Part shown: positions 1-64,000 of the stretch, one piece after another
Layout: each line of letters starts with the position of its first letter
Numbering within the stretch: position 1 is the stretch's first letter
Assembly (NCBI GenBank): GCA_963402885.1
Contig: OY727102.1
Span: forward strand, 20,584,001-20,648,000
Length of the DNA: 64,000 bases
Origin: Antedon bifida
Taxonomy: Eukaryota; Echinodermata; Crinoidea; Comatulida; Antedonidae
Direction: 5' to 3'
Made by a program: the position numbers and the translations under genes
The notes under the pieces: model-generated
The model's input: only the letters and a program-made list of their open reading frames with translations
Told to the model about the DNA's origin: nothing
Databases searched by the model: none

Positions 1-91
1 TGAACCAATGCCTGAAGAATGACAGCTACTGTAAAATTAGAAATCATGGTTAAATTTGCAATATAAATTTATTTAGAGGCCTATCGTAAAG

Positions 92-228
92 GTCTAGTGT
101 CTACACTATCAAACTAGTTTGACAAAAAAGTATGATTTGCCCAAATATGGTAGTGATATGACATCAACATATCCATATGGGCACATCACATTTTTTGTCG
201 CATAAAGTTTGATAGTGTAGGAGAGCTC
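92..228. mobile_element. foldback MITE, family A, copy 1
   Basis: Palindromic element with ends CTACACTATCAAACT and its complement AGTTTGATAGTGTAG. The inside carries the sub-motifs CCAAATATGGTAGTGATATG and GGGCACATCACATTTTTT that recur in every copy of the family. It has no coding capacity. It is a non-autonomous DNA transposon recognised because about nine copies occur in this window. Confidence 0.75.
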
Positions 229-246
229 TCACAGGCTCATCCAGTA

Positions 247-336
247 AAACTCTGTGTATACTATCAAACTAGTTTTACAAAAAAGTGTGATGTAGCCAAA
301 TATGGTAGTGATATGATATCATATCCATATCTATGT
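247..336. mobile_element. foldback MITE, family A, half copy
   Basis: Only the left half of the family A element is visible: ACTCTGTGTATACTATCAAAC, then the tract CAAATATGGTAGTGATATG. The right arm is missing, so this is a truncated copy next to the full copy at 92-228. Confidence 0.6.
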
Positions 337-493
337 CTTAATTTATCACTTGATTCTACCATGAAGAAATTAAAAAGAAAACTTATTTCTCCATTTCTTC
401 TCATCAGTATAACTATAACTCTTACTGTACGTTCTAGAATGTCAATTATTGTCATTTCCTCATATCTCCTTTTCTAATAAAAATATTATATAG

Positions 494-4614
<4,121 letters not shown>

Positions 4615-4785
4615 TTGTGATGTAATAACTAATATTTATAATATCATAGAAGAGAAAAACACTGCAACCATGATTATGCACAGAGAGACTATATTATTAA
4701 TAATAATATGACACAATAGATCATGTATTAATATTATCAAACCAATAATATATTTTGGATTAAACATTGATAGCCTAGGCCTAGC

Positions 4786-4856
4786 CCTATCACATACTAG
4801 GCCTCCCCTAGGCCTACTGGCCAAACTTAGTTAGGGGAGGCCTAGTATGTGATAGG
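4786..4856. repeat. perfect 25-bp inverted repeat with 21-nt loop
   Basis: The arms 4786-4810 and 4832-4856 are exact reverse complements. They include TAGGCCTCCCCTA and TAGGGGAGGCCTA. The hairpin begins about 170 nt after the stop codon of the kinase gene and could lie in its 3' UTR. The flanks are full of TAGGCCTA palindromes, so it may equally be a small foldback repeat. Confidence 0.8.
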
Positions 4857-7800
4857 CCTTGAGGCTTTAAACTTGCTTATACGGGTCCAGCAGGACTAAA
4901 CCGGACCAGGCTAGGGGCCTAGCCTGTATAAAATCTAAACCACTTCATATTATAGCAATTATACCTATCTTATTCCATCACCCAATTAATTTTCTTGCCG
5001 GTGGGCAAATACAGGACAAAATTGTAATAATAAGACTAGGCCTAGGCCTAATTGAACATCAAAAGTAGTAGGCCTAGAGAGATCTGAGAGATACGCTAAA
5101 CGGGGTATGATGATCATCGACGTGAAAAAAACTTTCCTCCAATCCGAAACCAGCATCTTGGAAATTATTATATGATTGCCAGAATTAGTATTCGCCAGGA
5201 GAGCAAAAATACAATCATTATTTGCTTAGAAAATAATGTTATCACAATAAAAAATAAAATATGTTTTCACATATGGACGGAAATATATGACTTAGAATTA
5301 CCTAAGCATTTCTTAATGTTTTTTTTTATTACTTTGATCGTCTATACCAAAATCATATTCAATATTTTGGTAGCTTAGGGACTCTGGCATAGATATTTTG
5401 TCGTATCAGTAGAGAGGGCGCTATACCATTTTAAGGATCAGAGCCATATTATAGAGAGAGTTACGGCATTGAATGGATTAGAAGCCGTGTTTGTGTCCAA
5501 CTATTCCTATGTAGCGTATGGAGTTGAGTCTTTTGTTTTGAAAATGTGTAACGTTCAAAAGGCTTTAATTATCGAATTTAATATCAAAACAATCAATTTG
5601 ATTAAAGGTTTTTGTTAAAATAATAAAAAAATTATAAAGTTACTGCGAACATGATTTAAAACAACAAAAATATATATGGCTCTGTTAAGGATGCCTCAGA
5701 TGACACTTGGAAGGAGTAATACATGTACTATTACGGTAATTCTGTGTCAAATAAGCAGATAACTGATAATACCATAATTTCTTTGAACATCCAAATTGTT
5801 AGCTTGTAATAAATATTATATAAAAATAAATAATGTTGAAATCAAATTACATGCGGCTCATTATTCTTTTTATCTGATCTTCAATATTAAATAGATTTAA
5901 TTAATCATGACGTCACAGTCGATTCCTTTTTCCTAAATTTAAATAAAGGTGGTGATAAACGCGAATATCTATTTTCTGTTTATAAAAAAGGCAACACAAT
6001 CTTTGTCCACTATGCATGCCGCCGTTCGACATCCGATCCGTCTGAAATTTACACCCAATATCGATCTTGCTACGGAGATGGTCATGTTGAGCTATATCAA
6101 AAGTTTGTAAACGAAATATTTACACTAATAAAATAATAACAACATTACCAAAGGGTTATTAAATATGGAATTTCCAGAGGAAGTCATCCAAGATTATAAC
6201 AGCTGGAATCATGCATACGACATCATTACCGTTTAGGAGGTGAGACGACATACACAATTGTAAAGTGTTTTTTTTTATTCTCTTCCATTGTATTATAAAC
6301 ATTTTGAGGATGACCTTATGAAGGCTTTATAACTTCCTAAAATGCGTTTGTTTATTACGGTTTTCTTTACACATTCTTAGCGTACAAATCTTGCATCGGC
6401 GATGCTAACCAGGTAGCCAACCACCTGTAGGTTAGCAGCATTGCAATTAATACCAATACGCCTAATACACTGTAAGGAAACGTTTGTCCTTTATGGTAAT
6501 CATTAATTTGAATAAAATATTTAATTATTTGAATTGCATATCTAACGGACGGACCACCGTTTTCAAAACTCTTTAATATGTTCTAGCAATACTTTAAACA
6601 AGTTCGTAAATAATTTGACTTGCTTTTCGTACAGATTGATGGTAGGCCTACCTAATATATAGGCCTAAGTATAGTGTCAAATTGTCTGTATTTATTTTTT
6701 CCACATTTCCAAGATATGCATTTTAGTGACAGCATACATTGCAAACTAAGCATGTAGCCTACCATGATGTGCGGTTTGTTGCCGGAAATCAATCATTCGT
6801 CGTAGCAATAGATTTTAAAAAGTATACCGTAGTAAACAACGATATCAGCAATTGACTCGGAAGCGCAATTGTTTAAAAGCGTTAAATGCACACCACGACG
6901 TATAGTTCATTTCATTTTACTTTATTTATTTATTTATAACTTAAATAAAGTGGAGGAGCCTAAATGAAAGCGTAGCTTGTAATGAATAGGCTCCTCAAAA
7001 CAAAAAGTATAAAATATAAAATAATATTTTAATTAGGAACTCCAAAAAAGACATCATATAATAATGAAGTTAATATATAACTAACTAATAACTAATATAA
7101 TAAAGACTTAATATAATAATGAAGATTTTTTTTATTAACAAACTAATATAATATTCATACATTCGGTAGTGTATAATTCACTGTCCTGATTAATTCAAAC
7201 ACACTCATGACTCTTTAATTGCCTCAAATATTATTTATTTAGTTTAGGGTTTGTTTTATTATGATAAAAATATTCATGTTATCTTTTATTATAGACCTAC
7301 AGTAGTTGTAAACAATATTCATATTGGGTTTGAAATATCGCGAATAAGTAGTGCGGCCTACGGTTTAGATGTATGCATTTTTCAGCAAATTAGTCTTCTT
7401 TAAGTTTCAGTAAATCTTATGAATTAAATTCAGTTTACTGCTGTATATAACTTTAAATAAAATGTAATGACAAAAAGGTTTTACGAAACGTCCGTTTTAA
7501 CTGGAATAATCTTACCCCACCAGAATCATGTTAATTATGGCTTTGTCTTACTCATAATACCGCCACCTAACGTAAATTCAATCATCAAACCCTAACTTAA
7601 TAGAAAAAGTCATTCTGACTGTCCAACCGTTTTGAGGTACTTTGCATAATAACAACATAAAACATTATTGTATGATCCTGGCAACTCTTCCACCTTGTAT
7701 AGCGCCCTCTAAATTTCTAAAAGTTCTTAAAACTTCCTCTGGGCGGAGTTTGGTGGTAGCATGCGGGAGACACGCGTTTCTGTGAAAAAGTTGACCAATC

Positions 7801-7949
7801 GTTGTTCCGAGAAAGTTCAGAATACGCGGGGGCAACAGTAATTATTGAGTAACCAATCAACGAGTTGCAGCAAAAACAGTAACGACGATTTAGCCAATCA
7901 CAGTTAGAATAAGTTCATCTAAAATGTGCATATTAAGTTTTCGTCAAGT
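4857..7949. other. intergenic stretch without recognisable gene
   Basis: AT-rich sequence with short ORFs only and no exon bounded by matching splice sites that I can support. It holds several AATAAA hexamers (for example about 5246) that could end the kinase transcript, TAGGCCTA palindromes near 5040, and a short hairpin with arms GGAGGAGCCTA and TAGGCTCCTC near 6950-7000 beside a TTTATT-rich tract that looks like a retroposon end. Confidence 0.5.
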
Positions 7950-7979
7950 CACCGACTCGGCAATTTACGTTGCCATTTC

Positions 7980-8029
7980 GTAAGTTGACGGCGACGAAGA
8001 AACATCAAGAGAGAGAAGGTAGAGCAGGT
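7980..8029 (+). other. possible non-coding first exon of the Ig/FN3 receptor gene (approximate start)
   Basis: The sequence GAAACATCAAGAGAGAGAAGG ends AGAGCAG followed by the strong donor GTAAGTATTT at 8030. All reading frames just upstream contain stops (TAG, TGA), so if it is an exon it is 5' UTR. The transcription start cannot be seen; the left boundary given is arbitrary. Confidence 0.3.
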
Positions 8030-8664
8030 AAGTATTTTATTTGTTTAAAAATATGCACTAATATAAAATATTACGAGTTCCCGGTTATAATATAGACTTT
8101 TAGTAGGCCCTAGCTCATAATTTAGTTCTTTATCTTATTTAATGACACTTTTTTATACAGAAATTGTTGATTTTATGAACCACCTTCTTCGCCTAGTTAG
8201 GCCCTCGATCAACTCGTATGAAATTTTAGGCATAGGCCTGATGCTATTTTGGCCTGCAAATTTGCCAATTTTCAATTTCAACACATTCTATTACTATTTA
8301 CAACACTGATTTCATCAAGATAGTTTATTTTTTTCAATTTTAACGAAAATAACTGAGCCTACATTGAGCTATGGTTTGTAAAAGTAAATCACCGCGAACC
8401 GTCGTTATCGTCTGCTTAGCGCGTTCACTGGTTCCCGGTCACTGTGACGTGACAGGTGTTCAGTGCGTACGTTGTCTGATTTTCTACTCAGCCCAATCTA
8501 CTCGCGGGAACGGAATTTCTCGGGCCCTTATAAAGAGTTGTATAATTTTAATGCGGGAACATTTATTGTTGAATTGAATAGATTAAATCTTTGACAGAAT
8601 ATAATAATACAATTCTACTTCTTTTATTTAAGGACGAATATTTATTTTTTGTTTATTTTTTGCA

Positions 8665-8730
8665 GGTCTTATTTCCAGTCTTCAGACTGCTGTCTGGTAT
8701 CATTATTCATACTCTTTACACTTATGACAG
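8665..8730 (+). CDS. probable signal-peptide-like exon of the Ig/FN3 receptor gene
   Basis: Bounded by TTTTTTGCAG and GTAAGTAATA, ending ...ATG ACA G in phase 1. In that frame it reads a hydrophobic run CCLVSLFILFTLMTG, like the core of a signal peptide, and the phase matches the signal exons at 39988, 47900 and 57900. The initiator is unresolved: the only in-frame ATG in the exon is the penultimate codon, and upstream sequence in this frame has stops. A short start exon may be missing, or an inner acceptor at 8678 may be used. Confidence 0.35.
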
Positions 8731-8970
8731 GTAAGTAATATTATTTTATATTATTATATTTCCCAGTAAGAATGTATAATAATATTCATACCTCTTGTAC
8801 TTTGCAGTTAGATTTTAGGTAGCTTTTGTTTCTGCACGTACTTCTGTAACATTTTAAATTTACACAAATAAATGTTTTTTCATTTATATATGGGCCTGTT
8901 ACTGTTTTTATGTATGTTAACTGCATATTAATAAGAATAATTTTTTCCCTGCAATTTCTTTTTTTTTCAG

Positions 8971-9061
8971 ACAATTTAGGTTTCTTGGGACATCAACTAT
9001 TAGTTAATGCAGACACAGCTATAAATGTTACATGTATACTAACACATCAATTGTTCATTGT
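8971..9061 (+). CDS. probable exon for the first half of the N-terminal Ig-like domain
   Basis: A long pyrimidine tract and CAG precede 8971. Read from phase 1 it gives DNLGFLGHQLL, then VNADTAINVTCILTHQLFI, which resembles the B strand of an Ig fold with its Cys. Two overlapping donors are available: GTAAAA at 9062 (leaving phase 2) or GTGTAA at 9060 (leaving phase 0). The partner Cys (RYTCAVLGYW) is in the exon at 29089, so the whole tandem array lies inside this Ig domain's intron. No transcript evidence. Confidence 0.4.
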
Positions 9062-9218
9062 GTAAAATGTAAAATGTTACAGAAAGCATGCAAAATAAAT
9101 TTGGGGGACCTGGACAAATTGTAGAAAGAATTATAATAAAGTTCTTTCTTTCTTAAAATTCTTAACTTAAAACAAAGAAATCACATGTTCATATATAATA
9201 TGTTTCTTCTCTTTTCAG

Positions 9219-9253
9219 ATCTAGTTTTGACAATACAAGGAAAAGAATTACAG
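9219..9253 (+). CDS. 35-nt micro-exon candidate
   Basis: Bounded by CTTCTCTTTTCAG and GTAAGAATCACC. Read from phase 2 it ends ...NTRKRITG in phase 1, matching the end ...LLEPITG of the repeated 41-nt segments that follow. Read from phase 1 it gives DLVLTIQGKELQ. The length is 2 modulo 3, as in the 41-nt units. Whether it is spliced in is unknown. Confidence 0.35.
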
Positions 9254-9259
9254 GTAAGA

Positions 9260-9600
9260 ATCACCATAGCCTATGCAATGGTATAATACAATTTCTTTAT
9301 ATTTTTCCTTTTCAGATATGCTCATACCGATGCAAGACTGTTGGAACCAATCACAGGTAAGAGACATCAAAGCAAATGCAATGGTATAATTTAATTTCTT
9401 TATATTTTCCCTTTTCAGATATGGACATACTGATGCAAGGCTGTTGGAACCAATCACAGGTAAGAAACATCAAAGCCAATGCAATGGTATAATTAAATTT
9501 CTTTATATTTTACCTTTTCAGATATCGACATACCGATGCAAGACTGTTGGAACCAATCACAGGTAAGCATACAACACAACCTGCACATAATAATTGTTCT
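9260..9600 (+). repeat. micro-exon-like array, block 1 (three units)
   Basis: Three roughly 102-bp units whose 41-nt cores are 9316-9356, 9419-9459 and about 9521-9561. Each core starts at ATATG after TTTTCAG and ends CCAATCACAG before GTAAG. They differ more from one another (ATATGCTCAT, ACATACTGAT, ATATCGACAT) than units of the later blocks, so this looks like the older, seed part of the array. Confidence 0.8.
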
Positions 9601-9611
9601 TTACTATTACT

Positions 9612-9664
9612 CATTTCAGATAGCATATATGCACCACAGAAAAAATCTAACTAAACACAGGTAA
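9612..9664 (+). pseudogene. decayed copy of the 48-nt exon candidate
   Basis: CATTTCAG precedes ATAGCATATATGCACC and the segment ends AACTAAACACAG before GTAAGG. It corresponds to the segment at 26036-26083 but has lost 7 nt and contains a stop in the frame that is open there. It closes block 1 just as 26036-26083 closes block 3. Confidence 0.4.
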
Positions 9665-9689
9665 GGTACATTTGGTTTGTGTTTTCTCT

Positions 9690-11200
9690 ACAGAATATAT
9701 AATATAATAATTTTAAATATTTGTTGTAAATTACTATATATAATGTGTAAGGTGGCATTATATCTTGGTATTGTAAACTTTTCTCTGCAGGTATGTGTTG
9801 CTAAGGTATACTGTATTAAGTGTAGCTAAGAACGTAGAGGTTTAAGTTTCAGTGCATTTCAAATTATTTTGAATATTTGTTTTAAATTATTATATATAAT
9901 GTGTAAGGTGGCATTATATCTTGGTATTGTAAACTTTTCTCTGCAGGTATGTGTGTTGCTAAGGTATACTGTATTACGTGTAGCTAAGAACGTAGAGGTT
10001 TAAGTTTCGGTGCATTTCAAATAATTTTTAATATGTGTTGTAAATTATTATATAAAATGTGTAAGGTGGCATTATTTCTTGGTATTGTAAGCTTTTCTCT
10101 GCAGGTATGTGTGTTGCTAAGGTATACTGTATTAAGTGTAGCTAAGAACGTAGAGGTTTAAGTTTCGGTGCATTTCAAATAATTTTTAATATGTGTTGTA
10201 AATTATTATATAAAATGTGTAAGGTGGCATTATTTCTTGGTATTGTAAGCTTTTCTCTGCAGGTATGTCTGTTGCTAAGGTATACTGTATTAAGTGTAAC
10301 TAAGAACGTAGAGGTTTAAGTTTCAGTGCATTTCAAATAATTTTAAATATGTGTTGTAAATTATTATATATAATGTGTAAGGTGGCATTATATCTTGATA
10401 TTGTAAGCTTTTCCTGCAGGTATGTGTGTTGCTAAGGTATACTGTATTAAGTGTAGTTAAGAACATGGAGGTTTAAGTTTCGGTGCATTTTAAATATGTG
10501 TTGTAAATTATTATATATAATGTGTAAGGTGGCATTATATCTTGGTATTATAAGCTTTTCTCTGCAGGAATGTGTGTTGCTAAGGTATCTGTATTAAGCG
10601 TAGCTAAGAACGTAGAGGTTTAAGTTTCAGTGCATTTCAAATAATTTTAAATATGTGTTGTAAATTATTATGTATAATGTGTAAGGTGGCATTATTTCTT
10701 GGTATTGTAAGCTTTTCTCTGCTAGAATGTGTGTTATATACTGTATTAAGTGTAGTTAAGAATGTAGTGGTTTAAGTTTCAGTGCATTTCAAATAATGTT
10801 AAATATTGTTGTAAATTATTATATATAATGTGTAAGGTGGCATTATATCTTGGTATTATAAGCTTTTCTCTGCAGGTATGTGTGTTGCTAAGGTATCTGT
10901 ATTAAGTGTAGCTAAGAACGTAGAGGTTTAAGTTTCAGTGCATTTCAAATAATTTTAAATATGAGTTGTAAATTATTATATATAATGTGTAAGGTAGCAT
11001 TATCTTAGTATTGTAAGTTTTCCCTGCAGGTCGTGTGTAGTTAAGATATATAAATGTAGTTAACAATAGAGGTTTAAGTTTTCATTACATTTCAAATCCG
11101 GTTACTTTTTGTAAATTCATTTTACATAATGTTTAAGGTGGCATTATATCTTAATAAGTTTATGTGTAACTAAGATATATTATGTGTAGTTAGCTAAGAA
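9690..11200 (+). repeat. tandem array with fused acceptor-donor (CAG|GTATGT), about 10 units of 147-159 bp
   Basis: Each unit carries AATGTGTAAGGTGGCATTAT, then CTTTTCTCTGCAGGTATGTG, then GCTAAGGTATACTGTATTAA. The pyrimidine tract with CAG followed at once by GTATGT is the form of a recursive splice site (a zero-length exon). Later units are degraded (CTAGAATGTG). It has no coding capacity. It is related in sequence to the array at 26095-29000. Confidence 0.85.
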
Positions 11201-12019
11201 TATCTTTTCAGATATGGACATACCGATGCAAGACTGTTGGAACCAATCACAGGTAAGAAACATCAAAGCCTATGAAATTGTATAATTAAATTTCTTTATA
11301 TTTTCCCATTTCAGATATGGACATACCGATGCAAGGCTGTTGGAACCAATCACAGGTAAGAAATATCAAAGCCTATGCAATGGTATAATTAAATTTCTTT
11401 ATATTTTCCCTTTTCAGATATGGACATACCGATGCAAGGCTGTTGGAACCAATCACAGGTAAGAAATATCAAAGCCTATGAAATGGTATAATTAAATTTC
11501 TTTATATTTTCCTTTTTTAGATATGGACATACCGATGCAAGACTGTTGGAACCAATAACAGGTAACAAACATCAAAGCCTATGTAATGGTATAATTAATT
11601 TCCTTTATATTTTCCCTTGTCAGATATGGACATACCGATGCAAGGCTGTTGGAACCAATCACAGGTAAGAAACATCAAAGTCTATGCAATGGTATAATTA
11701 AATTTCTTTATATTTTCCTTTTTTAGATATGGACATACCGATGCAAGACTGTTGGAACTAATCACAGGTAAGAAACATCATATTCTGTGTAATGGCATAA
11801 TTAAATTTCTTTATATTTTCCATTTTCAGATATGGACATACAGATGCAAGACTGTTGGAACCAATCACAGGTAAGAAACATCAAAGCCATGCAATGGTAT
11901 AAATAAATTTCTTTATACTTTCTCATTTCAGATATGGACATACCAATGCAAGGCTGTTGGAACCAATCACAGGTAAGAAACATCATATTCTGTGTAATGG
12001 CATAATTAAATTTCTTTAT

Positions 12020-12195
12020 TCAATTCAATTCAATTCAAGAAACATTTATTGACCATATTTTAGCATAACATTAACAATGGTTAGCATATAATATATATAG
12101 TCGAGAGACTACAAAAGGCCCGATGGGCCTGTCGCTGTAGTCCCTCTTTACATTATACAAGTAAACATACAAATACAAATAATAATAATACAACA
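12020..12195 (-). mobile_element. truncated non-LTR retroposon fragment inside an array unit
   Basis: The insertion splits the intronic part of one unit after TTTCTTTAT. It begins TCAATTCAATTCAATTCAAG, the complement of a (GAATTG)n tail, so the element is on the minus strand. It continues ACATTTATTGACCATATTTT and ends in AATAATAATAATACAAC. An apparently identical copy in the same context lies at 22369-22544, showing that the array was duplicated after the insertion. Confidence 0.6.
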
Positions 12196-12689
12196 CTTTT
12201 CCATTTTCAGATATGGACATACGGATGCAAGACTGTTGGAACCAATCACAGGTAAGAAACATCAAAGCCATGCAATGGTATAAATAAATTTCTTTATACT
12301 TTCTCATTTCAGATATGGACATACCAATGCAAGGCTGTTGGAACCAATCATAGGTAAGAAACATAGTCTGTGTAAATGTATAATTAAATTTCTTTTTAAT
12401 TTCCGTTTTCAGATATGGACATACCGATGCAAGGCTGTTGGAACCAATCACAGGTAAGAAACATCAAAGCCTATGCAATGAGTGGTATAATTAAATTTCT
12501 CGATATTTTCCCTTTTCAGATATGGACATACCGATGCAAGACTATTGGAACCAATCACAGGTAAGAACCATCAAAGCCTATGCAATGGTATAATTAAATT
12601 TCTTTATATTTTCCCTTTTCAGATATGGACATGCCGATGCAAGACTGTTGGAACCAATCACAGGTAAGAAATATCAAAGCCTATGAAAT

Positions 12690-13140
12690 GGAAAATATCA
12701 AGAAATTTAATATTGCATAGGCTTTGATGTTTCTTACCTTTGATTGGTTCCATGACAGTCTTGCATTGGTATGTCCATATCTGAAAAGGGAAAATATAAA
12801 GAAATTTAATTATACCATTACACAGACTATGTTTCTTACCTGTGATTGGTTCTAACAGTCTTGCATCGGTATGTCCATATCTGAAAATGGAAAATATAAA
12901 GAAATTTAATTATACCATTTCATAGGCTTTGATATTTCTTACCTGTGATTGGTTCCAACAGCCTTGCATTGGTATGTCCATATCTGAAAGGGGAAAATAT
13001 AAAGAAATTTAATTATACCATTGCATAGGCTTTGATGTTTCTTACCTGTGATTGGTTCCAACAGTCTTGCATCGGCATGTCCATATCTGAAAATGGAAAA
13101 TATAAAGAAATTTAATTATACCATTTCATAGGCTTTGAAA
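12690..13140 (-). repeat. inverted block of four array units
   Basis: In this stretch the units read on the minus strand (CTTACCTGTGATTGGTTCC, CTGAAAATGGAAAATATAA). Read in reverse the core variants come in the order GCCGATG/TTGG, CCAATG/AGGCTG, GATG/TTAG, CTGTCATGG with AATCAAAG. That is the order of the forward units at about 14104-14450. It is therefore an inverted duplicate of that segment, followed by a short junction AAAGGCCTTAAAAGATAAAG at about 13150. Confidence 0.8.
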
Positions 13141-14686
13141 AGATATGGATAAAGGCCTTAAAAGATAAAGGCCTTTTCAGATATGGACATACCGATGCAA
13201 GGCTGTTGGAACCAATCACAGGTAAGAAATATCAAAGCCTATGAAATGGTATAATTAAATTTCTTTATATTTTCCTTTTTTAGATATGGACATACCGATG
13301 CAAGACTGTTGGAACCAATAACAGGTAACAAACATCAAAGCCTATGTAATGGTATAATTAATTTCCTTTATATTTTCCCTTTTCAGATATGGACATACCA
13401 ATGCAACGCTGTTGGAACCAATCACAGGTAAGAAATATCAAAGCCTATGAAATGGTATAATTAAATTTCTTTATATTTTCCATTTTCAGATATGGACATG
13501 CCTATGCAAGACTGTTGGAACCAATCACAGGTAAGAACCATCAAAGCCTATGCAATGGTATAATTAAATTTCTTTATATTTTCCCTTTTCAGATATGGAC
13601 ATGCCGATGCAAGACTGTTGGAACCAATCACAGGTAAGAAATATCAAAGCATATGAAATGGTATAATTGAATTTCTTTATATTTTCCATTTTCAGATATG
13701 GACATGCCGATGCAAGACTGTTGGAACCAATCACAGGTAAGAAACATCAAAGCCTATGCAATGGTATAATTAAATTTCTTTATATTTTCCCCTTTCAGAT
13801 ATGGACATACCAATGCAAGGCTGTTGGAACCAATCACAGGTAAGAAACATAGTCTGTGTAATGGTATAATTAAATTTCTTTATATTTTCCCTTTTCAGAT
13901 ATGGACATACCGATGCAAGACTGTTGGAACCAATCACAGGTAAGAAACATCAAAGCCTATGCAATGGTATAATTAAATTTCTTTATATTTTCCCTTTTCA
14001 GATATGGACATGCCGATGCAAGACTGTTGGAACCAATCACAGGTAAGAAATATCAAAGCCTATGAAATGGTATAATTAAATTTCTTTATATTTTCCATTT
14101 TCAGATATGGACATGCCGATGCAAGACTGTTGGAACCAATCACAGGTAAGAAACATCAAAGCCTATGCAATGGTATAATTAAATTTCTTTATATTTTCCC
14201 CTTTCAGATATGGACATACCAATGCAAGGCTGTTGGAACCAATCACAGGTAAGAAATATCAAAGCCTATGAAATGGTATAATTAAATTTCTTTATATTTT
14301 CCATTTTCAGATATGGACATACCGATGCAAGACTGTTAGAACCAATCACAGGTAAGAAACATAGTCTGTGTAATGGTATATAATTAAATTTCTTTATATT
14401 TTCCCTTTTCAGATATGGACATACCAATGCAAGACTGTCATGGAACCAATCAAAGGTAAGAAACATCAAAGCCTATGCAATATTAAATTTCTTGATATTT
14501 TCCCTTTTCAGATATGGACATACCGATGCAAGACTGTCATGGAACCAATCACAGGTAAGAAATATCAAAGGCTATGCAATGGTATAATTAAATTTCTTTA
14601 TATTTTCCCTTTTCAGATATGGACATACCGATGCAAGACTGTCATAGAACCAATCACAGGTAAGAAACATCAAAGCCTATGCAATG

Positions 14687-14690
14687 GTAT
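14687..14690. repeat. target-site duplication, left (GTAT)
   Basis: GTAT precedes the LTR start and is repeated at 21737-21740 after the other LTR. The uninterrupted unit elsewhere in the array reads CAATGGTATAATTAAA, which fits insertion with a 4-bp duplication. Confidence 0.8.
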
Positions 14691-15575
14691 TGTAACGAAA
14701 ATCCGTTCTCGGGTTCGTTCCCTTTGGGGAAGGGTCTGCGGTACCACGGTACACTCGAATGAAACAAACAAATCAATTACAACTTGTGGAGTGACCTCCT
14801 TTATTCTGCTATGATTCCAAATTATTGGTAACAACCGATTATAATAATTAATTAAATTAGTTCTGCTATTACGCCGGACTTGAAACAACAGCGTAACCAC
14901 CAACAAATGACGTAACCTCCAATAGTAGCGTAACCACCAACAATGGTGTAACCTCCACAGCAACGTAACCACCAACAATGGTGTAACCTCCACAGCAACG
15001 TAACCACCAACAATGGTGTAACCTCCACAGCAACGTAACCACCAACAATGGTGTAACCTCCACAGCAACGTAACCACCAACAATGGTGTAACCTCCACAG
15101 CAACGTAACCACCAACAATGGTGTAACCTCCACAGCACGTAACCACCAACAATGGCGTAACCTCCACAGCAACGTAACCACCAACAATGGTGTAACCTCC
15201 ACAGCAACGTAACCACCAACAAGGGTGTAACCTCCACAGCAACGTAACCACCAACAATGGTGTAACCTCCACAGCAACGTAACCACCAACACAGTGGTGT
15301 AACCTCCAATACAAAACAGCGAGCGTAGCCTCGGGCTAACCTGTAACTTTCTCACTCTTTTTGTAACAAGAAATCACGAAATAAATTACACTTACTACTT
15401 ACTGTTTCTATAATTCTCTCTTTTTATTACTCCACTTTAGTTTTCTCTTTGACACTTGGTTTTTCAATCTCTTTAAATCTCTACTATTATTTATACGTCT
15501 GCTCTCTGCTTCTCCTCTTTTTCAACTCCCTGCTCATCTGCCGCCCTCTATCTTTTCTCCCCCAAAATCATTACA
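14691..15575 (-). repeat. LTR of the Ty3/gypsy-like element (3' LTR in element orientation)
   Basis: 885 bp, bounded by TGTAACG and CATTACA (inverted ends TGTAA/TTACA). It has the same length as, and appears identical to, 20852-21736. It contains a tandem array of a 35-bp unit. The long Trp/Leu-rich ORFs in it are translations of that tandem repeat, not genes. Confidence 0.93.
14905..15310. repeat. 35-bp tandem repeat inside the LTR (about 11 units)
   Basis: The unit is built of two related halves, GTAACCACCAACAATGG and TGTAACCTCCACAGCAAC. Single units have variants (CACAGCACG, CAAGGGTG, AATGGCG) that occur at the same places in the other LTR, as expected if one LTR was copied from the other at insertion. 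Confidence 0.9.
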
Positions 15576-15590
15576 TCACCCCCCCTCCTA
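15576..15590 (-). other. polypurine tract of the LTR element
   Basis: On the minus strand this is a purine run AGGAGGGGGGGTGA immediately before the 3' LTR, the position where plus-strand DNA synthesis is primed in LTR retroelements. Confidence 0.7.
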
Positions 15591-15657
15591 AAATGATCGG
15601 TCCCCGATAATAATCCAAAATAATCACCAAAAACAAACGGCAAGAGAACATAGTTGG

Positions 15658-18600
15658 TTATTGTTCGTAACGTGCCGGCCTCCGCCTTACACGTCTCTTG
15701 GGATACCTTCCCTCTGGGGGGGTTTGTTGAGGTACAGGCGTATTGCCCCGATCGCCGGGCTCCTCTGGGATAGTAAGCAACGGGCCTTCTTCAGGCGTTT
15801 CGGGACGTTGGAGTTCTCCGTCTACTTCTTCCGGGACTGTTGGCGTCTCGTTACCTTCGGCAAAGGCTTCCTGCGCCACCCGAGCCAACGGACTCTCGTC
15901 TCCGGGGGGGATGTCCCAGCGGGCGATCTCCTCACCCTCATAAGGTTTCAGTCGGTCCACATGCACGACCTTTGGTTTCTTCCTCGGTCCCTCTTGGATG
16001 CGGTACACCACCTCAGATAGTTTCGTTATAATTAGGTATGGCCCATGCCACTTACATTGAAGTTTCGGCGATTTCCCTACAGTTTTCGCCGAATTATATA
16101 GCCATACATATTTCCCTATCTCGAGATCCTGCTTCCGGGCTTTCTGGTCATAAGTCGCCTTCTGACAGCGGGCACTACTCTTAAGCGTTTCTCTGGCTCT
16201 CCCGTGGGCCGCCCGAAGCCTTGCCCTCAACTGCTCTGCGTAGTCGGTCTTCATTTCTCTGTCTTCTGTCTCCATTATTGGCATTGTCAAATCAACAGGA
16301 AGGGAAACCTCTCTCCCCAGGACCATCATGTTTGGTGTCTCTCCCGTCGAGGCATGCGGAGTGGATCGATATGCAAACGTGGCATACGGCACGTGAACAT
16401 CCCAGTCTTTTTGGTTACAGTGGGGTTCTATCATGATCGCCACCATGTTGACCAAAGTGCGGTTGAACCTCTCGATCATCCCGTCTGATTTGGGATTATA
16501 GGGCGTCGTCCGAGTCTTGTCTATTCCCAATATCTTGCACAACTCCTTGATTAGGTCAGACTCGAAGTTCCTCCCCTGATCGGTGTGGAGCTGTCGAGGA
16601 ACTCCGAATCGCAAAACAAAATTGTCCACGAAACATCTCGCAACGGTTTCCGCCCTCTCGTTTGGAATAGGGTATGCTTCTATCCATTTAGAAAAATAGT
16701 CGCCTACGACTAGAATGTATTTGTTACCTCTGTCGGTCTCAGGCAGTGGGCCTAATATGTCCATAGCAACCCTTTCCATAGGGTTTCCTACGGGTTGTTG
16801 CTGGAGGGGGGCCTTCTTTCTTGGTTGTGTCTTCCGCCGAGCACAACCGTCGCATTTACGTATCCAACTCCGGACCCAGGCACCCATTTTTGGCCAGAAA
16901 TAACGTTGGACCAACCTTCCGGTAGTTTTAGCCACTCCCAAGTGTCCACCAGTCCTTCCTCCATGGAGCTCTTCGAGAACCGTAGACCTCATTGCTTCAG
17001 GAAGCACCAGTCGCCAGGTTATCTCTTTACCATCGTCGGATTCCCACCGGCGATATAACACCTCATCTCTTACTTCCAACAGGTTCCAGTTCTGCCAGTA
17101 ACTCTTATAATCAGTTTGCAACCCGGCGATCTCTTCGAACTTCGGTCGGGGCTCCCCTCTCTCTAGGAATCCCATGACCCATCGAATGGCATCATCTGTC
17201 ATCTGGGACTGTCGGATGTCTGCGTTCTTCCACGTCGGCTGAAATTGGACCAGCCGTAACGAGGACCGTTCCCTTGCTTCTTCCATCTCCACTTCTACTG
17301 CCTTCCAGGCCAGCTCTTTCTTCCTCGCCATCGTCTCGTCAATTCCGCACTGCACACACGGTTTTCTGGACAGCCCGTCTGCATTGCCATGTTTTAATCC
17401 GGGACGGTGGACGATCTTAAAATTATATTCTCCTAACACTTGGAGCCACCGGGCAAGCTGTCCTTCGGGTTCTTTGAAACTCGTCAACCAACGCAGGGAG
17501 GCGTGGTCCGTGCGTACTGTGATTGATTGTCCATACAGGTACTGTCGGAAGTGTTTGAGGTAAGTCACTACGGCCAGCAATTCTCGGCGTGTAGCGCAAT
17601 AGTTTCTCTCTGTCTTACTCAGAGTCCGACTCGCGTAACATATTACGTGTTCTTCTCCGTCCTGTTCCTGGGACAATACAGCGCCGATGCCAACGTCACT
17701 CGCGTCGGTGTCGAGAACGAAACGTCCCTCGGGGCGAGGGTAAGCGAGAATTGGTGCCTGTACTAATCGGTCCTTTAACTCTTGAAAGGCCTGTTCACAC
17801 TCCGGGTCCCAGGAAAATCGTCTGGACTTCTCTGTCAATTTGTGCAGTGGGGCGGCTATGGATGCGAATCCATTTATGAACCTCCTATAATAGGACGCCA
17901 ATCTTAAGAAGCTACGAACGTCCCGGACGGTGGTTGGCGTTGGCCATTCCTTTACAGACTCTATCTTCTCAGGATCGGTCATCACCCCGGTATGGGAGAC
18001 TCGGTGTCCGAGGTACGAGACCTCCTGTTTAAATAAGGTGCACTTCTTGGGCTTTAATTTTAATCCGGCCGTTCGTAAGCGGCAAAACACTTCCTCCAGG
18101 CGGTCGATCTCTTCTTCCACCGTCTTTCCATAAACAATCACGTCATCCAAATACACAAGAAGTACTTTCCACTGCAAACCGGACAGCACCCGTTCCATGA
18201 GCCGCTCGAACGTAGAAGGGGCATTGCAGAGTCCAAATGGCATTACCTTCCAACGATATAAGCCGCCTCGCACGGTGAACGTGGACTTATCCTTAGCATC
18301 GTCATCGAACTCCACTTGCCAATATCCTGAAGCCAAGTCCAGTGTTGAGAACCATTTGGCACCCGAAAGCGCATCTAAGGAGTCATTTATTCTAGGGATT
18401 GGGTAAGCGTCCTTGATCGTAACCGAATTCAGCCGCCGGTAGTCCACACAGAACCGCTTGGTGCCGTCTTTCTTAGTGACCAATACGACGTTTGACGCCC
18501 ACGGGTTGTCCGAAGGTTCGATGAGTCCTCTCTCTAATAAGTCCTCGACCTGACGTTCTATCTCCTTGCTGGCTTCTGCCGCCTGGCGTCTTGGCTGTTC

Positions 18601-19536
18601 CTTGACGGGCCGAGAAGTTCCAACGTCAATGTGGTGTTTTACTTTATTCGTCCTTCCCAGGTCCGAATCTCCTTCCGAGAAGACGTCTTGGAACCTAGTT
18701 AGTAAAGACGCCACCTGCCTGTGGTATTGCGGCTCTAAATCGGTTACGCTTCGGCTTAAGAGGTCCACCAGGTGTTCTGGGAAAAGTCGCTGGCTGGGCT
18801 CAGGGTCCTCCGGATGAAGGGCATTAGCTTCGACCTGGTCTGCAGATACCGGATACAGCTTTCCGACTTTAGTCCCAGCGCGTAGTACCCTCTTTTCACC
18901 ACCTGGATTAAAGATTCGTAGTGGTAGCGCCTGTTGCTTTGCATTCACTAGCGTTCTTGCCATGATGAGTCCTTGTCCAGCTAGTTCTCCTTCACGATCC
19001 GGCTCTATCAGGCCTGTCTCCGTGTCAGTAGGTTGTGACTGGATCATTCCCAGAATTATGTGTTCGTGCCCTGGCAGGATAACCGAAGTGTCCCGTACGA
19101 TTATGTTAGGCGAGAACCGTGTCTCATCAGATCCCAGCAGTTCGATCACCTCTCCACCCACCTTCATTTGTAGCCTACAAAGGTCTAGTGCCGCTCCTGT
19201 GCCTAGTAGATAATTCATCCCCAGTACTCCCAAAACTTTTAAATCTGCGAACACCACTTCCGTCACCCTAAAAGTGTGGCCAACTTGTAATCCTACCCAG
19301 GTACGTCCTATAGTGTTTAAACGACTGCCGTCCGCTTGTTGGCATTCTCGAGAATCCCGTCTGAGCTCCGGTCGGCGTTCCGTCGGTATTTCGTAGTACA
19401 ATCGGGATGATAGGACTGTATCCGACGCTCCAGTATCGACCAGTAGTGTTGTTCTCGTCCCGTTGACAGTGGCTCCTACGTATAGGCCTTCGCTAGGGTG
19501 GTATTTGGAGTATTCTGTTTTTTTAAGTTGGTTTAC
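15658..19536 (-). CDS. pol: Ty3/gypsy-like Pol: protease, reverse transcriptase, RNase H, integrase
   Basis: The frame is open from at least 19536 down to 15658 without a stop. In order: aspartic protease motif LVDTGASDT just upstream of 19401; reverse transcriptase with LDLASGYWQ and the active-site YLDD (in LLVYLDDVIVYGK); RNase H with LDTDASDVGIG; integrase with the HHCC zinc region (HGGRTGGHLG ... CDGCARR), the core MDILGPLPE, HTDQGRNFE and the third acidic residue in SDGMIERFNRT; and a C-terminal GPYLII / VVHVDRLKPY region of the GPY/F type. I see no chromodomain. The order RT, RNase H, integrase identifies Ty3/gypsy. Pol is in the -1 frame relative to gag and overlaps its end, so it is probably made by frameshifting; no Met start is needed. 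The frame is intact, so the element may be recent. Confidence 0.95.
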   Translation of the reverse strand, partial: VNQLKKTEYSKYHPSEGLYVGATVNGTRTTLLVDTGASDTVLSSRLYYEIPTERRPELRRDSRECQQADGSRLNTIGRTWVGLQVGHTFRVTEVVFADLKVLGVLGMNYLLGTGAALDLCRLQMKVGGEVIELLGSDETRFSPNIIVRDTSVILPGHEHIILGMIQSQPTDTETGLIEPDREGELAGQGLIMARTLVNAKQQALPLRIFNPGGEKRVLRAGTKVGKLYPVSADQVEANALHPEDPEPSQRLFPEHLVDLLSRSVTDLEPQYHRQVASLLTRFQDVFSEGDSDLGRTNKVKHHIDVGTSRPVKEQPRRQAAEASKEIERQVEDLLERGLIEPSDNPWASNVVLVTKKDGTKRFCVDYRRLNSVTIKDAYPIPRINDSLDALSGAKWFSTLDLASGYWQVEFDDDAKDKSTFTVRGGLYRWKVMPFGLCNAPSTFERLMERVLSGLQWKVLLVYLDDVIVYGKTVEEEIDRLEEVFCRLRTAGLKLKPKKCTLFKQEVSYLGHRVSHTGVMTDPEKIESVKEWPTPTTVRDVRSFLRLASYYRRFINGFASIAAPLHKLTEKSRRFSWDPECEQAFQELKDRLVQAPILAYPRPEGRFVLDTDASDVGIGAVLSQEQDGEEHVICYASRTLSKTERNYCATRRELLAVVTYLKHFRQYLYGQSITVRTDHASLRWLTSFKEPEGQLARWLQVLGEYNFKIVHRPGLKHGNADGLSRKPCVQCGIDETMARKKELAWKAVEVEMEEARERSSLRLVQFQPTWKNADIRQSQMTDDAIRWVMGFLERGEPRPKFEEIAGLQTDYKSYWQNWNLLEVRDEVLYRRWESDDGKEITWRLVLPEAMRSTVLEELHGGRTGGHLGVAKTTGRLVQRYFWPKMGAWVRSWIRKCDGCARRKTQPRKKAPLQQQPVGNPMERVAMDILGPLPETDRGNKYILVVGDYFSKWIEAYPIPNERAETVARCFVDNFVLRFGVPRQLHTDQGRNFESDLIKELCKILGIDKTRTTPYNPKSDGMIERFNRTLVNMVAIMIEPHCNQKDWDVHVPYATFAYRSTPHASTGETPNMMVLGREVSLPVDLTMPIMETEDREMKTDYAEQLRARLRAAHGRARETLKSSARCQKATYDQKARKQDLEIGKYVWLYNSAKTVGKSPKLQCKWHGPYLIITKLSEVVYRIQEGPRKKPKVVHVDRLKPYEGEEIARWDIPPGDESPLARVAQEAFAEGNETPTVPEEVDGELQRPETPEEGPLLTIPEEPGDRGNTPVPQQTPPEGRYPKRRVRRRPARYEQ

Positions 19537-20801
19537 TGTCTGGGTGGAGGTGTGGTTTGTGGTTTGGGTGGAGGAGTAGCTCCTCTTTCTCTTTGGTTCA
19601 CTGGGCCTTCGATCTCTTCCAGCCTCCTCTCGACCCCTTGAGTCGGCTGCTCTTCGTTTCCCGAGTCCGTCGCTCTATTTCGGCACTGTCTGGCGAGATG
19701 GCCCTTCTGTTGGCAATTATAACAGACAGTCTTACGCAATCTCTCCTGTCTTTCTTCTCCTGTTTCCCATGGTTTATCCCGCCTCCTCGTCGTCTGCTGT
19801 TCTGTCGAGCGGGGTAGCATGCGTGCCTCTACCTGGGCCATCCATCTCCCCATTCTTTCTTCAAAATCGTCCTGCCTTTGTCGAGGTTCGTTTGTGATTG
19901 GCCGTAGGTATTTCGGGGGTGCTCGTGGGTTCCGTTGCTCCTCCAGCTTGAGGAAACTGTCCGTGGATAGCGCTGCTTTGAGGGCATCATCCAGCGTGGC
20001 CGGAGACGCTTTGAAGATTCCTTCTCTAATCTCTGCTCTCCCCACGGCGTCGCTAAAGTGTCCTTTTGCCAACCGTTCTACTCCTGCTTCTGGAAATTCC
20101 GGGTATGCCAGGTAGGATAACTCTCGGATGGCCTGCCCAAGCTCTTGTAATGTCTCGTTGGGTTTCTGTCTCCTAAGTCTCAGTTCCATTAGGAAGTTTT
20201 CTGTTTTCTTTTCTGGACCAAATCTGTGTTCCAAGGCCGCTATCAGTTCCACGTAGGTTAACTCCCGCTCTGGGGCCACAGCCAATACCTTCAAGGCTGG
20301 TCCTTTTAGGCTGGCTTTGAGGAATGCTCCAGCTTGTTCCTCCGTCCATCCGTTCGCCTCCACGCAGGCCCGAAAGTGTTGGAGATAATCCCTCCAAGGC
20401 GCCTTTCCTTCAAACCTATCGGGATGTATGACTGGTCTCTGGCATCGGAGGTTCTTTCCAAACCTCTTCTGCATCGCTTCTGCTCCACTTATCCTTGGTT
20501 CCCGGGTCAACGGCCATGGTGGAGTAAAGGTGTCAACTTCGGTCGGCTGCGACCTTCTCTTTCCTGTTGACTGTCCAACAGGGGACCCTAATATCTCCAG
20601 ACTATCGGTTTCCTCCGCCCTCTGTTCCGAACTATCTCTCTCTAAAGGTGCACGTCCGCTACCACCAGTACTCCTCTGGGGCGGGGAGCCGTGTCCAATA
20701 CTGGAGCTTAACGGCTGCGCCGGGTCCATGTCCGTCACCTCGTTCTCCAGTCGGTTTATCTCCCTCTGGATAGCATCTAATGACTCTTGTAATTGTTCCA
20801 T
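19533..20801 (-). CDS. gag: Ty3/gypsy-like Gag with CCHC zinc knuckle
   Basis: The start is taken at the ATG at 20801 (MEQLQESLDAIQREINRLE), which follows the primer-binding site; the same frame stays open further upstream into the LTR, to 20915. The N-terminal part looks coiled-coil. The middle (DYLQHFRACVEANGW ... LIAALEHRFGPEKK ... ETLQELGQAIREL) has the look of a retrotransposon gag capsid domain. One CCHC knuckle, CYNCQQKGHLARQC, lies near the C-terminus, followed by a Pro-rich end. It ends at TAA, 19533-19535, overlapping the -1 pol frame. Gag packages the element RNA. No frame break seen. Confidence 0.93.
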   Translation of the reverse strand: MEQLQESLDAIQREINRLENEVTDMDPAQPLSSSIGHGSPPQRSTGGSGRAPLERDSSEQRAEETDSLEILGSPVGQSTGKRRSQPTEVDTFTPPWPLTREPRISGAEAMQKRFGKNLRCQRPVIHPDRFEGKAPWRDYLQHFRACVEANGWTEEQAGAFLKASLKGPALKVLAVAPERELTYVELIAALEHRFGPEKKTENFLMELRLRRQKPNETLQELGQAIRELSYLAYPEFPEAGVERLAKGHFSDAVGRAEIREGIFKASPATLDDALKAALSTDSFLKLEEQRNPRAPPKYLRPITNEPRQRQDDFEERMGRWMAQVEARMLPRSTEQQTTRRRDKPWETGEERQERLRKTVCYNCQQKGHLARQCRNRATDSGNEEQPTQGVERRLEEIEGPVNQRERGATPPPKPQTTPPPRQ

Positions 20802-20833
20802 CGTGTGAGTAATTCCTTCCGCAACACGACCGA

Positions 20834-20850
20834 TCCCACCGCTGCCACCA
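20834..20850 (-). other. primer-binding site, complementary to tRNA-Leu 3' end
   Basis: One nucleotide inside the 5' LTR the minus strand reads TGGTGGCAGCGGTGGGA. Its complement, TCCCACCGCTGCCACCA, matches the 3' end of a metazoan leucine tRNA including CCA as I recall it. This is where minus-strand DNA synthesis would start. Confidence 0.75.
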
Positions 20851-20851
20851 A

Positions 20852-21736
20852 TGTAACGAAAATCCGTTCTCGGGTTCGTTCCCTTTGGGGAAGGGTCTGC
20901 GGTACCACGGTACACTCGAATGAAACAAACAAATCAATTACAACTTGTGGAGTGACCTCCTTTATTCTGCTATGATTCCAAATTATTGGTAACAACCGAT
21001 TATAATAATTAATTAAATTAGTTCTGCTATTACGCCGGACTTGAAACAACAGCGTAACCACCAACAAATGACGTAACCTCCAATAGTAGCGTAACCACCA
21101 ACAATGGTGTAACCTCCACAGCAACGTAACCACCAACAATGGTGTAACCTCCACAGCAACGTAACCACCAACAATGGTGTAACCTCCACAGCAACGTAAC
21201 CACCAACAATGGTGTAACCTCCACAGCAACGTAACCACCAACAATGGTGTAACCTCCACAGCAACGTAACCACCAACAATGGTGTAACCTCCACAGCACG
21301 TAACCACCAACAATGGCGTAACCTCCACAGCAACGTAACCACCAACAATGGTGTAACCTCCACAGCAACGTAACCACCAACAAGGGTGTAACCTCCACAG
21401 CAACGTAACCACCAACAATGGTGTAACCTCCACAGCAACGTAACCACCAACACAGTGGTGTAACCTCCAATACAAAACAGCGAGCGTAGCCTCGGGCTAA
21501 CCTGTAACTTTCTCACTCTTTTTGTAACAAGAAATCACGAAATAAATTACACTTACTACTTACTGTTTCTATAATTCTCTCTTTTTATTACTCCACTTTA
21601 GTTTTCTCTTTGACACTTGGTTTTTCAATCTCTTTAAATCTCTACTATTATTTATACGTCTGCTCTCTGCTTCTCCTCTTTTTCAACTCCCTGCTCATCT
21701 GCCGCCCTCTATCTTTTCTCCCCCAAAATCATTACA
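20852..21736 (-). repeat. LTR of the Ty3/gypsy-like element (5' LTR in element orientation)
   Basis: 885 bp with the same ends and the same internal 35-bp repeats (about 21066-21471) as 14691-15575. The identity I can see over long stretches, including the repeat variants, indicates a young insertion. It is followed by the target duplication GTAT at 21737-21740. Confidence 0.93.
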
Positions 21737-24700
21737 GTATAATTAAATTTCTTTATATTTTCCCCTTTCAGATATGGACATACCAATGCAAGGCTGTTGG
21801 AACCAATCACAGGTAAGAAATATCAAAGCCTATGAAATGGTATAATTAAATTTCTTTATATTTTCCATTTTCAGATATGGACATACCGATGCAAGACTGT
21901 TAGAACCAATCACAGGTAAGAAACATAGTCTGTGTAATGGTATAATTAAATTTCTTTATATTTTCCCTTTTCAGATATGGACATACCGATGCAAGACTGT
22001 TAGAACCAATCACAGGTAAGAAACATAGTCTGTGTAATGGTATAATTAAATTTCTTTATATTTTCCCTTTTCAGATATGGACATACCAATGCAAGGCTGT
22101 TGGAACCAATCACAGGTAAGAAATATCAAAGCCTATGAAATGGTATAATTAAATTTCTTTATATTTTCCATTTTCAGATATGGACATGCCGATGCAAGAC
22201 TGTTGGAACCAATCACAGGTAAGAAACATCAAAGCCTATGCAATGGTATAATGAAATTTCTTTATATTTTCCCCTTTCAGATATGGACATACCAATGCAA
22301 GGCTGTTGGAACCAATCACAGGTAAGAAACATCATATTCTGTGTAATGGCATAATTAAATTTCTTTATTCAATTCAATTCAATTCAAGAAACATTTATTG
22401 ACCATATTTTAGCATAACATTAACAATGGTTAGCATATAATATATATAGTCGAGAGACTACAAAAGGCCCGATGGGCCTGTCGCTGTAGTCCCTCTTTAC
22501 ATTATACAAGTAAACATACAAATACAAATAATAATAATACAACACTTTTCCATTTTCAGATATGGACATACGGATGCAAGACTGTTGGAACCAATCACAG
22601 GTAAGAAACATCAAAGCCATGCAATGGTATAAATAAATTTCTTTATACTTTCTCATTTCAGATATGGACATACCAATGCAAGGCTGTTGGAACCAATCAT
22701 AGGTAAGAAACATAGTCTGTGTAAATGTATAATTAAATTTCTTTTTAATTTCCGTTTTCAGATATGGACATACCGATGCAAGGCTGTTGGAACCAATCAC
22801 AGGTAAGAAACATCAAAGCCTATGCAATGAGTGGTATAATTAAATTTCTCGATATTTTCCCTTTTCAGATATGGACATACCGATGCAAGACTATTGGAAC
22901 CAATCACAGGTAAGAACCATCAAAGCCTATGCAATGGTATAATTAAATTTCTTTATATTTTCCCTTTTCAGATATGGACATGCCGATGCAAGACTGTTGG
23001 AACCAATCACAGGTAAGAAATATCAAAGCCTATGAAATGGTATAATTAAATTTCTTTATATTTCCATTTTCAGATATGGACATACCAATACAAGGCTGTT
23101 GGAACCAATCACAGGTAAGAAATATCAAAGCCTATGAAATGGTATAATTAAATTTCTTTATATTTTCCATTTTCAGATATGGACATGCCGATGCAAGACT
23201 GTTGGAACCAATCACAGGTAAGAAACATCAAAGCCTATGCAATGGTATAATGAAATTTCTTTATATTTTCCCCTTTCAGATATGGACATACCAATGCAAC
23301 GCTGTTGGAACCAATCACAGGTAAGAAATATCAAAGCCTATGAAATGGTATAATTAAATTTCTTTATATTTTCCATTTTCAGATATGGACATGCCTATGC
23401 AAGACTGTTGGAACCAATCACAGGTAAGAACCATCAAAGCCTATGCAATGGTATAATTAAATTTCTTTATATTTTCCCTTTTCAGATATGGACATGCCGA
23501 TGCAAGACTGTTGGAACCAATCACAGGTAAGAAATATCAAAGCCTATGAAATGGTATAATTGAATTTCTTTATATTTTCCATTTTCAGATATGGACATGC
23601 CGATGCAAGACTGTTGGAACCAATCACAGGTAAGAAACATCAAAGCCTATGCAATGGTATAATTAAATTTCTTTATATTTTCCATTTTCAGATATGGACA
23701 TACCAATGCAAGGCTGTTGGAACCAATCACAGGTAAGAAACATAGTCTGTGTAATGGTATAATTAAATTTCTTTATATTTTCCCTTTTCAGATATGGACA
23801 TACCGATGCAAGACTGTTGGAACCAATCACAGGTAAGAAACATCAAAGCCTATGCAATGGTATAATTAAATTTCTTTATATTTTCCCTTTTCAGATATGG
23901 ACATGCCGATGCAAGACTGTTGGAACCAATCACAGGTAAGAAATATCAAAGCCTATGAAATGGTATAATTAAATTTCTTTATATTTTCCATTTTCAGATA
24001 TGGACATGCCGATGCAAGACTGTTGGAACCAATCACAGGTAAGAAACATCAAAGCCTATGCAATGGTATAATTAAATTTCTTTATATTTTCCCCTTTCAG
24101 ATATGGACATACCAATGCAAGGCTGTTGGAACCAATCACAGGTAAGAAATATCAAAGCCTATGAAATGGTATAATTAAATTTCTTTATATTTTCCATTTT
24201 CAGATATGGACATACCGATGCAAGACTGTTAGAACCAATCACAGGTAAGAAACATAGTCTGTGTAATGGTATAATTAAATTTCTTTATATTTTCCCTTTT
24301 CAGATATGGACATACCAATGCAAGACTGTCATGGAACCAATCAAAGGTAAGAAACATCAAAGCCTATGCAATATTAAATTTCTTGATATTTTCCCTTTTC
24401 AGATATGGACATACCGATGCAAGACTGTCATGGAACCAATCACAGGTAAGAAATATCAAAGGCTATGCAATGGTATAATTAAATTTCTTTATATTTTCCC
24501 TTTTCAGATATGGACATACCGATGCAAGACTGTCATAGAACCAATCACAGGTAAGAAACATCAAAGCCTATGCAATGGTATAATTAAATTTCTTTATATT
24601 TTCCCCTTTCAGATATGGACATACCAATGCAAGGCTGTTGGAACCAATCACAGGTAAGAAATATCAAAGCCTATGAAATGGTATAATTAAATTTCTTTAT

Positions 24701-25990
24701 ATTTTCCATTTTCAGATATGGACATACCGATGCAAGACTGTTAGAACCAATCACAGGTAAGAAACATAGTCTGTGTAATGGTATAATTAAATTTCTTTAT
24801 ATTTTCCCTTTTCAGATATGGACATACCGATGCAAGACTGTTAGAACCAATCACAGGTAAGAAACATAGTCTGTGTAATGGTATAATTAAATTTCTTTAT
24901 ATTTTCCCTTTTCAGATATGGACATACCAATGCAAGGCTGTTGGAACCAATCACAGGTAAGAAATATCAAAGCCTATGAAATGGTATAATTAAATTTCTT
25001 TATATTTTCCATTTTCAGATATGGACATGCCGATGCAAGACTGTTGGAACCAATCACAGGTAAGAAACATCAAAGCCTATGCAATGGTATAATGAAATTT
25101 CTTTATATTTTCCCCTTTCAGATATGGACATACCAATGCAAGGCTGTTGGAACCAATCACAGGTAAGAAATATCAAAGCCTATGAAATGGTATAATTAAA
25201 TTTCTTTATATTTTCCATTTTCAGATATGGACATACCGATGCAAGACTGTTAGAACCAATCACAGGTAAGAAACATAGTCTGTGTAATGGTATAATTAAA
25301 TTTCTTTATATTTTCCCTTTTCAGATATGGACATGCCTATGCAAGACTGTTGGAACCAATCACAGGTAAGAACCATCAAAGCCTATGCAATGGTATAATT
25401 AAATTTCTTTATATTTTCCCTTTTCAGATATGGACATGCCGATGCAAGACTGTTGGAACCAATCACAGGTAAGAAATATCAAAGCCTATGAAATGGTATA
25501 ATTAAATTTCTTTATATTTTCCATTTTCAGATATGGACATGCCGATGCAAGACTGTTGGAACCAATCACAGGTAAGAAACATCAAAGCCTATGCAATGGT
25601 ATAATTAAATTTCTTTATATTTTCCCCTTTCAGATATGGACATACCAATGCAAGGCTGTTGGAACCAATCACAGGTAAGAAATATCAAAGCCTATGAAAT
25701 GGTATAATTAAATTTCTTTATATTTTCCATTTTCAGATATGGACATACCGATGCAAGACTGTTAGAACTAATCACAGGTAAGAAACATAGTCTGTGTAAT
25801 GGTATAATTAAATTTCTTTATATTTTCCCTTTTCAGATATGGACATGCCGATGCAAGACTGTTGGAACCAATCACAGGTAAGAAACATAGTCTGTGTAAT
25901 GGTATAATTAAATTTCTTTATATTTTCCCTTTTCAGATATGGACATGCCGATGCAAGACTGTTGGAACTAATCACAGGTAAGCATACCAC
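21737..25990 (+). repeat. micro-exon-like array, block 3 (about 40 units)
   Basis: Continues block 2 on the other side of the LTR element with the same roughly 102-bp unit and 41-nt cores. The order of core variants repeats that of block 2 and of itself: 23279-24600 corresponds to 13387-14690 (including the rare AACGCTG unit and the CTGTCAT units), and 21771-22330 to 24611-25170. The last core, at about 25938-25978, has AACTAATCACAG followed by a different donor context GTAAGCATACC. Confidence 0.9.
22369..22544 (-). mobile_element. second copy of the truncated non-LTR retroposon fragment
   Basis: Same insertion point, same (TTCAA)n border and same interior as 12020-12195, about 10.35 kb away. 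It was duplicated along with the surrounding array units rather than inserted independently. Confidence 0.65.
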
Positions 25991-26035
25991 ACCACTACAC
26001 TGTACATAATAATTTTTCTTTTCAATTACTCATTT

Positions 26036-26083
26036 CAGATAGCATATATGAATCTAAAGAAACAAATCTATTGAAACTAAACA
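26036..26083 (+). CDS. 48-nt symmetric exon candidate at the end of the micro-exon array
   Basis: Preceded by TACTCATTTCAG and followed by GTAAGGTACA. Read from phase 1 to phase 1 it is open and gives SIYESKETNLLKLNTG, which aligns with YGHTDARLLEPITG of the 41-nt cores (shared Tyr start, LL, final TG). The other two frames contain stops. The 48-nt length keeps the frame, unlike the 41-nt cores. Coding use is inferred only. Confidence 0.35.
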
Positions 26084-26094
26084 CAGGTAAGGTA

Positions 26095-29000
26095 CATTTT
26101 GTTTGCGTTTTCTCTGCAGGTATGTATGTTGCTAAGGTATACTGTAGTAAGTGTAGCTAAGAACGTAGAGGTTTAATTTTCAATGCATATCAAATAATTG
26201 TATTAAATATTTATTGTAAATTATTATATATAATGTGTAAAGGTGTCATTATATCTTGGTATTGTAAGCTTATCCTGCAGTTGTGTGTGTAGTTAAGATA
26301 TATTAAGTGTAGCTAAAAAACGTAAAGGTTTAAATTTCAGCGCATTTCAAATAATTAAAAATATTTGTTGTTAATAATTATATATAATGTGTAAGGTGGC
26401 ATTATATCTTGGTATTGTAAGCTTTTCCTGCAGTTGTGTGTGTAGTTAAGATATAAGTATAACTTAATATACAGGTTGTCAATGCATTTCAAATCCGGTT
26501 ACTTTTTTTATTCTATATAATGTGTAAGGTGGCATTATATCTTGGTATTGTAAATGTTCACTGCAGGTTGTGTGTAGCTAAGAATCTACAGGGTTTAAGT
26601 TGCAATGCACTTCAAATCAGGTTATTTTTTAGTAAATTCATTATCTTGGTATAAAAAATGTTCACTGCAGGTTGTGTGTAGCTAAGAATCTACAGGGTTT
26701 AAGTTGCAATGCACTTCAAATCAGGTTATTTTTAGTAAATTCATTATCTTGGTATAAAAATTGTTCACTGCAGGTTGTGTGTAGCTAAGAATCTACAGGT
26801 TTAAGTTGCAATGCACTTCAAATCAGGTTATTTTTTAGTAAATTCATTATCTTGGTATAAAAAATGTTCACTGCAGGTTATGTGTAGCTAAGAATATACA
26901 GGTTTAAGTTGCAATGCACTTCAAATCAGGTTATTTTTAGTAAATTCATTATCTTGGTATAAAAAATGTTCACTGCAGGTTGTGTGTAGCTAAGAATCTA
27001 CAGGTTTAAGTTGCAATGCACTTCAAATCAGGTTATTTTTTAGTAAATCCATTATCTTGGTATAAAAAATGTTCACTGCAGGTTGTGTGTAGCTAAGAAT
27101 CTACAGGTTTAAGTTGCAATGCACTTCAAATCAGGTTATTTTTAGTAAATTCATTATCTTGGTATAAAAAATGTTCCTGCAGGTTGTGTGTAGCTAAAAA
27201 TCTAGAGGTTTAAGTTGCAATGCACTTCAAATCAGGTTATTTTTTAGTAAATTCATTATCTTGGTATAAAAAATGTTCACTGCAGGTTGTGTGTAGCTAA
27301 GAATCTACAGGTTTAAGTTGCAATGCACTTCAAATCAGGTTATTTTTAGTAAATTCATTATCTTGGTATAATAAATGTTCACTGCAGGTTGTGTGTAGCT
27401 AAGAATATACAGGTTTAAGTTGCAATGCACTTCAAATCAGGTTATTTTTAGTAAATTCATTATCTTGGTATAATAAATGTTCACTGCAGGTTGTGTGTAG
27501 CTAAGAATCTACAGGTTTAAGTTGCAATGCACTTCAAATCAGGTTATTTTTAGTAAATTCATTATCTTGGTATAAAAATGTTCACTGCAGGTTGTGTGTA
27601 GCTAAGAATCTACAGGTTTAAATTTTAATGCACTTAAATCAGGTTTTTTTTTAGTAAGTATTCTATATAATGTGTAAGGTGGCATTATATCTTGGTATTG
27701 TAAATGTTCACTGCAGGTTGTGTGTAGCTAAAAATCTAGAGGTTTAAGTTGCAATGCACTTCAAATCAGGTTATTTTTAGTAAATTCATTATCTTGGTAT
27801 TGTAAATGTTCACTGCAGGTTGTGTGTAGCTAAAAATCTAGAGGTTTAAGTTGCAATGCACTTCAAATCAGGTTATTTTTTAGTAAATTCATTATCTTGG
27901 TATAAAAAATGTTCAATGCAGGTTGTGTGTAGCTAAGAATCTACAGGTTTAAGTTGCAATGCACTTCAAATCAGGTTATTTTTAGTAAATTCATTATCTT
28001 GGTATAAAAAATGTTCACTGCAGATTGTGTGTAGCTAAGAATCTACAGGTTTAAGTTGCAATGCACTTCAAATCAGGTTATTTTTAGTAAATTCATTATC
28101 TTGGTATAAAAAATGTTCACTGCAGGTTGTGTGTAGCTAAGAATCTACAGGTTTAAGTTGCAATGCACTTCAAATCAGGTTATTTTTAGTAAATTCATTA
28201 TCTTGGTATAAAAAATGTTCACTGCAGGTTGTGTGTAGCTAAGAATCTACAGGTTTAAGTTGCAATGCACTTCAAATCAGGTTATTTTTAGTAATTCATT
28301 ATCTTGGTATAAAAATTGTTCACTGCAGGTTGTGTGTAGCTAAGAATCTACAGGTTTAAGTTGCAATGCACTTCAAATCAGGTTATTTTTAGTAAATTCA
28401 TTATCTTGGTATAAAAATTGTTCACTGCAGGTTGTGTGTAGCTAAGAATCTACAGGTTTAAGTTGCAATGCACTTCAAATCAGGTTATTTTTAGCAAATT
28501 CATTATCTTGGTATAAAAAATGTTCACTGTAGGTTGTGTGTAGCTAAGAATCTACAGGTTTAAGTTGCAATGTACTTCAAATCAGGTTATTTTTAGAAAA
28601 TTCATTATCTTGGTATAAAAATGTTCACTACAGGTTGTGTGTAGCTAAGAATCTACAGGTTTAAGTTGCAATGCACTTCAAATCAGGTTATTTTTAGCAA
28701 ATTCATTATCTTGGTTTAAAAAATGTTCACTGCAGGTTGTGTGTAGCTAAGAATCTACAGTTTTAAGTTGCAATGCACTTCAAATCGGGTTATTTTTAGC
28801 AAATTCATTATCTTGGTATAAAAAATGTTCACTGCAGGTTGTGTGTAGCTAAGAATCTACAGGTTTAATTAGTTACAATGCACTTAAACTTATAAATGTA
28901 TTATATATAATGTGTAAGGTGGCATTATATTTTGGTATTGTAAATGTTCACTGCAGGTTATGTGTGTAGCTATGATATCTAAGTGTAGCTAAGAATCTAG
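26095..29000 (+). repeat. tandem array with CAG|GT junctions, about 27 units of about 97-99 bp
   Basis: The typical unit is TTCACTGCAGGTTGTGTGTA, GCTAAGAATCTACAGGTTTA, AGTTGCAATGCACTTCAAAT, CAGGTTATTTTTAGTAAATT, CATTATCTTGGTATAAAAAA. The first few units and those near 27650 and 28900 are longer and contain AATGTGTAAGGTGGCATTAT, linking them to the array at 9690-11200. Each unit has three CAGGTT junctions. It has no ORF. Confidence 0.85.
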
Positions 29001-29088
29001 AGGTTTAGGTTTTAATGAATTTTATATTACGTTATTTTTTTTTTTGGAAAGTGTAGGATAGCATTGATATTATGAGTTTTCCCTACAG

Positions 29089-29393
29089 GTGACTATAGTT
29101 TTTCTTAAGCAGGTTTCAACATTTATAGGATACTTCATAGTAGGTGGCATAGCAGATTATATCCGGACCAACCCATCTAATAGATATACATGTGCGGTAC
29201 TTGGATACTGGACGAAGGATGGAAAACAGGACTCATTGGAAGTTTTTGACATGGAACCAACCACAGGTAAGTCCTCGCTGTGATCATCAACCTTGACGTG
29301 GTAGCGAGGCTTGCGTGTTTCCAATATGGAAGCCAGACTAATGATGATCTTGATTAATTGTATAATAACAAATATTATGTTAATGAAATTACA

Positions 29394-29434
<41 letters not shown>

Positions 29435-32400
29435 TCCTGGATTTATATAGCGCCTAATGTTGTGAAACCTCTAAGCGCTGTACATAAATTAATATGAAAA
29501 AAGAATGATGGATTATTATTGATAATTCGTTGGAGAGTATGAAATCTTGTTCATAATCATAGCTATGGCATTGGGTCTCCTTTCTCACTGCACACAAGCA
29601 CACTTAGCAATTCACCTAAGAACCATTGGCCATACTATGTACTGTGTATATTAGCATGTAGGCCTACACAATACTATAAACATTTAACCAATCACAAACC
29701 AGGACTGTAAAATGCTAATCTGATTGGTCACAATTTTTGACTCCCTAGATTGATAAAATTTAGACATTGACGCTTTGTAAAAATAGTATTATAATAATTT
29801 TATAATACTGTAATATATTTATTTATATTATTTCGTTTGTTTGTTATATATTATGACACTAATGGCCGCCCATACAACAAATGTTGCGCGCTCCTAGACA
29901 TGGGGATTTCCCCATTTACAATTACATTACCAGGTACGTACGTGACGTCCTCTATAATAAGCAGCTACTACTGAGTGTAACCCTTAACTAATGTTGTTTC
30001 CTTTCTTGTTTAATTAACATACAACCTACGAATAATAATAATATGCCTCTACAAACCGTTATACCATGCTAAATTCTAGGCATTATGTATGTTCAAGCAT
30101 TGTTACTGCTGGCTATTGAGATCGAGGGTATTTTCTGTAAGTGTATGCAACATTTTGTAGGCCTAACGACGACAGTCTTACTTACTCATGCTAAATGTCT
30201 AGGCCTACTAGAGCATAGAGTAGGTATTATACCTCCATGCCTAGAGTAAGCTACTGTACTAAGTAAGTAAAGTAGATCGGAGTAGACTACTAGTCTAGGC
30301 CTACCTAGAGGTTATGCCAAAAAGGTATCAATCAGACTAGTAGGCTAGTATACTATTCTAGACTAATATACTTCTATCTATACTAACTAGGCAAAAAGGC
30401 TAGTGTCTATATCTCAAGGTAAGCCTTAAAGCAACATTTTTTTCTAGAATTTATAGATAAGGCCAACTTGGCTGGTTGTACTATTTTCCATTTTATGTAG
30501 GCCTTATTATATTATTATTTAGTTTTTCATGAGTGTTATAGAGGCTATATGGTACTTCGCATTCAAGATCGCTGGGCATAAAAACTTCATGGTCACCATT
30601 ACCGCCGCCAAATAATACATCCTTTAAAATGTTTTTAATTAGGTTAGGTGCGGACATTCAGTAGTGCCAGGTTATAATCACATCATTCAGACAATAAACA
30701 AACCATTTTATAATATTATTTTAACTTAATATTCAGCTTCTGTTGCCCTCAAACCAACTGGTAATCAATATGTGAAGTCTAATCTTCAACTTACGTGTAA
30801 GGATGACGGTTTGGACTATACTCAACCAGAATGGACTTCACCCTCAAGTAATAAAATAGATACATTTCAACCATCAGAAGAAGGTGGTAAGTTGTCAATG
30901 TCACAGCCAGTCCAAGACTTAATTATAACTTGTGACTTTTTAGACCACTAACATTAAATAATTTCATTGCAAAATAACAATGTACTCAAATTTCAATCAA
31001 ATGTAAAAACTACATACCTCCTTGGTGGAGGTAAACTATGCATGATTGCCAATATATAATTTCAAGGGCTCTATTTAATTTTATAAAAGGTTCCCTATAT
31101 TTTGGTATTAAATGTTTATAGATTTAACAATCATATCAATGAACATTCACTACATTTGGGATCATACAGTAATCAATTCAAATGAATAGAAAAATTACCA
31201 ATAATGTTCTGGCACTACCTACTTCCTTTTATGGGCACTGCCTACTTCCTTTTATGGGCACTGCCTACTCCCTTTTAGGACACTGCCTACTTCCTTTTAT
31301 GGGCACTGCCTACTCCCTTTTATTGATAGCTTTATACTTTTTAATCATATTTATCATTCTTGACTCGTTATATATTTTACTTGAATTTATTATGTTTACC
31401 TCATTTTCTTGAAGGAAGAAATAAATGTTAAGTTGAATTGAATTGAATTATGTTTATATTTTAGCCAACTGTGATAATGCAGAATCTTGTAATGAATTTG
31501 GTCTTAACTGTCAAAATTCATTTGCTTCTTGCGTTAATGGATACTGTGCTTGCCAGCAATTTGGAATTGATCCATGTTCTTGCTTAGGTACTGTATATAT
31601 AGTTTTTGTATAATATTATAGGTTAAAACTAAATTATCAACTGCACTGAATTGTAATGTTAACACCTGAATATGGTCAGTCAGTATCAGAGTATCCTTCA
31701 CTTATTTGGTATGTTCACATTAACCAAAGTTGAAAACAACAAACCTTTTCTTTGTGTGCGTATACGGCTTCACGTTGAGACACCGGTTCTTGTCAGATCA
31801 CCAAAGTTAAGCAACGTTGGGCCTGGTTAGAGCTTGGATGGGAGATCATGTGGGAATACCGGGTGCTGTATATGGAGCTGGGGTCCCATTAGGCATTTGA
31901 AATCGGCATTGCTGACTTTTATGGCAGCCCCTGCATCTAGTATCTGCCTCAGACGTATTGGCCCATGCCTTTCCTTTGTTCAAGGTGGGCACTGGACAAG
32001 AGAAGCCCTTGATCAATGTTAGGACCAATCAAGGTGCTTTAAACCTGTATCAAACCTGTTAGTGGCGGTAATTATCGCTGTTTGTTTCGAAACAAATTTA
32101 AAAAAAATTATGTGTATTTATCAGTATTCCAAATTATTTTCCAGCTTCACTTAATGATTGTCATATGATGAGAGGAAACAGTGAAAACATTGCTACAGCC
32201 ACTTTAGTTAGTAATGACCCTCTTCAGTACACAAGCTGTGAATCAAATATTACAACGGATACTGAAGTCCATGTCATAGCTATGGTATATGGGATTCAGT
32301 CTCCAAATTACACGAAGGTGAATGTTAACATTTTAAACCGAAACATGAATACAGATAAAGAAGTAGTGCTTGTGTTGGTGTCTGATCGACTTGTGTTTTG

Positions 32401-35400
32401 GGAAGTAAACATTCAAAATAATGAGACTGTGGACAGGTTGGTGCAGGTACGTACAATTGAACACCCCTCTATCAGTATCGGCAAATTAATGGATGGAAAA
32501 ACTATGCTTTCTAAAACAAGTCTCATATTAAGCTTTGTCTAAAATGTTATGTGTCCAAATATGGTAGTGATATGATATCATCATGTCCATATATGGGCAC
32601 ATCACATATTTTTGTCACATAAATTTGATAGTGTAGACAGAGCTTAAGTTAATGTAAAAATGTTGCTTTATTGGCCAAAAAATCTATGACATGATTTTAA
32701 CTAAAGACCCTGGGATTGGTAAGAGAGCATGTCAACCACCAAGCGTCATCAACAGTGTCACTACTGAACAAGCCAGTTTATTTTGGATATCTTTTAATAG
32801 TGATTGGACATGCTTTAAAGAATTTTAAAAATATTTAAAAATACTAGTTTGACAAAAACTGTGATGTGCCTAAATATGGTTGCGATATGCCCAAATATGG
32901 TAGTGATATGACATCATTATGTCCATATATGGGCACATCAAGCTTAACAAAGGCTTGACGTGCCAGAGGGTATGGTTGATTGGTAGTTTTATCAGTCATA
33001 TGTTGTCAAGAAGTTTATTCATTAATATTATTACAATAACTAATACATAGATTCAAAGATTAAAATAATAGGGTTCAATTTTGCTATATCTTTATTTTTG
33101 TACTGTATTTTCATTGAATTGTATTGTTTAATTTCACTGTATACAATGTTTAGCTTTCTAGCTATCAAGATGAAGATAATTTGAAAGTAGACCATCGTCA
33201 AATTAATGCTATTGACAAGCCGAAAGATGCGCCATATGGGATAGGGGATGATGCTATATTTGGAGGGAAAACAGTTGATATGCTGCTTTACTTGGAGGAA
33301 AACTATGGACATGTGTCATCATTTACATCAACACAAAGAGCAAACTCCTGGAACATCACTATTGACTTGGCAAGGAATACTGTGATGCAAAATGTAAACC
33401 CTACAGGTTTGATATTTGTGTATATACAGTAGTAGTAGCATGGGACACCCTATGCATGGGACACCCTATGCCTGGGACACCCTATGCAGGGGACACACCC
33501 TATGCAGGGGACACACCCTATGCAGGGGACACCCCCTATGTAGAGGACACCCCTATGCAGGAGACACTCCTATTCAGAGGACACCCTATGCAGGAGACAC
33601 TCCTATGCAGGGGACACCCTATGCAGGAGACACTCCTATTCAGAGGACACCCTATGCAGGAGACACTCCTATGCAGGGGACACCCTATGCAGGAGACACT
33701 CCTATGGTGGAGACACCCCTATGCAGAGGAAACTCCTATTCAGGGGATATCCTATCAAGGGGATATCCTATGCAGGGACACCCCTTTGCAAGGGAAACCC
33801 TATCAAGGGGATATCCTATCAAAAGGAAACTTTCCAGTGAAATAAAAGATATATATAATATATCGTAACACTACCGCCAACTTATTCAGGAGACATGTTG
33901 TTAGGTCTCTAAGGGGTCTCGACACTATTAATAGTGTCCTGTATAATATATATTGATTGCAAACATTTTCTCTATTTTTTAGTTGTTTTTACTGAAAATT
34001 TGCAGCCATGGGAAACCAAACTTACACTGGCATGGTTACAGAATGATGAAGATTATGGAACTTATACATGTAGAGGCAAAAGTTCTCAGAATAATCTCCA
34101 AATATTGAAAAGAGGTATATTTAACAATAATGTTTCTCAACAAACATCAGCAAACAAATAACAATTGAGATATAGGAAATAATATTTGTTTTTAGACTAT
34201 TCTAATTGTTGGATATTAACTATTCTTGTATCTTGTTGATATTTTGTTTATTGGTAGAACCGATAGTGGTAGAAGCGCCACATCAACAAAATCTAACTTT
34301 TTATGAGGGTGGAGTTATAAGATGTGATGTTACTGGACTTCCAAAACCAAAAGTTTCGTGGCTCTTTGATGGGAACCTCCTCAATGTATCTGGTAATTGA
34401 TTGAATTTTGTTTTTTTAACTATTTCTTTTTACTTTGACTTAGTTCTTATTTAATTAATCTTATTAACATGTTCTTTTCTCAATAAGGACAATATGACAT
34501 TCTTAAAGGAGGCTCTTTAAACATTAGCAAAGTTACCATAGATGGAGATGGAACATTTGAATGCCGCGGAGATCAGGTGGAAACTGGTGATACACGTGCA
34601 GAATCTATCAAAGTTACAATTATACACAGTAAGTTGATTGATAGCATTTATACATGAAACTCCATATAGATATCATTACATATTGTTATGTTTTTTAGCG
34701 TCAATAATAATAATAATAACAGTACATTCTTATATAGCGGATATAAGCAAGTTCTCAATGCGCTGTACATAAATTAAAATAGACGAGAAGTGGCAATAAT
34801 TTAAATTAATGGAAAACTTGTTTCAAAAGGAAACTACTCAGTAGGTTTGGCTGTTTTTTTTACTATAATATTGTTTTGCAAGCAAAAAACTTATTTAAAT
34901 AATCTTGTTTAGGTGTACCAGAACCTCCAATTATAAGGATACCTGAAGAAGATGTCGGTTCTTATATAGCTAAGATACACGTAAACTCTACCAATGCAGT
35001 TGAGAAGTTTATGGGCCTTCAATACATCATATATTACAATGATCAGAATTTAACAGCATCCTCCGACAACTCGGGTATTGTATATTCTCCATTCCGATGA
35101 ATTTAATTTTTTTTAATAGCAAAAAAATATTGGCTAGCTCTTTTTCATTCATGATACACAGCGACATAGTCACAACACAGGTGTGTTGACCAATCGTTGG
35201 TGTGATTATGTGCTTAAGTAAATGGGAACCAGGCTTAAGTAATGTCACTATGTTGTTAATAAATATAAGGCATCATATTAATTTTAAAATAATGTGCTTT
35301 CATATTGGAGTTTTTTTTTAAAGTTTTTATTTAGTCTATAGAATATTATCTTACTTTTTTTTGCAAGAATATACTGTAATAGTAAAATTATTAACATGAT

Positions 35401-37936
35401 TTTCATTTTTCATGTAAAGTACTAGAACTTGTTAGTCTTACCCCATCTACACTGTATGATGTGCATGCTGTAGCTGTTAGCATGGGTGGTACCAGTCAAG
35501 AATCAAATCATATTGACTTTACAACTAAAGGTTTGTTGTATTTGTTTCTTTAATTTGAAAGCTTACATAGTCATTATACCCAGAAGCTCTGTCTACACTA
35601 TCTAGTACTAGTTTGACAAAAAAAGTGTGATGTGCCCAAATATGGTAGTGATATTCCCAGATATGGCAGTGATATGACATGTCTATGGGCACATCACATT
35701 TTTTTGTTACATAAAGTTTGATAGTGTAAACAGGGCTTTAAATTAGTGAAAAAAAAATCTGTACATTACTGTATGCATTACAGAATTTATCCGCGTTGTT
35801 CAGATCTTAACTATACTGTATGATTTATATTTATAAATGGTTTATCGAATCAAGCGACCAAGCAGTTAAGGCAGGGTTGCCGCATCCATTGCCATATAAC
35901 ATGGCACAGTAGGTTGAAGTCTCTGCTCAGCCATCATTTTGGTTATAAATCAAGTCTTGGATAAAAACTTGAGGGTCCGGTGCACACATATGGATCGTTT
36001 GCACTTTAAAGAACCCAGTTCATCTTTTGGAAGAGTAGAGGGTTACACCTGCTGTGCGTTGTACAGTATGCCTTACAGATTAAATATGGTTACTGTGCAT
36101 CTAATAGAATTACCCTACATACTTGTGTGATTCATCATACTCTTTTTATTGACAAATTGTTATCATTATAGTTGCAATTACTACCATGCAGCCAACAACA
36201 AGGGCTGTAGCAACAAGTGATGTTACGACGATGTTAAGAGATGCATCAAAAACAGTCAATTCACAAGTAACAGAGAAGCCATCATCTAAAAAAGGTACGT
36301 CTATTTGTTTGATGGTAACATTTTACATCATTCTGTGTGTGAAAAACCTATGCTAGGTGATTTAGTATAGGCCAAGACTGCATATATTAATGAAACCTAA
36401 TTTAGATAGCCCCTTTCTCTACCCACAACAAATGTGGAGATTATCCAGAATTGATTGTGTAACTTGAGTTGTATTTATAGAATGTATAGTATCGTATAAC
36501 TAATTTTGTTAATATGTTGTTACAGGTATAATTGCTGGCTGCATTGGTGCTTTTATAGTATTTATTTTAGTTATTATTTTCATCATTTTCATCTACCAAA
36601 AACTGAAATCCCGACAGTAAGTTATTTATTATAATTAGATACCATAGATATATTACACATCTAGAGTGTCAACTCAAACAAGCAGCTAAAGTGAGTCACC
36701 AATGAGTTATCATATGGCTGATCATTGCCGCATCATACATTTATGACTTATGTGGTTCTAACCTAAATATTATTTTCAATAGATAAAATAAAAACAAACA
36801 ACAACAAATATAAAAAGCACTAATTAATTAATGTTTAAAAGTGCAAATTAAGAAGGTGTGATTTGAGGAGTTTGAATGTGGCGAGTGATTCGGCATTCCT
36901 GATTTCATTTTAAGAACTCCTTGCCTTGTTCACATCAATTTGCTGCCTAGTTGACTCTCTAGTAATAGTTTAGTATCTCTATATAAATAATGCTTTGCTA
37001 ACTTTTCTGGCTGTTGATTTAGCTTTTCGCTTTTTTTTTTGTATCTCCATTGAGATCCAGCCACTGATACCCACAGCATTGTCATTTTTTCAATAATTTG
37101 CCTTTGGATTTATATAAATAATGCATATATTCTCTTACTGTGCAATGTGTATTTGTCAAAATATTGTATGAATATGTGAACAGTTTATTTTAAAAGCTGT
37201 AAATTGTGCATTGCCATTTAATCATGTTGTTTGTTTATTTATTTATATAGTATAGTCATTCAGTGTTTCTGTATGTTGTCTGTTTCACCTCTTGTTGCTT
37301 TATTTGTTCCCAGAGGCAGATTGTTTAAATAGGAGTTGTGGAGAGCAATCGGATTGCATTTGAGCCTTAAAAAGAAGAAATCGAATATTGAAGTTAATCT
37401 AATGCTATACACATGATTATATACATTATATACATGAGGCACATGCAGTGTTTGACCTCTATTAGATCAGCTTATGATTATTTCTTATTAGTTTCTTTCA
37501 ATACAATTTCATCTTTTCTTTCTTGCTTTAGGAAGCCAGATTCAAGTGGAGAAGGAAACCAAGTCAAAGAACTTGCGTAAGTACATCACATAAAGTTTAT
37601 CTTATAGAATAACAACTATGCATGTTTTAACTACAGTATAACCCCTATTGAGTGGACACACGAACTAGGGGAATATATTATATATTAACACTATTGCCAA
37701 TCCCTATTCAGGGGACACCCCTGTTAAGGTACATTTACTTGAGTCACAAAGGTATGTCCCCATGATAATGGTTTTACTGTAGTTTTCATAACAATTGTAA
37801 TGGTAGAAGAACCAAGATTTGTAAAAACTTAATCTTAATCTAGATATTCTCTAAATCTGTGAGTAATATTTTCAACAGAGAAACCGAACCATTGGCCCAA
37901 GACAATGAACGGCAAACAAAAACAGACACAGTTTGA
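29089..37936 (+). CDS. type I receptor with Ig, Cys-rich, novel, Ig, Ig and FN3 domains, no kinase
   Basis: Fourteen exons join to 667 codons plus TGA: 29089-29266, 30737-30886, 31465-31587, 32145-32446, 33154-33406, 33983-34114, 34258-34392, 34488-34628, 34913-35074, 35420-35530, 36172-36294, 36526-36616, 37532-37576, 37879-37936. Domains: Ig half with NRYTCAVLGYW; a second Ig-like exon (LQLTCKDDG); a Cys-rich EGF-like exon (CVNGYCACQQ); a two-exon domain I do not recognise (VLVLVSDRLVFWEV ... PYGIGDDAIFGGKTVDMLL); Ig pieces YGTYTCRG and VIRCDVTGLPKPKVSWLFDG, with GTFECRG; FN3 over 34913-35530 (LTPSTLYDVHAVAV); a Thr-rich stalk; TM GIIAGCIGAFIVFILVII; and a short tail ending KTDTV, a possible PDZ-binding end. 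Most exons are phase 1-1. The N-terminus continues upstream through the arrays, unresolved; acceptors at 29098 and 29112 are alternatives to 29088. The domain order recalls Tie-like receptors, but there is no kinase. Confidence 0.8.
29397..29520 (+). repeat. (AAT)n microsatellite followed by a retroposon-like end
   Basis: About 12 AAT triplets, then ATTTATATAGCGCCTAATG and CTCTAAGCGCTGTACATAAA. A similar pair (AAT run, TATATAGCGGATATAAGC, CAATGCGCTGTACATAAA) lies at about 34700-34775. The two together suggest a dispersed repeat. Confidence 0.55.
29521..30736. other. intron stretch, no exon seen
   Basis: AT-rich intron between the Ig exons 29089-29266 and 30737-30886. It is notable for clustered TAGGCCTA and CTAG motifs at 30180-30330. 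No open exon with matching splice sites and phase was found. Confidence 0.5.
31203..31322 (+). repeat. minisatellite, about 24-bp unit, five copies
   Basis: Unit CACTGCCTACTTCCTTTTAT plus GGG, one copy with CCCTTTTAGGA. It lies in an intron of the Ig/FN3 receptor and precedes a (TTGAA)n tail at 31428-31448 that marks a small retroposon end. Confidence 0.75.
31760..32085 (+). mobile_element. 5S-rRNA-derived SINE (SINE3-like)
   Basis: 31760-31875 resembles 5S rRNA over its length: TATACGGCTT at the start, GTCAGATCACCAAAGTTAAG, GGGCCTGGTTAGAGCTTGGA, TGGGAGATCATGTGGGAATA, CCGGGTGCTGTA at the end. About 210 bp of unrelated body follows (GGAGCTGGGGTCCCATTAGG ... TTAGTGGCGGTAATTATCGC), then an A-rich end. 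It carries the 5S internal promoter region. It is in an intron of the Ig/FN3 receptor. It is not a functional 5S gene, because the 5' half is diverged. Confidence 0.75.
32515..32648. mobile_element. foldback MITE, family A, copy 4
   Basis: CCAAATATGGTAGTGATATG, ATATATGGGCACATCACATA and the right end TTTGATAGTGTAGACAGAGC are clear; the left end is diverged (AAGCTTTGTCTAAAATG). Intronic. Confidence 0.7.
32842..32948. mobile_element. foldback MITE, family A, copy 5 (truncated right end)
   Basis: CTAGTTTGACAAAAACTGTG, a doubled ATATGG box and TATATGGGCACATCA, then the right arm breaks off. It lies 200 bp from copy 4. Confidence 0.65.
33428..33830 (+). repeat. minisatellite, about 15-bp unit (GGACACCCTATGCAG)
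   Basis: About 25 imperfect units of GGACACCCTATGCAG and GGAGACACTCCTATGCAG type, beginning 20 bp after the donor at 33407. The Pro/Thr/Gly-rich ORFs here come from the repeat and carry no gene evidence. A related fragment (CTATTCAGGGGACACCCCTG) is at about 37700. Confidence 0.85.
35585..35740. mobile_element. foldback MITE, family A, copy 6
   Basis: Ends AAGCTCTGTCTACACTATC and TTTGATAGTGTAAACAGGGC; inside GTGATGTGCCCAAATATGG, GGGCACATCACATTTTTTT. Full length, intronic. Confidence 0.8.
35840..36125 (+). mobile_element. probable tRNA-derived SINE fragment
   Basis: Contains GGGTCCGGTGCACACATATG and TTTGCACTTTAAAGAACCCA, sequences of the kind I associate with widespread invertebrate SINEs, but no intact tRNA head is visible. 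Intron between the last FN3 exon and the stalk exon. Confidence 0.35.
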
Positions 37937-38014
37937 TAACGAAGAGCTGTAACGCAAATACAACGATGAAATGAAGCCAAATGATTCATGAAGAGTTGCA
38001 TTGTTTTTATTTTT

Positions 38015-38177
38015 AAGCTCTATCTACACTATCAAACTTTATGTGACAAAAAATGTGATGTGTCCATATATGGACATGATGATGTCATATCACTGCCATA
38101 TTTGGGCATATCACTACCATATTTGGGAACATCACACTTTTTTGTCAAACTGGTTTGATAGTGTGGACAGAGCTTTA
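38015..38177. mobile_element. foldback MITE, family A, copy 7
   Basis: Ends AAGCTCTATCTACACTATCA and TTTGATAGTGTGGACAGAGC. It has both boxes CATATTTGGGCATATCACTA and CCATATTTGGGAACATCACA. It lies 80 bp after the stop of the Ig/FN3 receptor, within the likely 3' UTR. Confidence 0.85.
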
Positions 38178-38426
38178 GAAATATGTATCTGGAAATTTGA
38201 TATACTTTATTCTGCTATAATATTATACTAATATTACATATACAGTATATGCAAATGGCTGAACGCAATTGGTCGATAGTGACCAGAAATGACTTATTAA
38301 CCGATGTACAGTTTTGCTATTTGTGGTTACTGTAATATAACAGATATTGCCATTTTTAACAGTATATTATAACATTTGAGATCATCCTTGGTAACTATTC
38401 TCTCAGTACTATATTTCCATGAGATA

Positions 38427-38432
38427 AATAAA
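38427..38432 (+). terminator. candidate poly(A) signal of the Ig/FN3 receptor gene
   Basis: AATAAA about 490 nt after the stop at 37936; further AATAAA hexamers follow near 38590. Position only; no cleavage site known. Confidence 0.35.
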
Positions 38433-38667
38433 CAGTAATTCAGGCACTCAAATGTTATATTATACCTCTTATCATGCAACATCTGTATAATTGTATGTTT
38501 CGTGTTGTATTTGTCTGTGTTTTTATGTATATATTTATATCTAAATATTTGTTAAGGCATCCTATAACATTTTTCGCTGTGTGGTTGAAATAAAATCAAA
38601 TAAAAACATAATGCTCGGAAGTAATTTGGTTAAGAGCCTGATTGATGGTATTAACTAGGTTAATGAG

Positions 38668-39217
38668 TGGAGATGTGGCTTGGTGGTTGTGATGCTTGGC
38701 TACCACTTCAAGGGTCCTGGGTTCATGTCAGGATTTTTTCTAAGGACAAAATTACAACTCCCCACCCAAAGACTTGTAATAAGACTTTGTTTACGTAGAA
38801 AATCTTGTGTATATGTTTGTCTTGTGAACCTCTGAGGGTCCCTAATGATCAGCAATTGCTGGATGGATCACCCTCATTAAATTTAGGCTAACTTGTCCTA
38901 TACTGTACTCTTGGTGCTATGTAGATAATTTATTTATTCTGCCGGCTATATCATAATTATGGTTCTATATTTGCAATATTGTTACTGTCTGTATTCTTGC
39001 TTGTCTTTCTAACAGTCTTTATTGGATTATTTCAGACATGCATTGCCTTTGTGCGAGAGACCATTAGTTTATTGTGTTTATGTTTAATATGCTGCATATT
39101 ATTTTGTGTGTACTAGATATACACATAATGTTTGTCCTGTGAACAGGATTGCCACCTTTAAGAAGGATAGTGAATGAATTCGCTTATGGTTATCCTTGGC
39201 AATTTGCCTAAATAAAT
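38668..39217 (+). mobile_element. probable tRNA-derived SINE
   Basis: Starts with a box-A/box-B-like head (ATGTGGCTTGGTGGTTGTGA, GGTCCTGGGTTCATGTCAGG). A long body follows, ending TTTGCCTAAATAAATAATTT. No ORF. Intergenic. Confidence 0.45.
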
Positions 39218-39980
39218 AATTTTAAAAAATATACAACCTGTGCTATATGATTTACCGTAGTTACAAAACCAAAGATTAGCAACTATATAACATTTTTTAT
39301 TTATTTTTTACTTTTTATATAATTATATTTTTTTTTTCTTAGGTGACCATCTGTTACGAGCTATGCTCTTATTGATCTTCCTTTCGTTCACAATGCTTCT
39401 TATTTTATCACCTGTTTTACTTTTTGTGTTTGATAAATAAATTGAAACTTGAAAACTTGAAACACACGAAGAAAAGTGTCAAAAAGTTAAGAAAAATGGG
39501 GATGGAATATCTTCAATAATTGTGTGCTGCTTTTTATGTATTTTTCAATGTTCATGATAAATAAAAACAGTTATTCTGATCATGAATTGTCTGCCTTTTT
39601 CAAACTGGCCAAATAAATATTAGTATTAGTGCGTTACCTTTTTATACATTGGCTGTATTATATTGTTATTAACATCGTATTTTGGATTTACTCATCCACG
39701 AAACTCACTTTGTTGTTTAATGTAGTATAGTGAATAGGCCTACGTATTATTATGCACTGTTTATTTTGATTTTATAAAAATACTTATTTATTGTACTCGT
39801 TTATTCAACCAAACATCAAATAGTTATTGAAACGTATATAATACATTTGAATTATAACGTCCTTAGTAGGGCGGTCAATTTCAAGTCGTACCTTGTACAA
39901 TAATAATACAATATCCGACGATGGGTCTAAGAAACGGACATTTTATCACGGTGAAGTGACTGTGGACAGACATTGCCAAG
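39218..39980. other. intergenic, retroposon tail
   Basis: Contains TTTGATAAATAAATTGAAAC followed by TTGAAAACTTGAAACACACG near 39430-39465, a (TTGAAA)n-like tail typical of non-LTR retroposon ends. Otherwise no gene seen. Confidence 0.45.
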
Positions 39981-39987
39981 TAATAAA

Positions 39988-42900
39988 ATGAACAATTTGT
40001 GGGTTATATTCGTAATTGGAATGGTACAGATGTATCTTTGTGATGGTAAGTTATGAAATATTATAGGCCTACCTGTGTTAAGCAAGTTAAATTGTTCATA
40101 AGATACTAGTCTAGCTAACCATAAACCAATTTACACAGAGGAGCGGTAACGGAAAACCGCGTAGCTTGTCCCACGTAGAATGTCAGGTATCTATCCTGAG
40201 AGCGGAACCGTCCGTCCGCTCCGCGTTGTGTGTAAATGGTCCTAAAGAATAACATGTATTATATATTTGTATTACCGTTACCGTTCGTTTGTGTAAATTG
40301 GCCTTAGCGGTTACAGGTACATTAAGACACTGTCGTACCAATTGTTTGGTATTTTACTTGAAAGAGGGTTAATCTAATGTTTTTTTATTTTTACTTAATA
40401 TTGCTTTGTTTAAGGAAATCAAATGTTATGGCATTGAGAAGATATTGCTTTAGTTGTAAAACATTCATTAAAGTTTGACTGCACCGCTATTATTGTGTCA
40501 AAAGTGAAGGTCCGTATTTATTTCATTATTTACAGCAAATGTATCACGATATATACGTCGGGCTGCCGATTGTATTCCTCGAGGAGACGCACTTTCTGAC
40601 TCAATGTGTGACCGAGTAATCCCGATCCCGGATAGCATACGACAAGAATTCAGCCTAGACTCTTTTTATTACAACTATACCCACGCTTACGGAATACCTA
40701 TTCTATCATCAGAGGCCGTGTCAGAAGCGGCAATGTTACGCGCGTGCTACATCGTTCGGTTTATGCTCGCCGATCGCCAAGATGTCCGGAACGCTTTGCA
40801 CAATAATTGTGCACGTTATTCAATTATCGGTCTCGAAGAACTAACCAATGAAATCCCAGAATATTCTTACTTAGATGACGATCAAAATGATCGCGCCCGC
40901 GGATTTGGCGGAACTCTAAACAACCCTGTGTCAACAGTGGCAGAAGAGAATCTATTGTGTTTTCCGAGGGGACAGGACAGATGGTATAAAGAAGATATTG
41001 GAGTTCATGAATTTGCCCACGCAATCCACATAATCGGCATGAATACTTTGGATTCAGATTTTAACAACCGCTTAAAAGTAAAATATAACGAAGCAATTGC
41101 AGCAGGACTCTGGGAATCAACATACGCCGCCACTAACAGGCGCGAATATTTCGCTGAAGGAGTACAGAAGTTTTTTAATGTCGATGTTGTTCAAGAATAC
41201 ACCGATGGCGTTCATAATAATATCAGTAACCGACAAGAACTGTTTGATTATGATCCAGGTCTATACGATTTGGCGTTGGAAACATTTCCATGCGCGAACA
41301 TTTTTGTGTCAAGATGTGAGGAACAATGTAGGTATCTTTTTTTTATATTCTTAATGATAATCTTTATATAAATTTACGTTAGGACAAAATTCTGTATAAA
41401 TATGTTGTTAAAAAATTCGGTACATCGCGCGTTACTCCTAGAATGTTCACTCGATCATAATTATGTAAAGTTGGTTCGTACTTTCGGTACTGATTTTAAC
41501 CACCTGATGTAACCCTGTTTACTAATTAAGTTGAGTTAGATAATTAGTATTGACTATTAAAACGAATTTAGGTTCAACGATTTTCCCCAAATAGAAAAAT
41601 ACCCGCACACAATAATACGACGATACGCATTTACCTATCTCCTTCTACGATCATTGTTTTTAATAGCTGAAAATCGGTTAAACAGCTCGAGTACAGAATC
41701 ATAATGTTGAAGACAGGCCGATTTACTATTTTGATAGATTTAATATACGTTTACAAAAATGATTGCTTGGCGATGAATGGAACATCCAATCTTAAAACAT
41801 TTGACAATAAATACATAAACCATTTTTTGTTGTCCCATTTAAAAATGGTCGAGTCGCTCTTTGCACCTATCCTCTTACCATCCCTCAACCATAATGTTAC
41901 ATACAAAACACAAATTGGGTTTGTTTAAATTTGACTCAAGTAATTCCCAGGGTGGTGCTAATTTTTGTTGACTACATAAATCACCGTGTCTATTTATTAC
42001 GTAGATTTGAAATCACCAGTTTGTTTACGCTGAAATTACTGTGTATTTGAGAACCATCTGTGGGCATGAAATATAACACCAGCTCTATTTTAAACAGTTT
42101 GGTATGCCGTGCGTTATTATGCAAATGAGTTTGGTAGGCCGTGCGTTATTATGCAAATGAGTTTTTTTTTAATGGGAAAGATGGTATTGTTAGTCATTCG
42201 CGGTCACCACGCCACATTACATTTTTAATTTGTAATATTTTTAAATCATGTAAACAAATCATTTTCAAGTCGGGAACCTAGCAGCTCCCCTCTTTTAGTT
42301 TGCAAAAGTAATCTCGAAAAGAAGTCCATCTGGAAAAGTAGCCCACCAAAGAGTACTAAAAAATTGCAGGAGCAAAAATATAAAAAAATAAAAGAAAAAT
42401 TTAAAAAAAATTAATTTTCCATTAAAAAAAATAATATATCCGTGGAGGTTCGAACCCCATCTGTGAGCACTCAAAACTGAGCATTACTCGTTACGCCACA
42501 AAGTACATGACTGAACCGCTGATAATAGTCTATGTATACGTGTATTACGTAATTCATCATTACGTCATAAATATACATATAACCTTGCTAAAACCAGAAA
42601 TACCAGTTAGCTCAGTTGTCTGAGCGTCGTGTTAACAACACGTATGTCGTGGGTTCGATTCCCACGCTGGTCGGTGGAATAGAGTTAAAGGCATGCGGCC
42701 ACTGTGTTTGGGGTTCACAGATCATACGTCCCCCTTTCCACCACACATCATGAGGCGACAACATCAATGCATCTGGTGATGTGCTGGAAACGACCCCAAA
42801 AGGCTGTGGCAGGGCCTTAGTGCTGAGGCAGGGAGAGCACATTTAACATCTTTTGTTTTTCTGTGACTTTCGCCACCTGTATTTTTGATGTTGTAAATTT

Positions 42901-45371
42901 TATGTTTAGCGCCCTCAATTTTAATAAAAATTTCAATAATTCTCTTCGTTTTACGTGTTAGGAAGAGAATTTATATCTCATCGTAGTTTGGTATGCCGTG
43001 CGTTGTTATGCAAATGAGCTTTTTACATGTGTAGTGGGGAAGAATGGTATTGTTAGTCATTATTCGCGTTAAACATGCCACACTGTTTTTATTTTTGTTA
43101 ATCTTTTACATTAGGTATTATTCATCGTACCATATTATACTGTATTTTGAAATATCCGTTTCATGCAAGATATTGTATTGTAATATGTCATGAATAAAAG
43201 TGTATGGTAGTTGGCGTGGGTGGCCGCACCTCCCAGAATGAATATGTTTAAAACAGATAGTGTGTCTTTTCGGGCGAGAACCTAGCAGCTCTAAATTCCA
43301 AAATTGTCCTTGCTCATCCCCAAGCATGGTGGGGTACTGAATTATACATTTTGTTTCAAAATAATAAATGTAATTTCTGGGGACCTTGCAGCTCTATTTT
43401 AAACAGTTTGGTATGCCGTGCGTTGTTATGCAAATGGGTTTATTTTTCTTTAATGGAAAAGATGGTATGGTTAGTCATTCGCGGTCAACACACCGCATTA
43501 CATTTTTATTTTGTAATATTTACATTCGAAGATTATTCAAATCATGTAAAAAAACAATTTTCCCGTACAAAACATTAAGTGAATTATAGACCAAACTTAA
43601 AAAAATGGCCAACCTATTTATAGAACACTGTAAGGGACACACTGTTGTGTTTCGAATAGGGTTCTACTAATGTTACACTGTTAATAATTTTAATAAACGG
43701 GTTATTTAAATATTAACATTGTATATTATAAAGCATTGATTGAGACACAAGAATTGATGATGGATTGCAATGATGCAGGTACCACAAGTGCTACTGAAGG
43801 TACCACAAGTACTACTGAAGGTACCACAAGTACTATTGAAGGTACCACAGGTACTACTGAAGGTACCACAAGTACTATTGAAGGTACCACAAGTACTACT
43901 AAAGGTACCACAAGTACGACTAAAGGTACCACAAGTGCTACTGAAGGTACCACAAGTACTACTAAAGGTACCACAAGTACTACTAAAGGTACCACAAGTA
44001 CTACTAAAGGTACCACAAGTACTACTAAAGGTACCACAAGTGATACTGTATTGGCCACCAATGCATCCACGGCCATCGAAGGTAAAAATGTACTTTCCAT
44101 GTTGTTTTTTCTTATATTATGTGTCTTTTCATCGTCATTAATTTTGATTATAAACCAATTAACCAAGTTTCGTTCACTGAGGCATATATGAGAATGGAGA
44201 GATTTGTATTGTGTGTGTTTGTAGGGAAGAGTGTAATTTCAAAAACAATAAAACATATGAAGGAATCTAGTGGTATGATACTCGCCCTGTAAGCGAGAGG
44301 TCGCAGGTTCGAATCCCGCCAGACACATTTTGTCATACAACTAAAAATACGGAACTTTCGCCGATGAGCTATGCTCGACGCGATTATAAGATCATGTTCC
44401 GAATATGAGCACTGTTTCTATAATTTGACAGTATTATTTATATATGAAGGAATTATATATACAAATAAAATAATGCGTTTTTGTTCTTCATTGTAGATAA
44501 TAGTACCACCATCATCATCATCACAACCACCGAAGAACAGACATCTGATCTTCAAATAGGTACGTAATATATCCTATTCATTTTTATATCGTTTCATCTA
44601 TTTTCAGACTCTAAAATAATGGTGTCAAAATCAAATTTGTTAAAAGCCAAACTTATGTTTTGTTATTTTACTTATTTGATTTACAGGTATTGTTGCTGGT
44701 GCTTGTGGCGGAGCTGTTTTTATTGTTATTTTATTAATAATTTCAGTTTGTGTCATTCACAATAAACTTAGGTAAGTTTTTTTTCTTTTTCTTTTACTTA
44801 CCCACAGAAGTTAAACTGTGTATTACCGCTCCAACAATTTACAGCTTAACGAGAACCGGTTGCCAGTTTAGGTCTTCCAAAATGTATATGCTAACAATGT
44901 CGTTTTAAGGATGTGTTTAATAGGTCTATTTAAGATTCCATTTACTGATTACATTGCTATATCTAACTATCTTATTACTTGTGTACTTTATACAGTAATA
45001 GATCACCTAAACCAGTTCCAAACGGAGATAAAGACCAAGAAGACAATGAGCTTAGGTAAGCCTAACGATTTTTCATTCGCCGTAGTAGGCCTACTGCTGT
45101 TTCTGAACAACACAATGATAACAATCTTTATTATCAAATTTACATTGAATTCAATTGAACATAAGCATCCATTCTCAACCAGAACCACTATTATTTATTT
45201 TTTATGAGGAAATATATATTTAACCAAATCTTCAGTTTATCGTATTTAAGTTTGAGCTCCTAATAGCTCCCAAAATGTTATAGGAATAAAACTCGAAGAA
45301 AAAGAAAAAAAACTCTTTGACAAAATAGTAAATAAACTATATTATGTATCTACATTTACAGTGAAATTTAA
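39988..45371 (+). CDS. membrane-anchored HEXXH metalloprotease-like receptor
   Basis: Exons: 39988-40045 (signal peptide MNNLWVIFVIGMVQMYLC), 40537-41327 (catalytic domain in one exon), 43734-44081 (Thr/Ser-rich stalk), 44497-44559, 44687-44771 (TM), 44996-45055, 45362-45371 (stop TAA). The catalytic exon encodes VHEFAHAIH at 41006, and about 46 residues later REYFAEGVQKFF, which could supply the third zinc ligand, a gluzincin-like pattern. The fold may resemble the anthrax-lethal-factor-type protease family, but that is a guess. The stalk is about 13 copies of GTTSTT[EK], mucin-like. TM reads GIVAGACGGAVFIVILLII. The tail SPKPVPNGDKDQ resembles that of the SRCR/EGF receptor. The exon sum is 1415 nt, one short of a multiple of three: the signal exon ends in phase 1 but the catalytic exon begins as if after phase 2. 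A missing mini-exon, a real frameshift or a sequence error would each explain this. Confidence 0.72.
40126..40301. mobile_element. foldback MITE, family C
   Basis: Ends CCAATTTACACA and TGTGTAAATTGG, with further inverted sequence CGGTAACGG and CCGTTACCG inside. An inner right arm CCGCTCCGCGTTGTGTGTAA repeats the terminal motif. It is in the first intron of the protease gene. Confidence 0.6.
41328..42067. other. first part of the protease-to-stalk intron
   Basis: AT-rich, no exon that I can support. A 74-codon open stretch at 41704-41928 has no splice sites in phase with the neighbours. Confidence 0.45.
42068..42290. repeat. dispersed repeat D, copy 1
   Basis: Contains GTTTGGTATGCCGTGCGTTA, TTATGCAAATGAG (twice), GATGGTATTGTTAGTCATTC and GTCGGGAACCTAGCAGCTC. 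The same blocks recur at 42980-43295 and 43386-43570. Confidence 0.65.
42425..42500 (-). mobile_element. tRNA-like relic
   Basis: On the minus strand a box-A-like tract TGGCGTAACGAGTAATGC is followed by a box B GGGGTTCGAACCTCC. No proper anticodon arm can be folded. Probably a decayed SINE head. Confidence 0.3.
42601..42860 (+). mobile_element. tRNA-derived SINE with well-preserved tRNA-like head
   Basis: 42601-42673 folds as a 73-nt cloverleaf: D arm GCTC/GAGC, anticodon loop TTAACAA (anticodon AAC), T arm GTGGG-TTCGATT-CCCAC, acceptor ACCAGT with GCTGGT; there are mismatches at 1-72 and 27-43. The head does not resemble the valine tRNA that the anticodon would imply. About 185 bp of body follow (CATGCGGCCACTGTGTTTGG ... 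GCTGAGGCAGGGAGAGCACA), then T-rich sequence. I therefore call a SINE rather than a tRNA gene. Confidence 0.6.
42980..43295. repeat. dispersed repeat D, copy 2
   Basis: GTTTGGTATGCCGTGCGTTG, TTATGCAAATGAGC, GGTATTGTTAGTCATTATTC, GCGAGAACCTAGCAGCTC. It carries an insertion relative to copy 1. Confidence 0.6.
43386..43570. repeat. dispersed repeat D, copy 3
   Basis: AGCTCTATTTTAAACAGTTTG, GTATGCCGTGCGTTGTTATG, GGTTAGTCATTCGCGGTCAA; matches copy 1 from its first block onward. Confidence 0.65.
43786..44045 (+). repeat. 21-bp coding tandem repeat (GTTSTTE stalk)
   Basis: About 12-13 units of GGTACCACAAGTACTACTGA plus one base, inside the stalk exon of the protease gene. They encode GTTSTTE/GTTSTTK, dense in O-glycosylation sites. 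The ORFs in other frames (Val- or Pro-rich) are by-products. Confidence 0.9.
44262..44328 (+). mobile_element. tRNA-like relic (anticodon TGT)
   Basis: TCTAGTGGTATGATACTCGC, loop CCTGTAA closed by CTCGC/GCGAG, and GCAGGTTCGAATCCCGCC form D, anticodon and T arms. The 3' acceptor CCAGACAC has no partner on the 5' side. It is a pseudogene or SINE head in an intron of the protease gene. Confidence 0.45.
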
Positions 45372-46599
45372 CAACTCATCGACCACATTTTGTTGAATCC
45401 ACAGAACAATTGCGCATAAGGAATCGATGAACAAGAATTGGAATAACAAAATACAAGATTCAGCAAGTTCGTAACCAGAAAAAGTTTTCAAGAGCGAACC
45501 CTCCTTTTTCTTGTAGTGCCCCTTCCAAGCTAGATTGAAAGCATAACATAATTGATAATAACGGGATTAAACTGGATTATTAAACTGGATTAGTTCTGAC
45601 GATGCTTCTTCTGGAGAAAAAGAACCTCCTCTGTGAACCTCCCGTAGAATAGTTTCTGCAAACTTGAAGTCTATAATTTTACCATCATAATACGTTGAAA
45701 AACTTGTTGAGAGTCAACATTTTAGCTTTAACGTCAGCATTGACACCATATGTTATGTCTGCTAAAATGTTGTTGGTATGATACATTTTTTTGGACGTTA
45801 TTTTACATAATTACATACTTGTAAATGATGTATTTTGTATTGTCGCATATGGCGTTACAAAAATATCGTTAACAACAACATGTATATTTTATATTATGAA
45901 AACAATATTAGTTTACTTTAGGCAATAAATGTTTGTATTGATTTGACGATATGTTTTCGTCCTAATTTTCCTTTTTTTAAAAATAATTATGCTTTTTATG
46001 AGATCATCGTATTTTTGTAATTAAAGTCAAACGTTACAAGCAATCATTTAAGTTTTTGTATTATTATTATTAACCATAATAGGTAACCCGCATCGTTCAC
46101 CGAACAAAAGCCAATTTCGGTTCTAAGTTTGTTTTTTTTATGCTTAACTAATTCCTACTATAACAAAGTACTAGTAAAGTTATGTTTGTGTAGTGTTTAT
46201 TCGCCATGCAAACCCTTAAACAATAATGACAAAGTTATATAAGTTACACCTCATCGACCTCAACGGATTTTGCCATTTATGGTATTCGGATATTCAAAGC
46301 CGACGTCAGTCTCTAGAAATGCATGAATAAACAGGTAGTTCAACGCCACGAATAACAGCGATGACGAATTTGTGTTTTATAGATACAATGCGATAGGAAT
46401 AGAGTATAATAGTTTGCGGCGAACCATGTGTTTTTAAAAGTGAAAAGTGAGGTAGAGAATGTCTACGTTTTGGTTGTTATTCAACAAGAGTATTACTCAA
46501 GAAGCCGGTTTAGCATAACAACTGAGAAACGTCGATCGAGACAATTGCAACTTTATTTGATTTCCGTTTGGAAACATTAAAAAACAATATGTATTATTG
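45372..46599. other. 3' UTR and intergenic of the protease gene
   Basis: A candidate AATAAA lies at 45924-45929. No further exon or gene is evident. Confidence 0.45.
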
Positions 46600-46868
46600 T
46601 GCGAAGGGTCAGAACCTGTCATTTCAGACATAACTACTGCGAAGGGTCAGAACCTGTCATTTCAGACATAACTACTACGAAGGGTCAGAACCTGTCATTT
46701 CAGACATAACTACTGCGAAGGGTCAGAACCTGTCATTTCAGACATAACTACTGCGAAGGGTCAGAACCTGTCATTTCAGACATAACTACTGCGCAGGGTC
46801 AGAACCTGTCATTTCAGATATAACTACTGCGCAGGGTCAGAACCTGTCATTTCAGACATAACTACTGC
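46600..46868 (+). repeat. minisatellite, 38-bp unit, seven copies
   Basis: Unit GCGAAGGGTCAGAACCTGTC plus ATTTCAGACATAACTACT. The copies are almost identical; the last ones have GCGCAGGG and one has GATATAAC. Intergenic, about 1 kb before the SRCR/EGF gene. Confidence 0.9.
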
Positions 46869-47129
46869 GCATTGCAAAATACTGTATTTATATGACCAAT
46901 TGATATTTGTTTGCCTACAAACGATTTATTGCCTTTTGTTCCTCAGCGATTAAAGCGATGTTGAGGAATCAATTTAACAGCACACAATGGAATGTAGTAA
47001 TAATTGACTGTAAACCTGTAAACTGAATAAAATTACCTAAATTTGCTTTAGAAAGCCGATTTTCTGTGTGGCTTCTCTCCTCCTCTATATACTACGATCT
47101 TCACCAGAAACGGTCTGTGGCCCTTATCT

Positions 47130-47320
47130 ATCTTAACTTTTTTTTTGTAATTCTTTTTTCTTGTTTATTTTGATTGTATTGTTAAATACTGTACTTTTGA
47201 TATTGGTTTTGTATGATTTTATAATTACTGTAGGATGCACTACCAATTGGTTTGTGCCGCTGTTGCAAAAGCGTCAATCCAAATAAAGTTATTGTTATTA
47301 TTGATATTATACTATTATTA
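47130..47320 (+). mobile_element. probable 3' end of a non-LTR retroposon
   Basis: Ends in CCAAATAAAGTTATTGTTAT then TATTGATATTATACTATTA, an AATAAAG-(TTATTG)n type tail common at LINE ends, preceded by ACCAATTGGTTTGTGCCGCT. No coding part preserved. Confidence 0.4.
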
Positions 47321-47899
47321 TATCTTAAGATTCCCTTTTCTAGTATTGTTTCTTGACATTTACTTGACATTTTGGTGCCGTTCACTTCTTGATAACATTT
47401 TCCAGGAAGTGTGAATGTAGCATTTTTAGATTGATAAGTAATCCACCTTACTCTTTCATACTTAAGCCTTGCGTCAGTTTATTTCTATGTTTTCATTGTT
47501 TCTGATGACGTTAATGTCTAATTGTTTTTCAGGTTTATTTATAGACTATACTTAAGTCTTTCTTTGTTGAAGCCTGGTTGACGCATTCCTTCTGTTTCTT
47601 TCGGCGTATTCATCCATGCATCTTTCCATTTAAACAAGTTAAATGTAGAAGCAACGTTGCATGAGCTCAACAACAGGCTATTATATATTTGTGTAGGAGA
47701 CTTAAATTTATTACAAAAGAGTTAGTCATCGGATCGTCCGCATACCTAATAACGAATATCATACGAGAATACTTTACTGTGTTATAACATTTAAATTCAT
47801 CTAAATAGTCGATCAGAGATAACTTATACGAACAATTTATCAACTTAGGCAGCGATTTTTATCAGTCTTGACATTTTCTTCAAACATTCAAACCTAGAG

Positions 47900-50800
47900 A
47901 TGGCTAGATTGTGGATTATAATACTTGTGTTAGGATATGTAGCAGATCAAGCAATTTGTACCGGTAAGTTTTTACAATTCCTTCTTCTTAATTCCTTACC
48001 AATGAGTTAAGCTACAGCACAAGAAGAACCGAAAGGCCTTTTTATATTAACGATGCTTATATTAATTAGACACACAATGTAGATAATATAACAAGTGCGT
48101 TTTTTTAATTACCATACTTAATTATTTCTGTTGAACATCGTTGTATATATTGTGCCTTCCTCATGGAGGAAGTCTTTAATAAATTGAAATATGAATTTCA
48201 TTTATATCCAGAAACATGAAATAACTTTACACTACCAGTTTACACGCACCATTTTTGTACTTACAAAAAAGCATAAGAACCGATTATATATTGCTTAGTA
48301 TATCTCGGGTATCATTATTTACATAACATTAACACAAAGTGTATCTACACTTACATCAATGACTTATTTTAATAAACACTTGTATATTATGTATTTATTA
48401 GACAATTCTATATTTTGTCATAAAATATTTCTATTATAATAAAGTATTTCCTCGCATAGATAATCCGGAGTATGGAGATATTCGACTGGTTGGTGGTTCA
48501 GTCCCGAATGAGGGGCGAGTGGAAATATACTACATTGACGGATGGGGTACGATCTGTGACGACAACTGGGGCATAACAGATGCAGATGTTGTTTGCAAGT
48601 AAGTTATATAGATCACTTTAATTATTATCTCAAAAAGCAACACAATTTTCATGTAAAAAAACCCTATAATCGTATTTTGAGTGTGCTGGTATTTAATCTG
48701 GTTTTATGGGTCAACAGTTAAAATTACCTTTGTTTGTAGTTGAAATGGTAGGACTAGTTTGTACAATGCTGGTTAAATCCTTTTTGAGGTATACTTACTT
48801 ATCTTTCTTAGGCAATTGGGTTATGCATGGGCATTGCAGGCGAATCCGGTGGCTTTTTATGGCGCTGGTTCAGGTCCAATCTACTTGGATGATGTTGAAT
48901 GCTATGGTAATGAGGATGCAGTTTATAATTGTGAAAACGCTGGGTATTATATTCATGATTGTTCACATTATGAGGACGCGGGCGTAGTGTGTGAAACTGA
49001 TGATATCCAACCAGGTACGTTGATTAATTATGTATAAGTATGATGATGATTATGATAGAGATGATTATGAAAGAAATGATTATGATAGAAATGATTAATA
49101 ACCTCATAATCATTTCTATCATAATCATTTCTAAGGGTTTTCTTCGTTCAGTGGTTATGTTTCGACCGTTATAGTGGTGTTATTAAAAAGAGGTTGGTGA
49201 GGCAGAAATCATATATAGTAAAGATAAGAAATATCTATATCTTGTCAGAAAATCTAGACGCAGGCTGGGACGTCCCATCGAAAGCTTGAGTTAAATTCGC
49301 TGTCCCTCGGGTCTAGCATGTGTGATGTATGTGTTATTGTTTGTTTTGTAAAATCCGGAATAAATTGAATCGAATTGAATTGAAAAATGTCATTTTTATA
49401 ATAAGTTGTGTTCTTCTTTAAGAGGATGGTTTGCTACGCCTGACCAGCCATAAAACAGACGGGTCTTGGGGACAGCTTGACATCATGTACAGAGGCCTCT
49501 GGGGCTCGGTGTGTCCAGCTGATTTCAACATGAACGACGCTAATGTTGCCTGTAAACAGCTAGGCTTTCAATGGGCCGTAGAATTTTATTTCGATAACGA
49601 TTATAGTACTTGTTGGAGTTGGATAACCGACATCGAATGTACCGGTACAGAATCAAGTTTACTCGACTGTGATTACGACGGCCTGTATCAGCAATATTGT
49701 GACGTATTGTATAGTTCAGTGTATATTGAATGCAGTGATGGTGATAATACTGGTAAGCGTGTAAACTTTCATCGTATCTACTTTTTTCCGTAAAAACAAA
49801 CCATGCCTTGTCACTGTAAACCCAATTCACATGGTAAATGTAGTTTTAGTTGTCTCTTAGTTGTCTCTCGGTATTTCCCTTCTGGACATTTGCTACCCGG
49901 TGGTGACATTATTCCGCGGACCGTTCTCCCAGAACCGTTTACCATTTCTTCCATACTAACCATTAAGAAAAACAGCCACTCAAACATTAAAACTTGATGG
50001 CGGCAAACACATAGATGTGTTATTTGTTTTCTTTTCCAGATGAATTCCCTGAGTATTTGCCAGTTAGATTACGGGATGGGGAAGATGATCACAATGGACG
50101 TGTTGAGGTTTATGCTGAAGGGGAATGGGGAACGATTTGTGACCAAAAATGGACCATAGCAGATGCCAAGGTAGTGTGTCGACAATTAGGATACGATGGT
50201 GCCTTGGAGGCCAAGAAAAACGCATATTACAGTGAAGGTGACGGACCTATACACTTTAAGAAATTTAGGTGTGACGGATCTGAAAACTACCTGAGTGCGT
50301 GTAGGTATACCGATACCGCTGACGATGACACGTGTAGTCACGCGGACGACGCCGGAGTCGTATGCATAGGTAAGGTTAATGTTGTGAGATAGAATGCATT
50401 TCCACATTTTAAAATAAAATGTTTCTGAACTTTTTTTTTTGCACAATTTCAAAGTAAAAGCCTATTTTAAAAAATAAGAATAATATAAAGTAAAATAACA
50501 TATACTATAGTGTTTACATATTCTTTTTTAGAATATGATGATGATGAAGATGACAATTTTACAGGAGGACCAAGTGGTAATTGTTTTGTTTATGTTAAAC
50601 TAATATATTAAAGTTATAAATATATATATATTTCAACAAATCAAATCATGAAAATTACTTTTTATTTCATAGATTATTATGGACCTACAGTCGATTATTC
50701 CTATTTGGATACCAGCACGCCAAGTGGTAAGTGGTTCAAATAAAGGAATTTAAAACAATCGTTATTCTTACCAGGTAGGCCTATGATTGTATATCGTACA

Positions 50801-53800
50801 GTTTTCAAAAAGTAAACTATAGGAAAAGGAAAAAATACAGGAAAATTATAGCGTAGTTGAGCAGCAAAGCTTATGTGAGTTAGAAACAAAGAAATATTAT
50901 CAAGACTAAGAACAAGAAAAGCAATAAAAATGATAGCCATGTTTGCAATAAAATAAATGGGTTTCAGAAAAACCAATCAGGACCGCGTGTCTTTTGGGAT
51001 TTATTGTTTTATTAAGTTTTTACGATTGTATCAAATTATTCGCTAATATATTTCAATTGTTTGCAGTGATCAGTACCTGCTATAATCCGTGTGTGAACGG
51101 GTATTGTGTATCTAGTTTGCCGTGACATTGGTACGTGGGTTTTGATAGATTCATTTAATCATGCGCTCAAAAACTGAGCGAAATACTTGGTAAATGCAAT
51201 CAATAGAGGGCGCGCTAATATATGTCGGCAAAATACAGATAACTCGAGCTTTAGCGACCAATTTCATAGCGACCGATAAGAAAATCATAATGATTCATAA
51301 TACTTATTTAAATATGATATTTATCTCAGTAGAAATCACTGCATGTGACAGTAATCCGTGTGTAAATGGAATATGTTATCCGTTTATTGATAGCTACTTC
51401 TGTGGTTGCAACGATGGTTATACAGGTCCTAATTGTGATCAAGGTAAAGTACACTACTAACACATCTAAACTTATTATTCTACCTATACGCTGACTGATT
51501 TCGGAAAAAATCCAAAAAAAAGGAAAAAACGACCCGTAACATTTATAACTAAGCTTTTTTTATTTTAGAAATCGTCGGTTGTGACTTATATCCATGCTTT
51601 AATGGCGGAAGTTGTGAAACCATTTCATCCGATGGCCTGGTATATAAATGTAACTGTTTATATGGCTGGATCGGTACACATTGTGAAACAGGTAAACACA
51701 ATTTATCAGACATAAGAATTTAAGTAATCAAATAACAGACAGCCTCTCCTTAAAATTTGTTTCGAAACCATGGGCCATATGTAATTCGAAATGTTCATTG
51801 AATGAACGTCCAAAGCCTTTTTGTTCTTTATGAAATAAACTTTCATCTTCTAAATGGAGAAAAAGGTATGAAATCTTTTAAAAATATTACTTCTTTTAGA
51901 ACGAAACGGTTGCAATCTGTACCCGTGCCGAAATAATGGACAGTGTGTTGATTTAGATACTGGGGGATATGAATGCAATTGTACGGATGGGTATCTTGGT
52001 GACAACTGTGAGATCGGTAAGTTTCTTTTTGTTTTCAATTGTTTGTCCATGTTTTGCTTTCCATGTAAGAACACAATTTATCCCGCAAACGCTCTCACCT
52101 GTTCTACGTGTCATGCATTAAAAATTAAAAAAAAAGACAACAATTATTGTTGTTTTCTAATACTAAACTCTGCTGAGTATGAAATATACTTATATGCCAA
52201 AGTTGAACAGTGTGCTTAGCACTGTATATTGCATTGTTATTGCAACTCTCGAATTTATTGTTTTTTACTCCATCTATATCTACAAAAAAATCGTGTACTG
52301 TAATTTTAGTATAATTCGATTTTAATTTATAATGTATTTGTAGAGATAAACGCATGTGATGCACAACCATGTTATAGAGGACAATGCTTGATAAACCCGA
52401 GTGATGGCTCTTACGTCTGTCTTTGTGTCGAAGGATGGAAAGGGCAACATTGTGATGAAGGTATCCTATTATACAGTTTAAACTTTTAAAAAATCACGTC
52501 CGTAAATACAGACAAAACGTATGCGTAAAGCTCTGTCTACACTATCAAACTTTATGTGACAACAAAACGTGATGTGCCCATACATATAGATGACGTCATA
52601 TCACTACCATATTTAGGCATATCACTATCACATTTGGGCACATCGCACTTTTTTGTCAAACTTGTTTGATAGTGTAGACATCTTAATAATATGAAGGTTT
52701 TGACTAAATCTTTGTGATGCATTTAGAACGTTAATAATAATAATAATAATTTTGAAACCTAATTAAATGCATTGGCATTATCAATATCTAACATCATTGA
52801 TATATTACAACTTTATATTTATAGAAATTGACATGGAAGCGGAATGTTTGAGTAACCCGTGTTTACACGGTGAATGTCATGAACTGTCTGAATCTGGCTA
52901 TGTCTGTTCATGTAACGATGGTTGGACAGGCAATAACTGTGAAATATGTAAGTGGGCCTAGTATCGGTTTAACAACTGATTTTATTATAGTTATTTCGCA
53001 TTTTATCGTGACAAACATACACAAAATGTCCTTCCTAATATTTTGTTTATGATCGTTTCAAACCATACCAGAATATTTCGGTTGATACCAGATTTGTTAA
53101 AGTCTCTAATTATTGTTGTTAGTCCATCTGATCAGGTGGCGTTTCGATTTTTGAAAAATGGATTAAGCTGAAAGAATTACACGTATGAAACGCCATGTGG
53201 GCCAAATTCACAATATGGTTTCCATAATTTTTAAACTTCGTCCTTTTTTAATATCATGAATAAATTCATGTCAGAGGTCAGGCATTTCAGTACTATATCT
53301 TTAAAATTTTTTTGAATAGCTACTATTGGATGTCATGCTGAACCGTGTTTGAATGGAGGAACGTGTTTTGATATTGGTAGTGATGGCGACTATCAATGTT
53401 ATTGTCCAGAAGGATTTGACGGCCAAGATTGCCAAACAGGTAAAATCCGTTGCATTATTATACTACTGTAGTTCAATACAAAATGTATCATCTAGTTGTA
53501 ATGCATTGTTTTATGTTTATCTGTTTTTTTACAGTTCAAAGTTTATGTGATCCTGATCCTTGTGTTATGGGAACATGTTTTGACTTCCAGAGTTTAATGA
53601 CTTTCTACTGCCTTTGTGACGTTGGTTGGACAGGAACTTTGTGCGACACAGGTACACTTATATGAACTTAAAAACCATTCATTTTAAAGTTTTTTTTCCA
53701 AAAGTTATATCGTATTTAGAAAAGAAAAGTCAACCGACGTTATTCTTGTTTAACGTTTTAAAAATATTAAATGATTAATACTTATGATTGATGAAAATAT

Positions 53801-56151
53801 GAGCCATATACCATATTTATGATATTATGTTGCTTGGACCCCAAGTTTTTTCCTATGCTTGGCTCTATTTATCATAAGGTTTCTTTGTTCAGCTCAACTA
53901 TTTGGATCAATATAATTAGGGTGTTCTTTCTTTCCAGAAATGGCATGTATTAACAATCCTTGTGTGAATGCAGTGACCTGTATTGATAATGACGATAACG
54001 GATATACGTGCATCTGCCAGAATGGTTGGTTCGGTGACAGATGTGATGAATGTGAGTATGATAATGATAATTTTAAAAAAATGGTGCATGAGAGTGAGCA
54101 ATATAAAATACAAGGATTATAAGATGGAGTAAAACTGTATTTGTTTCAAGAGAATGGTAGTTGTAATTAGGAACACAGCTCTACACAATTTTCCTTCAAC
54201 TTCATGTTCCTCAATGGAAACTTCAGTCGTATGGCCATCGAGCATTTTCCTTGGCAGCAACATCCAGTTTATAGAATACTATACTAAAATAAATAAAGAT
54301 CTCAGAAAAATACCTTCAACATACGTCTGAAAACTCACCTTACCAAGAAGCATTTCCTGTTTAAATTTGTCGATCACCTCTTAACATTATCATTATGGAT
54401 ACCGGCGTTATATAAGTCTGATTGATTGATTGATTGTATAAAAAAAGAATAACAATGTAATAAATCTTTAACTGTACATGGTTAAATCTTCAGAAGAAAG
54501 GAAAACCATAGACTACCGTATACCTCGTAGAATGTATTCGGGCCTATTATAAGTATATAAATCCAAATGTATTTTTTCAGATTTTGTTCCAGTTGAAAGT
54601 ACTACCACCACCGCCACAATCACCAGGCAACTGATGGAGACAACGTCACATCTTGGTGATTCCAGTGGAACAGATCAACCAGTAGTCGATGTACCTGAAG
54701 AACAGTCGTCATCAGATCTACCAATAGGTATGCCAAAATATCAAATTTGGTTACAGGTATGCACTGTACTGTATTACCTTGGTGTAGAGATACAGATACA
54801 GATTCATTATACATAAATATAAATATAAGGGGGACTATCTCACAAATGTTTTGTTATAATGCCTTATCCCAGCTGGGTAGAACGAGTACTTGTAACGGTC
54901 CGTCTGCGCATTCACCGTCCTCATCCTACCACTTCTAACGATAACAGAGCCGATAATGTCGTTATGCAGAGGATGGTTGGTGTCTTCCAATATAGAGTTT
55001 ATGTTCAGTATACGTGTTTAGTTACTTACATATTGTACTGAATTTAAAATTGTCACAAAATTCAGGCAATCGTCTGTCTTACCAGGGAAAATAATGCCAA
55101 CAATATACTCATAACAATATACTCATAACAATATACTCATTCAATTTAAAACAACAGATACTGTTGTAGATCATAACTAGGCTATTGTTAACTAAGTAGA
55201 GAACTGCTAACTTTTCTTTAATTTTAGCTTTGCTTTGCGAATTTTCTGTATTCAAGTTGTACTTTTGTTTTGTAGGTGTAATCGCTGGAGCTGCTGGTGC
55301 TGTTATTGTTGTTGTTATTATTGTTTTAATTGTTGTTTGTTTTGTCAGCAATAAACCTAGGTAAGTCTGAACATTAGCTGATACATTTACAGAGACAAAC
55401 ATGATTTGTTCCTGAAGAGGTTTTTATACATTAGCTCAGGTTTCTAAACATTAGCTTTGGTTGTTATATCATTTCACTGTTTCTTGTTGCTCTATGGTTC
55501 TCAATCCTGCGGTAATGTCTCTCGCATGATATTGTCTCTCCTTCTAGCATCATCTTTTACACAGTTTAAAGTTTTAAATTCATTTCTTTTCATTCGTACT
55601 AATAGTTCACCGAAACCAGCGTTAAGTGGAATTGACAACAAGATATATACAATTGAGTGAGTAACTATATAACACTTTCATGACATTCCAATATAATCTA
55701 GAATTGCAGTAATCTTTCCTCCTCTTTATGCTTCATTATCACCATTATATTTTTCAATTTAATTTTTAAAAAAAATGAAACAAATTTACATCATAATAAG
55801 TAATTGAAATTCCAATTATCCACATTGCTGCCGCAGTCAAAGTTGTAGGTTAAAACAAAAACTGATTTAATTAGTTTAAACATGTTATTGTTGTGGTGCG
55901 ATAAACTTGTAATCCACTTAACACTACCATTTCTATTTAACAGTGTTAGCAAGCCACCAATCGATGACCACCAATATGACTATCTAAAGAAGGGACATGA
56001 CCCGGATGTGAAATCTACAACCAATGATAATGAATACATGGAGCCTAATAGTAATATCTACGATGAATTGCGAGACAGTGCGTACTCAACAGACACCACA
56101 TATATGGAACTTCAAACGCCTGCTAGCACGTATATGCATTTCGTCCCATAA
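47900..56151 (+). CDS. SRCR-EGF type I receptor with ITAM-like tail
   Basis: Nineteen exons join to 866 codons plus TAA: 47900-47963, 48460-48598, 48812-49014, 49423-49752, 50040-50369, 50532-50576, 50673-50726, 51330-51443, 51569-51691, 51900-52016, 52344-52460, 52825-52947, 53320-53439, 53535-53651, 53938-54051, 54581-54727, 55276-55360, 55606-55656, 55944-56151. Order: signal peptide [15 protein letters not shown]; three SRCR domains (first split over two exons: [11 protein letters not shown], then [10 protein letters not shown]; second [11 protein letters not shown]; third [11 protein letters not shown]); two acidic Tyr-rich linkers; eight EGF domains, one exon each (114-123 nt); Thr-rich stalk; [22 protein letters not shown]; tail with YDYL, YMEP, YDEL-x10-YMEL. 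Signal and extracellular exons end in phase 1 except the split SRCR; the TM exon ends in phase 2. Family knowledge suggests a scavenger- or pattern-recognition-type surface receptor; ligand unknown. Confidence 0.93.
49073..49133. repeat. perfect 26-bp hairpin with 9-nt loop
   Basis: Arms 49073-49098 and 49108-49133 are exact reverse complements built of AGAAATGATTATGAT; loop ATAACCTCA. It is in the intron after the first SRCR domain, next to imperfect ATGATTATGA tandem sequence from which it may have arisen by inverted duplication. Confidence 0.85.
49255..49386 (+). mobile_element. small retroposon end with (GAATTG)n tail
   Basis: CAGGCTGGGACGTCCCATCG ... GTGTTATTGTTTGTTTTGTA, then GGAATAAATTGAATCGAATT and GAATTGA repeats just before the acceptor of the second SRCR exon. 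The same type of tail is seen inverted at 12020 and 22369. Confidence 0.5.
51067..51130 (+). pseudogene. truncated EGF exon with in-frame stop (relic or poison exon)
   Basis: Acceptor ATTGTTTGCAG, then in the phase of the neighbours [19 protein letters not shown] followed by TGA at 51123-51125, then CATTG and the donor GTACGT. It begins like the next EGF exon ([11 protein letters not shown]) but stops after the third Cys. The 64-nt length would also shift the frame. If spliced in after the second linker it would end the protein before any EGF or TM. Confidence 0.6.
52528..52686. mobile_element. foldback MITE, family A, copy 8
   Basis: Ends AAAGCTCTGTCTACACTATC and TTTGATAGTGTAGACATCTT; inside CATATTTAGGCATATCACTA and TTTGGGCACATCGCACTTTT. 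Intron between the fourth and fifth EGF exons. Confidence 0.8.
54160..54440 (+). mobile_element. LINE 3'-end fragment with (GATT)n tail
   Basis: The strand reads [15 protein letters not shown]-like sequence at about 54325-54375, the kind of ending seen in CR1/L2-type reverse transcriptase ORFs, then TATAAGTCTGATTGATTGAT. Heavily decayed; the intron before the stalk exon holds it. Confidence 0.45.
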
Positions 56152-56176
56152 TAAAAACGTTACTTTAAGTTATCTA

Positions 56177-56326
56177 AAGCCCTGTCCACACTATCAAACT
56201 AGTTTCATGTGCCAACATGGTGGTGATATGCCAAAATATAGTAGTGTTATTACATCATCATGTCCATATATGGGCACATTGCATATTTGGTCAAACTAGT
56301 TTTATAGTGTAGACAGAGCTTTACAG
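56177..56326. mobile_element. foldback MITE, family A, copy 9
   Basis: Ends AAAGCCCTGTCCACACTATC and TTTTATAGTGTAGACAGAGC; inside ATATATGGGCACATTGCATA. It starts 25 bp after the stop of the SRCR/EGF gene, as copy 7 does for the Ig/FN3 gene. Confidence 0.8.
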
Positions 56327-56502
56327 TATGAATACATCAGCGAATACGTTATTTATTCTTATATGTTCATATCATTATTTTTACTCAGTTTTAAATGTTT
56401 TAAAAAGTATTAAAAATACATATTTCAATTTCATATTTCTATTTAACTGCCTAATATAAATGCGGGTGTGTAAAAAAAAATGTAAATTATTATGAAGTAA
56501 TA

Positions 56503-56508
56503 AATAAA
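56503..56508 (+). terminator. candidate poly(A) signal of the SRCR-EGF gene
   Basis: AATAAA in AAGTAATAAATAAAATTTAT, about 350 nt after the stop. Another AATAAA overlaps the stop codon itself and is too close to be the only one. Confidence 0.35.
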
Positions 56509-57188
56509 ATTTATTTTCTAATGTTAATTTGTGTTTTTAAACAAATGTTAAAGATTTTTGATGTGTGTATTTAAATTTCCCATTTTCTAAATTATGGCAT
56601 AATATTTGAATAGTACTGAATAGCAGGTTTATGGTTCAGAGTTGATCAAACAGAGCACCACATTTCAAGTTTATTGAGACATTGTTTATAATGGTAGCTT
56701 ACGAAATTGACGAATTGGAACTTGGTCAGCATAATTCAACTTTATACGAACAAAATAATATATTCGAACTTGACTACCAAATGTAATTGGAACGTACACT
56801 AGGATGTTTTATAAATGAAATAAATCTTCCACCATTTTTGTTATCAAAAACAATGACCAAAGGTATAATCTTAAAAAAGATATCTGCACATGCGTAGAAT
56901 GTCGTATTCATTAGACTGTAGCTGTGCAGTAGAAACAAATCAATATTTACAGCGAGATCTATTGTGGTAAATGTTAATTAGTTTCCAATGTATGCCTACG
57001 TTTTATGTTATCGTAAGGATGAATGATCTTGCACCAAACAAACCTATTTCAACTCTGCATGCACAATATTTCCGCTCTATATAACATGTCTTAAGAACAA
57101 GGTTAGTTTTTAAAAAGTCGAATAACATTGTTGTTTGTTATTCTGTGGACATTTTTTGGAATACAACAGATAAATCTGCAGCTGAGGT
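56509..57188. other. intergenic, no gene seen
   Basis: AT-rich sequence between the two SRCR/EGF-type genes. No exon-like open stretch with splice sites. Confidence 0.5.
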
Positions 57189-57399
57189 AAGCTTGATTCC
57201 CACTAGCGACGCAACGTAACGCAACCTACGCTACGTAAGAAAATATCCTTCGAAATCGAGTTTGTCCCCGCCTGCGTGAACACCTGCGATGTTTGCAGCA
57301 CTGTTGCGTCGTCGGTTGTTACCACTTGTGATTACGCAATTAATACAGCACTTAGCGCCAATACGTCGCTGCGTTGCGTCGTTAGTGGGAACCACGCTT
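57189..57399. mobile_element. foldback MITE, family B
   Basis: Left end AAGCTTGATTCCCACTAGCG; the right end on the other strand is AAGCGTGGTTCCCACTAACG, and the repeat continues through ACGCAACG (25 of 28 match). The inside is rich in CG (GTCCCCGCCTGCGTGAACAC). No credible ORF. A diverged relative lies at 3690-3830. Confidence 0.65.
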
Positions 57400-57600
57400 T
57401 AAGCGCAACTCAAGTAACGCAACCAATCAAGACGCGATGGATCATCCTAAATCCCGTCGTGATTGGTCAAAATGCTTGCGCTGCGCTTACGCCCTAGTCC
57501 TAGTGAGGAACCAATGTCGTGTCAAGTGGCGAAATGCTTGGCTGCGCTTACGTCATGGCCCTAGTGAGGAACCAAGTCAAGTGGCGTTTGTTACCGATTA
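57400..57600. repeat. GC-richer direct repeat next to the family B element
   Basis: Two imperfect copies of a segment containing GCGCTTACG, CCTAGTGAGGAACCAA and GTCAAGTGGCG, about 70 bp apart. The open frames at 57276-57497 and 57437-57808 run over these repeats and show no domain. Confidence 0.5.
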
Positions 57601-57899
57601 CAGAAGAATTTTAATGTCAGAGATTTATTTTTGTATAACGTATATACAAATATATAACAAAAAAGATCTTGTTGTGTTGTTTCTACCCTTTGTTCCGATG
57701 GCGTTTTGCCAATGTCAACTGCGCATGGTAACTGCGCATGGTACCACACGGTCCTGGATCAATGCATGTGAACAACAGAAATTGTATTTAAAAGGACAAT
57801 TCAGCTAAATGGTATTTCATTCCAGAAACATGTAATGTACCCTACGGTTCCAATGCAACATTTGTGCACTTGTAATACAATCGAAGAAACAAATCAATC

Positions 57900-60800
57900 A
57901 TGATAAAGTTATTGATCTTGTCGTTTTTTCTGCTGGGATTTATAGCAGATAGAACGTACTGTACGGGTAAGTCACAAACTGTTACAATCATAGTTTTTTA
58001 ATATTTAAATTTAATAATACATTTAATTCTACATAGGCTAAGGTTGACGACTGCTATTGCGTATTCTATAGTGTAATACCACCATATTTTCCATCGTAAG
58101 AAGGCCATACAGTTTTATCATCGGATAAGCGCCTTGAGCACTGTTGTGAATTTGTGCGCTGTATAAGTCTTATTATTATATAGGAGGATACATCTATGGG
58201 AAAAGTATATCTAGCATTACAATAGATTAGGCTTACTAGACCTATTGTTCCATGATTCAAGTTGTATGAGAGGACTCCTATCGGAAGTACCTCAGGCTTT
58301 TGCTCTCTGGAATCTCATCATCTTAATTTATTGATTGGTTGATTGGTTAATTAATTAATTGATTGATTAATTGATTGATTGATTGACAGAATATCTATTA
58401 ACGCCAGGAGTTAACGGTTTAGTCGTATATGCAACAGTAAACATCTCCACAACTTGGGGTAAACAATATTTTATGAACTTTTTTCTCATGACATTTCTCA
58501 ATATTTGTAGAATAACACATGCATTTTCACCTGAATACGTTTCTAAACCCAAAATTACTTCTTATGGTTAATGTGTGATATTGTTACGACAAGACAGGAT
58601 GTCTAGAGGATAATCTCCACACAAAGGAATGGGTCGCAGCAATAACATTCAATTTTTTAGACAGAAAAGTTTGGTGAACTATTTCCTCATGACATTGTTC
58701 AATATTTGAATAACATTATTTTAATTTTCACCTGAATACGTTTCTAAACATAAAATTGTTCTACTTCGTATGGTTATTGTATGATACTTTACCGACGAGA
58801 CATAATGTCAGGAGGTTGATAATCTCCAGACAAAGGAATTATTCAGTCGCAACAATAACATAGAATGTTCAATTTTAGGGACAGAAATGTTTGGTTTGGT
58901 TTGGACTATTTCCTCATGACATTGTTTAATATTTGAATAACATTATTTGAATTTTCACCTGAATATACGTTTCGAAATTGTTCTACTTCGTCTGGCTAAT
59001 TTGTTATGTCAGGAGGTAAATAATCTCCAGACAAAGGAATTATTTAGTCGCAACAATAATACAGAATGTTTAATTTTAAGGAAAGAAATGTTTGGTTGAC
59101 TATTTCCTCATGACATTGTTCAATATTTGAATTACATCATGTGAAGTTTCACCTGAATACATGTTTAAACCTAAAAGCATACAATGAATTCAATTGGTTG
59201 TCGGATCAATAAACGTATGCTTTATAATAATAATAATAATAATAGGGAAAGACATAAATGGTCATTCTAGGTTTTAATAACAAGATCACTTTCATGAATA
59301 TGAGCTTCTTTTAGATTCTTCCAAATCGAGCTTATAGTACAAAGGTGAAAGGGACTAACTTCCATTTGCAAGAAATGTACGCCATATTGCAAGACCTAAA
59401 TGTCTTCATCCACTCAAAGGAATAAAAACGTTTATGCAAATAAAATCACATTGTTAAAAAAATTAAAAGATATTGTTTATATTTCAGGATATGGTGGCGG
59501 TGGACATGGCGGTGGTGGACATGGCGGTGGTGGACATGGTGGTTGGCATCCTGGCGGTGGACATGGCGGTGGACATGGCGGTTGGCATCCTGGCGGTGGA
59601 CATCATGGCTGGTGGGGTCATGGCAGCGATAGTGGTGGCCATAGCAGTGATAGTAGTGAACATGGCAGTGATAGTGGTGGACAGAGCAGTGATAGTTATG
59701 GCAGTGATAGCGTCCAATCTACTACCTACGAACCAAATGGTAGGTTTTGCTATATTCTTTATACATTTATTGTTTAAGACAGAAAAGAGAGTGATTGTTT
59801 CGTGTGTACCGCTATTGTAATATTCAATTGCACTTTAGATTATTTCATTACTATAATATCCGGGATTAACCCTGGATAATACACACAATCAACTATCTGA
59901 ACCTGTCTGTACTACTTGCAAATAAATAAATGCATGCAGATAAAATAAATCGGTGTAAACAAGCCTAGTCTCTATTATGTAGACGAATTCAAGTGATTCC
60001 TTAATTGTTTGGAAGTTATTCTTGTCCCCATTAAATGCAACCAACCTTGTACACATCACGGTTGTATAACAGTGGAACGGTTAACCTATTGTCTTTGCAT
60101 CAATAATATTATTCGTTTGCCTAAAGAATGACACGACAATTTCTATCTAAGCTCACATAGAGGCCACCAAGGGAAATCTATTTATTTATTTATTCAATTT
60201 CTGCCATATTCAATACATAGAAAAAACAAAAATAAAAGGCAAGGAAAGACCAAACAGGTGCTAAACACAGAAATAAACCAACAAACAAATTACATTCTAC
60301 AATTAAAGCATCTACAAGAAAGCCACCAACTAATACATACGTTTTGAACATCAATATTATTTAAAAAATTAGTATTGAAATCATTTATTATATTATTGTA
60401 TTTTCCTAATTATTTACCAGATAAAATCTAATTAGAAATGGAAATAATAAATACTTATGTGTGACTGTTTTTAACAATTATCAACAAATATAGTGATTTC
60501 CACATCTGTTTGAGTTTTATATGATAATACAATGCAGTTAATATGCTAATCATGTTTACGTATTTAGAAATGGAATGTTCAAGTAACCCGTGTTTACATG
60601 GCCAATGTCTTGAACGATCAGATTCTGGATATGTCTGTTCATGCGAAGATGGTTGGACAGGGGTGAACTGCGAAACATGTACGTATCTCAATTATCAACA
60701 TTAGGCCTAGCTTGTACGGCTTTTCAATCTTCTGATCAGTGGATGTGAGGAGGGCGGGGGTGGAGGTGGTCATACGAACACAAGCAGCCACAAGTGGACA

Positions 60801-63800
60801 TTTAGTCTCTGTGGATTTGTTTTAAGCTAGCTCTGATTTACCATTACAATATAATCTTCTTTTTGTTCAATAGCGACAAATGGGTGTATGTCAGAGCCTT
60901 GCTTAAACGGGGGAACTTGTAATGATCTTGGTAATGATTGCGATTATCGATGTGATTGTCCAGCAGGATTTCAGGGTCAAAATTGCGAATCAGGTACAGT
61001 TTACAGACGTTTTATTTTAATTTATTCTCGAATGAAATAAATGAATTCATAATTGCGACGTAACAATAAACAATTTTATGAAATGTTAACTTCAATGCTT
61101 CGCCAACATCAAACAATGAAAGTAACTCAATTGAATCCTTATCTATATTTGATGCCATCCACCTTGGAAAATTCCTTTTTTTAAACAAATGATGGTTTGA
61201 TTACTCTTGTTGAAATATTGTACATTGTTTTATGTATTCACGTTTTAAAATGTATCCTTCCTCACCAACAGTTTTTTTTCTCGAATTTATAAAATCGTTA
61301 TTGATTCATTTTCTTTCTTTCCAGAAATTGTGGGTTGCGGCCTGACCCCGTGTTTGAATGGTGGAGTTTGTGTAAGCCTCTCACCAGATGGCCTACAGTA
61401 CAGATGTGACTGTTTATATGCGTGGATCGGTACACAATGTGAAACAGGTAACGTATAAGTAAATATTCATAAAAATGAAAATGTATCATCAATATAATAT
61501 GTCCGACAGAAATGTATCCGACAGAAATGTATCTATAAAAGAATAATTCGTGTAATTTTAGACCGAAATGGATGCAACCTAAACCCGTGCTTAAATAGTG
61601 GACAATGTGTTGATATTGTGACTGGAGGATACCAATGTAATTGTATGGACGGTTATTCTGGTGTCAACTGTGAGATCGGTAAGTAATTTTATTATGTTTA
61701 GAACTCTTCAAATTGAGTTAAAGATTTTTTTTCAGTAGGCCTACATGTACCTTTTCTCTCTAATCTAGAAATTGTGGGCTGTGGCCTGACCCCGTGTATG
61801 AATGGTGGAGTTTGTGTAAGTCTCTCACCAGATGGCCTACAGTACAGATGTGACTGTTTATATGCGTGGATTGGTACACATTGTGAAACAGGTAAACACT
61901 TGATGAAAAATAAAAGTAATATTTATAGAAACCAATTTAAACCACTTTGTAGTGATTCAACAAATTGGTTACGTTTTTTCTTCTTAAATTGTTATAATTT
62001 TAGACCGAAATGGATGCAACCTAAACCCGTGCTTAAATAACGGACAATGTGTTGACATTGTGACTGGAGGATACCAATGTAATTGTATGGACGGTTATTC
62101 TGGTGTCAACTGTGAGATCGGTAAGTTAATGTCTTTTCTTTTGAACTCTTCAAATTGAGTTAAAGATTAGGGTTTTTCTGTAAGCCTACATATACTTTTT
62201 CTTTCCAGAAATTGTAGGTTGTGGCCTGACGCCGTGTATGAATGGTGGAGTTTGTGTAAGTCTCTCACCAGATGGCCTACAGTACAGATGTGACTGTTTA
62301 TATGCGTGGATTGGCACACATTGTGAAACAGGTAAATGAAAGAGGACAATATACAGTAGTAGGCCTATATTGAATATTCTTATAAGGATGAATTAAATTG
62401 TTAATGACGGACAGAACTTTATTAAATATTTTCTCAATTCTTAGACCGAGATGGATGCAACCTAAACCCGTGCTTAAATAGTGGACAATGTGTTGATATT
62501 GTGACTGGAGGATACCAATGTAATTGTATGGACGGTTATTCTGGTGTCAACTGTGAGATCGGTAAGAGAATGTCTTTTCTTTTGAACTCTTCAAATTGAG
62601 TTAAAGATTAAGGTTTTTCTGTAAGCCTACATATACTTTTGCTTTCCAGAAATTGTAGGTTGCGGCCTGAACCCGTGTATGAATGGTGGAGTTTGTGTAA
62701 GCCTCTCACCAGATGGCCTACAGTACAGATGTGACTGTTTATATGCGTGGATTGGCACACATTGTGAAACAGGTAAATGAAAGAGGACAATATACAGTAG
62801 TAGGCCTATATTGAATATTCTTATAAGGATGAATTAAATTGTTAATGACGGACAGAACTTTATTAAATATTTTCTCAATTCTTAGACCGAAATGGATGCG
62901 ATCTGAACCCGTGCTTAAATAGTGGACAATGTGTTGACATTGTGACTGGAGGATACCAATGTAATTGTATGGACGGTTATTCTGGTGTCAACTGTGAGAT
63001 CGGTAATTTAATTTCTTTATAATTTGTATTCTTTATAATTGTATTCGTTCATGAGAAGATGTTTACAACCAGAAGATCAGAACGAACTTCTATCTAAAAT
63101 TAGGTGAACAAGATGTAGCCAAAAATAAAGGTGGTGTCAATATTTGAATCGTGTTCTTTACTTAATTCAACAGAGATTTATCGACATGCCAAACTATCGA
63201 TAAATATGTAGAAGCATAATTGATATACTAATACTGCCTTGTGTTTTATAGTGGAAACAGTATGCGACTCAAATCCATGTCTAAACGGACAGTGCTTTAC
63301 AATCTCGGCTGGTAACAGTTATTTCTGTCTCTGTAACGAAGGATGGAAAGGACACAATTGTGAAGAAGGTATTATATTTCTGTTTCACAATTACATTATG
63401 TTTTTCGAGGTGATACTACAATATGATTGAGCTGACGAGGTGGACCCGTAGATGAATTTATTAGGAAGAAAATATATTTGTTAAATGTTGCTCGAAAAGA
63501 AATTGTAATGAAAAATATAATTAGATTTCAATTTCAATCATTAATAAGTTCTTTTGTTTGTTTTTTGTTTTTTTGTTGTTTTTTTTTGCAATAAGGCTTG
63601 TTTTCCAACACTAAATGTGATATATTCAGGTCACAGTAACTTTGACTACTCTTTGTTTTGTTAGACTCTTGGGATGTTCTTTGTCATATTGTTGGTATTT
63701 ATACCAATCTAAGAGCTTGGAGCAGAGTCAATACTGTCAATATTTTTTTTTTAATTAACTCAAAATTTTAATTATTTAGAAATATCCCCTTGTGATAGCA

Positions 63801-63896
63801 ATCCCTGTGTAAATGGAAATTGTGTTTCGAGTTCTTCTTTGGATTCCTATATCTGTAGTTGTTACGATGGATTTACGGGTCATAATTGTAATCAAG
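57900..63896 (+). CDS. His/Gly-rich multi-EGF receptor-like protein, 3' partial
   Basis: Exons: 57900-57966 (signal peptide [16 protein letters not shown]), 59488-59739, 60568-60678, 60874-60993, 61325-61447, 61562-61678, 61769-61891, 62004-62120, 62209-62331, 62445-62561, 62650-62772, 62886-63002, 63252-63368, 63780-63896, continuing past the window. All are in phase 1-1 after the signal exon. The second exon encodes GGGGH and GGWHPGGGH repeats, then a Ser/Asp/Gly part. Twelve EGF exons follow; eight of them are four near-identical doublets (EIVGCGL-type, then [10 protein letters not shown]-type). Each EGF type has a counterpart in the gene at 47900, in a different order (60568 with 52825, 60874 with 53320, 63252 with 52344, 63780 with 51330). 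So the two genes are paralogues, though SRCR domains are absent here. TM and tail are not in the window. Confidence 0.9.
57967..58439. other. first part of intron 1 of the His/Gly-rich EGF gene
   Basis: Contains CGCCTTGAGCACTGTTGTGA and GTGCGCTGTATAAGTCTTAT, a retroposon-like motif, and ends in a TTGATTGATTGATT-type run (58330-58386). No exon seen. Confidence 0.45.
58440..59175 (+). repeat. imperfect tandem repeat, about 200-bp unit, about four copies
   Basis: Blocks ATAATCTCCAGACAAAGGAA, CGCAACAATAACATAGAATG, CTATTTCCTCATGACATTG, TTCAATATTTGAATAACAT and TTTTCACCTGAATACGTTTC recur in the same order. Within intron 1 of the His/Gly-rich EGF gene. Non-coding. Confidence 0.7.
60035..60105 (+). 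pseudogene. decayed EGF exon
   Basis: Reads [21 protein letters not shown], which keeps five Cys of an EGF domain in order, but there is no acceptor directly upstream and no donor; the frame runs into a stop soon after. It lies in the 60-kb intron between the His-rich exon and the first EGF exon now used. Confidence 0.5.
61325..63002 (+). repeat. four tandem copies of an EGF-doublet segment, about 440 bp
   Basis: Doublets 61325-61678, 61769-62120, 62209-62561 and 62650-63002 each hold a 123-nt and a 117-nt EGF exon. The introns are also alike: between copies 3 and 4 the stretches before the second exon (ATGACGGACAGAACTTTATT) and before the first (GTAAGCCTACATATACTTTT) are nearly identical. 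So the last duplication is recent and involved genomic DNA. The single doublet 51569-52016 in the neighbouring gene is the unexpanded form. Confidence 0.9.
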
Positions 63897-64000
63897 GTAA
63901 AGCTGTTTCACGTGTATTAGTTTAGGCAGTTCGCAGCTGAATGTGCAATGTGTGTACATAATAGTTTTATGCAAAATCTTAATTGGTTAAATTTCATTCT

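Follow-up and report, generated by a model that had tools for sequence, protein, structure and literature searches.

A tandem array of 41-nt exon-like cores with signs of splice-signal constraint in the crinoid Antedon bifida

Results

Organization of the Array

The window analysed here is the whole stretch of 64,000 nucleotides from Antedon bifida (assembly GCA_963402885.1, contig OY727102.1, positions 20,584,001 to 20,648,000, forward strand). A profile search located an array of 78 units in it, 74 on the plus strand and 4 inverted on the minus strand, extending from 9219 to 26086 when counted from the first to the last core base. The unit is about 103 bp long and consists of a 41-nt core between TTTTCAG on the 5' side and GTAAGA on the 3' side; Tandem Repeats Finder reports a period of 103 at 9246-9567, within 11204-14690 and within 21737-25982. 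The features of the locus are listed below.

7690-8035, plus strand: promoter-like, CpG-rich block with a strong donor-like GTAAGT (8028) at its 3' end (CpG observed/expected ratio, donor score)
8380-8580, plus strand: second CpG-rich block with TATAAA near 8530 (CpG observed/expected 1.58 in the window; alignments)
8971-9065, plus strand: exon-like piece with a conserved acceptor and one open frame to TAA at 9063-9065 (protein matches, five-way alignment)
9219-9253, plus strand: first, diverged core of 35 nt, at the same place in all five modules and fused to the next core on contig C16
9219-9660, plus strand: array block 1 of five cores, closed by a diverged terminal core that starts at about 9620
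9706-11152, plus strand: second satellite, 158-bp units with a TGCAG/GTATG splice-like motif (acceptor directly abutting donor)
11212-12684, plus strand: array block 2, plus-strand units interrupted near 12036-12196 by an insert of about 160 bp
12690-13138, minus strand: four inverted units (Tandem Repeats Finder and profile search)
13172-14690, plus strand: array units up to the retrotransposon
14691-21736, minus strand: LTR retrotransposon of about 7 kb, inside the array and foreign to the module
21737-26086, plus strand: array units after the retrotransposon, with a diverged terminal core at the end
26100-28960, plus strand: 158-bp and 102-bp satellite
29113-29266, plus strand: 3' exon-like piece that closes with sequence like that of a core end (four copies share the acceptor TTTTTCTTAAGCAG without change, but not the reading frame)
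29273-29346, plus strand: 74-nt hairpin-forming dispersed element directly 3' of the last donor (genome matches and fold)

A sequence-only reading of this DNA had described 9260-25990 as a single array. That interval also holds the second satellite, which resumes from about 26100, as well as the inverted block and the LTR element. The LTRs of the latter are identical at 885 of 885 bases, and the retrotransposon that splits the array is young. The 74-nt element has at least 26 genome matches, and the region around it (29255-29350) folds with a z-score of -1.9; Rfam gave no match to it at gathering score, only two weak sub-threshold matches overlapping the element or its edge.

Copies of the Module and Their Splice Sites

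The array belongs to a module present at least five times in the genome, as judged from searches that report best matches. Four modules lie on contig C15 (W, the one in the window, and A, B and D), with 358 cores together, and a diverged one lies on contig C16, for which our results come from 4 kb plus 2 kb of a copy of about 43 kb. Core numbers per module range from dozens to more than 100, with a maximum of 109. The neighbouring genes differ among the four C15 modules; downstream of A, B and D are a COX5A exon, a sema-domain exon and an MFS-transporter exon.

Across the four C15 modules an anchor rule gives a length of 41 nt for 308 of 358 cores. Under a stricter rule that includes the pyrimidine tract, both acceptor and donor are present in 344 of 358 cores, and in 76 of the 78 in the window, which bears out the earlier description of tandem units with a 41-nt exon-like core and good splice sites. 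The 14 failures comprise three cores without a donor and 11 that stand first in a block; the latter have a short pyrimidine tract, yet retain TTTTCAG or TTTCCAG. The acceptor of the first core is retained in all five module copies. When the consensus unit was shuffled 5000 times with dinucleotides preserved, no shuffle matched both its acceptor and its donor strength at a spacing of 20-80 nt; the weight matrices behind this test and behind the donor scores below are approximate. On C16, GT stands at 17 of 21 core ends; at three of the four exceptions the core continues into another core-like piece that ends in GT. The locus combines head-to-tail arrangement, homogenised units and signs of unequal exchange, as in a satellite, with tandem similar exon-like cores that each have an acceptor and a donor, as in genes of the Dscam type.

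The core-core junction sequence has no match in the genome at up to 3 mismatches, a result that neither supports nor refutes splicing. Three joined cores used as a DNA query gave 333 matches and, among the matches listed, all lie in the C15 arrays at 71-77% identity.

Flanking Sequences

In W the promoter-like block at the 5' side has a CpG observed/expected ratio of 1.31 (window median 0.67), and the GTAAGT at 8028 has a donor score of 12.9 with the approximate matrix. Sequence 7700-8040 is 91-94% alike at A, B and D and 80% at C16, and the block has matches at all five modules on the same side and relative strand. The TATA near 8530 is missing in copy A and at C16, and an exon candidate at 8664-8730 is followed by GT in W only, by AT in A, B, D and C16.

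The earlier proposal placed the array in a receptor-gene intron flanked by exons at 8971-9061 and 29089-29266. This placement is supported on neither side. For the 5' piece, protein matches have E < 1e-7 at five loci and E 0.73 at a sixth. In all five copies (alignment read by eye) its frame runs into a stop, at 9063-9065 in W. The donor at 9062 ranks at the 42nd percentile when every GT of the window is scored (approximate matrix) and is GC in the C16 copy, and an AATAAA follows near 9094. On the 3' side, two of four copies have lost the AG that precedes 29089, and the piece 29089-29266 is in frame in A and out of frame in B, D and the C16 copy. No conserved, phase-compatible flanking exons are therefore found. 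Further-downstream Ig exons were not found in the stretches examined around A, B and D, and an Ig-domain reading of the flanking pieces was rejected, with no Pfam match above curated cut-offs and weak non-Ig matches only.

Constraint on Splice-Signal Columns

We counted parsimony changes in 11 splice columns (GTAAG plus TTTCAG) and compared them with spacer columns of the same base. With anchored cuts, the splice columns show 26 changes where 67 are expected (p = 5e-5; p = 2.5e-4 against all other columns). A repeat with unanchored cuts on 288 full-length units, which shares much the same units, gave 14 changes against 51 expected (p = 5e-5; p = 2e-4 against all columns). These counts are rough, as units that exchange sequence inflate the number of independent changes, in all columns equally. 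The deficit is clear in module A (1 change, 15.6 expected from spacer, p = 1e-4; all columns p = 4e-4) and in D (1 against 13.1, p = 1e-4; all columns p = 5e-4), weaker in B (10 against 21.7, p = 0.011; all columns p = 0.038) and not significant in W alone (3 against 7.2, p = 0.063; all columns p = 0.14). When the column set was slid round the unit, the true position ranked second of 102, the lowest being one column away. Judged from these comparisons, the splice signals of the array evolve under constraint, clearly in A and D and more weakly in B, which is a new result.

The abutting sites of the 158-bp satellite served as a control. There the motif CTGCAGGTA has 21 changes against 22.5 expected (p = 0.47; 81 units, five modules), although this test is less powerful because there are fewer changes per column. 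In the diverged C16 copy GTAAG is retained at 94%, the core at 78-86% and the spacer interior at about 70%. The acceptor columns reach 79%, a low value partly because the C16 cores extend further 5' and are misplaced by the local alignment. The seven bases 3' of GTAAG are 91% retained, so the pattern exceeds the splice consensus.

The claim that the introns are as conserved as the cores holds only roughly. Core and spacer differ marginally (p = 0.07 among 338 units, 0.03 anchored, 0.055 unanchored), and indels number 34 in cores and 135 in spacers among the same 338, 20 of the 358 units having been left out of these indel counts and of the first p value for their spacing to the next core; the splice-signal columns, however, change clearly less.

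Reading Frame of the Cores

Stop triplets are absent from all frames of the commonest cores. In frame 1 the event dN/dS is 0.67 and stops number 5 against 12.5 expected, but site permutation gives p = 0.115 when synonymous changes are counted and p = 0.29 when stop changes are, and no frame is significantly constrained. In W, 66 of 72 plus-strand cores are open in frame 1 with a length of 2 mod 3, and joining all W cores gives an open stretch of 813 aa (p = 0.013 against shuffled order). W is one of four loci tested, and the excess is absent at A, B and D (p = 0.77, 0.20 and 0.61). On C16 only 3 of 12 core-like candidate exons are 2 mod 3, and core lengths there mostly fail to preserve frame.

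Discussion

The data suggest constraint on splice signals, with no measurable constraint on reading frame, across modules with different gene neighbours. Mutations avoid the splice signals, although the tests revealed no protected frame, which suggests that the units really are spliced, perhaps into a non-coding RNA. With about even confidence, we interpret the array as a splicing-competent micro-exon satellite within a duplicated, probably non-coding transcription unit. A unit of 103 bp would comprise a 62-nt intron (GTAAG to TTTTCAG) together with an exon of 41 nt. From a start at the CpG-rich block, transcription would proceed through the array on the plus strand, and removal of the short introns would leave chains of 41-nt exons, variable in number. 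Selection may maintain the spliceability of the units, as the fewer splice-column changes suggest, with no frame maintenance measurable in our tests; on any single unit among about 100 it should be weak. The array would have grown and been homogenised by unequal exchange and block duplication, the module would have been copied to at least five sites, and the transcript may act as RNA. The earlier suggestion of a satellite that captured a micro-exon fits this origin of the array.

The same history could have been neutral, a micro-exon and its splice sites having been caught in tandem duplication with no function, and the low splice-column change being a local mutational or homogenisation effect. 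Block duplication, inversion, the interleaved second satellite, the tolerated LTR element and other inserts, the unrelated genes downstream at the four C15 modules, the marginal difference between core and spacer and the non-significant coding tests all agree with this explanation, which we consider a real possibility, if on the doubtful side. A neutral satellite should carry no constraint on internal motifs, yet the splice columns are slower when matched for base (W alone not reaching significance), the deficit is absent from the 158-bp control, and GTAAG is the best retained part of the diverged C16 copy.

The other proposal of the sequence-only reading was a micro-exon cassette array. As a coding cassette, Dscam-like or SmPoMuc-like, the array would supply a protein with 13-14 variable residues through the choice of one core or a few. 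This reading draws on the stop-free commonest cores, the frame 1 dN/dS and stop deficit, the open W cores and their 813-aa joined frame, and on the piece 8971-9061, which would end in phase 2 and so suit core frame 1. This phase match, and the core-like end of 29089-29266, were considered as proof and are undone by the other copies, in which neither frame nor splice sites of the flanking pieces are kept; the core-like end is better read, on sequence, as a leftover core piece. One 41-nt core cannot link phase 2 to phase 0 at 29113, most cores are 41 nt and not a multiple of three as in SmPoMuc and other micro-exon genes, and the joined frame is confined to W among the loci tested. Since only a quarter of the C16 candidates (3 of 12) are 2 mod 3 and no frame is significantly constrained, the Dscam-like type is not favoured, and we regard any coding cassette as improbable. 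Least probable is that the array and the 158-bp units, with their back-to-back TTTTCTCTGCAG/GTATGTG, are recursive splice points for stepwise removal of a long intron: the juxtaposed motif is not measurably constrained, the cores are 41 nt and not of zero length, and the sites far exceed the needs of a 20-kb intron.

A bolder form of the spliced, non-coding interpretation is that the five duplicated loci each make a non-coding RNA of dozens to more than 100 near-identical 41-nt exons. In such a 'spliced satellite', splicing itself, and not protein or unit sequence, would be the target of selection or of splice-dependent amplification. We put this forward tentatively, as rather unlikely on the sequence. 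Such a locus would be, to our knowledge, the densest micro-exon cluster. If confirmed by RNA, it would be a natural test of a spliceosome facing about 100 equal choices in a row, a test case for intron-definition splicing of 62-nt introns, and a test of splicing keeping satellite arrays functional.

Protein diversity is the usual explanation for tandem exon arrays. Long non-coding RNAs such as Firre contain locally repeated exons in a non-coding transcript; the array shares this local repetition, with far more and far shorter units. Introners are dispersed introns, short repeated sequences with splice signals, whereas here intron and exon together form the tandem unit. The exons of Dscam exceed the cores in length, are less numerous, stay in frame and have diverged at the protein level. 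The array cores are near-identical, out of frame and without conserved flanking exons, but resemble the mutually exclusive clusters of Dscam1 in forming a long cluster on one strand, made up of similar exons that have good splice sites (PMC1397879). The polymorphic mucin genes of Schistosoma mansoni, SmPoMuc, have a 27-bp in-frame exon in a repeat unit of about 1 kb, reach about 20 copies at most and yield a protein (PMC2576457). Both systems are multigene families with tandem genomic repeats of one tiny exon and flanking intron each and with variable exon number (PMC2576457); the crinoid array differs in its 41-nt, out-of-frame core, its 103-bp unit, its up to 109 copies and its lack of measurable frame constraint. 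A phrase-based search of titles and abstract starts in the open-access literature found no description of such an array. At the window locus, the module may form a 5' leader of receptor-like exons at 30.7-35.5 kb.

Array and Unit Structure

The tandem exon-like units that the sequence-only reading described in the window were recovered by TRF and a profile search, which together place 78 units of ~103 bp within 9219-26086, four of them inverted. Each unit comprises a 41-nt exon-like core, ATATGGACATACCGATGCAAGACTGTTGGAACCAATCACAG, and a 62-nt intron-like spacer that starts with GTAAGAAAC and ends with TTTTCCCTTTTCAG. The array is interrupted by a 158-bp satellite, an LTR retrotransposon and small inserts, and an array stretch of a few kb is present in two copies, one on each side of the retrotransposon.

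Repeats interleaved with the core array
14691-21736: LTR retrotransposon splitting the array; minus-strand gag-pol-like ORFs (by eye); LTRs identical at 885 of 885 positions
9706-11152 and 26100-28960: second satellite, whose unit length goes from 158 to 102 bp and which has an acceptor and a donor back to back

The retrotransposon, which has an apparent GTAT target duplication, is young. Among the matches listed from the genome (315.6 Mb in 27 contigs), those to the second satellite are confined to the same five modules that carry the core array. A dispersed 21-bp tandem motif, GTGATATGCCCAAATATGGTA, and its relatives occur at 2655-2696, 32863-32910, 35627-35676, 38086-38135 and 52597-52644.

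Module Copies and Their Neighborhood

The profile search found 358 cores in four related modules on C15, the contig that holds the window; C16 carries a fifth one, which is diverged.

Copies of the array module
Module A, C15 18.750-18.759 Mb: 64 cores
Module B, C15 20.055-20.069 Mb: 107 cores
Module W (the window), C15:20584001-20648000: 78 cores
Module D, C15 20.755-20.770 Mb, minus strand: 109 cores
C16 copy, minus strand: promoter-like block at 1688.1 kb; first exon piece at 1686.8 kb; 158-bp units from 1686.3 to 1644.2 kb; end at 1643.4 kb

The upstream ~1.6-1.9 kb is 88-91% identical in all six pairs of C15 modules. Downstream of W there are Ig exons (Pfam) and, by eye, FN3-like exons; one Pfam-supported exon each marks COX5A at ~7 kb from A, a sema domain at ~14 kb from B and an MFS transporter at ~2 kb from D. 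Within the stretches examined around A, B and D, no counterpart of the W exons at 30730-35532 was found; the sole match listed is a weak one on the minus strand at A (E = 0.03). The array is a duplicated module, and the earlier proposal of an intron of one receptor gene is not supported.

Several other features lie nearby. A receptor-type tyrosine kinase gene (Pfam PK_Tyr_Ser-Thr, E 5e-77) has its 3' part just upstream, at 481-3672; this kinase domain and the Ig domain point to an animal genome. About four EGF-like exons with their introns are repeated in tandem at 61314-63018 (period 441 by TRF; domain by eye). Matches resembling 5S rRNA and tRNA at 31760-31874, 42601-42673 and 44264-44319 are perhaps SINE heads. 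Upstream of B, C15:20035001-20053700 is a large inverted repeat with DNA-polymerase-like ORFs on both strands, of mobile-element type (by eye).

The Supposed Flanking Exons

The pieces at 8971-9061 and 29089-29266 had been read as the host exons on either side of the array, a claim that failed on comparison of the copies. The first piece is well conserved, with internal indels of 3 nt and, at C16, a 2-nt indel near its end, but it reads into a stop in all five copies, and its donor scores poorly and is GC instead of GT at C16. The acceptor of the second piece varies, the site of the AG at 29088 reading CAG in W, AAG in A, CAC in B and CTG in D. A second acceptor, before 29113, is identical in four copies; the frame of the piece that follows it is kept in A and broken in B, D and C16. 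This piece ends in ATGGAACCAACCACAG directly before GTAAG. That end is apparently what remains of a core, for other sequence stands there in the C16 copy and in a C13 copy of the 74-nt element that follows the last donor. A direct junction from 9061 to 29089, the outcome named beforehand as contrary to core splicing, would be out of frame. At 8664-8731 there is a further exon-like piece; its donor is GTAAGT in W, and the other four modules have ATAAGT at that position.

Constraint on the Splice Signals

We aligned 338 units, and the changes in each column were counted by parsimony on a tree of 234 haplotypes. The GTAAG and TTTCAG columns underwent 26 changes, against 67 predicted from spacer columns of the same base (p = 5e-5); an unanchored mid-core cut of 288 units, overlapping the first set in most of its data, gave 14 against 51 expected (p = 5e-5). 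Taken singly, the modules showed 1 change against 15.6 in A (p = 1e-4), 1 against 13.1 in D (p = 1e-4), 10 against 21.7 in B (p = 0.011) and 3 against 7.2 in W (p = 0.063). When the column pattern was rotated through all 102 positions, its true place was second lowest, beside its one-column neighbor. As a control we took the 158-bp satellite found in these modules, which has fewer changes per column overall: its CTGCAGGTA changed 21 times, where 22.5 changes were expected (p = 0.47). Whole cores were marginally slower than the spacer (p = 0.07, 0.03 and 0.055 in three analyses).

The C16 copy was compared with the C15 consensus. GTAAG is 94% identical, compared with ~70% in the spacer interior and 78-86% in the core; however, identity is also 91% over the seven bases 3' of GTAAG and reaches only 79% in the acceptor columns, partly because the longer C16 cores are misaligned. 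GT follows 17 of the 21 core ends listed; three of the other four continue into another core-like piece ending in GT, and the last has apparently lost its donor by deletion. Judged from these substitution patterns, the splice signals of the array are constrained.

Reading Frame

The most frequent cores have no stop in any of the three frames. Frame 1 (A/TAT GGA CAT ...) has few stops and an event dN/dS of 0.67, compared with 1.58 in frame 0 and 0.89 in frame 2, but permutation keeping site rates gave p = 0.115 for synonymous and 0.29 for stop changes, and the counts of distinct variant types match expectation. Within 4 kb examined at C16, 12 of 14 mechanical candidate exons are core-like (lengths 41-48, 82 and 88), three of the 12 having a length of 2 mod 3. 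All W cores joined give 813 open codons (p = 0.013 versus shuffled order), while the open stretches of joined A, B and D cores are ordinary by the same measure. No constraint on the reading frame is demonstrated by these comparisons.

Proposed Expression of the Array

In each of the four C15 copies, two blocks that are CpG-rich as measured in W, together with a strong donor, precede the array by 0.6-1.5 kb on its own strand; TATAAA is present in the blocks of W, B and D. Both blocks have matches at C16. We give an even chance to a model in which the array would be transcribed throughout and the 62-nt introns removed, the product being a transcript of chained 41-nt exons. A neutral satellite sits poorly with the deficit of splice-column changes; we regard it as possible, though less likely. 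A coding cassette could draw on the frame 1 ratio and the open chain of W, but the permutations and the ordinary chains of the other modules speak against it, and we consider it improbable.

The 74-nt Element

The hairpin-forming 74-nt element (29273-29346) has 26 genome matches, with a longer form at C13 and C16. Its copies at the four C15 modules share 99-100% identity, although the DNA that these modules have in common upstream of their arrays has diverged by 9-12%. Elsewhere on C16, a promoter-like block (1501576-1501722) and a 74-nt element (1501956-1502028) are 234 bp apart, too close to hold an array; the pair may be a relative of the module that lacks an array.
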